A stretch of 45,330 nt of DNA, from positions 1 through 45,330 of IMG/VR virus record IMGVR_UViG_3300035187_001643; one strand, written 5' to 3'. This DNA is from a virus. The position numbers were made by a program, and so were the translations under genes. Numbering within the stretch: position 1 is the first letter of the stretch; each line of letters starts with the position of its first letter. The notes beneath the pieces are model-generated. The model worked only from the letters and a program-made list of their open reading frames with translations. It was not told the origin of the DNA and did no database searches. This document shows, piece by piece, positions 1 through 45,330 of the stretch.

Positions 1-117
1 GGCTTCCGCTGATTTCGGCCGGAAGGACCCGCTACCCCACCCCCCCCCTGGCTGGGGTGTATCATTTTGCAACAGTGCATTTTGGCCTTGTTTTATAGGC
101 TTTTTTGAACGTGACAT
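1..117 (-). CDS. small ORF running off the left edge
   Basis: Leftward frame of 39 codons from an ATG at 117-115, still open at base 1. It begins MSRSKKPIKQGQNALLQND and continues through a Gly-rich stretch (QPGGGWGSGS). The ATG shares one base with the TGA of the preceding 37-codon ORF, an arrangement like the coupled genes elsewhere here. There is no clear Shine-Dalgarno of its own. If base 1 joins base 45330, the frame would end at a TAG at 45309-45307 and give a 46-aa protein just ahead of the terminase. Function unknown; it could also be chance. Confidence 0.3.
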   Translation of the reverse strand, partial: MSRSKKPIKQGQNALLQNDTPQPGGGWGSGSFRPKSAEA

Positions 118-264
118 CACGACAACACTATAAAAATAGGCCTTTTCGCATCATGCCATTTCGGCTTGCTCATTTCAATTTTGTTGACTTCGTTTTGCCC
201 TGCTTTTGCAGTCTTTCTCGCACGTCGCATTCGTTTTGTACTTGTTTTCTAGGCTTTTTCGCAT
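87..264. repeat. three imperfect direct repeats, TAGGC(T/C)TTTTCGCAT type
   Basis: Copy 1 at 87-106 (CTTGTTTTATAGGCTTTTTT) and copy 3 at 241-260 (CTTGTTTTCTAGGCTTTTTC) match at 18 of 20 bases. Copy 2 (about 134-152) shares TAGGCyTTTTCGCAT with copy 3 (247-264). Copy 3 overlaps the RusA stop codon. The repeats lie in the most AT-rich part of the window, next to the terminase end if the molecule is circular. They could be iterons, packaging-site elements or remnants of gene duplication. Confidence 0.5.
117..230 (-). CDS. possible 37-aa basic protein
   Basis: Short leftward ORF beginning MRRARKTAKAGQNEVNKIE, 18 bases after the RusA stop. Its TGA overlaps the ATG of the next small ORF by one base. 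The N-terminus (RKTAKAGQNEV) resembles that of the following ORF (KKPIKQGQNAL), so the two may be tandem copies. No good ribosome site precedes it. The stretch is AT-richer than the rest of the window and carries the repeats listed separately. Weak candidate; function unknown. Confidence 0.28.
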   Translation of the reverse strand: MRRARKTAKAGQNEVNKIEMSKPKWHDAKRPIFIVLS

Positions 265-665
265 TCGATCTTCACGATCGTTACTGCATTTTCTCCATAG
301 CGTTTCGTCGCAATCACAGTGCCAACCTGTTGATCGTCGTGCCACGCAACGCCATTCAACGCGTCCTCAATCCCCTTGATGCAGTTGCTCACGTCTGGCC
401 TTGGCAACTTCGGCGAGGTCTTCTTCAGCCCCGATTTGTTGAAATGCGATTTAGGCCGCTCGAACTGCAGGACTAGCACAAGCGTCAGTGGCGCGTCATC
501 TGTGGGCGTAGCGCCCGCGTCAATCGCAGCCTTTGCAATCGCCTTCCTGTAGCCGTGTATCGCGTGCTTCGCGGGTATGTAAGCGTGCGCGAACGGACCG
601 CGCGCCGTAATCTTGTGCCTTGGCTGCGGCACTGGATCGCCTAAAACGCTGAACGTGATAGCCAT
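249..665 (-). CDS. rusA: RusA-like Holliday junction resolvase
   Basis: 138-aa protein, near the usual RusA length of about 120 aa. The C-terminal half carries the family signature: PRPDVSNCIKGIEDALNG (about residues 88-105) followed by DD (about 109-110), the conserved acidic residues that bind metal at the four-way junction. The N-terminus (ITFSVLGDPVPQPRHKIT) is the typical first strand. RusA dimers resolve Holliday junctions during phage recombination and replication, which fits RecT at 8590-9504. It is the most distal recognisable gene of the early operon. ATG start at 665. Confidence 0.9.
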   Translation of the reverse strand: MAITFSVLGDPVPQPRHKITARGPFAHAYIPAKHAIHGYRKAIAKAAIDAGATPTDDAPLTLVLVLQFERPKSHFNKSGLKKTSPKLPRPDVSNCIKGIEDALNGVAWHDDQQVGTVIATKRYGENAVTIVKIECEKA

Positions 666-690
666 GCAACCAACATGGCGAACGTGTCAA

Positions 691-834
691 CTATTTGGCC
701 GCAAGCCACAGGCCGACGTTGGCGAAAGCGTAGCCAGCGTAGGCGATGGCAAGCCCGTGCTTGCCGTGTGCGGCCAAGTCAATAGCCACGGCGATATAGA
801 TGCAACCAGTGAGTGCGATAAGCCAGCCGCTCAT
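691..834 (-). CDS. small membrane protein
   Basis: 47 aa from the ATG at 834, which overlaps the upstream TGA as ATGA. That makes it a better start than the in-frame codon at 876. The sequence has two hydrophobic stretches (WLIALTGCIYIAVAIDLAA and LAIAYAGYAFANVGLWLA) joined by a short HGKHG loop, so probably a hairpin across the inner membrane. No recognised family. Small two-segment membrane proteins are common in phage early regions; function unknown. Confidence 0.6.
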   Translation of the reverse strand: MSGWLIALTGCIYIAVAIDLAAHGKHGLAIAYAGYAFANVGLWLAAK

Positions 835-1037
835 TTCAGTCTCTCCAGCAGGCCGCGCAGGGTTTTGATCGTCCACGGCTCGGCCTGCGACATTCCGTTC
901 GCGGCGTCGATGGCCTGCTCCACCGCCTCCCGCTCCGCGTCGGTGAGCCGCAGTTCCTCAATCTCCGCGTGCTGCTCACGCTCTTTCACAGTGCAGTCGC
1001 AGTTCATTGGCTTCTGGTCGCAAATTGGGCAGGCCAT
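831..1037 (-). CDS. small Cys-motif protein
   Basis: 68 aa from the ATG at 1037 (MACPICDQKPMNCDC), which overlaps the TGA of the DUF551 gene as ATGA. The start has CPxC followed by CDC, a possible single metal site. The rest is a charged helix (EREQHAEIEELRLTDAEREAVEQAI) and a C-terminal segment, TIKTLRGLLERL. It lies between DUF551 and a membrane protein in the same operon. Function unknown; small phage zinc proteins of this kind are often regulators or adaptors. Confidence 0.65.
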   Translation of the reverse strand: MACPICDQKPMNCDCTVKEREQHAEIEELRLTDAEREAVEQAIDAANGMSQAEPWTIKTLRGLLERLK

Positions 1038-1285
1038 CACTTCACCTCCGGCGGCTCGGGAAGCGGCATCCACGCCACCGGCTCATCTACAACGTCATTC
1101 GGCCCATGTGTAAACCGCAGGCCATGAGGCCAATCATCGCCCCAGTAGACCGCAGGCGTGACGCCGAGCTTCCTGAGCTTTCGGTACTTGTGCGTCTTGT
1201 TCGACCACTCGTATCTACGGTAGGCGACGATCACGGATTCGCCCCACTTTGGCAGACGCTTCTCAACGCTGATCCACTTTGCCAT
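1037..1285 (-). CDS. DUF551 family protein
   Basis: 82 aa from the ATG at 1285. It begins MAKWISVEKRLPKWGESVIVAY and ends EPVAWMPLPEPPEVK. WISVxxRLP with a terminal WMPLPEPP is the hallmark of DUF551, a small domain widespread in phages and prophages with no assigned activity. An in-frame opening back to 1546 exists, but it is low-complexity Arg-rich sequence and the domain begins exactly at MAKWIS. Its stop overlaps the next start (ATGA). Confidence 0.8.
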   Translation of the reverse strand: MAKWISVEKRLPKWGESVIVAYRRYEWSNKTHKYRKLRKLGVTPAVYWGDDWPHGLRFTHGPNDVVDEPVAWMPLPEPPEVK

Positions 1286-1452
1286 GACCGTCTCTGATTT
1301 CTGTAGCGTCTTGTCACACCGTCCGCTTTGTCTTGCTGCCTGCCGATATACCCACGGTATATCCCGGCGCACCATTTCGCAGCCCGCTAACGCACTGTCT
1401 CGCGCCGTCGCCCGGCGGCGTGCGTCCACGCCGGCCGGGCTCAGGCTTGTTG

Positions 1453-1752
1453 TCAGCGGTAGCGGATCACGGCGAACCACTGGCGACGCGCTGGCGAGTA
1501 CGCCACGCCTTCTTCCACGATCTGCCGCTGGCCAAAAAAACAACACGCGCGGCGTGCAGACTCAATGGTTGGCCCGCAGCCTATGCCTTCCGTTTGTCCG
1601 CAACTCGAGTGGACCAGCGTACCGCGACGGGCCATAACAACGGCGTGGTCCTGCGCCGTCACGATCACCGGCCTGCGTGCCACGACAACCGTTTCAGCAT
1701 TGGCCACGGTGGCCATGATCACCGCACAAATCAATCCGTAAGCAAAACGCAT
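1453..1752 (-). CDS. small exported Cys-rich protein (planctomycete-type)
   Basis: 99 aa from the ATG at 1752, with AAAGGA eight bases upstream. Residues 1-19 (MRFAYGLICAVIMATVANA) form a signal peptide with an A-x-A cleavage site. The mature part begins with a Val-rich strand, then has CGQTEGIGCGPTIESARRACC and ends in SPARRQWFAVIRYR. I recall this arrangement (Cys-Gly, EGIG, then Arg-Cys-Cys, then a final Arg-Tyr-Arg strand) from many small secreted proteins of Planctomycetes; this is from memory. An envelope location is inferred. Odd in the middle of a DNA-metabolism operon. Confidence 0.65.
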   Translation of the reverse strand: MRFAYGLICAVIMATVANAETVVVARRPVIVTAQDHAVVMARRGTLVHSSCGQTEGIGCGPTIESARRACCFFGQRQIVEEGVAYSPARRQWFAVIRYR

Positions 1753-1807
1753 TGCGAATCCTTTCACAAAAGGGACCGGGGGGGGCCATAAACCAACTGA
1801 CGAAACA

Positions 1808-2128
1808 CTACAGACCAGTGCAAGCCGTTCCTGCGCGCCGCTTCCGCTTCGACATGCGGCTTGTTGTCGCCTCGACAGGTTCTTTCCGCATACGCTCCAA
1901 ATGCTTTGCGCGGATCTCGGCTTTCCGCTCCTCGATTTGCTCTGGCGTCGGGTCTTCAGCGTCGCGGTGGCAGACACGCTGCCGCTTCGGAAGCCTGTGA
2001 AGCGCCTTCAGCTTGTAGATCATCGCAGGCGTCGTTTGCAGACGCTTCGCGATCTCATCCACGTGAAGACCTTCCACCCAAAGTTGGAACAACTCTGGAA
2101 TGGATACGTGCCAGTGCCGTTCTTCCAT
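1808..2128 (-). CDS. helix-turn-helix protein
   Basis: 106 aa; the ATG overlaps the TGA of the sliding-clamp gene (ATGA). Residues about 8-45 (LFQLWVEGLHVDEIAKRL followed by TTPAMIYKLKALHRLP) form an HTH of the kind found in GcrA-like and resolvase-like domains. The C-terminus is strongly basic (MSKRKRRAG) with an acidic-basic helix before it. Likely binds DNA, as a regulator or a replication accessory factor translated with the clamp. Target unknown. Confidence 0.7.
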   Translation of the reverse strand: MEERHWHVSIPELFQLWVEGLHVDEIAKRLQTTPAMIYKLKALHRLPKRQRVCHRDAEDPTPEQIEERKAEIRAKHLERMRKEPVEATTSRMSKRKRRAGTACTGL

Positions 2129-3237
2129 CAGTCAACCGCCAGCGGCATGATGACACCAACGAAATCGTCGCAGCGGAGCACGACAGCCGACTGTGCGTCA
2201 GTCGCCTGGACGCTCACCGTTGGTTCGCCGTCGGCGGGAAGGCCCGTCAACCACTCACGGACAAACACCGGGTCGAGTTTCACGCTTGTCGCGTGTCCGA
2301 ACTCAACGATGTCGCACGTGACGGACGATTCGCCAGCCTCGGCAGACTGACCGTGCAGGTGCAGCCCGTCCTTCGTGATCGTGTACAGCACTCCCTTGCT
2401 GTTCTCGCTGGTGACGATCGCCGCCGCTCGAGTCGCAGACAGCAGATCCGCCGCAGTGATCGTGGACGGCTCCGCGCCCTCAGCCGGGATCACGTCACGC
2501 CACTTCGGGAATCGCCCATCGGTCAGCCTGGCCGTCACCGTCGTGCCGCCGATCGTCGCCACCAGTGCATCCTTCGTCGCCTCCAGCTGCACGCTGCCGT
2601 CCGTCTCGCTGCCGGCCAAACGGCACAGGATCGCCATCACTCGGCTCGGCACGAGCGTCTGCGAGTCATCAACCGCCAGGTCGTGCTCACACTCGCAGGC
2701 CGCCAGCCTGCGGCCGTCAGTCGCCACAAGCGTGACAATCTCGCCCTTCACGTCCACAAGCACCGCACCCAGAGCGTAGCGGCTCGACTCGACATCGGCG
2801 GCGTAGGCCACGCCACGAACCGCACGGGCGAACTGGTCAGCCGGCAGGCGGGTGACCGGCTTTTCGCCTTCAACCTCCCACGACGGGTACTCCGCGGCAT
2901 CCTCCACCGGCAGCGTCCACGTGCCGTGTCCTGCGGAGACAACGCAGGACGTGCCGTCAGGCGCGAGCGTCACCGTGTCGCCGCCAGCGGCGTTGAGGAT
3001 CGCCAGCAGCCTCTGATGCGGCAACAGGATTGTGGCCCCGTGGTAGTCGATCGCCACGTCGATCCTCACCTCGAGGTCCGTTGCCGTCAGCAGGCCGTCG
3101 CCCAGGCGAACGTTCTGCAGGATGGGTTTCGGTCCGCGAGCGATCGCCGGTGCCACAGCCTGCAGGGCCGCCCGCATTTCACTTGCCGCCAGCGCGGTGC
3201 CAGTAGTCCGCTTTCGTTCCTTCGTTGCCGTTGCCAT
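2128..3237 (-). CDS. dnaN: DNA polymerase III beta subunit-like sliding clamp
   Basis: 369 aa from the ATG at 3237, preceded by AAAGGA; this is the normal clamp length (about 365-380). The three-domain plan is visible. Domain 1 has PKPILQNVRLGDGLLTATDL. The middle has TLPVEDAAEYPSW, then the hallmark VATDGRRLA. Domain 3 has DGRFPKW, then SENSKGVLYTI, and ends VGVIMPLAVD where host clamps end near VMPMRL. The clamp encircles DNA and tethers polymerase. It sits between a small membrane protein and an HTH gene, with no polymerase or loader recognised nearby, so it probably recruits host enzymes or replaces the host clamp. Confidence 0.92.
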   Translation of the reverse strand: MATATKERKRTTGTALAASEMRAALQAVAPAIARGPKPILQNVRLGDGLLTATDLEVRIDVAIDYHGATILLPHQRLLAILNAAGGDTVTLAPDGTSCVVSAGHGTWTLPVEDAAEYPSWEVEGEKPVTRLPADQFARAVRGVAYAADVESSRYALGAVLVDVKGEIVTLVATDGRRLAACECEHDLAVDDSQTLVPSRVMAILCRLAGSETDGSVQLEATKDALVATIGGTTVTARLTDGRFPKWRDVIPAEGAEPSTITAADLLSATRAAAIVTSENSKGVLYTITKDGLHLHGQSAEAGESSVTCDIVEFGHATSVKLDPVFVREWLTGLPADGEPTVSVQATDAQSAVVLRCDDFVGVIMPLAVD

Positions 3238-3349
3238 TTGTCGAGTCCTTTCGATTAGAGAGAGCCACACCAACCACGATGCCAAGAACGAACGTCAGGG
3301 CATTGAGACTGAAACCTGCGCAGATGAGCGTGAGTTGTGAAATGGTCAC
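3179..3349 (-). CDS. small single-span membrane protein
   Basis: 56 aa from a GTG at 3349 with GGAGG six bases upstream; the GTG overlaps the preceding TGA (GTGA). One transmembrane segment (LTLICAGFSLNALTFVLGIVV) is followed by a polar tail (NRKDSTNGNGNEGTK). The 3' end overlaps the first 59 bases of the clamp gene. The strong start signal supports it despite the overlap. Function unknown. Confidence 0.6.
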   Translation of the reverse strand: MTISQLTLICAGFSLNALTFVLGIVVGVALSNRKDSTNGNGNEGTKADYWHRAGGK

Positions 3350-3537
3350 GACCGCGCCTCCTTGCGTTCGAGTTGTTGTGCGAGCCGCACACACCGAGCC
3401 ATCAGCAGGCGAATCGTGTCCGCTGACATCTCGAGGAGCAGCCGGCTGTCATCGTCAATGTGGTCGCGCCACGCCTGGATGGCGCACATATCCGCAACGA
3501 CGCTTGGTGCCGGAAGTTCGTAAGGTGCATCGCTCAT
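3346..3537 (-). CDS. small hypothetical protein
   Basis: 63 aa, coupled on both sides (ATGA with the LexA-like gene, GTGA with the membrane protein). Mostly helical: IQAWRDHIDDDSRLLLEMS and TIRLLMARCVRLAQQLERKE, the latter a possible coiled coil. No recognised domain. The tight packing supports it being a gene; role unknown. Confidence 0.6.
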   Translation of the reverse strand: MSDAPYELPAPSVVADMCAIQAWRDHIDDDSRLLLEMSADTIRLLMARCVRLAQQLERKEARS

Positions 3538-3770
3538 GCGTCACCGCCTTCCACCACTCGCATGGTGCGCCCACGGCCCGGTTCCATGGCTATCGCGCCG
3601 GCTTTCACCAGCCGTGAAATCAGCCCCTGCACGTTGTTCACGTTGCATCTGAAGTGCGCCGCCATCTGGCGATACGTTGGCGGGTAACCGTGCGCCTGCA
3701 CAAATCGATTGATGTACGCCAGCACGCTGCGCTGCCGGGGGGTGAGGTTTTTTGTTGCTGTGGTGGTCAT
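3534..3770 (-). CDS. LexA-type winged-helix protein (no peptidase domain)
   Basis: 78 aa from the ATG at 3770 (ATGA with the upstream gene). Residues 9-70 match the LexA N-terminal DNA-binding domain: LTPRQRSVLAYINRFVQAHG, PPTYRQMAAHF, then a recognition helix NNVQGLISRLVKAG and a basic wing (EPGRGRTMRVV). The S24 autoprotease half of LexA is absent, so it cannot self-cleave. Likely a transcription factor or accessory to the replication protein encoded just upstream. An in-frame opening to 4055 lies inside the neighbouring gene and is ignored. Confidence 0.8.
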   Translation of the reverse strand: MTTTATKNLTPRQRSVLAYINRFVQAHGYPPTYRQMAAHFRCNVNNVQGLISRLVKAGAIAMEPGRGRTMRVVEGGDA

Positions 3771-4606
3771 GGCTCGTCCTTGAGTTTGATGGCGTCTGCA
3801 AGTCCTGCGGCTTCCCGTGGTCGCCTGTACGGTGCCGGTCGGTATTCGTCCCGCCACGCCTTCGGTGGTGGCTTCTCGTCTGGACGCACGCCCGGCTGGC
3901 GGTTCGTGCCGCCCTTGTCTTGGCAACGCTGCAGCCAGCCCACAAGGAACCGCCGCCAGTTGCGTTTGCCGCACCGCTTGGGGTTCGCCTTCAGCCAGGC
4001 GGTCGCCTTGGCACACTCTTGGTCCAGCACGGCGCCGGGGAACGCTGTGGCCCATTCCTGCCGGTCTGCGTCCGTGATGCCCTGCCAGCCTGCGTCAGCA
4101 CTCCAAGACACGGCAGGCTTCGCCCGCGTGCGGACGGCGTCAGCCGCTCCGCTCGTGGGAACCGGCGCAGCCGGTATGTCTTTCTTCTCTTCTTCTCTCC
4201 TCTCTTCTCCTGTCCTCTCCTCTAGTCCGGTTTTTTCTGGACATTTGTCGGACAAAAGTCGGACAGCCCTCGCAGCAGCCTTCCGGCGGGCGTCTTCCAT
4301 GCGAGCCTTGGCAGCACGGGAAAACCGCTTTTCCCAGCCCTCAATAGTCGCGTGCGGCCCGTCAAAACGGAGCCAGCCCACGCGAGCCACAGCCAGCCAA
4401 AACGCCTCGTCACCACCGCAGGCCGTCGCAATCCGTGACGCTGTCGCCCGGATCGTGCCGTCTGCGGTGTTCATGGATGCCCACGACCACAACTGAATGA
4501 GACGCCAGCAGACCACCTCAACAGGTAGCCCGGTTTCGTCCACCAGCTCGAGCACCTCGGGCTTTGTGCCCAGGTTGCAGTCAAGGGGAATCCATTCACC
4601 GGCCAT
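3767..4606 (-). CDS. phage replication/primosome-like protein
   Basis: 279 aa. Residues 1-95 (MAGEWIPLDCNLGTKPEVLE, then VVCWRLIQLWSWASMNTADG and VGWLRFDG) have the layout of winged-helix replication-initiator or replisome-organiser domains of phage O/DnaD-type proteins. A charged linker follows (EERTGEERREEEKKD). The C-terminus has WRRFLVGWLQRCQDK, a motif I associate with phage replication proteins. It overlaps its upstream neighbour by 11 bases and its downstream one by ATGA. Probably binds the phage origin or loads the host helicase; the family assignment is tentative. Confidence 0.6.
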   Translation of the reverse strand: MAGEWIPLDCNLGTKPEVLELVDETGLPVEVVCWRLIQLWSWASMNTADGTIRATASRIATACGGDEAFWLAVARVGWLRFDGPHATIEGWEKRFSRAAKARMEDARRKAAARAVRLLSDKCPEKTGLEERTGEERREEEKKDIPAAPVPTSGAADAVRTRAKPAVSWSADAGWQGITDADRQEWATAFPGAVLDQECAKATAWLKANPKRCGKRNWRRFLVGWLQRCQDKGGTNRQPGVRPDEKPPPKAWRDEYRPAPYRRPREAAGLADAIKLKDEP

Positions 4607-5123
4607 TTTCCCAAATCTCCTGAATGCTTCTCAATGCTTCGCTTGGAACTTGAAAGCACGGCGGACGTTTTGGGTCAGGCCGCCCTTCCCACTCGTGCCT
4701 TTTTGCGTCTCGTCCGTAAATCCATCCGTGAATCTTGTGTCGACGAAATGGAGTGCCGGTTACATGCACGTACTTCCATTCGTCATGAGCATCGGGCCTG
4801 ACGATGAGAAGCGATTCGTGCGATGGCCTCGTTTTAATGTCGATGTTCGGCGAAAAATCTGGCCTTCCAAACACATCAACCGAGCAATCCCAGTGCCGAT
4901 CTGTTGCTTTTGCAAATGCTTGTTCGGCGCACGCACCGTTCATCTGCACCTTCCAGCCGTCGCTGGCGTCTGCGTCAAACCCATAAGTGTCTTTTGAGCC
5001 CCTGGCGAGGCTCTTTATCTGCCGCATCAGCCCAACAAAGCAGGCGGCAAGCGTCTCGTGATTAGTGAGCCTTACTTCAATCAATGGCGCTGTTTGTGTT
5101 TGTTCCATGACATTAGGAGTCAT
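4596..5123 (-). CDS. hypothetical protein with possible PD-(D/E)XK motif
   Basis: 175 aa; start at 5123 (ATGA), with MEQTQT at 5108 as an alternative. Centre: GRPDFSPNIDIKTRPSHESL (about residues 86-105), then VTGTPFRRHKIHGWIYGRDA. A Pro-Asp, then Asp-x-Lys after a short strand, fits a PD-(D/E)XK nuclease core, and the GWIYGRDAKR segment recurs in phage proteins I have seen annotated only as hypothetical. An upstream Glu (residue 67, CAEQAF) could complete the site. A nuclease is plausible but unproven. It lies between the primosome-like protein and the methyltransferase. Confidence 0.55.
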   Translation of the reverse strand: MTPNVMEQTQTAPLIEVRLTNHETLAACFVGLMRQIKSLARGSKDTYGFDADASDGWKVQMNGACAEQAFAKATDRHWDCSVDVFGRPDFSPNIDIKTRPSHESLLIVRPDAHDEWKYVHVTGTPFRRHKIHGWIYGRDAKRHEWEGRPDPKRPPCFQVPSEALRSIQEIWENGR

Positions 5124-6394
5124 ACGAGCATTCCTTGCCCTTGTTGTCGCTGTGCGACTGTCATCCCTAACAGCCGCGTTTCGCCCAGCCAGACTTGGCT
5201 TTCACGGGCGTCGATTCCGACACCGTTCCTGCCGTGCTTTACGGCCATAGAAACGGTTGTTCCAGATCCGCTAAACGGATCGAGCACGACACCGCCTGGC
5301 GGGCAAAAACTTTTGATGAAGAACTCTGCCAACCATTCTGGAAACGGGGCTTCGTTTTTTGTGGCATCGCGCCACCCCATGCCGCCACTGCCGACCAGGC
5401 CGCTGATGACGTTGCCGGGGTTGCAAACCTCTGGATCAACGTAGACAGCTTGCTTGCGACTGCCGTCCTTGTTGCGGTTGGTCGCAACCCTTGGCACGTT
5501 TTGCTTTGGCGGCTGGCCCATAGCGGTGTTGTTAGCACCAGATATTCGGCCGTTTTTCGTACCGCAAATGATTGGCTCCCAGTCATTACGCAACCAATCT
5601 GGGCCGCCCGTGCCAGGTATGCCGTTTCTCTGATAAACAACGACCTTTCGCATCTTCACGCCGCGACGATGCAGGTCGGCGTGAAGCAGAAACGGCGTCG
5701 ATGTGTAGGCGAAGTCGTCGGTGTAACCCTCGACAACCCACGCCACCAGCCCTTTGGACACACGCAGGCATTCCATGTAGCAGTCGGTTGCCCATGCCAC
5801 CCAGTCCTCACCGGCAAGGCTGAACCCAAGCTCGCCATATGACCTCTGCGACTCGTAAGGCGGTGAGCAAAAGACCAAGTCGAAGTGGTCGTCGGGGTAT
5901 GGCAACTTGCGGCAGTCGCCGACCTTGAACTCCCACGACACTTCGCCCTTCGTGCCGCTGGCCTCGGCTGCTGTTGGCGCGGCCGCGATGCTGCGGCGTT
6001 GCTTCTCCTCGCGCAGCTGCTTGACGGTCGCTCTGGTCTCCTCAGCCCACGCCAGTAGGTCGGCGGCCTGGTCGTGGTTGGCGACTACGCGATGATGCGA
6101 CCACTCCAAATGGTCGGAACGTTCCGACCTTTCTGGGAAAGCGGCAGCCACCCACGCAGAATCCTTCGCCGTCTGGTACGCGATCCCGAACCGCTCGCAC
6201 GCCTCGGCCAACTTGCCGCGCTCAACGTAGCCCTCGCGATCGCCGGCGTTGAGCCAGTCGCCAATCAGCCACATCAGCCCTTTTTGATAGCGGGCGATCT
6301 CGTGGCCTGCGGCCTCCCACAGTTCAAGCGTCCAGCCGTCGCGAACGACGAGGCCAATTGGCGTGAGTTCATACCGAGTGCTGCACTGTTGCAT
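5120..6394 (-). CDS. DNA methyltransferase (N4/N6 amino type) with helical N-terminal domain
   Basis: 424 aa from the ATG at 6394, preceded by AAAGGA. Residues 155-410 form a beta-class amino-methyltransferase. Motif IV is SPPY at 177-180 and comes before motif I DPFSGSGTT at 372-380; a variable target-recognition stretch lies between. SPPY is the form commonest in N4-cytosine enzymes. Residues 10-135 (WTLELWEAAGHEIARYQKGL, then MWLIGDWLNAGDREG and LEWSHHRVVA) resemble the LmbU-like or ParB-associated helical DNA-binding domain. It probably protects phage DNA or marks sites for the adjacent ParB-like protein. No cognate endonuclease was recognised with confidence. Confidence 0.85.
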   Translation of the reverse strand: MQQCSTRYELTPIGLVVRDGWTLELWEAAGHEIARYQKGLMWLIGDWLNAGDREGYVERGKLAEACERFGIAYQTAKDSAWVAAAFPERSERSDHLEWSHHRVVANHDQAADLLAWAEETRATVKQLREEKQRRSIAAAPTAAEASGTKGEVSWEFKVGDCRKLPYPDDHFDLVFCSPPYESQRSYGELGFSLAGEDWVAWATDCYMECLRVSKGLVAWVVEGYTDDFAYTSTPFLLHADLHRRGVKMRKVVVYQRNGIPGTGGPDWLRNDWEPIICGTKNGRISGANNTAMGQPPKQNVPRVATNRNKDGSRKQAVYVDPEVCNPGNVISGLVGSGGMGWRDATKNEAPFPEWLAEFFIKSFCPPGGVVLDPFSGSGTTVSMAVKHGRNGVGIDARESQVWLGETRLLGMTVAQRQQGQGMLV

Positions 6395-6785
6395 CGCAAT
6401 CCTTTGCGTTTGTCGAAGTGAATGTCTTGGTATCTTGGCAGTACGACACAGACTTGCAGCGTCGCCTGCATGTGGAGCGAAAATCGTTGAACAGGCGGCA
6501 GATACCCCTGCTGTACAGCCGCTCCGCTTCTTGCTCGGTGATCTCCACGCCTTGCAAAAAACGCACGCCGCAGTTTTGTGATGGATCTTCCAAATCACGC
6601 TGGGCTGCCCTGGCAGCGTCAGCCGCCGCGTACCGTATGACGTATTCCCTTTTGTAGGAGTCGCAGATATACGCCATCACGTCAGGCTCTCCACACATGC
6701 CCTTCGTATGCAAACACCACCTAACAAAGTCAGAAAACGACCTTGATCCGGGGTTCCTTGTCGTGTTTTTGCTGTTCTTCTTCAT
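6369..6785 (-). CDS. Cys-rich hypothetical protein
   Basis: 138 aa from the ATG at 6785, which overlaps the ParB-like TGA (ATGA); its end overlaps the methyltransferase start by 26 bases. It holds about nine cysteines spread along the chain, including CRRRCKSVSYC near the end, and a helical middle (AAADAARAAQRDLED). No family recognised. It is flanked by ParB-like and methyltransferase genes in one transcript, so a DNA-related role is a reasonable guess only. Confidence 0.55.
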   Translation of the reverse strand: MKKNSKNTTRNPGSRSFSDFVRWCLHTKGMCGEPDVMAYICDSYKREYVIRYAAADAARAAQRDLEDPSQNCGVRFLQGVEITEQEAERLYSRGICRLFNDFRSTCRRRCKSVSYCQDTKTFTSTNAKDCDATVQHSV

Positions 6786-7816
6786 CACGCCCCCGTCGCT
6801 TTCTTGCGAAGAACAGACACGACTGTAGATCCTCGCTCGCAGACGTTGGCTAGGTAGTCGTCGATCATCTGGCAGCCATTCACGCCGATAGAAGCGTCGC
6901 AAGAGACGTGCGATTCAAGATGCTTGACCAACTGGTCGCACATGAGGCGAGTCTTGTCCACACTCGACATGCCCAACGTTCCTGTCCTTGACGGGGTGTA
7001 TCCACCCGAGTAATCGCTGATCGCTTTCACGACGGCGTCACCGCACTGACGGCGTCGGGCGCAGTTCCTGAGCACGGTCGAAAGCCCCTTCGCCTCGCCG
7101 TGCTTGCATACTGCCTTGACGATCTCGCCAAAGCCTTCACGGTCCACGAATCTGTACGCAGCCGAACACACGTCAATCACCGCTGGGGGCACAAGTTTCC
7201 TGGCCCGGCACTCGTGCTGAAACAGCAGCCGCTCAATGTGCTTCTTGATTGAGTCGGCCTTGCTGATTCCGTGACGATCACAGACGGCGCGGGTGATGGG
7301 TGCATCTGGGTAGCCGTTTGCGAATCCGCCACTCTCGGAAATGCACTCACGGGCGATCTGCTCATGCATCACCTCGCTTGAAACCGCCTTACCGTTTGCG
7401 ACGTTGTCGTGAATCGAAATATCACGAGCCTTCTTCTTGTCCGAATCGTCGGAAACCCACATCACCAAGGCATTGAATGACGTGATGCCGAGTTCCATGA
7501 GGGCGACAAGGCGATGCTTCCCGCCGACGATCTTGTACTTCGGCCTTCCGCCTGTCCTGTAACGGCGATCAGCGGCTAGCAGAACCTCTGGGAATGTGTC
7601 CCCTGCCTGCATCCGCTCCTTGTACTTCTCAATCACCTCACGATCGGCAGTCGCCACATCGAGCCTGGTCTGATACTCGTTGTCGGAAATCTCAACGTCC
7701 GCCAGTTGCACCTCTTGGACCGGCTCCCACTGGCACTGCTTTTCGTCCAGTTCACGACGAATCCTTTCGTCGCTGCGAAACCTCATAAAGCTGTCATCAC
7801 GAAGTTTTTTTGCCAT
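6785..7816 (-). CDS. ParB/Srx-fold protein
   Basis: 343 aa, with AAAGGAG before the ATG at 7816. Residues 35-115 carry the ParB-like core: VEISDNEYQTRLD, then a helix, then KYKIVGGKHRLVALMELGI (94-111), the GxxR box of ParB/Srx proteins. A helical segment follows (ISIHDNVANGKAVSSEVMHE). The C-terminal 180 residues are unassigned. Phage ParB-fold proteins act as DNA-binding partition factors, CTPases, nucleases or methyltransferase partners. It is encoded two genes ahead of the methyltransferase, so a modification or replication role is more likely than partition. Confidence 0.75.
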   Translation of the reverse strand: MAKKLRDDSFMRFRSDERIRRELDEKQCQWEPVQEVQLADVEISDNEYQTRLDVATADREVIEKYKERMQAGDTFPEVLLAADRRYRTGGRPKYKIVGGKHRLVALMELGITSFNALVMWVSDDSDKKKARDISIHDNVANGKAVSSEVMHEQIARECISESGGFANGYPDAPITRAVCDRHGISKADSIKKHIERLLFQHECRARKLVPPAVIDVCSAAYRFVDREGFGEIVKAVCKHGEAKGLSTVLRNCARRRQCGDAVVKAISDYSGGYTPSRTGTLGMSSVDKTRLMCDQLVKHLESHVSCDASIGVNGCQMIDDYLANVCERGSTVVSVLRKKATGA

Positions 7817-7863
7817 GTCTAATCTCCTTTGCTTCGTTCCCTTTCACCACTCTCGGCCGCACG

Positions 7864-8196
7864 TCAACGCGACGCCGCCGTGACTTGCCACACGCTCGCG
7901 TTCCGTTTCGACGCCGTCTTCCTGACGCCGGCTTCAACCACCATGCCACGCCTTACAAGTTCGATCCGCCGCGGTCGCGCCGTGCTGGGGTTCATGCTCA
8001 AGCCGGCTGCGATCTCTTCGTCAGTCGCTGGCCCGTGCTCGCGGAGGTACTCGAGGACCAGGCGGTGCAGCCGGTTGAGCGTCGCGCCACCCAGCGAGTC
8101 CGCAGCTGCGGCGCTGGTGGCAGAGCCACGCACGCTGGGGGCGGGTGTTGAGAACAGCGGGCCGTAATCAACACGCTCGGAGTAGTAGTCGCTCAT
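7864..8196 (-). CDS. winged-helix regulator
   Basis: 110 aa; AAGGAC lies upstream of the ATG at 8196. A polar N-terminus (MSDYYSERVDYGPLF) precedes a winged helix at about residues 42-108: LHRLVLEYLREHGPATDEEI, SMNPSTARPRRIELVRRGMV and a wing RNASVWQVT. This resembles MarR/DprA-type wHTH modules often seen in phage early operons. Target unknown. Confidence 0.65.
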   Translation of the reverse strand: MSDYYSERVDYGPLFSTPAPSVRGSATSAAAADSLGGATLNRLHRLVLEYLREHGPATDEEIAAGLSMNPSTARPRRIELVRRGMVVEAGVRKTASKRNASVWQVTAASR

Positions 8197-8369
8197 GGAA
8201 CACGTCCTTGTGTATTTGCCCCGTCTCGTGGGGCATCCGGTCGAGTCTCAGCGTCAGGAGGAACCGGTTTGCGCTTCTCTCGACTGCCGGCGTTGGTCCG
8301 CACTGGGCCGGCGATACGGGCGAACGCTGCTGATGAGGCAGCTAAAGGCAATCGCGTGCCGGTGGTGAT
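8197..8369. other. gap between RecT-linked and wHTH genes
   Basis: 173 bases with no supported gene. It contains a 5-bp hairpin (GCCCC, 7-base loop, GGGGC) at about 8217-8233, with no T-run beyond it on either strand. An AGGAGG on the + strand is not followed by a plausible ORF. No convincing promoter was found. Confidence 0.4.
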
Positions 8370-8597
8370 CTAGCGGGGTATCCGTTCGTTCTGGTCGAGT
8401 TCAAAAATCCGCTGGTTTTCGGCGCGGATCGCCCGTTCGTCGCGCCGCGTGTTGTGCCACGGCCCAACGTCAACGATCCAAGGCGAAGGCAGTTCGTCGT
8501 CAAGCACTTTGCCGATGTCTGTTTCCACCGTGAGCGGCTCGGCAATTCGTTGCCGGTACTGCTCGTCCGTCTCGAAGTCGCGTTTGAAATCAGCCAT
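8370..8597 (-). CDS. small hypothetical protein
   Basis: 75 aa; its ATG lies inside the end of recT (8-base overlap). Charged and helical N-terminus (MADFKRDFETDEQYRQRIAE), ending RIFELDQNERIPR. No domain recognised. Translation is probably coupled to RecT, so a recombination accessory role is possible but unproven. Confidence 0.6.
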   Translation of the reverse strand: MADFKRDFETDEQYRQRIAEPLTVETDIGKVLDDELPSPWIVDVGPWHNTRRDERAIRAENQRIFELDQNERIPR

Positions 8598-9504
8598 GGG
8601 TCGCCACCTCCTCTGAGCCGATCAGGATTTCCGCCTTGCCGTGCAGCAGCTTGACCAGTTCCGCAACGTCCGCGTCCGTGAACACGCCTTCTGTGTGCCG
8701 TGTCGTGATGAGATCCCGCAGCGTGTCGCAGTCCTCGAGCGTCTTGGCTCGGCTCACGGCCAGGCGGGCCTTGGCAACCGGGTCCGTGATCTCAGTCGCC
8801 GCCCGTTTGCTCTTGAGCGTCACAACGCTGGCCGGCTCGGTCGTGATGTCAGGCGTGTGGGTCGGCGGCTCGAACGTCTCGACGTGATGCACTTCCACGC
8901 CGTCCGCCACCGCCTGCGATTTGACGCCGCGTGGACGCACCACGACGGGTTCGCGGGCCGGCTCGTGCGTCGGGTAGTCCTGTGCCTCTTCTGCCGTCAC
9001 AAGGCCACGCAGAACGTCAGGGAAGGCGTCACGCAAGGCGAAGCCTCTGGCCCGCATCTGGAGCATCCGCTTGGGGTACTGCGTCCACGGGCCAGCCTTG
9101 CCCCACAGGCCAGCCTTCTTCGCGTCGGCCACGGAGAAATGAACGGTAGTTGCCTTTTCGTAGCCCTTGCGCTTGGCCTGACACATGGCAACCATGCCGT
9201 CACCTTCGCCAGTCACCTGCTCCCAGACGAATTCGCAGACCGGGCTGGCCTTGCACACCGCTAGGGCCGCGTCACCGAACACGCTGGGCCTGCCGTTGAC
9301 CACGGCGATGGACTGCAGGGCCTGCATCGGGGAAAGCCCGATCTCCGCACCGGCCTGGATCGCCAGCACGCAGCTGGCAGGCTTGCCCCTGAAGTCCTTC
9401 GGGGCGAACTCCGAATCGGCAACCATCTTGCCGAATCGCATAGCGTCGTCGAACGTCTGAAGGGCCAATCCAGTGGCCCGTTGTGTCGAAATCTCCGTGG
9501 TCAT
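8590..9504 (-). CDS. recT: RecT-family single-strand annealing recombinase
   Basis: 304 aa from the ATG at 9504 with AAAGGA upstream. The core at about residues 8-180 matches RecT: FAPKDFRGKPASCVLAIQAG, then AEIGLSPMQALQSIAVVNG with RPSVFGDAALAV, then KRMLQMRARGFALRDAFPDV. RecT-type proteins anneal complementary strands during recombination-dependent replication. The C-terminal 100 residues are Pro/Thr-rich and then helical, probably for partner binding. The usual exonuclease partner (RecE or YqaJ type) is not next to it. RusA, further along the same operon, would resolve the products. Confidence 0.9.
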   Translation of the reverse strand: MTTEISTQRATGLALQTFDDAMRFGKMVADSEFAPKDFRGKPASCVLAIQAGAEIGLSPMQALQSIAVVNGRPSVFGDAALAVCKASPVCEFVWEQVTGEGDGMVAMCQAKRKGYEKATTVHFSVADAKKAGLWGKAGPWTQYPKRMLQMRARGFALRDAFPDVLRGLVTAEEAQDYPTHEPAREPVVVRPRGVKSQAVADGVEVHHVETFEPPTHTPDITTEPASVVTLKSKRAATEITDPVAKARLAVSRAKTLEDCDTLRDLITTRHTEGVFTDADVAELVKLLHGKAEILIGSEEVATHG

Positions 9505-9603
9505 GCCGCGTCCTTTCGTATTGGAAAACCTGCGTTTTTCGTCGCTTTTCTGATATGACCCGCTCGGCGTCCTGCGTTGCGGGTGTGTCGTGCGTCCTTG
9601 CTG

Positions 9604-9652
9604 CCCCGGTTCCACCGGGCTCCTTCCGCCAACTAGCTCCGCTGGCTGGCGG
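9604..9652. other. two hairpins between early genes
   Basis: CCCGG-TTCCA-CCGGG at 9605-9619, and CCGCCA...TGGCGG at 9626-9652 with an inner AGC/GCT pair. They lie just past the stop of the 9661..9897 gene, ahead of recT. With no T-run they are more likely pause, processing or attenuation structures than classical terminators. Confidence 0.4.
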
Positions 9653-9660
9653 TCCTTTGC

Positions 9661-9897
9661 TCAGTGCGTGATGTCCTGCGGCGAAACCGACAGCCACGCG
9701 CCGTCGCATTCGATCGCCAGCCAGCCCCTGTCGCAGGCCATGACGTGGCCCGACCAACGCTTGCCGCAGGTCAAGCCGCTGACGAAGTCGCCAACGGCGG
9801 GTTCGCCTCTCGACCGGCTGCGCGGCGTCTGGTCGTGGATGCCGGCGATCGCTGCGAGGTACTCGTTTTCGTTGGGGCTGCTGGGATTCGTAATCAT
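9661..9897 (-). CDS. small hypothetical protein
   Basis: 78 aa from the ATG at 9897; GGAGA lies about 10 bases upstream, in a CGGAGACGAAAACGATG leader nearly identical to that of the 10679..10885 gene. The C-terminal half (GDFVSGLTCGKRWSGHVMAC, then WLAIECDGAWLSVSP) reads like a small SH3-type beta barrel. It is the first gene after the promoter cluster at 9931-10063. Function unknown. Confidence 0.6.
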   Translation of the reverse strand: MITNPSSPNENEYLAAIAGIHDQTPRSRSRGEPAVGDFVSGLTCGKRWSGHVMACDRGWLAIECDGAWLSVSPQDITH

Positions 9898-9930
9898 CGT
9901 TTTCGTCTCCGTTTTCGTGGTGTGGCGGGT

Positions 9931-9958
9931 ACTGTACAGCCGTATATCAGTGCGTCAA
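9931..9958 (-). promoter_or_regulatory. leftward sigma70-like promoter
   Basis: On the minus strand: -35 TTGACG (9958-9953), 16-bp spacer, -10 TACAGT (9936-9931). The -10 overlaps the palindrome CTGTACAG (9932-9939), a possible operator. Transcription would begin near 9924, about 27 bases before the ATG at 9897, and would drive the early operon. Confidence 0.6.
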
Positions 9959-10007
9959 GCGGGGGGACCAACAAAATGAGGGGAGTCCTTACGGCCGTAC
10001 ACTTTTG

Positions 10008-10063
10008 GAAATAGCTTCGGCGTTAGAAAAGGGCAAGGTAGCGACGGCGTTAGAACCTGTCAA
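10008..10063 (-). promoter_or_regulatory. tandem leftward promoters, each with a TTCTAACGCCG box
   Basis: Upstream promoter: TTGACA (10063-10058), 17 bp, TACCTT (10040-10035). Downstream promoter: TTGCCC (10036-10031), 17 bp, TATTTC (10013-10008). The word TTCTAACGCCG lies inside each spacer, at 10055-10045 and 10028-10018. A spacer position is typical of a repressor operator. The -10 boxes are weak alone, but the repeated layout supports function. The first box also contains the stop codon of the 10050..10202 gene. Confidence 0.5.
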
Positions 10064-10202
10064 CGGGGAAAACCGAAGCCACACTGGCAAGCAATGCCAG
10101 CAGGTCGTGGACAACTCGAGCGGCTGGCGAATCGGTGCCGAGCTCCTGGCCGATGCGTACCAGCGTCAGAGCGGTGATGGCGGCGTTGTAGTGGCGTTTC
10201 AT
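10050..10202 (-). CDS. small hypothetical protein
   Basis: 50 aa from the ATG at 10202, with GGAAGG seven bases upstream; an in-frame codon at 10283 has no such site. Helical: AAITALTLVRIGQELG and VVHDLLALLASVASVFPVDRF. No recognised family. Its TAA stop lies inside the operator-like box of the next promoter. Confidence 0.5.
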   Translation of the reverse strand: MKRHYNAAITALTLVRIGQELGTDSPAARVVHDLLALLASVASVFPVDRF

Positions 10203-10299
10203 CGCAATGCCTTCCGTGGCTGAAGAATCCTGTGTGTAAAGTGCCACCCGTTTCGCAACTGTCGGCAGGCCGGATGGCGCCACCCTTGGGCGGCGTAAA

Positions 10300-10614
10300 T
10301 CACGCAGGCTCTACGGCATCAACTCGCCCGCAACCGCCGCTTTCCGCTGAGTGAACGTGCGTCAGGTTGCACAGGCCAGCAACCTCGGCGGCAACGTCAT
10401 CTTTTGCCCACATGCCACGGCCGCACCAGTCGGTGTAATCGTCGGCCCGCCGCTCGTCATCGGCCTCGCGGGCGGCGAAGCCGGAGTTGTCGAAGTGACT
10501 CTCCTCGACAACGTGCCGGTAGGCACCGTCATCAAACACGATCCACTGCTGCCCGCCGTGAGCGGCGCGGCCGATCACCTTCAAGTCAAAAGCCTTTGCT
10601 GCACTGATGCTCAT
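10300..10614 (-). CDS. small hypothetical protein
   Basis: 104 aa from the ATG at 10614, with AGGAGA seven to eight bases upstream. Begins MSISAAKAFDLKVIGRAAHG and QQWIVFDDGAYRHVVEESHF; the middle is acidic and Arg-rich (READDERRADDYTDW). No recognised domain. Part of the control-region gene cluster. Confidence 0.6.
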   Translation of the reverse strand: MSISAAKAFDLKVIGRAAHGGQQWIVFDDGAYRHVVEESHFDNSGFAAREADDERRADDYTDWCGRGMWAKDDVAAEVAGLCNLTHVHSAESGGCGRVDAVEPA

Positions 10615-10643
10615 CGTTTGTTCTCCTAGTCTCATGGTAGTGA

Positions 10644-10667
10644 CCCGGCGGCGAAGTTGCCGCCGGG
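10644..10667. other. strong intergenic hairpin
   Basis: Perfect 9-bp stem CCCGGCGGC / GCCGCCGGG with loop GAAGTT, between the stop of the 10679..10885 gene and the ribosome site of the 10300..10614 gene. No T-run on the leftward side. Candidate attenuator or RNA-processing site that would lower expression of the distal genes. Confidence 0.5.
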
Positions 10668-10678
10668 CTGGTTAGCGG

Positions 10679-10885
10679 TCAGGACATTGCGGCGTAAAGC
10701 TCATCGCAGAACGCAACGAACTTATCAACGGGCAAGCGGCGCTCAAGGACTGCTAGGGCTGCATCGCTCACGATCCCTGCGTGGCTGGTGTAGTCGCGAG
10801 CCAGTTTGCAGCAGATGTCCACCAGAGCATCGGTCGTCATGGCTTCGAGCTTTGCGTTCAGAGCGTTCTTGATTTCGGCGTTCAT
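10679..10885 (-). CDS. small helical hypothetical protein
   Basis: 68 aa from the ATG at 10885 with GGAGA upstream. All-helical: MNAEIKNALNAKLEAMTTDA, LVDICCKLARDYTSH and VLERRLPVDKFVAFCDEL. I have seen similar short sequences in phages, but with no function. It is the first gene after the strongest promoter of the control region (10937-10964), so it is probably expressed early and under repression. Confidence 0.6.
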   Translation of the reverse strand: MNAEIKNALNAKLEAMTTDALVDICCKLARDYTSHAGIVSDAALAVLERRLPVDKFVAFCDELYAAMS

Positions 10886-10936
10886 CGTTTCGTCTCCGGT
10901 TCGTGCCCCGCGAGTCTCATTCGCTCGCATGGGTGT

Positions 10937-10964
10937 ATTCTAGCTTCGGCGTTAGAACAGTCAA
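10937..10964 (-). promoter_or_regulatory. leftward promoter with operator-like spacer
   Basis: -35 TTGACT (10964-10959), 16-bp spacer, -10 TAGAAT (10942-10937): the best sigma70 match in the window. The spacer contains TTCTAACGCCG (10957-10947), the word repeated in the tandem promoters near 10 kb. A 17-bp stretch (TTCTAACGCCGAAGCTA) is identical here and at 10028-10012. Transcription would begin near 10930. Confidence 0.65.
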
Positions 10965-10988
10965 GGGGTTAGAAAAGATTTTTTCGGA

Positions 10989-11003
10989 CCCGGTTTTTCC
11001 GGG
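10989..11003. terminator. possible weak terminator after the HTH gene
   Basis: CCCGG-TTTTT-CCGGG, 15-20 bases past the stop of the 11024..11260 gene. On the leftward transcript it is followed by an A-run and then TCTTTTCT, not a clean U-tract. It would separate the HTH gene from the promoter at 10964. Confidence 0.35.
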
Positions 11004-11023
11004 GGAAAGCGGGGCTGGGAAGG

Positions 11024-11260
11024 CTAGTTGGCCTTGAACCCGCCTGGAGGCCGTCCGGTTTTCCGCTTGGCCTTGGCCCGCTTGCGGATTTCGGCCTCGT
11101 CAAAGACTCGCGCGGTTGGCGCAGCCAGCCATGACTGAATCCCGCCGTCAGCCGGGTCCAGCAGGGCCAGCTGCCGAATGCGGCCCATACTAACGCCGAG
11201 GATTTTGGCAGCCTCTGCGGTGCCAATCAGCTTTCGACCTTCTGGTAGTGCCACGACCAT
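11024..11260 (-). CDS. MerR/excisionase-type HTH protein (candidate switch regulator)
   Basis: 78 aa. Residues 11-30 (KLIGTAEAAKILGVSMGRIR) are the HTH of the MerR/AlpA/excisionase superfamily. A VFDEAEIRKRAKAKRKTGRP tail is basic, as in DNA-bending proteins. It diverges from the integrase, the classic place for an excisionase or a small repressor. Its promoter (11267-11294) would start transcription at about the ATG itself, and an operator-like box overlaps that promoter, so autoregulation is likely. Ribosome site is poor (TTTGGGGC). Excisionase and repressor roles cannot be told apart from sequence. Confidence 0.7.
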   Translation of the reverse strand: MVVALPEGRKLIGTAEAAKILGVSMGRIRQLALLDPADGGIQSWLAAPTARVFDEAEIRKRAKAKRKTGRPPGGFKAN

Positions 11261-11266
11261 GCCCCA

Positions 11267-11294
11267 AATCTAACGCCGGAGATAGCGAAGTCAA
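11267..11294 (-). promoter_or_regulatory. promoter of the HTH gene with overlapping operator box
   Basis: -35 TTGACT (11294-11289), 16 bp, -10 TAGATT (11272-11267). The expected start falls near 11260, the A of the ATG, so the mRNA may be leaderless. The box TCTAACGCCG lies on the + strand at 11269-11278, across the -10: the same word as in the leftward promoters, in opposite orientation. A one-mismatch copy (TACTAACGCCG) lies inside the gene at 11188-11198. Confidence 0.55.
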
Positions 11295-11418
11295 ACTGTC
11301 CGCCCAGCACGCCCAACCAATCCCCCTAGACAGCCCAAACTGATTGCCTGTCTGGACATCTGGGAGAATGATGAGGTGTACGCTCGTAAGGACTGGAGGC
11401 GGCTCCGGTCCTAACACC

Positions 11419-11438
11419 TGTACATGAACATGTGTACA
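11419..11438. promoter_or_regulatory. dyad element upstream of the integrase
   Basis: TGTACA-8 bp-TGTACA, with a perfect inner dyad ACATG-AA-CATGT (11422-11433), 24 bases ahead of the integrase ATG. TACACT at 11435-11440 could be its -10 box, although no good -35 is visible. TGTACA also occurs in the early promoter at 9932-9939. Candidate operator controlling integrase. Confidence 0.45.
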
Positions 11439-11461
11439 CTAGTGGAAAAAGGAGGCTGCCG

Positions 11462-12376
11462 ATGGAACCGATGACGCTGCGCGAACTGCTGGAACGCTAC
11501 CGAGACTTGAGAAACCTGAGCGGGAAAACTGCCTCGCTGTATGACCAGCTGCTAGACCGCCTAGGAGCGTTCCTAGGACACGAGCCGACCGTGGCCGACC
11601 TAGATGACTTGGTCATTAGTCGATACCTCCGAGAGCGTGCTACGCACTCGTGGGCGGGCAAGCCGATTCGGCCGGCAAGCGTGCAGAAAGACAAGGTGAT
11701 GCTTGCCGCCGTGTGGAACTACGCCGCCCGCAAGCGTTGGGCGAAAGACTTTCCAGAGTTGCCACGCATCAAGGTGCCGCAATCCATCCCACTGGGCCGG
11801 GCCTACACGTCGCACGATGTGGCCGCCATGATCCGGCAGGCTTTGAAGCGTCGCGGGCAGACAGGCGGGCAGCCCAGCTGCTGGTGGTGGGCCACGCTCC
11901 TCTACATGGGCTACTGCACCGGAGAGCGTGCCGAGGCGCTGAGGGCAGCCAGGTGGCAGGACATCGACCTAGAACGGCGGCGGGTGCTGTTCAGAGGCGA
12001 GACACGCAAGGGATCGACCCGCGACATCGAACGCGACTTCACGCCGGAACTGGCAAGGCTTCTGGCACCGCAGCGGGGGCAACCGGAGGATCTCGTCTGG
12101 GTTTGGGACCGATGCCGCGGGAGCCTCTGGACGAGCCTCAAATTGCTCTGCAGGCAGGCCAACGTGAAATACCGGGGCTTCCACGGGCTCAGGCGTACAC
12201 GGGCGTCCTACGCTGCCCTAGCGGGTGGCACGGCCGCTGCGACTCTGGTGCTCGATCACAGCGATCCGAACCTGCAGCGGGTATATGTCGATCCCACGAT
12301 TTGCCCTACGGAACAGAGCAGCGTGGATTGCCTGCCGGTGCTGGACCTAGACGGGCCGGGAAAGCCGGCGGCTTGA
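11462..12376 (+). CDS. int: tyrosine recombinase / phage integrase
   Basis: 304 aa from the ATG at 11462, with AAAGGAGG six bases upstream; a GTG at 11432 is less likely. The N-terminal SAM-like core-binding domain is at about residues 1-90 (LRELLERYRDLRNLSGKTAS). The catalytic domain has Arg in TGERAEALR, Lys in ETRKGSTRD, His and Arg in HGLRRTRAS, His in LDHSD and the nucleophile Tyr in RVYVD: the complete R-K-H-R-H-Y set. It joins phage and host att sites. It is the first gene of the only rightward unit. The attP core cannot be identified without the host sequence. Confidence 0.95.
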   Translation: MEPMTLRELLERYRDLRNLSGKTASLYDQLLDRLGAFLGHEPTVADLDDLVISRYLRERATHSWAGKPIRPASVQKDKVMLAAVWNYAARKRWAKDFPELPRIKVPQSIPLGRAYTSHDVAAMIRQALKRRGQTGGQPSCWWWATLLYMGYCTGERAEALRAARWQDIDLERRRVLFRGETRKGSTRDIERDFTPELARLLAPQRGQPEDLVWVWDRCRGSLWTSLKLLCRQANVKYRGFHGLRRTRASYAALAGGTAAATLVLDHSDPNLQRVYVDPTICPTEQSSVDCLPVLDLDGPGKPAA

Positions 12377-12422
12377 AGCATCAGCCGTCCGCACCTAGCA
12401 TCCACCCGAAAGGAGGGACGCG

Positions 12423-12803
12423 ATGGGGTTCTTTTCAAACCTATTCCGGCCAGCACCCAAGCGGCCGACAAGTGTTGACCACGGGCTTTGCTACCGTGTT
12501 GTCGATCCGTTCACCGTCGAGGTTTTGATAGAAGCCAAATGGGTGGAAGCGTGCGGGCAGGCCGAAGACCAGGGCAAGCCCACTAGAGACAGCCTGTCTA
12601 CGATCCGGCAATACAACGCCACGGCCGCCTGCAAGACGGAGTCCGAAGCGTTTGCCGTTGGCTCCGTGCTAGAAGCAATGGACCATTTCTGTGAGCATTG
12701 CGGGTATGACGCAACGCACCCAGAAAAGAAGTGCGACAAGTGCGGCAAGAAACTGTGGAACGGAAAGCGGAAACTGGAAATGGTCATCGTGCATCTGCCG
12801 TGA
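12423..12803 (+). CDS. zinc-ribbon hypothetical protein
   Basis: 126 aa; AAAGGAGG lies six bases before the ATG, the same strong site as the integrase, so the two are probably co-transcribed. The C-terminus has CEHCGYDATHPEKKCDKCGK, a two-CxxC zinc ribbon at about residues 93-112. The N-terminal part (MGFFSNLFRP, then VDHGLCYRVVDPFTVEVLIE) is unassigned. As a gene next to int it may be expressed in lysogeny; a superinfection or host-modulating role is speculation. Confidence 0.65.
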   Translation: MGFFSNLFRPAPKRPTSVDHGLCYRVVDPFTVEVLIEAKWVEACGQAEDQGKPTRDSLSTIRQYNATAACKTESEAFAVGSVLEAMDHFCEHCGYDATHPEKKCDKCGKKLWNGKRKLEMVIVHLP

Positions 12804-12866
12804 CCGGGCAAGCGGGGAGCGGCACGGGGAAAGGGAGAAACCCGCGCCGCTCAACCCGCCGCCCGG
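12804..12866. terminator. bidirectional terminator hairpin between convergent operons
   Basis: Nested 63-base inverted repeat filling the whole gap between the two stops. Outer stem CCGGGC/GCCCGG, then GCGGG/CCCGC. Inner stem GAGCGGC-A-CGGG / CCCG-C-GCCGCTC with one mismatch, around a loop GAAAGGGAGAAA. There is no U-tract, but the stem is very strong and its position is exactly right for both the integrase unit and the late operon. Confidence 0.75.
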
Positions 12867-12867
12867 C

Positions 12868-13308
12868 TCACAGTGGCGTCCGCTTGTCGCGTGGTGAAAA
12901 CAGGCTTTCGCCGCGCAACGCTCGGCGCCGCATTTCCTCGACTTTGTCTTTCGTCCCTGGCAACGCCGCTGTTGGTTTCGCTGCGTCCATTTCCGCTAGG
13001 ATCTCGTCTGCGATGGCGTGGCCTTCGTCACCGACAAGCCTCATGCAATCAAATAGCAGCGTCTGGTCGCCACGTGCGGCACGTGATGCGTAGGAATCGC
13101 CAGTGCGCGAAACCTTCCCCGGTCTGGCGTAGACACGCACTACGCTGCACAGGTGAGCGTGCAGGCGGGTGGCACGAATCAGCCAGCCACGTATTTTCGG
13201 CTCAAGGTTCGCTTCAAATCGTGTCCGTCTAGCAGCGTGCGACGGCTCGACCGCATCGGTTTGCGGCGGTGTGTCCTGCGCAAAAAAAGACTGCTGGACA
13301 TCGGCCAT
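12868..13308 (-). CDS. hypothetical protein, last gene of the late operon
   Basis: 146 aa, ending two bases from the terminator hairpin. The N-terminus is polar (MADVQQSFFAQDTPPQTDA). The middle is helical and basic (RFEANLEPKIRGWLIRATRL). The C-terminal part has LLFDCMRLVGDEGHAIADE. No recognised fold and no strong ribosome site; the upstream stop lies 12 bases before the ATG. Confidence 0.55.
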   Translation of the reverse strand: MADVQQSFFAQDTPPQTDAVEPSHAARRTRFEANLEPKIRGWLIRATRLHAHLCSVVRVYARPGKVSRTGDSYASRAARGDQTLLFDCMRLVGDEGHAIADEILAEMDAAKPTAALPGTKDKVEEMRRRALRGESLFSPRDKRTPL

Positions 13309-13322
13309 GGCCGCAAGTGTGC

Positions 13323-13712
13323 CTAGGTTGTCAAGCCGCGCACTTGAAAGATGATGGTGCGCAGGGCGATCCGCATTTCGGCACTGCTAAACCATAGGTT
13401 TGCCATTTCGATCACGACCGCTTGAAGCAGCAGGTCCAGCGCAGCGGAGTTGTTACCGGTCAACTTCCAACGGGCTTCGAGGTCTTCCCGGCACTTCGCG
13501 GTCACGACTGCCAGCGCGTCCAAGGCGCCAGCCCCAGAGCCGGCGTTAGTCATCTGCCGGGCCAGCGTGGCCATGTGACGTTCTGGCCAGTAGCGGCACA
13601 CCTGCGACACGAACACGTCACAACAGTGCGACAACTCAACGGCCTGCGGCCCGATGCGGCTGCGGATCTCGGCGCGCAGGTCTTCAATCGACGTGACCGG
13701 CGCGGCGCCCAC
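13323..13712 (-). CDS. hypothetical helical protein
   Basis: 129 aa if it starts at the GTG at 13712, preceded by GGGAGGT; the in-frame region upstream belongs to the neighbouring gene. Helical throughout: SIEDLRAEIRSRIGPQAVEL, HMATLARQMTNAGSGAG and LDLLLQAVVIEMANLWF. No recognised family. It follows the small membrane proteins of the probable lysis module. Confidence 0.55.
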   Translation of the reverse strand: MGAAPVTSIEDLRAEIRSRIGPQAVELSHCCDVFVSQVCRYWPERHMATLARQMTNAGSGAGALDALAVVTAKCREDLEARWKLTGNNSAALDLLLQAVVIEMANLWFSSAEMRIALRTIIFQVRGLTT

Positions 13713-13714
13713 CG

Positions 13715-13930
13715 TCACCTCCCGCCGATTGGCCTGGCCGGTGAAGCAGTCGCGGGCGCCACGCCGGGCACGCACTTGCCTGTAGGGCAGTTGGCCGCCT
13801 TGGCTGGAGGCTCAACCGCCATGCTCGCTCGAGCAGCTGCGACCGCAGCGGCCGCGCGTGGGTACTCGTGATCCAGCGTCACCGGATCAGCCGACAGCCA
13901 GACCAGTAGTTGCAGCAGCCATTCAAACAT
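13715..13930 (-). CDS. small membrane or exported protein
   Basis: 71 aa, ATGA-coupled. The hydrophobic N-terminus (MFEWLLQLLVWLSA) could be a signal anchor. An Ala-rich helix follows, then ANCPTGKCVPG, a Cys pair that could form a disulfide outside the cytoplasm. Given its place next to the anchored peptidase it may belong to the lysis module; no family recognised. Confidence 0.55.
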   Translation of the reverse strand: MFEWLLQLLVWLSADPVTLDHEYPRAAAAVAAARASMAVEPPAKAANCPTGKCVPGVAPATASPARPIGGR

Positions 13931-14205
13931 CAGAAAGCCCTTGCGTGGTCAATGGTCGGAAAGCCGTCCGCGCCCACAGCGTGCTGGACCATCCGTCCAT
14001 CAGCGTCTGGCTTCGGCTCGGCAATCAACATGAACCAAAGGGCCGTCTTTGCGGCCTTGGCAATCATCCGCAGAACCGGGCGATCGTTCTGCGGGATCGG
14101 CATCGGGTTGAACGGCGACGGCGTAGGGCCACGGCCGCTGTTGATCCAGTAGCAAAACAGACAGCCAAGGACGAATGCCCAGACGATGCGCTTGTCGAGA
14201 ATCAT
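13930..14205 (-). CDS. single-span membrane protein
   Basis: 91 aa, ATGA-coupled to both neighbours. Residues 6-22 (RIVWAFVLGCLFCYWIN) form a membrane anchor. The rest is a Pro-rich and then polar domain (GRGPTPSPFNPMPIPQND). The shape (short anchor, Pro-rich stem, small outer domain) is like an inner-membrane spanin or an anchored accessory of the peptidase next door. Function inferred from context only. Confidence 0.55.
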   Translation of the reverse strand: MILDKRIVWAFVLGCLFCYWINSGRGPTPSPFNPMPIPQNDRPVLRMIAKAAKTALWFMLIAEPKPDADGRMVQHAVGADGFPTIDHARAF

Positions 14206-15308
14206 TTCCGGTCCTCTGTCGGGTTGGGCGCGAAAAACGCGCCGTGATCGAGGTCGCGATAGGCGAAACCGTCAACGCCTCCGATGACGAAGCTATCGGA
14301 CTGTGCAAGGATGATTTCAGCGTCGTGGCGGGTGATCCAGAAACTGCCGTCGGGCTGATCGGCCGGATGCTTCTGGCCCCCTTGATAGTTGCCCCAGCTG
14401 TTGATAACCAAGACGCCATCACGCGGATTCTTCATCGGCGGTTCGCTGTTCTTGCCGCTGTTGGCAGCGTATTTCACAGCGATGATGCACATGCAATGGC
14501 TCCAGCTGGAGCGACGTGCAACGAATCCATCGGCGTCACGGTCTTGGCCTGCAAAGCCGACGTTGGAACAGATCGGCACGCACATGCCAGACTCTAGTGC
14601 GGCGGTCAGCCCTTCCCACGTTTCGCACAGTGCGACCGCCCGTGCGGTGTGTTTGTTGGCCTCGATTGCCAACGGCTTTGGGCAACCGTAGGCGCCCCAC
14701 TGTTTCGACAGGCTGGTGGAATACGTCGATAGGTCGTGCTCGCCATACTTCTCACGGTAGAGGATTCCGCCAATGCCCTTCTCTCGGCACTGGCCTGACA
14801 CCCAGCGGGCCGCTGCGGCCCCGTAGGAGCCATCACTCCAGCCAGCGAACGTGACCGGCGGCAAACGGGCCGCCGTCCTAGAGCCTGCGTAGAGCGGTTC
14901 AGTGGCCACAAGTTTGGGCGGTGCTGGCAGGCGTCCGGTGGCCCAATCGACCGACTGCCCGATGTAGCTTCCCATGGCCCAGCCAAACGAAACGCACGTG
15001 CCTACTGGGCCTTGGTTCCATGGGCCGAACGGCTTGCCGTAGACGGCTCGGTGCGCCTTGTCGGCGTATCGATACAGGTAGGCGTCTTTGCCCTTCGCAT
15101 TCGCAATCACCTCCGCGCCGGCGTCGCGGAACAGTGGCCGCTTCAGTTCACCAAGAAACTGGCGTGTTGCCTCTGGATCGGGGTTGTAGCCAAAGTTCCC
15201 GCCACTCCCGATGCTGCTCTCAAGCAGCAGCGCCGACCGCAGCCCGACGACGAACGCCAGGACGATCAACGCACAGGCCAGAACATGGTGCCACTCAATT
15301 CGCCGCAT
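14202..15308 (-). CDS. membrane-anchored papain-like (C1) cysteine peptidase
   Basis: 368 aa from the ATG at 15308 (GGGAGGG upstream). Residues 9-27 (VLACALIVLAFVVGLRSAL) are a membrane anchor. The peptidase follows with all papain landmarks: oxyanion Gln99 and nucleophile Cys105 in NQGPVGTCVSFGWAMG, His271 in WSHCMCIIAVKY, Asn303 in VLVINSWGNYQG, then GSFWITRHDAEII. The catalytic part should face the periplasm or envelope. It sits among small membrane and exported proteins where an endolysin is expected, and I recognise no lysozyme or amidase elsewhere. It may therefore open the host envelope; maturation of a surface protein is an alternative. Confidence 0.85.
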   Translation of the reverse strand: MRRIEWHHVLACALIVLAFVVGLRSALLLESSIGSGGNFGYNPDPEATRQFLGELKRPLFRDAGAEVIANAKGKDAYLYRYADKAHRAVYGKPFGPWNQGPVGTCVSFGWAMGSYIGQSVDWATGRLPAPPKLVATEPLYAGSRTAARLPPVTFAGWSDGSYGAAAARWVSGQCREKGIGGILYREKYGEHDLSTYSTSLSKQWGAYGCPKPLAIEANKHTARAVALCETWEGLTAALESGMCVPICSNVGFAGQDRDADGFVARRSSWSHCMCIIAVKYAANSGKNSEPPMKNPRDGVLVINSWGNYQGGQKHPADQPDGSFWITRHDAEIILAQSDSFVIGGVDGFAYRDLDHGAFFAPNPTEDRK

Positions 15309-15744
15309 CAGCCGCAGCCCTCCCGATTTCGCGGAAGGCTGCAACCCATGCCGTGCGCTGCTCAGGGCCGACAGGACCGCCAGAAACGCCAACCTTGGTA
15401 TCTAGGTAGCCTTTGATCGCTTCCCGTACTCGAGGCTGCCGGTCGCCAATCTTTTGGCCACGGCATCGCAGGTCGAACGCTCGCGTCCTGAGATCGTCAA
15501 ACGCCACGCCAGTGGTCAGGTGCGGGCCGCCGGCACGCTCGGAATCGTAGGCGAGTTCGTCAGCCAATTCTGAAAACATCCCGGCCGTAACGGAGGCATC
15601 AGCCGCTGCAGTCGGCCCGGCAAACTTGCCCGCTAACGCGATGTCACCAGCAGGCGGCGCAGGCGTCGGCGTGGACGGCTTCGCCATGGCCGACACGATT
15701 GCGGCAACGGCTAGAGCGGATGCAACAGCTAGGCGGATATTCAT
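15295..15744 (-). CDS. exported hypothetical protein
   Basis: 149 aa, ATGA-coupled. Residues 1-21 (MNIRLAVASALAVAAIVSAM, then A) form a signal peptide. A Pro/Thr linker follows, then a helical domain with SELADELAYDSERAGGPHLT and RTRAFDLRCRGQKIGDRQP. It overlaps the peptidase start by 14 bases, so the two are translated together and probably act in the same compartment, perhaps as inhibitor, chaperone or spanin-like partner. No family recognised. Confidence 0.6.
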   Translation of the reverse strand: MNIRLAVASALAVAAIVSAMAKPSTPTPAPPAGDIALAGKFAGPTAAADASVTAGMFSELADELAYDSERAGGPHLTTGVAFDDLRTRAFDLRCRGQKIGDRQPRVREAIKGYLDTKVGVSGGPVGPEQRTAWVAAFREIGRAAADAAN

Positions 15745-15992
15745 TTGTCGGAACCTGCCACCAGGGCCAGCGTCAGAGCATCAATCGACTTTTTCTCTGC
15801 GTCTCCCAACTGGTCCGTTTGCAGCAGTCGCAGGCGGACAGTGGCCAGTTGGGCCATGGCGATTTGGTAGGAAACCTTGGCCGGCACGTGCGGATCAGAC
15901 GCCAGCGCAGAATCCGGCAGCGTCACGGCGCTTGGCTTCGGCCAGAGCATCACGGCCACGGCGGATGCGATTAGGGCAACAGTCAAAATCAT
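15741..15992 (-). CDS. small anchored or exported protein
   Basis: 83 aa, ATGA-coupled at both ends. The hydrophobic N-terminus (MILTVALIASAVAVMLW) is a signal or anchor. A helical region follows (VSYQIAMAQLATVRLRLLQT) and an acidic C-terminus. The design resembles spanin inner or outer subunits, but no lipobox is present. Member of the probable lysis module. Confidence 0.55.
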   Translation of the reverse strand: MILTVALIASAVAVMLWPKPSAVTLPDSALASDPHVPAKVSYQIAMAQLATVRLRLLQTDQLGDAEKKSIDALTLALVAGSDK

Positions 15993-16360
15993 GCGGCGAT
16001 CCTTACGAGCGGAAGAAGTGATTCAATGGCACCAGCCGCGGCCAGCAGCACCAGTTGCCGCACAGCCGGGCGGACGATCAGCCACAGCGGGTAAGCAAGC
16101 ATCGGCACGCACTTGTCGGCCAAGGCGTCAAACAACATTGCCACGGCGTCCAATGCCCACGCCTTTTTTTGCGCTCCATCGGCGGGAACGGAGTCGAGGG
16201 CGGCAATGGAGATCCGCAGCAGTGCAATGGCAAGTTCGCCAAACTCGGCAACCGTCAGCCCGTCACGGGCTTTCATGCGGGCGATTGATACGAACGCTCT
16301 AACTTTGTCGGAGAACGCCACCAGATCATTGGCGGCAGTCATCGGCGCAGACGAAATCAC
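15989..16360 (-). CDS. holin-like or membrane-associated protein
   Basis: 123 aa from a GTG at 16360 that overlaps the previous TGA (GTGA), with GGGAG seven bases upstream. An internal ATG lies at 16342. The middle is amphipathic; the C-terminal third is strongly hydrophobic (YPLWLIVRPAVRQLVLLAAA, then GAIESLLPLVRIAA). It heads the anchored-peptidase cluster, so a holin or pinholin role is reasonable. No family was matched. Confidence 0.5.
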   Translation of the reverse strand: MISSAPMTAANDLVAFSDKVRAFVSIARMKARDGLTVAEFGELAIALLRISIAALDSVPADGAQKKAWALDAVAMLFDALADKCVPMLAYPLWLIVRPAVRQLVLLAAAGAIESLLPLVRIAA

Positions 16361-16857
16361 GTTTTGACTCCCACGATGTAAGCGGCAACGCTTGCGGCAG
16401 CGGCGCCGTTGTTGGTGATGGATAGGATTTTGTTGGTGGTAGTCGTGGCCCATCCTGCCTTGGGTGCCGTCGCGTAAAGCACGCCTGCCGGCGGCAGCAC
16501 AAGCGTGTCGGCCGCAAAGTTCGTCCAGCGGTTGCTGACGCTCGTTGCGATCGACAGCCCGGCAGTGCTCGAGCGGTTTTCAATGAGCACCATCTTGACG
16601 CTGGCAAGCGACAGATTCCCTGTGCCGCCAAAGACTTTCAGCGGCAACGCCCGCAAATCAATGGAGTATTGCGCCGACGCATTGATTGAAAACACGTCCT
16701 TCCAAAAACCATTCGCTTGGTCGTTGCCAGTGCCGTTTGCCAACGCGAGGGCCAGCAACGCCGTGACAGAGTCGGTGACCGTGGTGGTGGTCAGATCGTC
16801 CGACCATGACGGCACGACACGCAGTGCGCTGGTGAGTGAAAATGACTGCGGCATCAC
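16357..16857 (-). CDS. virion structural protein, paralogue of next gene
   Basis: 166 aa, beta-rich and rich in Thr/Ala/Ser. Landmarks: SINASAQYSIDLRALPLKVF, ASVKMVLIENRSSTAGLSIA and the C-terminal NKILSITNNGAAAASVAAYI. The order and spacing follow the 16854..17369 protein (RQLRLIKIVNNETAAGQTLL and NSIVRIANTTEDPITYSLYL). Likely a minor tail or receptor-binding beta-sandwich. It shares four bases with the upstream gene. Confidence 0.55.
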   Translation of the reverse strand: MMPQSFSLTSALRVVPSWSDDLTTTTVTDSVTALLALALANGTGNDQANGFWKDVFSINASAQYSIDLRALPLKVFGGTGNLSLASVKMVLIENRSSTAGLSIATSVSNRWTNFAADTLVLPPAGVLYATAPKAGWATTTTNKILSITNNGAAAASVAAYIVGVKT

Positions 16858-17369
16858 TCGGCCTCCGTGGAAGTGCCAAGGAGGTAGAGCGAATAAGTGA
16901 TCGGGTCTTCTGTCGTGTTGGCGATCCGCACGATGCTGTTGTCTTCAGTGACAACCCAGCTGTCGGTGTTGTTGATGGCGAACCACTCGGAGCCAGGGCC
17001 AACCGCAGCGGCATAAACAGCCGTGGGCCTGCCGGGATCAACTCCAACCAGCAGCGTCTGCCCGGCGGCCGTCTCGTTGTTGACGATCTTGATGAGCCGC
17101 AGCTGCCGGAAGACGAACGGCACGGCCACGCCCAACGCCGTCTGCTCTAGGTCCAGCAAATCAAAGGCTTCAATCGTCTCGCCTGCGATCGTCCGCTGGT
17201 CCGCAAACACCAGATCTGCCTGCCCGGCACCGGAGCCGTCCGCAATCGTGTAGTTGCCAAGGATCGTCTTGCGGCTGACAACGCTGCCGACTTCCTGCGA
17301 GTCCGTGCGCGTCCACGAAAGCGTGGTGCGCAGCGTTGCTGCCAGAACGTCCGTGACTGAGTCAGCCAT
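16854..17369 (-). CDS. virion structural protein, paralogue of previous gene
   Basis: 171 aa, beta-rich. It begins MADSVTDVLAATLRTTLSW and has a central AFDLLDLEQTALGVAVPFVF, a pattern I associate with phage accessory tail or adhesion proteins. Its C-terminal two-thirds aligns by eye with the 16357..16857 product. It probably arose by duplication. Exact location in the virion unknown. Confidence 0.55.
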   Translation of the reverse strand: MADSVTDVLAATLRTTLSWTRTDSQEVGSVVSRKTILGNYTIADGSGAGQADLVFADQRTIAGETIEAFDLLDLEQTALGVAVPFVFRQLRLIKIVNNETAAGQTLLVGVDPGRPTAVYAAAVGPGSEWFAINNTDSWVVTEDNSIVRIANTTEDPITYSLYLLGTSTEAE

Positions 17370-17595
17370 GCAGGAGCCCCATATCTAGAGCCCGCTTTGC
17401 GGCCGAAACGCTCACGCCCAGGCGGAACGCCAGTAGTTCGATGTCGGCCCGTGTCGGCTGCGGGCGCGACGTGATCTTGCCCCACGTCTGCGGCTTCGGC
17501 GTAAACGTGGCAGCGAGTGAAACGATGTCGCTGGCAGACGCGATAGACTCGCGCCCGTCCGCACCACCGCGCCGCCAATGAGCCGCCTGGATCAC
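17362..17595 (-). CDS. small protein with HTH-like C-terminus
   Basis: 77 aa from a GTG at 17595 with GGAGG six bases upstream; the longer frame to 17742 lacks a start signal. The last 35 residues (PTRADIELLAFRLGVSVSAA, then KRALDMGLLHG) look like an HTH. The first half is polar (GRESIASASDIVSLAATF). Overlaps the next gene by eight bases. Function unknown; perhaps a late adaptor. Confidence 0.5.
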   Translation of the reverse strand: MIQAAHWRRGGADGRESIASASDIVSLAATFTPKPQTWGKITSRPQPTRADIELLAFRLGVSVSAAKRALDMGLLHG

Positions 17596-17648
17596 GCTGC
17601 TGCCTCCTACAGCAAGCGTAGAGCGGCAGAAGGCGTAATCGGCAGTCC

Positions 17649-18383
17649 CTATGGACGCTTCGACTGCCGGTAGAAAACCAGCGCAATGGCGGCGTAACAA
17701 ATCACGTCTAGTAGCGTGTCCTCGATGCCGTCGAACTCGCAACGGCCACGGCGGAAAAATGCTTTAACCCTGTGCATCTTGTCCATGATTCGGAGGATGC
17801 AGCCTGCCCATGGTTCCATGTTCACGATGTCGGCGCTGCTTCGGATGTTCGACAAAGCGTCTTCATCAACGCCATAGTCCAGCGTCTTTTTCAAATGCAG
17901 CGTTTTGCATTCCTCCAGCACGCCCAGGAATTCGCGCGAGCCGGGCCGCAGGTCCGTCGCTGCTGCAACACCGTCACCAAGCAGCCGTGGCTGGCGTGAC
18001 GCCTCCAACTCGCGCTGCCCCTGCAGAATCCAATCAGACCGATCGGCGGCATACTTCTCGGCACTCTCCTGCGTAAGCTTTTTCCACCCGTCAACTGCCG
18101 ACGTATCCGCCTGCGGCTGGCACTTGCCGCCCTCGCAGCAGCCGGCAACCTGCGGAAACAGTTCTGCCGGGCTCGGCGTCGATGCGTTACCGGCCAAGCG
18201 TGTTTCCACGGCGTCCCGCAGTGCCTGGTTGGCGGCCGTCAGTGTGTCAATCGTCGCTGTCATGGATGCCCTTTCATGAAGTAGATGAATGATGCCGGCG
18301 GCAAGCGTTCCGCTTGTGCCCGTGTAGGCGCCGCTGAACTGCCTTGCTCTATGTTCCAGACCCGTCAAGTATTCCGGCGTCAT
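17649..18383 (-). CDS. protein with C-terminal MazG-like/DUF1599-type domain
   Basis: 244 aa, ATGA-coupled to the phosphoesterase. Residues about 155-240 (LHLKKTLDYGVDEDALSNIR, then VNMEPWAGCILRIMDKMHRV and DGIEDTLLDVICYAAIALVF) match the all-helical MazG-related / nucleotide-modification-associated fold, with Glu and Asp positions for metal. That family hydrolyses or handles nucleotides. The N-terminal 60 residues form a coiled coil and a Cys motif (CCEGGKCQP) lies between. With the phosphoesterase it suggests a nucleotide-metabolism pair in an otherwise structural operon. Confidence 0.65.
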   Translation of the reverse strand: MTPEYLTGLEHRARQFSGAYTGTSGTLAAGIIHLLHERASMTATIDTLTAANQALRDAVETRLAGNASTPSPAELFPQVAGCCEGGKCQPQADTSAVDGWKKLTQESAEKYAADRSDWILQGQRELEASRQPRLLGDGVAAATDLRPGSREFLGVLEECKTLHLKKTLDYGVDEDALSNIRSSADIVNMEPWAGCILRIMDKMHRVKAFFRRGRCEFDGIEDTLLDVICYAAIALVFYRQSKRP

Positions 18384-19552
18384 GCCCGTGGCCTTGGTGA
18401 TGCGACGTGCATGGACGACAGCCCGCCGTCGTGGTCATAGAGGAACGTTTCGCAAGCCTGCCGCGAACCGATGAAGCCGTTGACGCTGTGCCAATCGTCT
18501 GGCGGGCAGAGTGCCGGCGCGGTGCGGACGATCACGCCGTCGAGCGTCTCAATCGGCCGCTGCCATTCCGCAGCCTGTGAATGGAAATGCCCGGTATGCC
18601 ATTCCCGGTATGGGCATTTGGCCCAGTGCTGCGAAGCCTCTAGCGCCATGATCTGCGGCAACTTTCGCTTGGCCCTGTGGCCGTGCGCGAAGCCCAGCAG
18701 ATTCCGCCCGTGCGTAAGGTACTGCCGCCCGGTGAAATCCTCTTTCACGCGCACGGACTTTGAGTTGCGGAACCGTTCCAGCAGGATGCGCTGGAAAGTC
18801 CACGTCAGCACTTCGTCATGGTTGCCGTTGACGATCACGACATCTGTAGGCGCCGTCGCGGCGGACCGCTCAACGATCGACAGCAACGTGTCGCAGCCCA
18901 CTTGGATCATTTTCTGCAGCCGGCCGTCACGCTCAAGCGGTGTACCACTTGTGGTACTTCCATCGGGCCGATCGTAGTGGAACAGATCACCAAGAAACGC
19001 GATCGTGCGGCGGGCCGGCCTTGCAGCATTGCCAACGTCCAGCAGCTGCTGACCGGCCGCAGCAACCAGTTGTTCCGCGAGGCTCAAATCGTAGTCATCG
19101 CCGCCGGTCGTGCGCCCCCAGGCGTATTTGCCGAAGTGCGTGTCTGCCACCACCAGCACTTGCCACAACCCGCCTTTGGGTGCCTTGACAGTTTTGGTCA
19201 AGGGCCGCCGGATGTCCCGTTTTGCAGCGGCAATCATCGCCGCCACGCACTCCAGCGTTGTCGGGCCGCCCCGTGGCTTGAGCCGCACGAATACACGGTG
19301 CAACTCAATGCTTCCGCCTTCGCCGTCGCCGCACTCCCATTTGGTCGCTTCACTAGCGGCGATCTCAAACAGGGCCATGTCGGCTTCAATGTGCCGCAGC
19401 AGATCCTCCACCGTCTTGATGCGGCGGCTGGTGCTGCGGGCTTCGAGCGTGTCGCCAGATTGCGACTGCGTCACCTGTTCCGCATCTGCGGCAGGCCGCG
19501 GCGCTGGCAACTTGGCCGCAACGCTGTCTATGAGGGCCTTGCGTTCAGCCAT
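18380..19552 (-). CDS. calcineurin-like metallophosphoesterase
   Basis: 390 aa. All five metal-site blocks are present: ADTHFG at 136-141, GDLFH at 188-192, GNHDE at 243-247, AHGH at 289-292 and GHFH at 321-324. This is the fold of Mre11-like nucleases and many phosphodiesterases. The first 125 residues are a separate helical region. The substrate cannot be read from sequence: DNA ends, cyclic nucleotides or a modified nucleotide are all possible. It is coupled to the MazG-like gene and overlaps the gene before it by 25 bases. Confidence 0.85.
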   Translation of the reverse strand: MAERKALIDSVAAKLPAPRPAADAEQVTQSQSGDTLEARSTSRRIKTVEDLLRHIEADMALFEIAASEATKWECGDGEGGSIELHRVFVRLKPRGGPTTLECVAAMIAAAKRDIRRPLTKTVKAPKGGLWQVLVVADTHFGKYAWGRTTGGDDYDLSLAEQLVAAAGQQLLDVGNAARPARRTIAFLGDLFHYDRPDGSTTSGTPLERDGRLQKMIQVGCDTLLSIVERSAATAPTDVVIVNGNHDEVLTWTFQRILLERFRNSKSVRVKEDFTGRQYLTHGRNLLGFAHGHRAKRKLPQIMALEASQHWAKCPYREWHTGHFHSQAAEWQRPIETLDGVIVRTAPALCPPDDWHSVNGFIGSRQACETFLYDHDGGLSSMHVASPRPRA

Positions 19553-19770
19553 GCGATGACGCCTTGTATGCCGGAGGTTTCCCAGCCACGTTCCTTGGCA
19601 GCCTCAATAATTGCGAAGCAATAGGCACGTTTCTGATGCATCGCCGGATTGAAGGCGTTGCGCACGATCTCCAACTCCGATTGGGCATCTGGGGGCAGGC
19701 GATCAAACCACGTGCGAAAGCCGGGCCTGCCATTCGCCGCACGAGACATCACGTCATCCAGCAGGCTCAT
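19528..19770 (-). CDS. small hypothetical protein
   Basis: 80 aa, ATGA-coupled to the HExxH gene. Helical: MSLLDDVMSRAANGRPGFRT, LPPDAQSELEIVRNAFN, then FAIIEAAKERGW and GIQGVIAWL. The N-terminal DVMSRAANGRPG is reminiscent of small phage adaptor proteins. No function assigned. Confidence 0.55.
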   Translation of the reverse strand: MSLLDDVMSRAANGRPGFRTWFDRLPPDAQSELEIVRNAFNPAMHQKRAYCFAIIEAAKERGWETSGIQGVIAWLNARPS

Positions 19771-20048
19771 CAGTCCTCCTGGTCGTCAGGCCGGCGGAAT
19801 CCTTCCGCGTCAATCACGCCTGAAAGCGTCTCGGCAAACTCTGCCACTGCGTCTTCATGCAGATCCGGCCACCGGGCGTGAATCAGTTCGTGAATCAGCG
19901 TATCAAGCAGGTCAACGCCAACCAACTTGTCGGCAATGCGGATGGTCTTGGTCGTGTAGTTGCATTGGCCGTCATCGTGACGCAGCCGCACGCGCTCGAC
20001 CTTCCAGCGTTGATCGCCCACGTAGACGGTGCGTCGCTTCCGTGCCAT
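19770..20048 (-). CDS. SprT-like zinc metallopeptidase-type protein
   Basis: 92 aa. Contains LIHELIHARWPDLHEDAVAE, an HExxH helix with a downstream acidic residue, as in minimal SprT/WLM-type gluzincins. A short basic N-terminal strand (MARKRRTVYVGDQRWKVERV) precedes it. Small phage HExxH proteins of this type are common but uncharacterised; proteolysis of DNA-bound or virion proteins is the usual suggestion. The gene ends seven bases before the stop of the large tail protein's frame of reference, as part of the late operon. Confidence 0.65.
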   Translation of the reverse strand: MARKRRTVYVGDQRWKVERVRLRHDDGQCNYTTKTIRIADKLVGVDLLDTLIHELIHARWPDLHEDAVAEFAETLSGVIDAEGFRRPDDQED

Positions 20049-20055
20049 GCGCCGG

Positions 20056-23000
20056 CTAGCTCCGCTTCAGCTTTACGCTGTACACACCATCCACGTCACC
20101 AAGCGGCATCGTGATTTCATCGCCGTTGGCTAGAGCCACTTCTTGGTCAGGCGTCAGCGTGTGCGTGCAGACGTAATCGTTGAGCACACGCTCGGTTACC
20201 GTGCGTTGATCTATGCTGCCACCACGAGTGCAATACAGCACAGCAGAGACAGGCGGCATTTTCCACGTTTCTTCCTCTTCGTCGTAGTAGAAATTCGTTG
20301 GAGTATCACCACCCAGACCAGAGGTGACGCCTTCCATTACTTCTGTAAGCCACTCGTCAAACGCAACGCGCGGGCGTTCTTCGTTCACATAGACGAACTG
20401 CGTAGGCTGCGGCTCGTTGTCTGCGTATGTTGTTTCTGCCTTTATGCACGCCCGTAAAGACAATGTCAGGACAAGTGGACCAAGCGTAGTCGTCTTCAAT
20501 GCTGGGAATGTTTTTGCCTGCCTAGACGCCGAAAGCATTGCTTGCACGCCTTCCAGCGAATACCGGGCATCTGTGACACTTCGCAAAGCCTTTGCAAGCG
20601 GCGTTCCCCCAGAAGGCTCCATGTCATTTACTTCAAACCGCAATCCCTCTTTTGCTTCCGCCAGGGTCGTTTCGCTATTGCCAAACGTTCGCTCAACTGT
20701 TTCGTGCACCACGCGAAACTGAGGGTTGGAATTAATCCAATACGGAGAACTCGTTACGGCTTCGCCGTCAATAAAATAAGCAGTCTGCGTGGCCATTGGC
20801 TGCGCGTTGATTTCTGTTCCGCCGCCCTCAACTACTCCAGACCACATATTTTGAGCCAGCTCATAGCCTTGAAATTCCGTTCCTAGTGAAATTATGGGAG
20901 CGTTTTCTAATGCCATAATGCGCGGGAATAAATCACTAACGACGTGGTTGAAATCCCCAGGCGGCTGGCCAGACCAGGCAAGTCCTGTAAAGTTTTCAAG
21001 CGGCTCACCAAAAACAACTTTTCCCTGCATGTAATATCCGCCAACATCTTCGGGAGGGATTAGGTTGTTTCCGTACTCATCAAGCAGAACTATGCGGGCG
21101 GAAAACCCAGTGATGTCGGTGTTGCACGTAATGGCTGAACTATGCCACTGCAATTCCGTTGGGCCAGCACATGGAGGCACAAGGGCCGGCGGGCTCGGAT
21201 CAATCGTTGTGCCAAGCCCCCAGTATGAGAATGGCCCAGTCGCTCCAGTGACGGGAGCACGTGGAATGTAGCCTTCGTAATTAACGGCTTTTGCGACTAG
21301 ACCAAAGTCCGTAAAAAATTCTTGCGGAAGAACGACAGCAGGAGTATTGATTCCTCCGAAGCTAATAGCGTCTGGTGCTGATTCTGCCGCAATCCCGATG
21401 TCGCCTGTTGATGTTATCGTCAGATTGTTTTGCGTCATGTCAATCGACGTGCTTGCGCCAATACTGGCGGCGCGGCCCACGACAAATCCTCTCAGCACGG
21501 AACTTGTGTCGATCAGCCTAGGCCAGCCATCTACGTCTGCCATCAGCCAGCTGGTGCGGGCAACGATCACGGAAGGCTCAGGGTCGTAAGGATTTCCGTT
21601 GACATCCAGAGGGTTTCCGTTGCCTATTTCGACAAAAGGATCAGGCCAGAGCGAAACGGATAGTGAGTACCGCTTGCCGTCATCATCCGAAACAAGAACT
21701 TTCCGAAACAGTTCTGTTAGTCGCGTTGATGACTTCGGGAAATCCTTTTTTGTTGGATAGTGCAGTTCCTCGAAAGTCTCTGCCGTCATCACGGTGCCGG
21801 CTGGGTCATATTCCAAAAAGCAGAACGTTGCCGACTGCTGCACTCCAAGTGGCACGCTGATTTGCCATTTCATTGTCGTTGCGTCGGCTTGCTCGATTGT
21901 GCAGCCAGCAGCGAGCACGCCGTTGCAATACAGTCGCACCTGCGAGTTTTCTACCGTCTCTGGATCAACTGGCCTATCAAACGTCAGTTTCAGTGAACTG
22001 ATCCGCTCTGCCTGAGAGCGAGGGCGGCAATACTCCCTAGTCTCCAACACAGGCTGCTGCAATTTGGGTATCGCCCCAAAATATGTGTGGCTGCTTGGGC
22101 TGCCCTCAACGATGTTGGCCCTTTGGTCAACCGCGTGCACGGTCCACGTTTGAGAAAACATCTGGTCTGGCGCGTTGTGTGCCAAGTCTCTTACGTCCGC
22201 AGCACCGACTGGCCTGATTGAGAACGTCCCTGCAACATTAGGGTCTAGGACATTGACAACTGGAAACGTTTCCATTTGCGTGAACAATGGACGCGTCATC
22301 ACGCCGTCAGGCGATTCATCGTTCATGGCTTGGAAAAGCGGTTTTGTAGACATGACGGCTGTTTGCCCTAATCCAGCAGTGATACTGGGAAGGTTGTTGG
22401 AGCCATAGTCGCCAACGAATACGTCATCCAACGGCGTGAAACCGACAACAGGCTTTTTGCGGTCAATGACGAAACTGAAAAAGTCTTTGTTTGTTGGAAG
22501 TGCAGTGCTTGGGTATCCGTAAGAGCCAGTCGGCGTCACGGTCACCAAATAAGACCCTTCCTCCTCAGTGGCATCAAACAGCTGCTGCCTAGTTGGTGCC
22601 TGCGTTGGCGGCAGCATTTCGCTGCCGTCTTTTGTGATGCGATAGAGCATCCCGGTTCCGGTGTCTTGGTTGGCAGTGTTTCCACGATAAATGCCTACTA
22701 GATGCCCTTTGATGTACGGGCTGACGGTTCCGGTTGGGCCGGTCACCTCGTATTCAATTTGCGTCTGCCTTGCAAATCCAAGATGCGAAGGACGAAACGC
22801 CACTGCTGTGACAAATGCCGAAGACGGCAATTCCTCGTCCTCGGGCTGACCATCGCAAACGCAGGAGATCGACACAGGGTTAGGCCAGTACGGGCGACGA
22901 CTAGAGCCTGGAGGCAAAAGCAATCGTTGTTCCGAATTGAATTCAAGCGTGTGAGCGAATGTATATCCCGACGTGATGGGGGGAGTTTGGCTTGCGCCTC

Positions 23001-23901
23001 CTAGCTGAGGATCTTGAATATTCCATTTTTCTTGCCCTGTTCCGTTAAACATTTCACGCCAGCACAGAAGATCCTTCAATCCTTCAAGCGGCCTTTCCGT
23101 GAATTCGGAAAGTGAAGTGCCATCTGGTGAATACGAAAGATCTAGCACAGACGGAACGCTCGTGGCACTTAGCAAGTTATTGCCGACAAGCGTTCTAGAT
23201 TGCAGTTGCCGATTGATGACGGCTGACGCGTTATTTATTGGGCCTGTTGGTGCTGTAACGCCCGTGCTGCCAGTTGGGCCGCTAGGAGCGATTCCTCCTC
23301 CGGTTGGTCCGCTGACGGCTGGTCCGCTGACGGTGCTTCCAGTAGTTGTTCCTGGCGTGCCACCCGTGGCACCGTCCAGCCTTGATGTACCCCACGTCGG
23401 ATCGCTGTTTGCCCCTGTCGGACCAGTCACGACAAGCGGGCCGGTCGGAGTAATTGGCCCTGTTGGGCCAGAAACTTTGTAGACGTAAACGTCGTTATTA
23501 AACGACTCGTCTAGCTCATCGCCTTCCAACTCATAATTCAGAGATGCAGACTGACCGTACAGCGAAGCCGTAATCGATCCAGACATTGCCTGTATGTCAT
23601 CTGGGTTGTCTGTTTGTGAAAGGTGCGGAAATAGAAACGTTCCAATAGACAGCCCTGGCCCATCTAACTTCGTGAACGTAACAGACGAGCCTGCGAAAGA
23701 AAGACCGCCATATTCGGAAGTCCACCCAGGCTGGCCTCGCATTTCAATAGGGCCGTAGCCGTCAACAACAACAACGGTGCCAGAAATATTGTCGGCCCAC
23801 GTTACTAGCTTGGTTGTTGTTGGGTCAAAGGTTCCTGGGCCGATCGGATCAAATCCTCGAGTCAGCGGAAGCCCAGCGCATACGCAGCACGTGCACGTCA
23901 C
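20056..23901 (-). CDS. large tail-tip/adhesin protein with collagen-like and Ig-like parts
   Basis: 1281 aa from a GTG at 23901 (GTGA overlap). The N-terminus is Cys-rich (MTCTCCVCAG). Residues about 140-240 hold Gly-Pro-Thr collagen-like triplets. About 620-715 resemble an SbsA/Big_5 Ig-like domain (SLKLTFDRPVDPETVENSQV). The C-terminal part has DARYSLEGVQAMLSASRQAK. Its place after tape measure and tail-tip genes, and its size, suggest a host-recognition protein at the tail end. The DNA is clearly less GC-rich than neighbouring genes (26 of 60 bases in 21301-21360), which suggests separate acquisition. Confidence 0.7.
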   Translation of the reverse strand: MTCTCCVCAGLPLTRGFDPIGPGTFDPTTTKLVTWADNISGTVVVVDGYGPIEMRGQPGWTSEYGGLSFAGSSVTFTKLDGPGLSIGTFLFPHLSQTDNPDDIQAMSGSITASLYGQSASLNYELEGDELDESFNNDVYVYKVSGPTGPITPTGPLVVTGPTGANSDPTWGTSRLDGATGGTPGTTTGSTVSGPAVSGPTGGGIAPSGPTGSTGVTAPTGPINNASAVINRQLQSRTLVGNNLLSATSVPSVLDLSYSPDGTSLSEFTERPLEGLKDLLCWREMFNGTGQEKWNIQDPQLGGASQTPPITSGYTFAHTLEFNSEQRLLLPPGSSRRPYWPNPVSISCVCDGQPEDEELPSSAFVTAVAFRPSHLGFARQTQIEYEVTGPTGTVSPYIKGHLVGIYRGNTANQDTGTGMLYRITKDGSEMLPPTQAPTRQQLFDATEEEGSYLVTVTPTGSYGYPSTALPTNKDFFSFVIDRKKPVVGFTPLDDVFVGDYGSNNLPSITAGLGQTAVMSTKPLFQAMNDESPDGVMTRPLFTQMETFPVVNVLDPNVAGTFSIRPVGAADVRDLAHNAPDQMFSQTWTVHAVDQRANIVEGSPSSHTYFGAIPKLQQPVLETREYCRPRSQAERISSLKLTFDRPVDPETVENSQVRLYCNGVLAAGCTIEQADATTMKWQISVPLGVQQSATFCFLEYDPAGTVMTAETFEELHYPTKKDFPKSSTRLTELFRKVLVSDDDGKRYSLSVSLWPDPFVEIGNGNPLDVNGNPYDPEPSVIVARTSWLMADVDGWPRLIDTSSVLRGFVVGRAASIGASTSIDMTQNNLTITSTGDIGIAAESAPDAISFGGINTPAVVLPQEFFTDFGLVAKAVNYEGYIPRAPVTGATGPFSYWGLGTTIDPSPPALVPPCAGPTELQWHSSAITCNTDITGFSARIVLLDEYGNNLIPPEDVGGYYMQGKVVFGEPLENFTGLAWSGQPPGDFNHVVSDLFPRIMALENAPIISLGTEFQGYELAQNMWSGVVEGGGTEINAQPMATQTAYFIDGEAVTSSPYWINSNPQFRVVHETVERTFGNSETTLAEAKEGLRFEVNDMEPSGGTPLAKALRSVTDARYSLEGVQAMLSASRQAKTFPALKTTTLGPLVLTLSLRACIKAETTYADNEPQPTQFVYVNEERPRVAFDEWLTEVMEGVTSGLGGDTPTNFYYDEEEETWKMPPVSAVLYCTRGGSIDQRTVTERVLNDYVCTHTLTPDQEVALANGDEITMPLGDVDGVYSVKLKRS

Positions 23902-24428
23902 ATCACACCAGCGGCAAACTGGTCGTTACCCACGCCCTGCTTCCACACCATCCGCATCTGCCCGCACGCCGTGCTGATCAGCTGCGTTACGTCGTTGTTG
24001 CGAGAGCGTGCGTATTTGTGGTCAGCAGACACAACCTTAACTTTACAGGCAAATCGGCCGCCGATCGCACACTGCCCGATCTTGCCAACTTCAATCGGCT
24101 CCATGGCAACCGCGAACGGCGACAGTCCGTCTGGCATCAGCCCGGTTAGCACCATGTTTTCGCCAAACTGCGAAGGCTTCTCTAAGTCATCCAGCACAAG
24201 TGGCGATCCAATTCGCAGCACTCCAAACTGAGGCACTACAATGCCGGCGTCGTTCCGTAGGAGGATGATGTTTGCCGCTCGAGCACCAGGCGTGCTGTCT
24301 CCCGCATCAAAGCCAGTGACCGAGCCAAGCACAACATCGGCGGCATCCTGCGCCCTGTTCCACGCGCGTGCAGACACCGCCGATGAAAGCTTCTGACCCT
24401 TTTCAATGCGGTAGTTGTCGCCTGCCAT
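23898..24428 (-). CDS. tail-associated hypothetical protein
   Basis: 176 aa; TAATG overlap with the upstream gene. Begins MAGDNYRIEKGQKLSSAVSA and RAWNRAQDAADVVLG, then a beta-rich middle with TPGARAANIILLRNDAG and GVLRIGSPLVLDD. The pattern recalls conserved planctomycete-phage proteins encoded between tail-tip and adhesin genes. Probably part of the tail tip or fibre attachment site. It has no enzyme motif. Confidence 0.6.
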   Translation of the reverse strand: MAGDNYRIEKGQKLSSAVSARAWNRAQDAADVVLGSVTGFDAGDSTPGARAANIILLRNDAGIVVPQFGVLRIGSPLVLDDLEKPSQFGENMVLTGLMPDGLSPFAVAMEPIEVGKIGQCAIGGRFACKVKVVSADHKYARSRNNDVTQLISTACGQMRMVWKQGVGNDQFAAGVM

Positions 24429-25327
24429 TAGGTCGTGCCAATGCCCAAGTCGGAAAAGTTGGCTTCGCGATAGACCTTGTTGACGTAGACGGCCTTTGGA
24501 TGCTGCAGCAGAGCGTTGCTGTCAACCTTGGACTCGTAGCGCACCCAGAGGTATTCGTGGCCGTTCTTGGTAATGCCGCTGATGTTTCCAATCGTCATGG
24601 CCGGCATCGTCTGCCCTGGGCCAGCGTTTGGAGAAGCCACGAATTTGAACGATAGCGACCACGGTCCGAATCCTTTTTCTTCATCCCATTCATGCGATCC
24701 GCTGCAGCCCATGAACAAGACTTCGCCTGTAGCGAACGTGCGAAAAGCAGCGTTGTTCACGGTGCCGGTGAGGCCGGCAACAGTCTTGATGTATGCAGAC
24801 GTGACGTACGCATGTGGAACGTCATAGTTTTCCGTCCACGTCAGCTGCGGCACGACAATATCAACGCCGGCAACGCTGTCGCCGTCCACCCCAATTGCGC
24901 CGCTCATGTTGCTTGCGTTTTCTGGAAAACGCTTTTCAAAATCAAGCGATGCGCCCGACCCAATCGCCTGGCACTGGGTGATGTGCTGCGTGCCGCCGGA
25001 AGTGTCAAACGATCTCGACCGCTTTAGCGGATCTTTCTGGGTGTCATCATCCGCCCCCATCTTTTCGTAGTTGACGGTGACTTGCCACGCCTTGTCACCG
25101 AGATACGAAAGCGAATAGCTCTCTGCTCGAAGGTTGACGCTGGTGCCTGGGTATTGCCAATACGGTTCGAGCGTCGAAATGCGGCTGTTGGCATCTGCGT
25201 GCACTGCAACGTCGTCGTCGGTGCCGAAGACTTTGTAGGACCGCTGCATCGTCGCCGTGGACTTTTTGCCAAGGCGATAAATGGTTGCGGATCGGCTGTC
25301 GCCGTCTTCAACCCACGTCAGTGACAT
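24428..25327 (-). CDS. tail-tip/distal tail structural protein
   Basis: 299 aa, following the tape measure with a TAATG overlap. Begins MSLTWVEDGDSRSATIYRLG. The C-terminus has GPWSLSFKFVASPNAGPGQT and GHEYLWVRYESKVDSNALLQ. The position directly after the tape measure is that of a distal tail (Dit) or hub protein in siphophages. Beta-rich, with no transmembrane segment. Assigned mainly from order. Confidence 0.6.
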   Translation of the reverse strand: MSLTWVEDGDSRSATIYRLGKKSTATMQRSYKVFGTDDDVAVHADANSRISTLEPYWQYPGTSVNLRAESYSLSYLGDKAWQVTVNYEKMGADDDTQKDPLKRSRSFDTSGGTQHITQCQAIGSGASLDFEKRFPENASNMSGAIGVDGDSVAGVDIVVPQLTWTENYDVPHAYVTSAYIKTVAGLTGTVNNAAFRTFATGEVLFMGCSGSHEWDEEKGFGPWSLSFKFVASPNAGPGQTMPAMTIGNISGITKNGHEYLWVRYESKVDSNALLQHPKAVYVNKVYREANFSDLGIGTT

Positions 25328-27951
25328 TACTCAGCGGCCCGTGGGCCGCCCTCCGCTGCGATTTGTTCCGTAGCTGCCGCCGTGCGTTCCGCAGCCTTTA
25401 GCGTTCGTTCCGCAAGACTGCTGCCAAAGCCCATGCCGCCAAGAGCCATTGATGAGAACGTGCCTGCCACTTCTGCTTTGCTTCTGGCGGCATCTTGTGC
25501 GCCGGCGTTTGCGCCGCCTTGTGCCGCAGCCTGAGACGACTGCGCGTTCACAAGGTTTTTCGTTACCCGCTCCTGTGCATCCTCTAGCGCCGCCTCAATC
25601 GTGCTGGCCTGCACGGAAGATAACCTGCCGTTTGCGTTTAGTGCGTCAAACTCGCCATACAAATCACGCAGCTGGTCAATGGACGAAGCGCCTTCAATGT
25701 CCGACAGCAGGCGCGAGAACTGGTCGTTGCGTGCGCGTGCCTCACGCTTGCCCTTCGACTTTCCCGTGACGGCAGATTCCGCAGCTTGCGTTGCAGCACG
25801 CCGCTCGTCTGCCCTTCGCTTGTTTTCAGCAGCGCGCTGATCCTTCGTGGCCTGCAAGTCCTCGCCAATAGCATCGACTCTGGCTTCCCTCTGCTTTTCG
25901 GCCTCTTTGTTTTGTTGTGCCGCAGTTGCCATCCTGCCTTCAACGCCAGGCCGTTCCTGCCGCCTCTGTTCAGCGCGGGCGGCATTCTCGTCCTTGATCG
26001 CCTGCACGCGCTGTTCAGTGTCCTTGGCGCCCGTAATGAATCCTTGAATTCGCTCCCATGCAATTTGAATTGATCCAACAAGCGTGTCGAACGTCACCAT
26101 TACGGCGTTCGCCACGTTGTCGAAAAATCCCATGATGAACGCACCCATGTAATTCAGTATTGCTGCGGAATCCGTGTAGATTTTGTCCCAGGCTATATAG
26201 ATCCCGGCGCCAATGTCACTGAAAATGTTTTGAAAAAACGTGACCCACGAATCAACGTAGGACATGAGCGCTTCGACGCCACGCAGCCAACCAGCCAAGA
26301 GCCCGGCCCAGAGGATGTCCATTGCCCCAGCCAGATCGCCTGCGGAAATCGCTTCGTATATGCCGTCAAATGTCGTGGTTGCAGTGGCGGCAAGATCCGA
26401 AAAAACCACAGACGCATCTGATGCTGCGGTAGTCAGCCCGCTGCCAAGAGCCTCCGTGATACCAGCAAATCCACCTGCGGCAGAGATTGCTGCAGCACCA
26501 GCAGCGCCAAGCAGACCGAGCAAAATCAAAAGCGGAGCGTTTGCAGCTACCCACGCTGCGCCACTGGCGACAGCAGACGCAATGGATTTAACTGAGTAGG
26601 CGACAACGCCAGCAATCGCTTTGTAGAAAGACATGCCGACAAAAGAAACCGCACTGGCAACCGCACTCAATGGGGCGATCACTAGGCTTGCGGCCTTAAA
26701 TATTCCGCCCATGGCGAACGACGCCACCTGAAGCGACAGCCCTAGCCCTGTCAGCACGCCGCCAACGGCAATCGTCGCCACCGCCAGCTTGGCAAACTGG
26801 GCCACGGCTTCTTTATTGTTGGTGACGAAGTCCACAAGGCTGCGCGCTAGCCCTTCAACAAACGGAATGACGGAAGCCAGCGCGGGTGCGACAGCGTCAG
26901 ATATGGCAATCGACATCCGTTCCAGTGACGCCATGATGTTGCCCATGGCGCCCGATAGGCCGGACATCATCGCCTTATATTTTTCGCCAACCGGCAGGGC
27001 CGAAGCCATACTGGCCTGCATGTTGGCGAAGCCTTCCGTGCCGGCGCTCGTCAAGATCGAAGCCGCACGAATGGCGTCAGCGCCGAAGATGCGGCGGAAA
27101 ATGTCATCCTTCGCCGCCTGGTCCATTCCCGCCAGCGCCCCGTTGAGCGTGCGGATAATCTCGACCATTGGCTTCATCTTGCCGTCAGCGCCACGGAACG
27201 CATCGACAGACAGGCCGAGTTGCGCAAACGCGCCGATTGCTTCGTCTGCTGGCGCCATCAATCGCATCAGCATCGTCTTGACGCTAGTGCCGGCATCGCT
27301 GCCCTTAACGCCGTTGTTGGCAAGGATGGCAAGAGCCGCCGACAGATCGTCAATCGACTGGTTCGCCAGCGCCGCCACGGCAGACGACATTGAGAACGCT
27401 TCAGACATCTGCGCGATAGACGTGCTGGATGCGTCAGCCGCAGACGAAAGCGTATTGGCAGCCTTCTCGCCACTGATGCCAAAGACGTTCATGGCGTCCG
27501 ACATCACAACGGCCGCCTGGCCAACGTCCATTTCGCCAACCTTGGCGAACTCTAGTGCGGCCTTGCCAGCACCACCAAGTACGGTGTCAAGGCTCATGCC
27601 TGCCTTGAGCAGTTCGAGCATTCCGGCTGCGGCCTCGGTCGGCCCGACGCCGAGCGCCTCCGACATCCCCATTGCTGCCGACTTGACCCGATCCAGTTCG
27701 CCCTGCGTTGCCCCGGTAGATGCTTTGATGGCAAGCAGGCGATCTTCAAACCGAGCACCGGCGGCAACTGCCGCAACGATTGGCGCCGCCATGCCGGCGC
27801 CGATGCCAGTGAGTGCAGCGCCCGACATCGACAGGCTGCGGCCCATTGTGCCGACAGCCTTATTCAATTTGCCAAGCGCGGCAAAGAACTTCCGTGGATC
27901 TGCCCCGATCTCAACGTAAACCTGGCCAGCACGTACCTTGGAAGAACTCAT
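25327..27951 (-). CDS. tape measure protein (TP901 type)
   Basis: 874 aa. Residues about 60-340 match the TP901 core domain: RFEDRLLAIKASTGATQGEL, then AALEFAKVGEMDVGQAAVVM, the TSIAQMSEAFSMSSAVA stretch and IFGADAIRAASILTSAGTEG. Several long hydrophobic helices follow (about 385-500), then a charged coiled-coil C-terminus. The tape measure sets tail length and is ejected into the cell. A protein this long implies a long, non-contractile tail; no sheath gene was seen. Its ATG overlaps the stop of the frameshifted chaperone. Confidence 0.92.
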   Translation of the reverse strand: MSSSKVRAGQVYVEIGADPRKFFAALGKLNKAVGTMGRSLSMSGAALTGIGAGMAAPIVAAVAAGARFEDRLLAIKASTGATQGELDRVKSAAMGMSEALGVGPTEAAAGMLELLKAGMSLDTVLGGAGKAALEFAKVGEMDVGQAAVVMSDAMNVFGISGEKAANTLSSAADASSTSIAQMSEAFSMSSAVAALANQSIDDLSAALAILANNGVKGSDAGTSVKTMLMRLMAPADEAIGAFAQLGLSVDAFRGADGKMKPMVEIIRTLNGALAGMDQAAKDDIFRRIFGADAIRAASILTSAGTEGFANMQASMASALPVGEKYKAMMSGLSGAMGNIMASLERMSIAISDAVAPALASVIPFVEGLARSLVDFVTNNKEAVAQFAKLAVATIAVGGVLTGLGLSLQVASFAMGGIFKAASLVIAPLSAVASAVSFVGMSFYKAIAGVVAYSVKSIASAVASGAAWVAANAPLLILLGLLGAAGAAAISAAGGFAGITEALGSGLTTAASDASVVFSDLAATATTTFDGIYEAISAGDLAGAMDILWAGLLAGWLRGVEALMSYVDSWVTFFQNIFSDIGAGIYIAWDKIYTDSAAILNYMGAFIMGFFDNVANAVMVTFDTLVGSIQIAWERIQGFITGAKDTEQRVQAIKDENAARAEQRRQERPGVEGRMATAAQQNKEAEKQREARVDAIGEDLQATKDQRAAENKRRADERRAATQAAESAVTGKSKGKREARARNDQFSRLLSDIEGASSIDQLRDLYGEFDALNANGRLSSVQASTIEAALEDAQERVTKNLVNAQSSQAAAQGGANAGAQDAARSKAEVAGTFSSMALGGMGFGSSLAERTLKAAERTAAATEQIAAEGGPRAAE

Positions 27952-28690
27952 ACGTATTTCTGCCAGTCTTTACCGAACAGCCGTTTCAGTTCTTCGGGCG
28001 ATGCCTCGCGCGCCTTTGGCTTCTTTGCGAACGGGTTGAACTTTCGGGGATCGGCTTTCGGTGCGTGCTTGTCTTTGTGCAGGTTGACTTGCTGGGCCAG
28101 CAGGTTGGCGGTGTGCCACCAATCGTTCTCTAGGCGGCCGTTTCTAGCTGCGATGAGTTGTCGGAGGGTCCACCTGCCTGGATGGACTCCGATGATTCCA
28201 GCGGCTTCCCAGACGGCATCCCAGATGCTGCGTTCGTCAGCGTCTCCACTGTCACGCCCGCCATCTGCGCCTCCGCCCGACCGAGCATTTCGGTTTGCAC
28301 TTCGTCCATCTTGCTGCCGAGAAGCCCGACCATCTTGCGGAGGCGCTGCGGGAAAAAATCGACAAGCTCGGCCTCCAAGGCACGCGAAGCCGACTCAAGA
28401 GAATCGCCACGCAGCCCGTCCAAGAATTCTTCCTTGGACAACTTCCGTTCCTCGATCTGCTTCACCAGCATGGCGTAAAGGATTTCCCCCAACTTGGCGA
28501 ACTGGCTCCGAAGCACTTGGAACGTCTGCGCAATTGACCCGGCGTCCACCAGATCAAACGGCACTTGCTTCCGTTCGCCTGCGTCATCGTCGGCCACGTC
28601 AACCGTGACCATGTCACGAACACGCAGCGCCGAAGCGACCGTCAACGCCAGCCGCCACGGGCGGCCTTCATCGTCCTTGAACTCGCGCAC
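27948..28690 (-). CDS. tail assembly chaperone fusion made by -1 frameshift (G-T type)
   Basis: Predicted 247-aa product: 113 residues of the 28130..28690 frame, a slip on T TTT TTC (28358-28352), then 134 codons in the -1 frame ending at TGA 27950-27948, which overlaps the tape-measure ATG. The -1 segment lacks ATG, GTG or TTG over the overlap, so it needs frameshifting. It has a Gly/Arg-rich linker, then SIWDAVWEAAGIIGVHPGRW and NDWWHTANLLAQQVNLHKDK, a motif seen in phage chaperone T-like proteins. Such G/GT pairs coat the tape measure during tail assembly, and the location just before the tape measure is the classical one. Confidence 0.75.
28130..28690 (-). CDS. tail assembly chaperone, unshifted (G-like) product
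   Basis: 186 aa from a GTG at 28690 with GGAGG six bases upstream. Begins MREFKDDEGRPWRLALTVAS, typical of siphophage chaperones that start with a strand pair and then a long helical domain (RKLSKEEFLDGLRGDSLESA). The last 70 residues, beyond the slippery site, are low-complexity (ASGMPSGKPLESSES), as expected for a region that overlaps the T-like frame. It ends with TAG at 28132-28130. Confidence 0.75.
   Translation of the reverse strand: MREFKDDEGRPWRLALTVASALRVRDMVTVDVADDDAGERKQVPFDLVDAGSIAQTFQVLRSQFAKLGEILYAMLVKQIEERKLSKEEFLDGLRGDSLESASRALEAELVDFFPQRLRKMVGLLGSKMDEVQTEMLGRAEAQMAGVTVETLTNAASGMPSGKPLESSESIQAGGPSDNSSQLETAA
28352..28358 (-). promoter_or_regulatory. slippery heptamer T TTT TTC for -1 frameshifting
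   Basis: In the chaperone reading frame the codons are GAT TTT TTC (Asp111-Phe112-Phe113), so the heptamer has the canonical X XXY YYZ form in the correct register. The -1 frame is open from here to 27948. No pseudoknot was worked out; GC-rich sequence follows. Confidence 0.65.
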
Positions 28691-28708
28691 AAAGCCTCCA
28701 CTAGCTAG

Positions 28709-29065
28709 TTATCGCAGCCCGCCTTTTGTCATTCGCGCTTCAATCGTGAACGTCGCCACGCCGTCTACCGGGCAAGTCTCTGAAATGCCAGTGACGACAG
28801 CAGGAAACGACCAGCCGCCAGCGCCGCCGGAAACCGTGATTTCGTCGCCGTCTTCCAACGTCGCAAACAAGCCGGTTGCATCCGCAGAGTCGTTTAGTTC
28901 CACAGACACAGATGCGTCAAAGCCCGTCGAATAGACGGACGAGTACCGCGACCCAAACTCGTTTATTTCAATGGTCCGCGCTGACTCCGTAAACGTCACA
29001 CTGCGAGCGCTGACAATGTTGCTGCCAACTGAAACGGTGCAGTCTTTGCCGAGCGTGATGGCCAA
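28709..29065 (-). CDS. tail-tube-like protein, copy 3
   Basis: 118 aa from a TTG at 29065 with AAGGAG upstream. Begins MAITLGKDCTVSVGSNIVSA and then RSVTFTESARTIEINEFGSR; later VSVELNDSADATGLFATLED and GVATFTIEARMTKGG. Shares its MAITLGKD start and beta pattern with the two upstream genes. Probably a tail tube or tube-decorating subunit. Confidence 0.6.
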   Translation of the reverse strand: MAITLGKDCTVSVGSNIVSARSVTFTESARTIEINEFGSRYSSVYSTGFDASVSVELNDSADATGLFATLEDGDEITVSGGAGGWSFPAVVTGISETCPVDGVATFTIEARMTKGGLR

Positions 29066-29068
29066 GGA

Positions 29069-29386
29069 TCAGAACTCCTTGGCAGTCACCGAAAACGTCA
29101 CGGCGCCGTCAACTCCGATGTTCTCCGTGACGCTCATGACCTTCCAACCGCTACTGGCGTTCGCCTGAAGGTCAGCAATCAAACCGGTCGCGTCGTGGCA
29201 CTCAATCTCCCACGTCTTCGTGGTGAACCCTGCCGTGGACATCTTGTAGCCCGGCGCCCCGGCGCTGCCGCCGATGTTGTCTCGGTTGCTGATGTCGATC
29301 GTTTCGCACTCCTCGGTGTAGGTGGCAGAAATGATGTTCGTGCCAACCGGAGGCGCTGTCTGGTCCTTGCCGAGAGTGATGGCCAT
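29069..29386 (-). CDS. tail-tube-like protein, copy 2
   Basis: 105 aa with AAGGA before the ATG. Begins MAITLGKDQTAPPVGTNIIS; ends VTENIGVDGAVTFSVTAKEF. It has the SNRDNIGGSAGAPGYK loop and STAGFTTKTWEIECHDATGL. Small beta-rich proteins in this slot, between neck genes and chaperones, are major tail (tube) proteins. Second of three tandem copies. Confidence 0.65.
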   Translation of the reverse strand: MAITLGKDQTAPPVGTNIISATYTEECETIDISNRDNIGGSAGAPGYKMSTAGFTTKTWEIECHDATGLIADLQANASSGWKVMSVTENIGVDGAVTFSVTAKEF

Positions 29387-29425
29387 GTGCTGTCCTTAGT
29401 GTGTGGGTGCGTGTGTCTGTGCTTG

Positions 29426-29743
29426 TCAGTCGTCCAAAGTGCGAGAGCCGGAAACCGTGTACGTCACGATTCCGTCAAGCGGCTCCGACTGGGCAACGCT
29501 AGTGCATATGTAAGACGCATTCCCCGTCCCGGTGCCAGTGATCGTGAACACGTCGCCAGCCTCGACGCCGGGATCGTCAACGCATTCAACCTCAATCGTC
29601 TGCTCGATCAGCGCCTTGCGGTACTTGCGCGACGAATCGCCAAGCTTGGTAACGTCCACTTCCGATGCGCTGGACGTGACGGTGCAAGACCGAGCGTTGG
29701 AAACGCCGGCAATCGTCACGTCTTTGCCGAGAGTAATGGCCAT
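29426..29743 (-). CDS. tail-tube-like protein, copy 1
   Basis: 105 aa; AAGGAG before the ATG at 29743. Begins MAITLGKDVTIAGVSNARSC; then SSASEVDVTKLGDSSRKYRK and EQTIEVECVDDPGV. The C-terminus is DGIVTYTVSGSRTLDD. The VDVTKLGDSSRKYRKAL pattern (strand, then a turn stating the tube constraint) is like that of phage major tail proteins. First of three tandem copies; the most likely main tube subunit. Confidence 0.65.
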   Translation of the reverse strand: MAITLGKDVTIAGVSNARSCTVTSSASEVDVTKLGDSSRKYRKALIEQTIEVECVDDPGVEAGDVFTITGTGTGNASYICTSVAQSEPLDGIVTYTVSGSRTLDD

Positions 29744-29810
29744 GTGTGCTCCTTGGGCGGGTGTGCTTGCAGATTAGGGCCAGCACAGCAAAGCGGCGTA
29801 GGGGGTGTGG

Positions 29811-30617
29811 CTAGCCTGTTTTCCGCAGAGCGTTCCGCCACTTTTCGTTCGCTTTGGCAACGGCCTTTTGCACAAGCCGAGCGCCCTGCATGAACGGGCG
29901 GGCCGGATAGCGGGCCGTCTTCACAATCGTGGTGGCTTCCCAGTTGCGGGAATGCCGTGGCTTTTTGTTGGTCCAGACAAGCAGCCCGTAGTCAAACTGA
30001 TTCCGTTGCGGGCCGAGGCTTGTGCCTTTCGTGAATCTTCCTGACGCATCGCGCCCGGCCCCGCTTCGACCGGCAGACCTTCGCAGATAAGCATTTCGTG
30101 CGGCGCCAACGCCAGTGCGCCACGCACGCAGCCGCAGCGTTCCGCCAAACTCATGCAGCTTGTTGAGCCACGGCGCCTTGGCGGCCCCGATCACTGCCGT
30201 CTTGCGGCTGGTGTCGAAATAGTCTTTTATGTCTGCGTAGGTGAACCGCTTCGGCCCCCACGATTTGATTGGACTGCCGGCAGACCGCGGCTTCCCGCTG
30301 TTCACCATCGTCAAATCTTTGTATAGGCCACCGACAAACTCAACGATGGCCCCGGAATTGACCGCGCGCTTGCCAGCCTTTGTTTTCGCTGGTGGCTTTT
30401 GGCCAATGCCCTTCTTTGCAGCCTCTTTGATATTCAGCCCGGCCTTTATCAGACACGTCTGGTTAGTGGCATCCAGCATCCGGCGAACATGGGCGCGGTC
30501 GAAAAACCCGCTTTTGATCTTGAAGTTCAACGCCAACTTCAGATCAGTGGCGGCAGACCGTGACCGGCGGTTGCCGCCAATCTGGCCAGGTCTAATCCAT
30601 GCACGGCTAGCACGCAT
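29811..30617 (-). CDS. HK97 gp10-like neck/tail completion protein
   Basis: 268 aa. Basic N-terminus, then LHEFGGTLRLRAW, the EFGG motif of gp10-like tail-completion proteins, and a C-terminal PARPFMQGARLVQKAVAKAN (the usual PARPFM helix). Such proteins join the head connector to the tail. The N-terminal 140 residues are extended compared with the family (about 120-150 aa). The gene begins six bases after the previous stop. Confidence 0.7.
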   Translation of the reverse strand: MRASRAWIRPGQIGGNRRSRSAATDLKLALNFKIKSGFFDRAHVRRMLDATNQTCLIKAGLNIKEAAKKGIGQKPPAKTKAGKRAVNSGAIVEFVGGLYKDLTMVNSGKPRSAGSPIKSWGPKRFTYADIKDYFDTSRKTAVIGAAKAPWLNKLHEFGGTLRLRAWRTGVGAARNAYLRRSAGRSGAGRDASGRFTKGTSLGPQRNQFDYGLLVWTNKKPRHSRNWEATTIVKTARYPARPFMQGARLVQKAVAKANEKWRNALRKTG

Positions 30618-30623
30618 GTGCGT

Positions 30624-31082
30624 TCACTCCGGCAGGTCGTCGCTTTCAAGGACGCGATAGGTGGCAACAATCGCCGCCCGCCAAACGTTTCGTTCACTCA
30701 GCGCATCGTCTGGGTTTAGGTCGATCGTGACCGTCTGCGGGCTCGTCACGCCCTCTGGCCAGTCCTCGATATCATCAAACTGGTGGGCCTTCACCTGGCG
30801 GAAAATGTCGTTTGCCAAATCAAGCATCCCGTCAACGTCTTGATCGGTCGTGACGTGTCTGCCAACGAACACCTGCACGTCATAGTCCACCTGCGTCTGC
30901 CGGCGTCCGATTCGGGTCACGTCAGCGGACCCAGGCGTGACGTAGACCACCGGATTGGCCATCGACTCCACGTCGATGCTGACCCAGTTCTTTCGTTCCA
31001 CGGTCGTGGACTGAATCGCCCACGTGACGCCATCCAGGCTAGTGGCTAGCGCGTCGGCAATCTGCCGCAGATAACTACTCAC
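30624..31082 (-). CDS. neck/tail terminator-like protein
   Basis: 152 aa from a GTG at 31082 that overlaps the glycosyltransferase TGA (GTGA), with GGAGG seven bases upstream; the longer frame to 31259 lies within the other gene. Residues: SSYLRQIADALATSLDGVTW, DYDVQVFVGRHVTTD, then RAAIVATYRVLESDDLPE. This alpha-beta plan (helix, strand, VQVFV) is typical of tail terminator proteins. The assignment is from pattern and place. Confidence 0.55.
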   Translation of the reverse strand: MSSYLRQIADALATSLDGVTWAIQSTTVERKNWVSIDVESMANPVVYVTPGSADVTRIGRRQTQVDYDVQVFVGRHVTTDQDVDGMLDLANDIFRQVKAHQFDDIEDWPEGVTSPQTVTIDLNPDDALSERNVWRAAIVATYRVLESDDLPE

Positions 31083-32134
31083 GCCGCGCCTCCTAGCGTC
31101 TGTTCCATGGCCGCCACGTTTGAGCGCAGGCGGGCGTCTTCCGGCCATCTTGCCAGAGCCTGCCGGGCGAACGTGAGTGCCTCTGGACGCCTCCCAAGCT
31201 CCCACAGGGCAACCGCCAGCAGGTCCATGGCGCGAGTGCGTGCCAGCGGGTCGCTGCAATGCGTGCCGATATTTTCACAGGCAACTGCCCGTTCAGCACA
31301 CGCAACAACCTTTGCCCATTCACGCTGCCTGTATGCCAAGAACGCCAGCCGCTCCCACGCTTCTGGCTCGTCTGGCGCTTCTGCCGTGGCCTGCACTAGA
31401 TAGGCAGGATCGCCGGTTAGCTTCCACAAGATGCGGCAGGCGAATGCGCGTTCTGTCGCTATGCCGCCGTCCATCTGCAAATACCGCTCAAAGGCTTCCC
31501 GTGCCTCTGGCATCCCGGCGTAGTCCATTTCGCGTGCTAGATACCACTGCGCCCGTGCGTCGTGCGGAGCCTCGCGCACGGCGATTCGCAACAACTCTAG
31601 GTCGGTCGTGTGCTTTTTCCCCTTGTCTCGAAAGTGGAAAATCTGCAAGTCAGTAATCATTTTTGACCGCTTCTCGCCATGCCAGCAGATCAACCCTTCG
31701 TGCGTCGGTGCTGACCAGCGAAACCCACGGCGCGAGTGGATGCGGTCCGCAATGAACACTAAGTCTTCCGTGCCATCGGAAGCCCATGACCAAACGTATT
31801 TGTAGAACAGTTGATTTGTGCCGTCCGTCCATTCCCGTTCAATCACGTCCCGCCAGCCCGGCGACAGCCGCTCATCTAGGTCCAGTCGGATGCACACATC
31901 TAGGTCAGACGGCAGGTGGTAGAGCGACAGATTGTGGGCATCGTCCCACCGCCACGGCACGACGTTGCCGGTGGCCACCGTCACGCCAGACTGCCGCAGC
32001 CTGTCAACCGTGGAATCGGTGGAGCCAGTGTCGGTGACAACTCGCACGTCGGCTTCGTCACACGAATGCGACCAGTCAAAGACGTGCTTTTCTTCGTTGC
32101 GGGCCAGCGCGTAAACGCCGATTTTCAGACTCAT
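31079..32134 (-). CDS. glycosyltransferase family 2 with TPR tail
   Basis: 351 aa. GT-A core in residues 1-170: YALARNEE, VTDTGSTDSTVDRLRQS (34-50) and the metal/donor motif RLDLDER (83-89). The C-terminal half is tetratricopeptide-like helices (AREAFERYLQMDG, and RRPEALTFARQALARWPEDA). Such enzymes transfer a sugar from a nucleotide donor. ATGA-coupled to the methyltransferase and, beyond it, to the propeller protein. Acting on phage surface proteins or on a host glycan are both possible. Confidence 0.85.
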   Translation of the reverse strand: MSLKIGVYALARNEEKHVFDWSHSCDEADVRVVTDTGSTDSTVDRLRQSGVTVATGNVVPWRWDDAHNLSLYHLPSDLDVCIRLDLDERLSPGWRDVIEREWTDGTNQLFYKYVWSWASDGTEDLVFIADRIHSRRGFRWSAPTHEGLICWHGEKRSKMITDLQIFHFRDKGKKHTTDLELLRIAVREAPHDARAQWYLAREMDYAGMPEAREAFERYLQMDGGIATERAFACRILWKLTGDPAYLVQATAEAPDEPEAWERLAFLAYRQREWAKVVACAERAVACENIGTHCSDPLARTRAMDLLAVALWELGRRPEALTFARQALARWPEDARLRSNVAAMEQTLGGAA

Positions 32135-32670
32135 AGGATCAGTGCCGATTGCCGCAGGCCATCGTCGGTGAACGTGGCCCGCCTGTTCCTGCTAGCGCAG
32201 AAGTCTTCGACGGCCCGGCGCACGCTGGCGTTGTCGCAATCATCCGCCAGGATCGCCGGAACGTCAGCGACCAAGTGCAGATCCGCCAGGGCGCCGGCGT
32301 AGGAATGATCGCCGTCCACGTGCGCGAAGTCCGCAGGCGGCAACTCCGTTACACCTCGAGTGTCGGCCCGCAGCAGCTGGGCATTGATCCGCCATTCCGC
32401 CACGATCCGCTGCCAGTGGTCCATGCACTGCGGCGAATCAGCGTCTAGCCAGCCGTCCACGCACAGCCATCGCGTGCCAGGGCTGGCCACGTGGAACGCC
32501 AGCAGCGAGTACCCGCAGCGGGTTCCGATCTCAATGCCGGTCTTAGGCTGGATCGCTGCAACGGCGTCAGCCTTGTGCTGGTAGTGCCGCAGCGACCGTG
32601 CGTCCAGCGCAAACCAGTCATTTGGCATCCATGCCCTCGCCAGTGCGTCAGCGATCTGCTGGTGCAGCAT
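32131..32670 (-). CDS. class I SAM-dependent methyltransferase (family 24-like)
   Basis: 179 aa from the ATG at 32670 (an ATG at 32700 is possible). Motif I GIEIGTRCGYSLLAF (45-59), an acidic residue in CVDGWL (70-75) and DFAHVDGDHSY (114-124) are features of the Methyltransf_24 type often found with glycosyltransferases. A DD pair at 143-144 could bind metal. Probably O-methylates a sugar or peptide group. Overlaps the upstream gene by 23 bases. Confidence 0.75.
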   Translation of the reverse strand: MLHQQIADALARAWMPNDWFALDARSLRHYQHKADAVAAIQPKTGIEIGTRCGYSLLAFHVASPGTRWLCVDGWLDADSPQCMDHWQRIVAEWRINAQLLRADTRGVTELPPADFAHVDGDHSYAGALADLHLVADVPAILADDCDNASVRRAVEDFCASRNRRATFTDDGLRQSALIL

Positions 32671-33721
32671 CCGCAAGCATCCCTTCAACGGAACCCGCAT
32701 CGAGGTCCACAAGCCACGCTTCGGCGTCTCGCACGCCAAACGACGCCACTACGCTGCTGCCGGTGATCGCAAGACCAGCGGCGAACTCAATTGTTCGCAG
32801 TTCGCGAAACGCGAACGGCAGCGACCACCGCTTGAGCGTTAGCGAATTGTCCAGCCATACCCAGCGGTGTTCGTAGACCCTGTGGCCGCCGTGCGCCACT
32901 TCGTGTATCAGCCCGAGCCATCCGCCACGGAATTGCACCAACTGCGAGCCACCACGGAACTGGCTGCCAATCTGCGGCGCCGGCGACCGGCGGTGCATCA
33001 GATACGCACCACGCAGCGACGGGTCAGCGTCCACCGTGACCGTGTGGCCGGCGTGGCTGACGGCGTAGACCCAACCATCGCATCCCTGTAGCGGCATCCA
33101 GTTTTTTTCATGCTGCTGCAGCGACAGGCAGTCCAGCATTCGCAGGCCTGTGAACTCGGCACGGTCAACGTCCAGATCGGCAATCCCAATCCGGCAGTCG
33201 CCGTTGAGCGGCGCCGCATCGCGGACCGTGGCGGAAACACCTATACCCGCTTGGGTCTGCCGCAGCCGGCAGTCCTCGAGCCCATCAACCGGATACTCGG
33301 TCCGGTGGTACTCCGGCCCGGCTATCGGCCGACAGTCGGCCACGGTCAAATCGGGCCGCAGGCGAACCAGAAGATTCTGCGTGCGGATTGTGTCGCCGTC
33401 TTCCGGCGGCATCACGTATCTGCCATCCACGATCCGGTAGTTGCTCGAGCGGACCACTGCGACCAGGCCGCCGCAGTCTGCAATCGTCGGATTGAAGCAA
33501 GACCAGCCGGGCTGCGCCGGCTCAACGTCAAGCCGAACGAAACGGCACCCAGCCAGTTCCTCCAGCGGCTGCGTGTAAAACGTGCGGTTCACCCTAGTCT
33601 GCATTTCCATTTCCTGCGGCAGACCGGGCAGAGACAGCAGCCGTTCGCATGACCGGCGGCCAGCGTCCAATTCGCCTGCGTAGAAGGCGTGGACGCTCAA
33701 TGCCGCTAGGTGCTGGATCAT
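32648..33721 (-). CDS. GH130/GH43-like five-bladed propeller protein
   Basis: 357 aa. Starts with a short TPR-like helical pair (1-55), then the propeller: FNPTI (76-80), GLEDCRL (147-153; usual GLEDPR), EKNWMP (205-210), FRGGSQLV (255-262), LIHEV (271-275), and the final VVASFGVRDAEAWLVDL. These are the landmarks of GH130-type mannoside phosphorylases and related sugar-active or sugar-binding propellers. The usual Pro of GLEDPR is Cys here, so activity is uncertain. Coupled to the adhesin gene upstream by ATGA. Confidence 0.75.
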   Translation of the reverse strand: MIQHLAALSVHAFYAGELDAGRRSCERLLSLPGLPQEMEMQTRVNRTFYTQPLEELAGCRFVRLDVEPAQPGWSCFNPTIADCGGLVAVVRSSNYRIVDGRYVMPPEDGDTIRTQNLLVRLRPDLTVADCRPIAGPEYHRTEYPVDGLEDCRLRQTQAGIGVSATVRDAAPLNGDCRIGIADLDVDRAEFTGLRMLDCLSLQQHEKNWMPLQGCDGWVYAVSHAGHTVTVDADPSLRGAYLMHRRSPAPQIGSQFRGGSQLVQFRGGWLGLIHEVAHGGHRVYEHRWVWLDNSLTLKRWSLPFAFRELRTIEFAAGLAITGSSVVASFGVRDAEAWLVDLDAGSVEGMLADAAPADR

Positions 33722-35151
33722 GGCGTGAAGGTCAAAACGATGTCATCGCCAGAGTCGGACAGCGACCACGTGCCGCCATCCAAATCGTTGTTGTTCGTGA
33801 ACTCGCTGGCGTCGATCGTGAACTTGTTGGATGCGAACCCTGCCAGCGTACCGGCCGTGGCAATCGTGAACGACTTCGATGTTGTGTTGTCAAAGTTGGG
33901 AACGGCACCGGAGACGTTGCCGGAAGTCAGCCCAACCAGTTTGATCGTGAACGTGCTGCCGCTGGTGGCCGTGATCGACAGGTCATCGCCTGACACAACC
34001 AGCTGGGCAAAGCCGCTGCCAGCAGAACCCGTCCAGTTGTTGATTTGCCAGCGATAGGTGCCGCCACTGGCAAGCGTTAGGCCGGCTGAAAACGCTTGCG
34101 ACCCGACAGGATCGCCGGGTGAAAGCGTGGCATTCGCTCCAGCCGTTACGGCCGTTGCGATTTCGCTGGAACCGGAAATCGTCCCGCTTGTGAGCGTCAC
34201 AGGCGAAGCCAAGGCAATGGAACCTGTGTGCTTGAGAACTGCACCGGCGCCATTGATCACCACGGCCGCGGCAGTTGGAATGTCACCGCTGCTGCCGTCT
34301 ATTTGCAGCGTCCCATAATTGACCGTTACCGTTCCGGTCGTTGACACGTCCCGTGTCAGCCTGACAGTGCCAGTGTTGCCAGACGATCCAACGGCAATGT
34401 CCACGTCTGGGTAGCCGTCGCCTGTGTAGTTGTTCCACACAGCGTCAAAGACAACCGTGCCGCCGGTAGCTGCCTGGAGCGTCACGTTGCGGCCTACGAG
34501 AATAAATGACGATGACGACCCGACCGTTGCGGTTCCTGACGTGCTTTCTCCACCGATCACGACGGCCTGGCTCGAACCCGCCCCGCCTGCTGGAATCTGA
34601 ATCCATTTGGTGAGCGTCACGCCTGCGGCAACCAGCAGCGCAGCAGTACCGGATGCACCAGCAGAATCATCGCCAAGAATGACTGCGGACGACTGCGCGC
34701 CAAATGCGCCTGAACTCGGCAGCGTGTTTGCTCCCACAGCAATCGTCCCATCAAGGATTGACGTTGAGCCGCTGTAGGTGCTGGAGCCCGTTAGCCGCCA
34801 CTTGCCTGCCCCTGACTTCACAAAAGAAATCGGGTTTGCCAGCGGCGCGATGCCAGCAAACGAATTTCCTGCCGTGCTGCTTCCACTAAGCGTCAGCGTT
34901 TTGGCGCCGCTGCCTGTGGCAGTCATTTGCGCCGTCAGGACCAGTGCGCCAGAGCCAGAAGCATCCAGCGTGGCGCCGCCACTGGTGCCTGCCATGTTGA
35001 ACACACGGGACGTGGTGTGACCGCTGCCGGTGTAAAGCACGGTTGCCGAGCGGCTGGCGCTGCCGACGTTGATCGTGGCTCCGTCGCTGCCGTCAAAAGC
35101 TATAGAGGCAGGAACGACAAACCGGCTGAACAGACCGGCCTTGCCTCTCAT
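33718..35151 (-). CDS. PATR-type beta-helix adhesin (virion protein)
   Basis: 477 aa, rich in Gly, Ser, Thr and Ala. Repeated blocks such as [19 protein letters not shown] followed by [14 protein letters not shown] match the autotransporter-associated (PATR) strand repeat, which builds a parallel beta-helix. No signal peptide or barrel is present; a helix-forming phage fibre or spike is the natural reading. ATGA-coupled on both sides, between the collagen-like fibre and the glycan cassette. Confidence 0.7.
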
Positions 35152-35897
35152 GCGTCAACGTCTCCAACCAGCAGCCACGTGTCAGCTGCATAGAGGATCA
35201 CCGTCCCTGCGGAATACTGATCGCGCAGCTTTGTGCCAGGCGTGGCGTTGACGGTCACGCCAGTTGCACCAGTTACCTGCACGGCGCCGACTCCAATTCT
35301 GGCAATGTCAACGTGCGTGCCGGTCGGAAAATCAACGTCAGCAGATGCCGGCACGATGACTTCGACGGGACCGGTGGCAACGTCTACGGTCACCAAACCT
35401 CCGGCGTCGGAAAACGCCAGCGTGTAACCTGTGGTCTGTGCGTTGATGGTCTGAGGAAGACCGAATCCGCCTGTAGGGCCTGTTACTGCTGGGCCGGTCG
35501 GTCCCTGCCTGCCCGTGGCGCCGGTCACGGATCTGCCCGTTGGTCCTGTGCTGCCCTGCGGGCCGGTCACTGCGGACGCCGGTCCTGTCGGTCCCGTGCT
35601 GCCCTGCGGGCCGGTTACAGTCGATGCAGCCCCCGTGCTGCCCGTGGCACCCGTGCTGCCCTGCGGCCCCGATGGGCCGGTAACAGTCGATGCTGGCCCA
35701 GTGCTGCCCGTGCTGCCCGTAGGGCCGGAAGAAACGTCTACAGGGCTGCCCCATCCCGTAACGGCGTCCTTTGGGCCGTAAAGCCCTTTGTTTGTCTTGT
35801 CTAGGTAGATGTCACCAACGTTTCCGATGCCGCCCGTCGGCGCACCGTTGCCGGCGAGAACAGGCGATCCACCAGTTGGCAGCGAATAGAAAGGCAT
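35148..35897 (-). CDS. collagen-like fibre protein
   Basis: 249 aa. N-terminal head ([20 protein letters not shown]). Residues about 57-148 are Gly-x-y collagen triplets with repeated [17 protein letters not shown] units. The C-terminal beta domain has [20 protein letters not shown] and [13 protein letters not shown], which looks like a trimerising tip. Collagen-like phage fibres of this kind bind host surfaces. The repeats are shared with the 37366..38427 gene. Confidence 0.75.
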
Positions 35898-35906
35898 GGA
35901 TGAATC

Positions 35907-36191
35907 CTAGACGTTGTTATTGGGAACCGGCTGTGTCTCTGGTGGCACGAACTCGCCGTCGGGTCCGCGTGACGCGTCGAACGTGTAGCCGATGCCAGCG
36001 TAGGTCCCGCGGTATGGCTTGCCCCCGTACAGATGCACGCCGTTCCGCGTGTTGTAGCTCGTCCGCTTGCAGGGCAGGCCGCGGACGTTCGCATAGAACG
36101 CTTCCCAGTCGGTGCCTTCGCCCTCGTCGTTGCCGACGATCACCTCGAGGACGACGTTCGTGGCGGGGTCGAGAAATGCGTAGTGTGCCAT
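35907..36191 (-). CDS. small conserved fibre-associated protein
   Basis: 94 aa from the ATG at 36191 with GGAG upstream. MAHYAFLDPATNVVLEVIVG, then a Cys-Lys turn (LPCKRTSYNTRNGVHL) and GTYAGIGYTFDASRGPDGEF. The AHYAFLD...VIVGxxE...GIGYTFD pattern is widespread in marine and other phages, usually near tail fibre genes. No function known. Confidence 0.65.
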   Translation of the reverse strand: MAHYAFLDPATNVVLEVIVGNDEGEGTDWEAFYANVRGLPCKRTSYNTRNGVHLYGGKPYRGTYAGIGYTFDASRGPDGEFVPPETQPVPNNNV

Positions 36192-36193
36192 TG

Positions 36194-37033
36194 TCAGCTC
36201 CACGAGACCGTATCGGTGCCAGCCGTGATCGTGACGGTCGTCAGTCCGCCGCTGGTGGCCGTGCTGGTCGTCAGGCCGGCGCCGATCGTGATCCGCAAGG
36301 CGGAAAGAAACCGCAGGACGACGATTCCTGATCCGCCCGCAGCGCCGGCTTGGAATCCGCTCGTAGCCCCGCCACCGCCTCCGCCACCGCCGGTGTTGGC
36401 GGTCCCTGCCGTGGCCTGCGTTGTGCTGGCGGCTCCGTTGCCGCCGCCGCCGCTGCCGCCGGTTGACGTGGTAGACAAACCGTTCGCGTTGCCGCCGCCG
36501 CCGCCGCCGGCGTACGTCACGCCGTCGAAGGCCGTCTTCCCAGCGCCTCCGTTCCCCGGCGCTCCCGGCGACGAGTTTGCGGCGCCGCCGACAGCCCCGG
36601 CGCCACCTCCGCCGCCGCCCCTGGCGACGTTGCTGGCGTTGTTCCCGATGCCGCCCGAGTTGCCCTGCGGAGATGCCAGAGACGCCGCGGCGGCCGTCAA
36701 CGAGTTGCTCCCGCCGCAGCCAGACCCGCCGACAGACGCTGACAGGTTGGTCTGCCCGCCACCGCCGCCAACGGGCACGATGCCGTCGAACCGAGAATGA
36801 GATCCTCGCGAATTGACTGCGCCGCCTGCGCCGACCGTCACGCTGTACGAGGTGTTCAGCGTGATCCCGAGCGTCTGCTCGAGGAATCCTCCACCGCCGC
36901 CGCCACCGCCGGAGCCCGACGCGGTATGGCCGCCGCCGCCGCCAGCGACGACGAGGACTTGGACGCTTCGCGAAATCTGCTCGCGGATGTCGCTGCGGCT
37001 GGCGAGCGAGTTTCCGGCCGTGCGGATCGACAT
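36194..37033 (-). CDS. glycine-rich fibre/tip protein
   Basis: 279 aa from the ATG at 37033 (ATGA). VLVVAGGGGGHTASGSGGGG followed by a beta segment (SYSVTVGAGGAVNSRGSHS) is the glycine-rich domain of phage tail tips. The rest is Gly/Ser-rich with GNGGAGKTAFDGVTYAGGGG and ends in FLSALRITIGAGLTTST. Host-binding tips of this type use loops of polyglycine helices. In-frame extension to 37369 overlaps the previous gene and is unlikely. Confidence 0.75.
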   Translation of the reverse strand: MSIRTAGNSLASRSDIREQISRSVQVLVVAGGGGGHTASGSGGGGGGGGFLEQTLGITLNTSYSVTVGAGGAVNSRGSHSRFDGIVPVGGGGGQTNLSASVGGSGCGGSNSLTAAAASLASPQGNSGGIGNNASNVARGGGGGGAGAVGGAANSSPGAPGNGGAGKTAFDGVTYAGGGGGGNANGLSTTSTGGSGGGGNGAASTTQATAGTANTGGGGGGGGATSGFQAGAAGGSGIVVLRFLSALRITIGAGLTTSTATSGGLTTVTITAGTDTVSWS

Positions 37034-37362
37034 CAGGTGATCTCGGTGCCGAAGAGGGAGAAGGCGAGGTTTCCGTTTCCGGCGTAGACCGTCACGACAT
37101 CGGTCGTCGCGAGCGAAAGGCCGAGCGTGAGGATGGTCGTATCGTTCGCGGGAATTGAAACGTCGTAGGCCAGATACATAGCGTTTGTCTGCGATGCTCC
37201 CGCCGGCCTCGCGCTTACCCTGTACGTTGTGGCCGTCGCGCCGATGTTGGCGATCGTCAGCGAGGACACGACGGCGGACGTTGAGCTCGGCACCGTGTAG
37301 AGCGTCGTCGCCGTAGTGGCCGACGGGTTGGCCTGTCCTAAGACTTTGTAGGCGGCTGGCAT
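37033..37362 (-). CDS. small conserved virion-associated protein
   Basis: 109 aa; AGGGA precedes the ATG. Sequence such as VLGQANPSATTATTLYTVPS, SSLTIANIGATATTYRVSAR and DVSIPANDTTILTLGLSLAT is a single beta-sandwich recognised in many phage genomes near tail fibre genes, with no assigned role. Probably a minor surface protein. Confidence 0.65.
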   Translation of the reverse strand: MPAAYKVLGQANPSATTATTLYTVPSSTSAVVSSLTIANIGATATTYRVSARPAGASQTNAMYLAYDVSIPANDTTILTLGLSLATTDVVTVYAGNGNLAFSLFGTEIT

Positions 37363-37365
37363 TTG

Positions 37366-38427
37366 TCACATCCCTGCAATAAGGAACGGGTGGAAAAACA
37401 CAGAAACGGCCGCCTGGGCGTTGGCACTGAGCCGCGCATCAGCGAGCGTGCCGCTGGTCAAATCTGATGCCGATGAAGATCCGCCGCCACCACCGCTTCC
37501 GGCTGGACCGGTTGGTCCGGTGATTGATTGACCATCAGCGCCCGTAGGCCCAGTCACCATTGACGCTGGGCCGGTCGCTCCCGTTGGACCCGTCACCGTC
37601 GAAGCGTCACCAACCGAACCAGTCGCGCCGGTTGGCCCGGCAACAGTGGATGCAGCGCCCGCCGCGCCAGCAGGCCCGGTTGGGCCTGTCACGGTAGAGG
37701 CTGCACCGGCGGCACCTGGCGCACCTGTCGCTCCAGTCGGTCCCGTGACCGTGGAGGCAGCGCCGGCGCTGCCGGTGGGTCCGGTTGCGCCGGAAGACGG
37801 TGACGCGGGCGCCCACGCAGTCCCATTCCACGCCGCTACCTGGCCGGTCGTTGCGGAAGACTGCGTCAGCGCACTGAGCGGATGCGTATGGCTTAGGGGT
37901 GACCGGGAATCACTTAAGCGCGAGTCATTCCCACGGCAGGCTGTGCCAGTCGTGGTCCCGTAATTGACAGTGATTTTTCCGTTTGAAAAAAAGTCGAGCC
38001 CCGTTCCAACGATGACGCCGCCGAGGTTGTCGCCATCCGCTTTTGGCAATACGTAGGCTTCTGGAATCGTCGGCTTATTGCTTAGATCGTTGTACGAATT
38101 GGACGTTGCTACCGCTGCAAGCGCCGCAGTGTCCGGCGGAAAGACCGATGGCTTTCCCGTGATGTCGGCCCAGTCAGCAACACTGGCAACGGTGAATTCT
38201 GCCCACGTCGTTAGGTCGCCGCCTAACTGGTAGACCGTGTCTGCCGCCGTCACATAAACCAGCATCCCGGCTTCCCGCCTGGCGGACGGGATCGCATCGC
38301 GCTCCGTCGTGTCGGCAACCGTGCGGAAACCACCCTTGCCGTACTTCGCTTCATGTGAAGCATGGGTGTCCGTCGTGTCAAACGGCACCACTGGCCCGAT
38401 GACATTTGTGCCTTTTATCTCGCTCAC
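37366..38427 (-). CDS. tail fibre with collagen-like region
   Basis: 353 aa from a GTG at 38427 (GTGA). N-terminal part (residues 1-200) contains [18 protein letters not shown] and [20 protein letters not shown], the ITGKPS/LSNKPT repeat of phage fibres. About 210-325 are GPTGATG-type collagen triplets; a Gly/Ser linker and a short C-terminal domain follow. Likely attached to the virion by the N-terminus. Confidence 0.75.
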
Positions 38428-39113
38428 GACACCACCACCTTCGCATTGCCCGTGATGGCGTAGGTCGAACGGTAGATCGTGTAGCTTGCGGCCGCCTGCG
38501 ACGGGAACGTGATTGATCTAGTGGTGGATTCCCACGCAGACGTATACAGCCCGTTGACCGTGAACGACGCAGCGCCGAACGACGCCGGCAGAACGAAATA
38601 GATGTGCTGGCTAGCAGGCGTGAGCGTTCGAGCCTGCCCGTTGGCGCCAGCCAAGTCGCTCGAGAACAGGGAAACGATCTGCTGGTCGGTCACGGTCGCC
38701 AAAGCCGAAACGCCCCAGTAGCGTTGCTTGAGCGTTGGCAGCGCCGCGGAACTCTTGTCGGTGGCGATCGTGTGGACCCGCACGCAATTGCGGAACGGGT
38801 CGGCATACCGGAACACCGGCATCCCCGAAGGGCTCGTCACTTCATACGTCAGGTCAACGCCGCCAATCGTCTCAACGATCGTGTCATGCCGCAGCGGTTC
38901 GCCAAACGGCAATTCGGATGCCTTAACGATGAAGTCCCGAGACTGCCAGATTTCAACGACGCCGGATTGCGATGCCGCCTCAAACGTCGAACTGCCGACC
39001 GTGGCACGCACCTGGGCAAAACTGTTGCCCCGGTGGTAGGTGCAAAGGCTGGCAGCAGAATCCGCCAGCCGATTGGCTAGCCACGCCGCGCCGGTCTGGA
39101 GAAGGTCGGACAC
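38424..39113 (-). CDS. head-tail connector / structural protein
   Basis: 229 aa from a GTG at 39113 with AAGGTG upstream. N-terminal 120 residues ([20 protein letters not shown], then [20 protein letters not shown] and HDTIVE) match the head-closure or stopper pattern. The rest is beta-rich with [20 protein letters not shown], which looks like an added surface domain. The position after the capsid genes fits the neck of the virion. Assigned by pattern. Confidence 0.55.
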
Positions 39114-39133
39114 GAAGCACCTTAGTGCGCAAT

Positions 39134-39172
39134 GCCCCCGAGCCGCGCGGCGAGCGCAGCGGCTACGGGGGC
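39134..39172. other. strong hairpin after the decoration gene
   Basis: GCCCCCG-AGCCGC / GCGGCT-A-CGGGGGC, 13 pairs with one bulged A and a 12-base loop, between the decoration gene stop (39189) and the next gene. No T-run. Candidate partial terminator or mRNA-stability element separating capsid from tail expression. Confidence 0.5.
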
Positions 39173-39188
39173 TTGCGTGGGATCGAAA

Positions 39189-39506
39189 CTAGCGGTTGAT
39201 CAGCACGTGCACGCTGGTATCGCCAACCACGCGGGCCTTGGCCAGCTTGCCGGCGGCAACGCCCGTCGAAGCGTGGGCAACGCCCGAAGTGGCGTACCAG
39301 TTGATCTCGCTGCCCTGCGCGCCGGTCGCACCGGTCGCACACGGCATCTCGAACACACCATCAACAGCCAGAGCGCCAAGCGCTCCAGCGGCGATCGGAC
39401 GCGGGGCAACCGCAACCATCGCACCGATCACGACCACGTCGCCAACCGCCACTGCGGACGAAGGCGTGTGGTCGAAATACTTACCGTCAGCAACAGTAGA
39501 AGCCAT
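39189..39506 (-). CDS. capsid decoration-type protein (DUF2190)
   Basis: 105 aa; GAGG lies upstream of the ATG. AVAVGDVVVIGAMVAVAPRP, then AGALGALAVDGVFEMP, and a C-terminal VAAGKLAKARVVGDTSVH are typical of DUF2190, which stabilises capsids as a decoration or cement protein. It follows the capsid gene directly, as expected. Confidence 0.8.
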   Translation of the reverse strand: MASTVADGKYFDHTPSSAVAVGDVVVIGAMVAVAPRPIAAGALGALAVDGVFEMPCATGATGAQGSEINWYATSGVAHASTGVAAGKLAKARVVGDTSVHVLINR

Positions 39507-39546
39507 TGAAAAACCTCGCAGGAAAAAAGTGTTTGTGGATAGTCAG

Positions 39547-39580
39547 GTTGCCGGGCGGGCTTGGGCTCCCGCCCGGCAAC
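39547..39580. terminator. perfect 13-bp hairpin after the capsid gene
   Basis: GTTGCCGGGCGGG / CCCGCCCGGCAAC with an 8-base loop, 20 bases past the capsid stop. On the leftward RNA a TTTTTT run comes about 20 bases later. It may reduce read-through or protect the 3' end of the highly expressed capsid mRNA. Confidence 0.6.
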
Positions 39581-39599
39581 TCCGGTTGAACTCTGTGGA

Positions 39600-40901
39600 C
39601 TAAACGTCCATCTTGACGCCGGCGAGGTACTCGGCTTTGGCAACGCCAAAGTCGAAGTAACCCCGCATCTGCACGCCGAGCGTGTTGAAGTCGGCTTCCG
39701 CCGTCTCCACGATCGGGCTTTGCACGCCGTTGAGGAACGCCACTTCCATCACCGGCAGGTCAGCCGGCGAGGCAAGCAGGTAGTAGTCGGCCGCGTTGGT
39801 CAGGTAGGCCGAGCCGACCACCTGATACCGACCGGCGAACACGTTCGTAGACGGCTGGCCACCCGTGGCACCGCTCTGGATCAGAGCGGAACCCATGATC
39901 TCGGCCGCGGTGATCTCCAGTTCCGGCGGAACCACCAGCACGCTGGGACGAACCGCGATGGGGTTGCCATCGGGATCGACCAACTTGCGGAACAGGTTGA
40001 CCGCCTCTTTCAGACCGGCGATCGACAGCGCCGTGGCGCTCGTCTTCTTGTTGCCACGGGCCGTGGTGAAGAAAGACGAATCGTCAAGGAACGCAGCCCA
40101 GAACACGTCGTTGAGCTTCAACGCACCGCCACGGCCGATCCGCTGCGGAACAGCGGTCAGGGCGCCGAGGTCGTCGTTGATGAGGTCCGTGCGGGTCACG
40201 CTCGTCATGATGCCGTAGGTGTCGGCACTGATCGTCCGCGACTCGTCAGAAGCGGCAGCGTTCTTGAGTTCGCCGCCGTTGGCGACACGCTCAAACTTGA
40301 ACCCGCCGTTCAGCCGGTAGCTGGTCACGCTCTTGAAGTCGTTGACCGAGCGCACCGCCGAAATCGACCGCCACGAAGACTCCACGCCGTCGAAGCCGGC
40401 CAACAGGAACTTGTTGACCGTCGAAGACAGGATGCCGGCGATCGAGTGGGTAGCCCACGCAGCCGCCAGAATCGGACGCAGCGTCGAAGCGGTCAGGTGG
40501 CGCGGGCCGTCATAACCGTTGGCCTCCGCGGCCGCCAGCAGCACTTCACCCAGCGTCGTGCTCCGCTGCACCTTGGCAGCGGCCTCGAGCGTCTGGGCGC
40601 TGTACGCCTTCTCGACGTTGGGCAGTCCGCCCTGGAGGGCAAAGGACGCCTCAATCACTTCCGCCGTGGGGGCGGTCTTCGTCGCAACGTGGACGGCCGG
40701 CGGAACCGGGCGTTCGTCGCGGGTCGCATTCAGCTGCTGCATGGCTTCGACTTTCTGGGTAAGGATTTCGATCTGGGCCTTGAGTCCGTTGGTCTCGCTG
40801 GCTTCGACCTTGGGGGCCTCCACGGCGGCGCTCGCCGTGGCTTCCACCGCAGCAGCCACAACGGGCTCCTCGGCAGGCGTCTGGTTGGCGTTATCCGCCA
40901 T
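39600..40901 (-). CDS. internal in-frame start: scaffold-capsid product
   Basis: An ATG at 40901 (residue 179 of the fusion) is preceded by GAGGAG with seven bases of spacing. That is a better ribosome site than the one ahead of the fusion itself. It would give a 433-aa scaffold-capsid protein without protease, in excess over the full fusion, like the nested scaffold starts of lambda-type phages. GAGGAG is also ordinary Glu-Glu coding, so this is a prediction. Confidence 0.5.
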   Translation of the reverse strand: MADNANQTPAEEPVVAAAVEATASAAVEAPKVEASETNGLKAQIEILTQKVEAMQQLNATRDERPVPPAVHVATKTAPTAEVIEASFALQGGLPNVEKAYSAQTLEAAAKVQRSTTLGEVLLAAAEANGYDGPRHLTASTLRPILAAAWATHSIAGILSSTVNKFLLAGFDGVESSWRSISAVRSVNDFKSVTSYRLNGGFKFERVANGGELKNAAASDESRTISADTYGIMTSVTRTDLINDDLGALTAVPQRIGRGGALKLNDVFWAAFLDDSSFFTTARGNKKTSATALSIAGLKEAVNLFRKLVDPDGNPIAVRPSVLVVPPELEITAAEIMGSALIQSGATGGQPSTNVFAGRYQVVGSAYLTNAADYYLLASPADLPVMEVAFLNGVQSPIVETAEADFNTLGVQMRGYFDFGVAKAEYLAGVKMDV

Positions 40902-41435
40902 GGTGATCTCCTCGTCGGCTTCCGCCGCGATGGCAACGCTGGTCTCCGCGTCAGCGCCAAGGGTGACAAAAGAAACCTCACGGAGACTGGAGGCTTTGAC
41001 GATGCGGACCGGACCCAGATGGGTCTGCCCGTTGACGGCTATGGCGGCTTCGGCGTCCACTTTCTGGTGGCGGCGCACATCGGCGCCAACGCTGGCCTGC
41101 CACTGATATCCACGCTCTGCCAGCGCCAGCACCTGGCGGGCCGTATCGCTGTCGGCCAAGATCTCGCCTTCAACGATCAATTTGCCGGCTTCCACTCGGA
41201 CGCTGTCGGTCTGTCCAAGGATGGAACCAAGGTTGTAGTCGTGGCCCAAGACGATCGGCAGTTTCTGCTTGAACGACATTCCGGCTAGGTCGATCACGAC
41301 CGGCTCACGGGACCAACCCTGACGAATCTGGGAGCCCGTATAGGCTTCGATCGAAAACCGCTTCGGCGCTGCGGCGGCATCGCCATCAGCGGCCGTCAGG
41401 AACGTCACGCGAGTATCCAAAGAGATTTTGTTCAT
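39600..41435 (-). CDS. prohead protease-major capsid protein fusion
   Basis: 611 aa. Residues 1-175 are a prohead protease: LPIVLGHDYN (His65), GYQWQASVGAD (Ser115) and REVSFVTLGAD. Residues about 180-260 form an Ala/Glu-rich, coiled-coil delta or scaffold region (NGLKAQIEILTQKVEAMQQL). The rest is the capsid: STTLGEVLLAAAEANGYDG, RPSVLVVPPELEITAAEIMG and the C-terminal FDFGVAKAEYLAGVKMDV. Protease, scaffold and capsid are normally separate or overlapping; here they share one frame. Self-cleavage would release the shell protein. Confidence 0.85.
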   Translation of the reverse strand: MNKISLDTRVTFLTAADGDAAAAPKRFSIEAYTGSQIRQGWSREPVVIDLAGMSFKQKLPIVLGHDYNLGSILGQTDSVRVEAGKLIVEGEILADSDTARQVLALAERGYQWQASVGADVRRHQKVDAEAAIAVNGQTHLGPVRIVKASSLREVSFVTLGADAETSVAIAAEADEEITMADNANQTPAEEPVVAAAVEATASAAVEAPKVEASETNGLKAQIEILTQKVEAMQQLNATRDERPVPPAVHVATKTAPTAEVIEASFALQGGLPNVEKAYSAQTLEAAAKVQRSTTLGEVLLAAAEANGYDGPRHLTASTLRPILAAAWATHSIAGILSSTVNKFLLAGFDGVESSWRSISAVRSVNDFKSVTSYRLNGGFKFERVANGGELKNAAASDESRTISADTYGIMTSVTRTDLINDDLGALTAVPQRIGRGGALKLNDVFWAAFLDDSSFFTTARGNKKTSATALSIAGLKEAVNLFRKLVDPDGNPIAVRPSVLVVPPELEITAAEIMGSALIQSGATGGQPSTNVFAGRYQVVGSAYLTNAADYYLLASPADLPVMEVAFLNGVQSPIVETAEADFNTLGVQMRGYFDFGVAKAEYLAGVKMDV

Positions 41436-41495
41436 TCAGCCAAACTCCCAGACGGTGTCGATGTCGTCCGCATCGTGATCGCCAATCCAGTTCAT
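41436..41495 (-). CDS. 19-codon mini-ORF between portal and capsid
   Basis: MNWIGDHDADDIDTVWEFG. The ATG at 41495 overlaps the portal TGA (ATGA) and has GGAGG at the ideal distance. The TGA at 41438-41436 is followed directly by the capsid ATG (TGAATG). It may be a translational relay that feeds ribosomes from portal to capsid, or a genuine acidic micropeptide (five Asp, one Glu). Confidence 0.5.
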   Translation of the reverse strand: MNWIGDHDADDIDTVWEFG

Positions 41496-42937
41496 GGTGC
41501 CTCCACGGGATCGCCGTTTTGGTCCAGTTGGCCGCCGTAGTTCGTCTCCGGCGCTATGTCCACCATTAGTCCAAGTTCGTTCATCAGCGCGACTTCCGCA
41601 GCACGCTGCCGCAACTCGACATCCCACTGTTTGCCTTGCTTGGCGTATTCAGCCGCCAGCGTGGTGGTGTGCGTGCGCAGCCGCGTTTCAGACGCAGTGG
41701 CTTCCTTGGCAGGGTCAACGTGGTCTTTGCCGTCCCACTGCCACGACCAGTTCCATTCGCTGAACGGCGGCAGCGCGCCAGGCAGCACGCCGGCAAGGCT
41801 GGCTTCGTTGACCCAAGCCGCAAGCAGACGGTCAAGCAGGACACGCTCTAGCTGGTCGCGGTCCACTCGCTCGTGCATCCCGGCAATCTGCCAGTCCATG
41901 CGGCTGGATGCGTAGTTGTATTCACTCGAATTGAGCGCTGCGACGTTGAACGGGATCTGCAGGCAGCGGGCGATCTCGTTGAGGATCTGCTTGACGAACG
42001 CCGGGTATTGCGTCGTCGGCTGTTCCGCCCGCAACTGGCTGATGTCCCAGCCTTCCGGCAGCGTGACCATGCTGCGCTTTTCGATGGGCATTTCAGCAAA
42101 CGCAGTGACTTCGTCCACCTCGGCGGCAGGCGAATTGCTGTGCAGAAACGCAGCGAAATCGGCGGCAGTCTCAGCCGCAGCCAGCACAGCGTCGGTGTAC
42201 CTTCGCAACTGACCGAACAGCCGCAGGGCAGGGGCCACCTCCGGTACGCCACGGTGTTGGCCAGGCCGTTGGGCGCGGAACCAATGCACCATCTGGTTGG
42301 CAGGGACGCGCTGGAACTGCAGGTTGTTGACGCGGTAGTTGCTGCCTGGATGGAAGTTCAGCACTTGGTAAGCGATGACGTTTCCAATCGCGTCAAATTC
42401 CATGCCGTCAACGATGTTGCCTTCCGGCGTGATCGTCTGCGACATCAACTCAGTCGGCGTGGCGACCATTTCCGCCTCGACAAGACGAACGTCGAGTTGC
42501 ACGCCCGGCAGGCGAGGATTGGAAATCATCAGCGCGAACGCTTCGCCATCGACCACCAGCGCCTCGCGCATAGTCCGCAGTTTCGCCGGCAGGTCGATTG
42601 ACCATGCCCAGTCAAAGAACGCACGCTCTATCGCCCGATCGCTCTCGGCATCGCCGGTATCCAACTGCAGCCGCGGTCCGGTGCCGATAAGGCTTGCCGC
42701 CACGCTGCCGGAAATGCCCGCCAGCCAAGAGTTGTTTTGCCGCTCATACCGGGCGCGGTTCCGCAGTGTTCGCCGCACGGTTGGCGACAACGCAGCGTCC
42801 GCAGCGAAAGCATCCGCGGCTGCCCAGTGCCGGTAATCATCGCCCTTTTCGGCGGCGTCAAACTTCGCACGGACACGCACCGGCATCGGCTGCGGAGCCG
42901 GCTTTGATTTGGCCCAGAGGTTGCCGAACAGCCCCAT
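41492..42937 (-). CDS. portal protein (lambda type)
   Basis: 481 aa; a stop and start are adjacent (TGAATG). The N-terminal pattern ARYERQNNSWLAGISGSVAA, then SLIGTGPRLQ, and VVDGEAFALMISNPRLPG, are typical of lambda-type portals (PF05136). NSSEYNYASSRMDWQIAGMH is the portal wing/clip motif. The portal forms the dodecameric gate at the packaging vertex, docking the terminase. About the usual length (about 500 aa). Confidence 0.9.
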   Translation of the reverse strand: MGLFGNLWAKSKPAPQPMPVRVRAKFDAAEKGDDYRHWAAADAFAADAALSPTVRRTLRNRARYERQNNSWLAGISGSVAASLIGTGPRLQLDTGDAESDRAIERAFFDWAWSIDLPAKLRTMREALVVDGEAFALMISNPRLPGVQLDVRLVEAEMVATPTELMSQTITPEGNIVDGMEFDAIGNVIAYQVLNFHPGSNYRVNNLQFQRVPANQMVHWFRAQRPGQHRGVPEVAPALRLFGQLRRYTDAVLAAAETAADFAAFLHSNSPAAEVDEVTAFAEMPIEKRSMVTLPEGWDISQLRAEQPTTQYPAFVKQILNEIARCLQIPFNVAALNSSEYNYASSRMDWQIAGMHERVDRDQLERVLLDRLLAAWVNEASLAGVLPGALPPFSEWNWSWQWDGKDHVDPAKEATASETRLRTHTTTLAAEYAKQGKQWDVELRQRAAEVALMNELGLMVDIAPETNYGGQLDQNGDPVEAP

Positions 42938-43147
42938 TCAGATCGTCCCTGGTGGAACCAGCTTGTTGAACCGCAGGCCACGCCGCGTGTTCGTTGCTGA
43001 CGATGTCGCAGCCGACTTGCCAGACAAGTACTTGTCGGCTTCGATCATGTCGGCCAAGGATTGCGCCTCGACTTCGCCCGCATCGGTGCGGACGCGCTTT
43101 GGCCCTTGGGCCGTTTCGGAAATCTTGTCGCGCAGTTCGTCGCTCAT
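42938..43147 (-). CDS. gpW-like head-tail joining protein
   Basis: 69 aa, coded between terminase and portal as in lambda. EVEAQSLADMIEADKYLSGK and a C-terminal GLRFNKLVPPGTI match the small gpW-like proteins that precede lambda-type portals. In lambda, gpW joins head and tail at the portal. Assigned from position and motif. Confidence 0.7.
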   Translation of the reverse strand: MSDELRDKISETAQGPKRVRTDAGEVEAQSLADMIEADKYLSGKSAATSSATNTRRGLRFNKLVPPGTI

Positions 43148-43194
43148 ACCGGCGACGGTAGACGAATGGCAAGGCTCACCGGCAGGGGGTGTGG

Positions 43195-45294
43195 CTACGT
43201 GCCAAGACGCTTCAGCGTGATTACTCGCTTGCCGGAACCGCTGGCAGGAATCTCAACCTTCTTGCGCCGCCTGCCACCAGCCTCGGTAGCCACGGGCTGC
43301 ACGCCAGCAATCGACGCAGACACAGCGGCACCAACTAGGCAGTCGAGCCAGTGGTTGTCGCGGCCCGCCATCTTCCATTCGTCCACGACTCGCCCGCGCG
43401 CCTCTGTCCGCACTGGGTATTCAGCGGTCAGATGTTCAAACAACAATTCGTGTTCACCGGCATGAAACGCAATCGCTTCGGGATCGCCCAGCTGCAACCG
43501 CAGGCGGGCGGCGCAGAATGTTTTCCAAAAGTTGGTGTCATAGAGGCAGGACCGCTGTCCCTCGCTGATCTGCCCAACTTTCCAGTTGATGCCGATGCGG
43601 TCGCCGCGCCCCTTCTTCTCGCCAATCGCCTGGCTTGAGGCGCCGATGCCTTTGCCGTGACTGGGCAGCACGCTGCCGGCGAACGGCGACCGGCGGCAGA
43701 ATGTGCGAACGGTTGACGTGCTCTGCCCCCAGTTGGCGTCGATCATCAGTTGGCCGATCCGCATGGCGGCACCGTCCTCCCGCTTCCAATCACGCCCCAG
43801 CAGCAGCTGCGTGACGGACTCCAAACCAGCGTGTAGGGACGCCTCGAACCCAGCCCCCTTCGCCGCCAGTGACAACGTCCGCTTGGCGTGCTTCGCTTCA
43901 AAGAACGATGACGCTTGGTCTGGGTACGTGCCGTAGGCCACGACGTGACCGCCGAACGACTGATTCCACGAAGCCACTAGCCAGAACAGGAGTTTTTCCT
44001 GCACGTCCACAAACGCTGTCAGCGTCTGGTGGTCGAGCGGCACCACGCCACGCTCCACGTTGGTGGCCCGTAGCGCCAACGACCGCTTGTCCAACTTGTC
44101 GCTGGCAATGTCATCCGCGAGCGGCTGATTTTGATATTCGGCCATGAAGGCCGATTCGCCACGGTCAATCCGCAGGTTCCAGGCGTGATGGATCGCCGTG
44201 AGTTCGTCAGCGTTCCGCCGTTCCGGCCACGCCACACGCGCCCCGGCGTCCATCGCAGTCTGGCTAGCGCGGTAGAAGTCATCCGCCGCAGCGGTCCCTG
44301 TACCGTTCCGCTGGCCCTCGCGCCGCAGTTCTGCGTACTGGCTCCAGAGTTCTTCGGCGGTCGGCCATTCGTAGACCAACTTGGTCCGCTCACCCTGCCA
44401 GCTTGGATGTTTCGACCGATCAAGCAGACGGTCGGCCAGGTCATCGGGCCGAATGACCGTGATGGTCGTGAGCCCGGCGATTTTCGCGCCCGGCCCGGCA
44501 AGGCCCAGGATCGCACCGGACAGGATCTTTTCCCGCGTGGCGCACTGGGCTGGGCTACCGGCTGATTCGTCTGTCTGCGGATCGTCAATCAGCACCAGTG
44601 ACGGCCGCACCGTCTTACCGTCAGGGCGGGTGTGCTTGATGCCACGGATGCGGCCCGTGATGCCAGCCACCCGCACGCAGGCTCCAGCAGATTCAGCCTT
44701 AGCAACCCACGGCAGCGTGATCTGGTCGGCGGTCCACTCGATGTGCGTAGGCTCACCGGCAGAGGTTTGCCCGCGAGCGCGGGCCGTGATCCCCTCCAGC
44801 GCCCGCACCGGGAACGCCGCCGACGGGAAGTCCTCGAGCAGCAGGTCGTTTTGTTCTAGGTGGCTCTTGATGCTGTCCAGCATCTGGCAGGCAATAGCCT
44901 GGTCGGACCCGATGAGCATCACGAACGGACGATGCCCGTAGAGCATGGCCCACAGGCAGGCCCATTCGCAGAGCGTGCTTTTGCCGGAACCACGGGGCAT
45001 GGCGAAGGCGAACAACTCGCCGCGCAGCACGGCTCCTTCAATCTTGCCTATCGCCGTCAGGTGGTCCGCAGACCACGCCAACGGGAAGGATTCAGCCCCG
45101 TAGACTTCGCAGAACTTGCGGAAATCTTTGCGGCAGGATTCGCGCCGCTTCTTGTCTTTGACCGGCGGGATGGAACCGATGTCGCGGCCGGCTGCACCGA
45201 CAATGCGCGAGCGTTCCCCGGTCCTACGCTTGATGTCGTCATAGCGGGCCTTGGCTGCGTCAGTGCGTTTTTTCTGGTCTGCTCGAACTGCCAT
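43195..45294 (-). CDS. terL: terminase large subunit
   Basis: 699 aa. ATPase: Walker A RGSGKST (101-107), Walker B LVLIDDPQTDE (233-243), followed by an SAGSPAQCATREKI coupling segment. Nuclease: acidic residues in AFVDVQEK (Asp430), LMIDANWG (Asp519) and RDNHWLDCLVG (Asp646 and Asp651). It cuts concatemers and pumps DNA through the portal. An in-frame TAG 12 bases upstream fixes the ATG at 45294; the ribosome site is poor, so translation is probably coupled to the gene before it. Confidence 0.93.
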   Translation of the reverse strand: MAVRADQKKRTDAAKARYDDIKRRTGERSRIVGAAGRDIGSIPPVKDKKRRESCRKDFRKFCEVYGAESFPLAWSADHLTAIGKIEGAVLRGELFAFAMPRGSGKSTLCEWACLWAMLYGHRPFVMLIGSDQAIACQMLDSIKSHLEQNDLLLEDFPSAAFPVRALEGITARARGQTSAGEPTHIEWTADQITLPWVAKAESAGACVRVAGITGRIRGIKHTRPDGKTVRPSLVLIDDPQTDESAGSPAQCATREKILSGAILGLAGPGAKIAGLTTITVIRPDDLADRLLDRSKHPSWQGERTKLVYEWPTAEELWSQYAELRREGQRNGTGTAAADDFYRASQTAMDAGARVAWPERRNADELTAIHHAWNLRIDRGESAFMAEYQNQPLADDIASDKLDKRSLALRATNVERGVVPLDHQTLTAFVDVQEKLLFWLVASWNQSFGGHVVAYGTYPDQASSFFEAKHAKRTLSLAAKGAGFEASLHAGLESVTQLLLGRDWKREDGAAMRIGQLMIDANWGQSTSTVRTFCRRSPFAGSVLPSHGKGIGASSQAIGEKKGRGDRIGINWKVGQISEGQRSCLYDTNFWKTFCAARLRLQLGDPEAIAFHAGEHELLFEHLTAEYPVRTEARGRVVDEWKMAGRDNHWLDCLVGAAVSASIAGVQPVATEAGGRRRKKVEIPASGSGKRVITLKRLGT

Positions 45295-45296
45295 GG

Positions 45297-45329
45297 TCAG
45301 GATGGGCTAAAAAACGCGCGATAATAGGG
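45297..45329 (-). CDS. possible end of an upstream gene (small terminase position)
   Basis: On the minus strand a frame open at the window edge reads PYYRAFFSPS and stops at TGA 45299-45297, two bases ahead of the terminase ATG. That spacing suits a coupled small-terminase gene cut by the window edge. Only ten codons are visible, so this is weak. Confidence 0.3.
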   Translation of the reverse strand, partial: PYYRAFFSPS

Positions 45330-45330
45330 A

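Follow-up and report, generated by a model that had tools for sequence, protein, structure and literature searches.

The window analyzed here is a stretch of DNA of 45,330 bp that corresponds to positions 1 to 45,330 of IMG/VR virus record IMGVR_UViG_3300035187_001643. It represents a temperate-looking tailed phage from freshwater, with genes for portal, capsid, terminase and tail proteins, a RecT-type annealing protein, a RusA resolvase and a tyrosine integrase. A DNA polymerase III beta clamp, an N4/N6 DNA methylase and a PATR-repeat protein are also phage-borne (2128-3285, 5120-6598 and 33718-35151). An Rfam search of the window gave no match. The region of interest lies beside the integrase gene, and its genes, predicted promoters and predicted operators are as follows.

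11462..12376, plus strand: tyrosine integrase gene (phrog_1, E 1e-29; Pfam PF00589), divergent from the HTH gene
11267..11294, minus strand: promoter P_HTH, -35 TTGACT (11294-11289), 16-nt spacer, -10 TAGATT (11272-11267)
11270..11285, plus strand: predicted operator O_HTH, CTAACGCCGGAGATAG, position matrix (PWM) score 25.7 bits, kept in relatives
11024..11260, minus strand: HTH gene (protein P0001, 78 aa), modeled as a BldC/Xis/MerR-like winged helix, candidate operator binder
10964-10974, minus strand: candidate auxiliary half-site, TTCTAACCCCT, a degenerate second copy upstream of and touching the P2 -35
10937..10964, minus strand: promoter P2, TTGACT-16-TAGAAT, upstream of the 10679-10930 ORF
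10940..10955, minus strand: predicted operator O_P2, CTAACGCCGAAGCTAG, 28.6 bits, the top PWM match in the window
10300..10635, minus strand: ORF between P2 and PL, without a match in the family search
10050..10283, minus strand: ORF ending in the PL region, with homologues across HTH types
10035..10063, minus strand: promoter PL1, TTGACA-17-TACCTT
10038..10053, minus strand: predicted operator O_PL1, CTAACGCCGTCGCTAC, 25.0 bits
10008..10036, minus strand: promoter PL2, TTGCCC-17-TATTTC, in tandem with PL1
10011..10026, minus strand: predicted operator O_PL2, CTAACGCCGAAGCTAT, 26.3 bits
9931..9958, minus strand: promoter P4, TTGACG-16-TACAGT, upstream of 9661-9897 and the RecT gene

Searched alone, P0001 had no family match at the curated cut-off. 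Weak matches were obtained to phrog_66 'excisionase and transcriptional regulator' (E 0.015) and to HTH_17 (E 0.02), and relatives of P0001 matched the excisionase domain model TIGR01764 weakly (2e-5 to 3e-4, below cut-off). The AF2 model of P0001 is a winged HTH with a pLDDT of 83. Its top structural matches are BldC (Z 7.8) and Pukovnik Xis (Z 6.5), followed by SoxR and other MerR proteins, and it matches RdfS with a Z of 5.5; Z values below 8 are in the common range and give the fold class, not the function. By this model the fold of P0001 is that of a BldC/Xis/MerR-like winged HTH.

Homologues of P0001 were found in 37 virus contigs, and a search with the integrase yielded 80 loci. Neither protein had a match among the named phages, where no annotated relative was present. 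In the genome collection the integrase matched once, to a short contig from a 'Proteobacteria'-labelled MAG, and a search of 289 genomes of Proteobacteria gave no further match. No intact prophage was found. The system is not described in the open-access literature that was searched.

The initial annotation had drawn attention to an 11-letter word, TTCTAACGCCG, of which three exact copies would lie in the -35/-10 spacers of leftward promoters. Both the coordinates (10018-10028, 10045-10055 and 10947-10957, all on the minus strand) and the placement within promoters were correct. The expectation for exact copies from composition is ~0.02 per window and the probability of three or more is ~1.5e-6. 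A longer form, CTAACGCCGNNGCTA, has three exact copies (0.002 expected) and a fourth that deviates at one position; all of them are located at promoters. Random clustering of a word rich in GC could account for the two-mismatch copies, which are scattered through the window and whose number (20) is close to the 11.6 expected from shuffles, but the exact and extended forms greatly exceed expectation and the conservation of the sites at the same promoters refutes this explanation, to which we give practically no weight. The recurrence is thus stronger than originally described, whereas the 11-letter length was too short. The complete site measures ~16 bp, CTAACGCCGNNGCTAG, and is kept at these promoters in some 30 related contigs. 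The conserved unit, CTAACGCCGNCGCTA(G), exceeds the 11-mer, and its right part GNNGCTA(G) extends into the -10.

A PWM was built from related phages only and then scanned over the window, a type of search that the initial annotation had proposed. The four promoter sites ranked first, with 28.6, 26.3, 25.7 and 25.0 bits. The only other match of note was the copy of the word inside the HTH gene (17.9 bits); everything else scored at most 10.5 bits, which is noise level, and nothing above noise was found outside 10011-11285. The best scores in simulated windows had a mean of 11.0 and a maximum of 17.1 bits. Equal-quality matches scattered in coding DNA, which had been named as grounds for rejecting the operators, did not occur.

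Two of the copies call for comment. The near copy ATCTAACGCCG at 11268-11278 (plus strand) does cover the -10 of the HTH promoter as annotated, and its orientation is opposite to that of the promoter; the corresponding operator, O_HTH, overlaps the -10 plus most of the spacer. The in-gene copy, TACTAACGCCG at 11188-11198 (plus strand), is also present, but the operator role assigned to it did not hold up. It falls on codons for the recognition-helix residues LGVS, and among 36 relatives it is found within one mismatch only in L004 (the same phage) and L038. Because of this lack of conservation the copy was rejected as an operator and is judged to be a coding coincidence.

Dyad symmetry is clear in the operators of some HTH types (TTACCGATAGCGGTAA). 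In the P1 type only 5-6 of 8 pairs match, and in types s3, s5 and s6 the dyad is absent. A perfect 16-bp palindrome for all types was rejected, the dyad being type-dependent and not established for P1. Over nine types, with representatives that were partly chosen, the Fisher p value for dyad symmetry was 2.5e-4. Binding of a dimer to inverted half-sites is offered as a suggestion on the basis of these patterns.

The promoters themselves were examined with a sigma70-type consensus scan of the window, using shuffles as a control. P_HTH, P2 and P4 were recovered, three promoters where shuffles would give 0.5. The PL pair is weak and escapes the consensus scan; its -35/operator/-10 layout is kept in relatives, where O_PL1 and O_PL2 are 27-31 bp apart (27 bp in the window). 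The position of P2 is conserved as well, at about +290 to +300 from the HTH start. The word in P1-type relatives always lies between a TTGAC-like -35 and a TANNNT -10, and nearly all P1-type loci have it reversed in P_HTH, at P2 and in tandem in PL. The integrase promoter is without an operator, the PWM scan giving no site in 11286-11461. The HTH start codon lies six nt after the -10 in the window and 6-8 nt after it in nearly all types, and because of this short distance the HTH mRNA is probably leaderless. Judging from the gene order, P2 and PL would be early lytic promoters.

Two further elements occur at P2. The motif TTCT[CA]ACC is kept at the position of TTCTAACCCCT in most P1-type relatives and is not found at P2 of other types; TTCTAACCCCT is a possible auxiliary half-site. 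The predicted P2 transcript begins with a hairpin, GCGAG-CGAATGAGA-CTCGC (10910-10928, minus strand), that is present in many loci, with 35 distinct sequences from different HTH types. Its stem covaries: four of the five pairs change on both sides, and 96.6% are paired vs 16-47% in slid controls. The loop, CRANTGAGA, is nearly fixed, and the hairpin is absent from Rfam.

The location of the word between -35 and -10 resembles that of MerR-family operators, and the sites could mark a special promoter class that is read by a dedicated sigma factor or a MerR-type activator. We regard this as very improbable. MerR-type activation uses promoter spacers of about 19-20 nt, and those observed here, at 16-17 nt, are not elongated. 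Moreover, the -35 and -10 elements are constant while the word changes with the HTH type, the word is reversed at P_HTH, and the 78-aa protein has no effector domain. A repressor is preferred over an activator because with spacers of 16-17 nt the promoters appear intact without help.

The gene beside the integrase gene falls into about nine HTH sequence types, of which those other than P1 are 41% down to about 18% identical to P0001. These types have a common HTH promoter scaffold, TTTGAC-[16 nt]-TANNNT-6 nt-ATG, in which the spacer sequence is type-specific. The spacer of this promoter measures 16 nt in 62/67 and 17 nt in 5/67 cases; those of P2 and PL are 16-17 nt. A word particular to each type occupies the spacers of P_HTH and P2, and often also that of PL. 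Among the integrase-related loci, the word of the window is present in all main P1-type loci and in none with another HTH type, and the divergent P1b loci L111 and L120 have a variant CTGACG site. With L047-type proteins the promoters of one phage share TTACCG(A/C)TAGCGGTA, and the common promoter words are GGTTCCGATATCGGTA for L042-type, GTAACGCT..CCGCTAC for L078-type and GTAGTTGCGATACTGCTAC for L085-type proteins.

The co-segregation of operators was quantified by comparing promoter with promoter, since word counts over the whole region gave a significant but weak and noisy signal. In a permutation test that compares P_HTH and P2 only, the cluster-level trace was 65.7 vs 54.2 +/- 2.3 (0/20,000 permutations); the comparison covers ~70 contigs with related integrases, which are metagenomic and partly redundant, and testing at cluster level lowers the effect of shared ancestry without removing it. 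P_HTH/P2 pairs of the same type were far more alike than cross-type pairs. The integrase gene, g4, g5, recT and the winged-helix gene at 7864-8196 span HTH types, and of the genes in the region the HTH gene alone follows the operator type. Because the operators co-segregate and swap with this gene, its product is the strongest candidate for the operator-binding protein. The stretch between HTH and PL has a variable set of genes, and an unlisted co-inherited product, rather than the HTH protein, could conceivably track the operator.

A natural exchange is seen in two phages, L072 with an s5-type and L073 with a P1-type HTH gene. From the integrase gene to 39-52 bp before the HTH start they are 98.75% identical, through the HTH gene and PL there is no detectable similarity, and from P4 on the identity returns to 91.7% and further on to 99.2%. 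The operator at P2 and next to P4 is AACTACCGATACCG / AACTACCGCTACCG in L072 and TTCTAACGCCGACGCTA in L073, and that at P_HTH differs too, along with the HTH gene. Similar, less sharp pairs involve L043, L045, L047 and L050. The ends of the cassette coincide with promoter boundaries. The HTH gene and its operators are exchanged as one cassette between otherwise near-identical phages.

These observations also bear on the possibility that the HTH protein is an excisionase (RDF) and that its sites serve recombination. The modeled Xis/BldC-like fold is that of a Xis-like winged-HTH protein, weak excisionase-family matches occur in several HTH types, and the gene adjoins the integrase gene. For known RDFs the targets are direct repeats at att with a spacing of 10-11 bp (PMC7498355). 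No array of the word is present in the HTH-int interval (11286-11461), where the position of att itself is predicted and low-specificity binding would escape detection. The sites are instead at promoters up to 1.3 kb away, and the integrase side is nearly identical between phages with different HTH types. The interval from int to P_HTH is the same whatever the HTH type, which is an argument against the protein binding specifically at att. We therefore consider excision as the purpose of these sites unlikely; a second role of the protein as an RDF with low sequence specificity is conceivable.

Within the same interval, a block of the TTCGAGTGGAGGCGGCGGGAGTCG type (about 11385-11410) is conserved in nearly all loci; since its reverse complement resembles a tRNA or tmRNA 3' end, it probably represents the attP core. 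In addition, a 19-bp inverted pair, GTGTACGCTCGTAAGGACT / GTGTACGGCCGTAAGGACT (89%), is located at 9984-10002 and 11376-11394, with one copy in the PL leader and one to the left of the att-like block. In other phages both places are occupied by matching copies with a sequence of their own.

The promoter P4 has no operator and its sequence is constant whatever the HTH type, so that it serves as an internal control. Since P4 should drive the RecT operon, the HTH protein alone would not silence all early genes. A TAC-rich element, e.g. GAACATGTGTACA or GAACAGGCGTATAGT, lies over the -10 at 9931-9958 (P4) and is also found at 11426-11438, independent of HTH type. The element is similar to LexA-type boxes and could signal a second regulator, perhaps one of the host. 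The lack of operators at P4 and int, together with this HTH-independent element, indicates that a second regulator probably exists. The window encodes a small LexA DNA-binding domain without the protease part (3534-3770, minus strand; PF01726, E 2e-14). This gene is unlikely to be the regulator of P4 and int, as its relatives occur in only five virus contigs.

A second regulator would suit a Cro-like role of the HTH protein, acting on the same operators during lytic growth only and lowering the early promoters after a pulse, with lysogeny maintained by another factor such as host LexA or an unrecognised phage repressor. Like cox and apl, which open their early operons (PMC7498355), the HTH gene comes first in the early leftward cluster, and its promoter is strong and apparently autoregulated. 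P4 and most integrase promoters share the TAC-rich -10 element, often NNACN4GTAC. However, no CI- or S24-type repressor was detected in the subset of window ORFs tested with Pfam, and immunity regions typically show cassette diversification of the type seen here, even if cro also co-diverges. Because the same operators would serve a timer, and a role as immunity repressor is itself only slightly favored, the Cro-like role keeps substantial weight as the less probable of the two.

All sequence evidence agrees with the initial annotation, in which the locus was described as a repressor regulating early promoters and itself: the sites lie in 16-17 nt spacers of promoters that look functional in other respects, they are conserved at the same promoters, and they change and are exchanged with the HTH gene. 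We find the reading of operators, repressor and cassette as a whole highly probable, and an autoregulated early-promoter repressor that is also the heteroimmunity determinant is the most likely form of it. In this model the HTH protein (11024-11260) would bind the ~16-bp site CTAACGCC-GNNGCTAG, which lies in the spacer of 16-17 nt and extends over the 5' portion of the -10. Covering spacer and -10 at the four promoters, it would exclude RNA polymerase. Shut-off of P2 and the tandem PL1/PL2 would repress the early genes, and occupancy of P_HTH would limit the protein's own leaderless transcript, giving negative autoregulation. The exchangeable cassette would extend from the P_HTH -35 to just before P4. 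If cassettes are switched as a unit, a resident phage would fail to recognise the early promoters of another type, which amounts to heteroimmunity. Binding, repression as the direction of the effect, immunity and maintenance of lysogeny are what we infer from the position, conservation, co-segregation and exchange of the sites.

There is an even chance, in our estimate, that this phage group at large uses tiny (about 74-116 aa) Xis/BldC-fold immunity repressors, with at least about nine specificities on one fixed promoter scaffold. Excisionase-like mini winged-HTH proteins are usually regarded as loosely specific DNA benders. The Xis-like fold here seems to act as a highly specific, exchangeable repressor, with operators that fill promoter spacers. 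If this is true, the constant -35, -10 and leaderless start combined with a variable 16-nt spacer operator would constitute orthogonal minimal repressor-promoter pairs, and the loci would offer a direct view of the evolution of heteroimmunity in a large uncultured group of freshwater phages. The dozens of natural pairs, near-isogenic swaps included, can be used to decode how a small fold changes its DNA specificity. They also provide a route to test heteroimmunity without a cultured member and a source of small orthogonal repressor-promoter pairs.

In the lambdoid immunity region cI/cro and their operators are exchanged as one cassette between otherwise similar phages, and the regulator gene and operators studied here likewise move together. 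Unlike CI and Cro, the regulator is one small protein with a modeled MerR/Xis fold, and its gene and int are divergent neighbours, which differs from the lambdoid layout.

Apl of coliphage 186 and Cox of phage P2 are small RDFs that act also on early promoters (PMC7498355). The HTH protein resembles them in being a small Xis-class winged-HTH protein encoded near int by the first gene of the early operon, with a predicted action on early promoters. At att and between face-to-face promoters, Apl and Cox occupy arrays of short direct repeats that are loosely specific and spaced by one turn (PMC7498355), whereas in our phage single specific ~16-bp sites lie in four promoter spacers and none at att. 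Also unlike Apl and Cox, the operator sequence switches with the protein. BldC of Streptomyces and RdfS, a BldC-like protein of a Mesorhizobium ICE for which autorepression by occlusion of the -35/-10 of its promoter has been proposed (PMC11963761), are the best fold matches of P0001. Both form head-to-tail filaments with weak sequence specificity; the phage sites are discrete, and dyad-like in several HTH types.

The Rep proteins of L5 and Bxb1, cluster A mycobacteriophages, are alike in that repressor and operator co-diverge (PMC6550527). In cluster A this co-divergence defines heteroimmune groups, and an operator lies inside the early left promoter (PMC6550527). The phage HTH protein is much smaller than, and different from, the L5/Bxb1 Rep. 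Cluster A phages have 20-30 asymmetric stoperators genome-wide (PMC6550527); here there are four promoter sites and none elsewhere, the PWM scan of the window giving no set of 20-30 dispersed sites aligned with transcription. By analogy with these systems, the locus appears to work like a heteroimmunity cassette built from a Xis/BldC-class protein.

Follow-up and report, generated by a model that had tools for sequence, protein, structure and literature searches.

The window analysed here is a linear viral record, possibly incomplete, of 45,330 bases; it encodes a membrane-anchored cysteine peptidase of the papain type. We infer that this protein is the catalytic component of the lysis (envelope-opening) cassette of planctomycete phages, and likewise infer its substrate; the probability of this reading is put at roughly 0.55. 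It is the best single reading because the position of the gene, its membrane-protein neighbours, their co-conservation and the failure to recognise an alternative enzyme all agree.

Nearly all genes of the window lie on the minus strand (table 1). After the tape measure gene come fibre-like proteins, an exonuclease and then small overlapping genes that end near an integrase-like gene. The peptidase gene is part of this final stretch downstream of the tail genes, a place in which viruses of this kind commonly carry their lysis genes. In the run X-Y-Z-A-B-peptidase-C-D, consecutive genes overlap by 1 to 14 nt, the overlap between gene B and the peptidase gene being 14 nt. Z-B-peptidase is retained in four planctomycete genomes (L085, L100, L101 and L102), where it lies upstream of a terminase-like gene; for ORF 12843 of Blastopirellula marina this label comes from reading the sequence by eye, with no profile result.

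Table 1. Features of the window and residues of the predicted peptidase site.
Feature	Position	Strand	Basis or occurrence
Terminase	43195-45294		relatives annotated as terminase large subunit
Portal	41492-42937		sequence read by eye, no profile result
Head protease/major head protein	39600-41435		phrog_4523, E 5.8e-67
Tape measure	25327-27951		phrog_4704, E 1.3e-63
Gene Z, ~123 aa, hydrophobic stretches; holin candidate by position only	15989-16360	minus	67/72 loci with room upstream
Gene A, 83 aa, N-terminal hydrophobic segment	15741-15992	minus	14/85 loci, close relatives only
Gene B, 149 aa, N-terminal anchor/signal and helical-bundle domain	15295-15744	minus	71/72 loci with room upstream
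C1A-like (papain-type) cysteine peptidase, 368 aa, N-terminal anchor	14202-15308	minus	ATG at 15308
Hydrophobic anchor, residues 9-27	15228-15284	minus	KD19 = 2.48
Gln99, oxyanion-hole position	15012-15014	minus	conservation
Cys105, nucleophile position	14994-14996	minus	conservation
His271, general base position	14496-14498	minus	conservation
Asn303 of NSWG	14400-14402	minus	Gln in 3/98 and 2/81, Arg in 1/81
Gene C, 91 aa, N-terminal hydrophobic segment, conserved C-terminal H(A/G)xGW-like end	13930-14205	minus	65/71 loci with room downstream
Gene D, 71 aa, CPTGKC motif	13715-13930	minus	plain similarity in 21/71 loci
Integrase-like gene	11432-12376	plus	PF00589, E 1.5e-6; just past the cassette, on the opposite strand

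The peptidase ORF is not due to chance, since 127 stretches in viral contigs encode close relatives and comparison with one of them (L002, 367 codons) gives 15, 13 and 75 differences at codon positions 1, 2 and 3. The residues Q99, C105, H271, N303 and S304-W305 are invariant in the alignment of 28 members (28/28). In a larger alignment of 98 members, Gln and Cys are present in all, His in 97, and Asn in 93 of the 96 with a letter at that position, the other three carrying Gln. The only row without His belongs to L056, a copy broken by internal stops (positions 9974-11098, one contig), which reflects either an assembly error or decay. Among 81 more distant viral members, Gln, Cys and His are each found in 81 and Asn in 78, so that Asn303 is substituted in six sequences over both sets.

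The window protein has one strong hydrophobic segment (anchor KD 2.48-2.49); the anchor of L082 reaches 1.67. An apparent loss of the anchor in 16 of the 81 viral members of the 98-member set was set aside as an artefact of start choice for the 10 loci re-checked: upstream in-frame starts give back a hydrophobic N-terminus, and L075 ends at the contig edge. Only 4 of 33 distant members have an anchor. At the level of sequence, the peptidase is confirmed as a real gene with a predicted anchor and a complete Gln-Cys-His-Asn site. The first-pass annotation had proposed precisely this, a papain-like site behind a single membrane anchor, and both elements are upheld by conservation, hydropathy and the predicted fold.

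An AlphaFold model built from the 28 aligned sequences has a mean pLDDT of 88 and a pTM of 0.84. Foldseek returned xylellain with E 1.7e-8, among 173 PDB matches at E<=0.001. Xylellain is also the best structural match (Z 22.1, 2.9 A over 239 residues, 17% identity); (pro)cathepsins are among the top PDB matches and Cwp84 of Clostridioides difficile (4ci7) has a Z of 17.6. Sequence searches of the PDB, with the single sequence and with the alignment, gave nothing significant (best E 0.59 and 0.26), so only the fold search placed the peptidase. It is recognised by none of the Pfam, PHROG and NCBIfam profiles; PF00112 (Peptidase_C1) found no match at E<=10 in 10 viral records, and the peptidase itself matches 0 Pfam families. 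We therefore file it as C1A-like and not under PF00112, because fold and site match and the PF00112 profile does not. By the modelled fold of its catalytic domain and the order Gln-Cys-His-Asn, it is a papain-type C1A (clan CA) peptidase of putative activity. A Pfam scan of the 28 members gave one match to Peptidase_C39_2 (E 0.0046) and three to CHASE2, taken as noise or remote. Several alignments of the model to zymogens start at residue 34-36, with the preceding stretch at the place of the pro-segment, which suggests that the N-terminal segment may be inhibitory.

Synteny of the block was counted over 85 loci, the denominators in table 1 (except for gene A, counted over all 85) being the loci with room on the side concerned; the loci of the close set are the best 80 of the 127 stretches. 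The conserved core is Z-B-peptidase-C, present in nearly all relatives with room. Gene Z has no match in Pfam or PHROG, and hence no support from holin profiles. The same is true of most candidate holins at other loci; upstream of the peptidase in the distant relative L161 there is a weak holin-profile match (phrog_6116, E 0.0012; Phage_holin_10, E 0.0085, below the Pfam cut-off). The model of protein B has a pLDDT of 83. The idea that B might be an inhibitor of the cathepsin-propeptide type gained no support, as no significant fold match was obtained (best E 2.2; the highest Z, 7.6, came from a designed protein). A check for spanins found lipobox-like ends, by eye, in B of L103, L104, L106, L108 and L109, and Rz matches at sub-threshold level only. 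The N-terminus of D is hydrophobic by eye and falls under the hydropathy cut-off. A motif scan of 83 loci detected D-type proteins, most of them Cys-rich, at 33 and a WCxxC protein at 8, and thioredoxin domains downstream of the peptidase were confirmed in five loci (L084, L085, L109, L166 and L169).

Small membrane proteins crowd the peptidase gene beyond chance. For the window clade, 12 non-redundant loci were compared: among their same-strand ORFs of <=200 aa, a TM-like segment is found in 13 of the 25 neighbours within 1.5 kb, compared with 1 of the 31 at 1.5-6 kb (p 2.9e-5). The corresponding values for 33 non-redundant divergent loci are 40/89 and 14/172 (p 1.8e-11). Because these ORFs were chosen by a mechanical rule, they include some that are not genes, which adds noise to both distance classes. 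In the window, the hydropathy of C, A, B and Z agrees with the first-pass annotation, which described small exported or membrane proteins surrounding the peptidase. In more distant prophages (L103, L106, L108-L110 and L112), small hydrophobic proteins of other kinds, or membrane segments fused to a neighbour, occupy the place of B or the one upstream of it. Some divergent contigs have, upstream of B, a family of small hydrophobic proteins that is holin-like and has no profile match (L166 2370-2576, L169 4983-5189, L174 1376-1585 and L175 5195-5461). In large phages, a single-TM protein of 109-147 aa, which the Z profile does not match, recurs downstream of the peptidase (L116 7940-8317, L135 7325-7768, L137 9209-9571, L150 7633-8031, L155 7081-7410 and L157 7087-7440).

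Six-frame searches for seven endolysin families, with controls matched in known genomes each time, gave no match in any record. Amidase_2 was found in 0 of 24 records, the whole B. marina genome included, and PF00959, PF01464, PF13539, PF00877, PF01551 and PF05257 each in 0 of 23 viral records (the window and 22 related contigs); this absence concerns the seven families across contigs that may all be fragments. Phage_lysozyme (PF00959) was likewise missing from 30 large divergent contigs of up to 221 kb. Pfam and/or PHROGs searches covering 36 of the 53 listed window ORFs gave no endolysin match. The earlier statement that no lysozyme, amidase or endopeptidase of peptidoglycan type was recognised in the window stands, and the conventional endolysin that might have been concealed among the hypothetical genes was sought by profile, across these seven families and 36 ORFs, and not found.

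For lysis, we propose the following scheme. The peptidase would be exported by its own signal anchor and held at the inner membrane, its cleft restrained by residues ~34-70, by protein B or by both. Late in infection, Z would permeabilize the membrane and the peptidase would be freed or activated; in other phages, the permeabilizing would fall to a small membrane protein that is unrelated to Z and encoded in its place. The product of D, Cys-rich or thioredoxin-like, may keep or make the active-site Cys reduced, a redox role suggested by the fact that both thioredoxin and Cys-rich forms adjoin a cysteine enzyme. The freed enzyme would cut envelope proteins, with the stem peptides of peptidoglycan as a less likely target, and the cell would open. 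Endolysins divide into holin-dependent and SAR types, and the distant members of the family, most of which lack the anchor yet lie beside small membrane proteins, mirror this split.

Serine proteases of other families occur near the peptidase gene: trypsin-like proteases in five of the loci examined (L150, L158, L182, L183 and L191) and subtilases in another five (L134-L136, L147 and L148). These neighbours favour a protein substrate, though in few loci; as proof, their proximity was rejected, being limited to only 10 of the loci examined. Subtilase and trypsin-like genes lie within the same clusters as the peptidase (L135 8124-9176, L150 8028-8942 and L191 4360-5238).

CHAP and NlpC/P60 enzymes cut stem peptides or cross-links, and the peptidase could be a papain-fold peptidoglycan hydrolase that does the same in the planctomycete wall. 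We consider this unlikely. Among the BFVD fold matches are phage proteins with the names N-acetylmuramidase and peptidoglycan-binding-like, together with weak matches to mycobacteriophage Lysin A. However, the nearest folds are C1A proteases and not CHAP or NlpC, profile searches recognised no peptidoglycan-hydrolase or cell-wall-binding domain in the peptidase, and some relatives have the trypsin- or subtilase-type proteases nearby. The presence of peptidoglycan in planctomycetes, stated in the available portion of PMC5394234, speaks for such a hydrolase and counts against lysis by protein cutting.

It is also improbable that the peptidase is a non-lytic protease of the inner membrane or periplasm, one that clips a surface receptor or channel against superinfection or processes exported phage proteins. 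The anchor and the exported partners would suit this role, as would the presence of the gene in apparently degraded prophage remnants (L084 and L100) and its place among other gene classes in large phages, where it lies near ORFs read by eye as ThyX and ribonucleotide reductase. Against it stand the location of the gene, which closes the run of late genes in the window and in four prophages lies upstream of a terminase-like gene, and the fact that no other lysis enzyme was recognised in the search for seven endolysin families. A virion or tail-associated protease used for entry is very improbable: the gene does lie downstream of the tail genes and of two phrog_22694 proteins, but the window clade has the N-terminal membrane anchor and co-conserved membrane proteins.

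Several observations count against the lysis reading itself, namely the lack of a holin profile for Z, the different location of the gene in large phages, two contigs with two copies each (L142/L144 and L138/L149, among the matches listed), the substitution of Asn303 in six sequences and a Mucilaginibacter homologue that stands alone, with no phage gene recognised nearby. In addition, one planctomycete phage is reported as chronic and released without lysis in the part of PMC10945688 available.

A profile of divergent members matched at least 600 stretches in viral contigs, at least 540 of which encode relatives; the divergent loci studied are the best 80 of these. By tblastn, the 50,697 deposited phage records have no match for the peptidases of the window, L105 and L109, nor do deposited phages for Z of L065 or plasmid records for the L085 peptidase; positive controls of the deposited-record searches worked (terminase, 123 records; exonuclease, 1766). 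The search of phage databases proposed by the first-pass annotation thus finds the family in hundreds of uncultivated viral contigs and not in the deposited phage records.

A scan of genomes gave five loci, in two Planctomycetota MAGs, another bacterial MAG, B. marina DSM 3645 and Mucilaginibacter. The peptidase is matched in 12 of 392 Planctomycetota genomes versus 1 of 387 Bacteroidota genomes, the sole Bacteroidota match being the genome chosen as centre; with the two centre genomes left out, the values are 11/391 and 0/386 (p 0.0009). The window virus thus probably infects planctomycete bacteria, the host group already assumed in the first-pass annotation. Terminase, portal and capsid genes like those of the window are found near the peptidase gene in L108 and L110, and portal/capsid genes in L106.

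Textbook lysis of bacteria by tailed phages depends on peptidoglycan hydrolases. In SAR endolysins (P1 Lyz, phage 21 R), an N-terminal signal anchor precedes a periplasmic hydrolase, and small membrane genes lie alongside. The window peptidase has both the anchor and such neighbours; it differs in being a papain-type protease and not a lysozyme, and in its strongly hydrophobic anchor, whereas the SAR anchor is weak and leaves the membrane. The cluster of small membrane or exported genes around an enzyme is also common to the holin-endolysin-spanin cassette. Pseudomurein endoisopeptidases (Pei) of methanogen viruses are cysteine peptidases opening a wall that ordinary lysozymes cannot; the window peptidase is likewise a cysteine peptidase and is proposed here to open the cell, but Pei differ in family and substrate and act on archaeal hosts. 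Cwp84 shares the C1A fold and is tied to a bacterial surface protein layer; unlike the window peptidase, it is a host S-layer enzyme and not phage-encoded. Xylellain has the same fold and catalytic order Q-C-H-N, to which the window peptidase, at 17% identity, adds the membrane anchor and the co-conserved gene block.

Xylellain-type C1A peptidases are reported as acquired by Myoviridae and Siphoviridae in the accessible sections of PMC10380794, which do not mention lysis for them. Pei is mentioned in a 2025 survey of viral lytic proteins (PMC12596118), the available main text of which contains no 'papain', 'cysteine' or 'planctomycet'. In the literature covered, with subscription papers and preprints outside its scope, neither a C1A lysis enzyme nor a Z-B-peptidase-C block is reported. 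Short bacterial C1A peptidases in tailed phages are thus known (PMC10380794, in those sections); the block, the host group and the likely role were not found described.

A wider claim, which we hold only tentatively and at less than even odds, is that bacterial viruses of a widespread class rely on a papain-type protease to open their hosts, the enzyme attacking envelope proteins and not peptidoglycan, with the phage-encoded Cys-rich or thioredoxin partner as reductant and trypsin- or subtilisin-like proteases sometimes helping. If a protease does serve in lysis, some bacterial envelopes would rely on protein for load-bearing or barrier function, the long-argued planctomycete cell wall would gain a genetic handle, and the failure to recognise an endolysin in these phages would be accounted for. 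The gene block may also be used as a marker for planctomycete phages, the deposited phage records having been searched without finding a relative of the peptidase.

Other features of the window and of related loci were recorded. Immediately upstream of the cassette are two adjacent phrog_22694 paralogues (16357-16857, E 3.6e-12; 16854-17369, E 6.3e-16), a pair found in only some relatives. An opposite-strand relative of the integrase-like gene follows the cassette in many close loci. Downstream of the cassette, the MAG locus L084 (3546-11800) has eight similar membrane-protein-like ORFs of ~330 aa with a common C-terminal PYFGRR-like motif. The window encodes a DNA polymerase III beta clamp (2128-3285, three Pfam domains), accompanied by RecT (8590-9615), a DNA methylase (5120-6598) and a weak ParB-like protein (6785-7816). 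Within the structural gene run there is a protein (31079-33721) that is glycosyltransferase-like by eye and has TPR matches, with neighbours that look metabolic. Several fibre-like proteins (20056-23901, 35148-35897 and 37366-38427) carry collagen-like GPTG/TGPTG repeats, and a small SprT-like protein with an HELIH motif is encoded at 19770-20048 (PF10263, E 5.4e-5, below cut-off).
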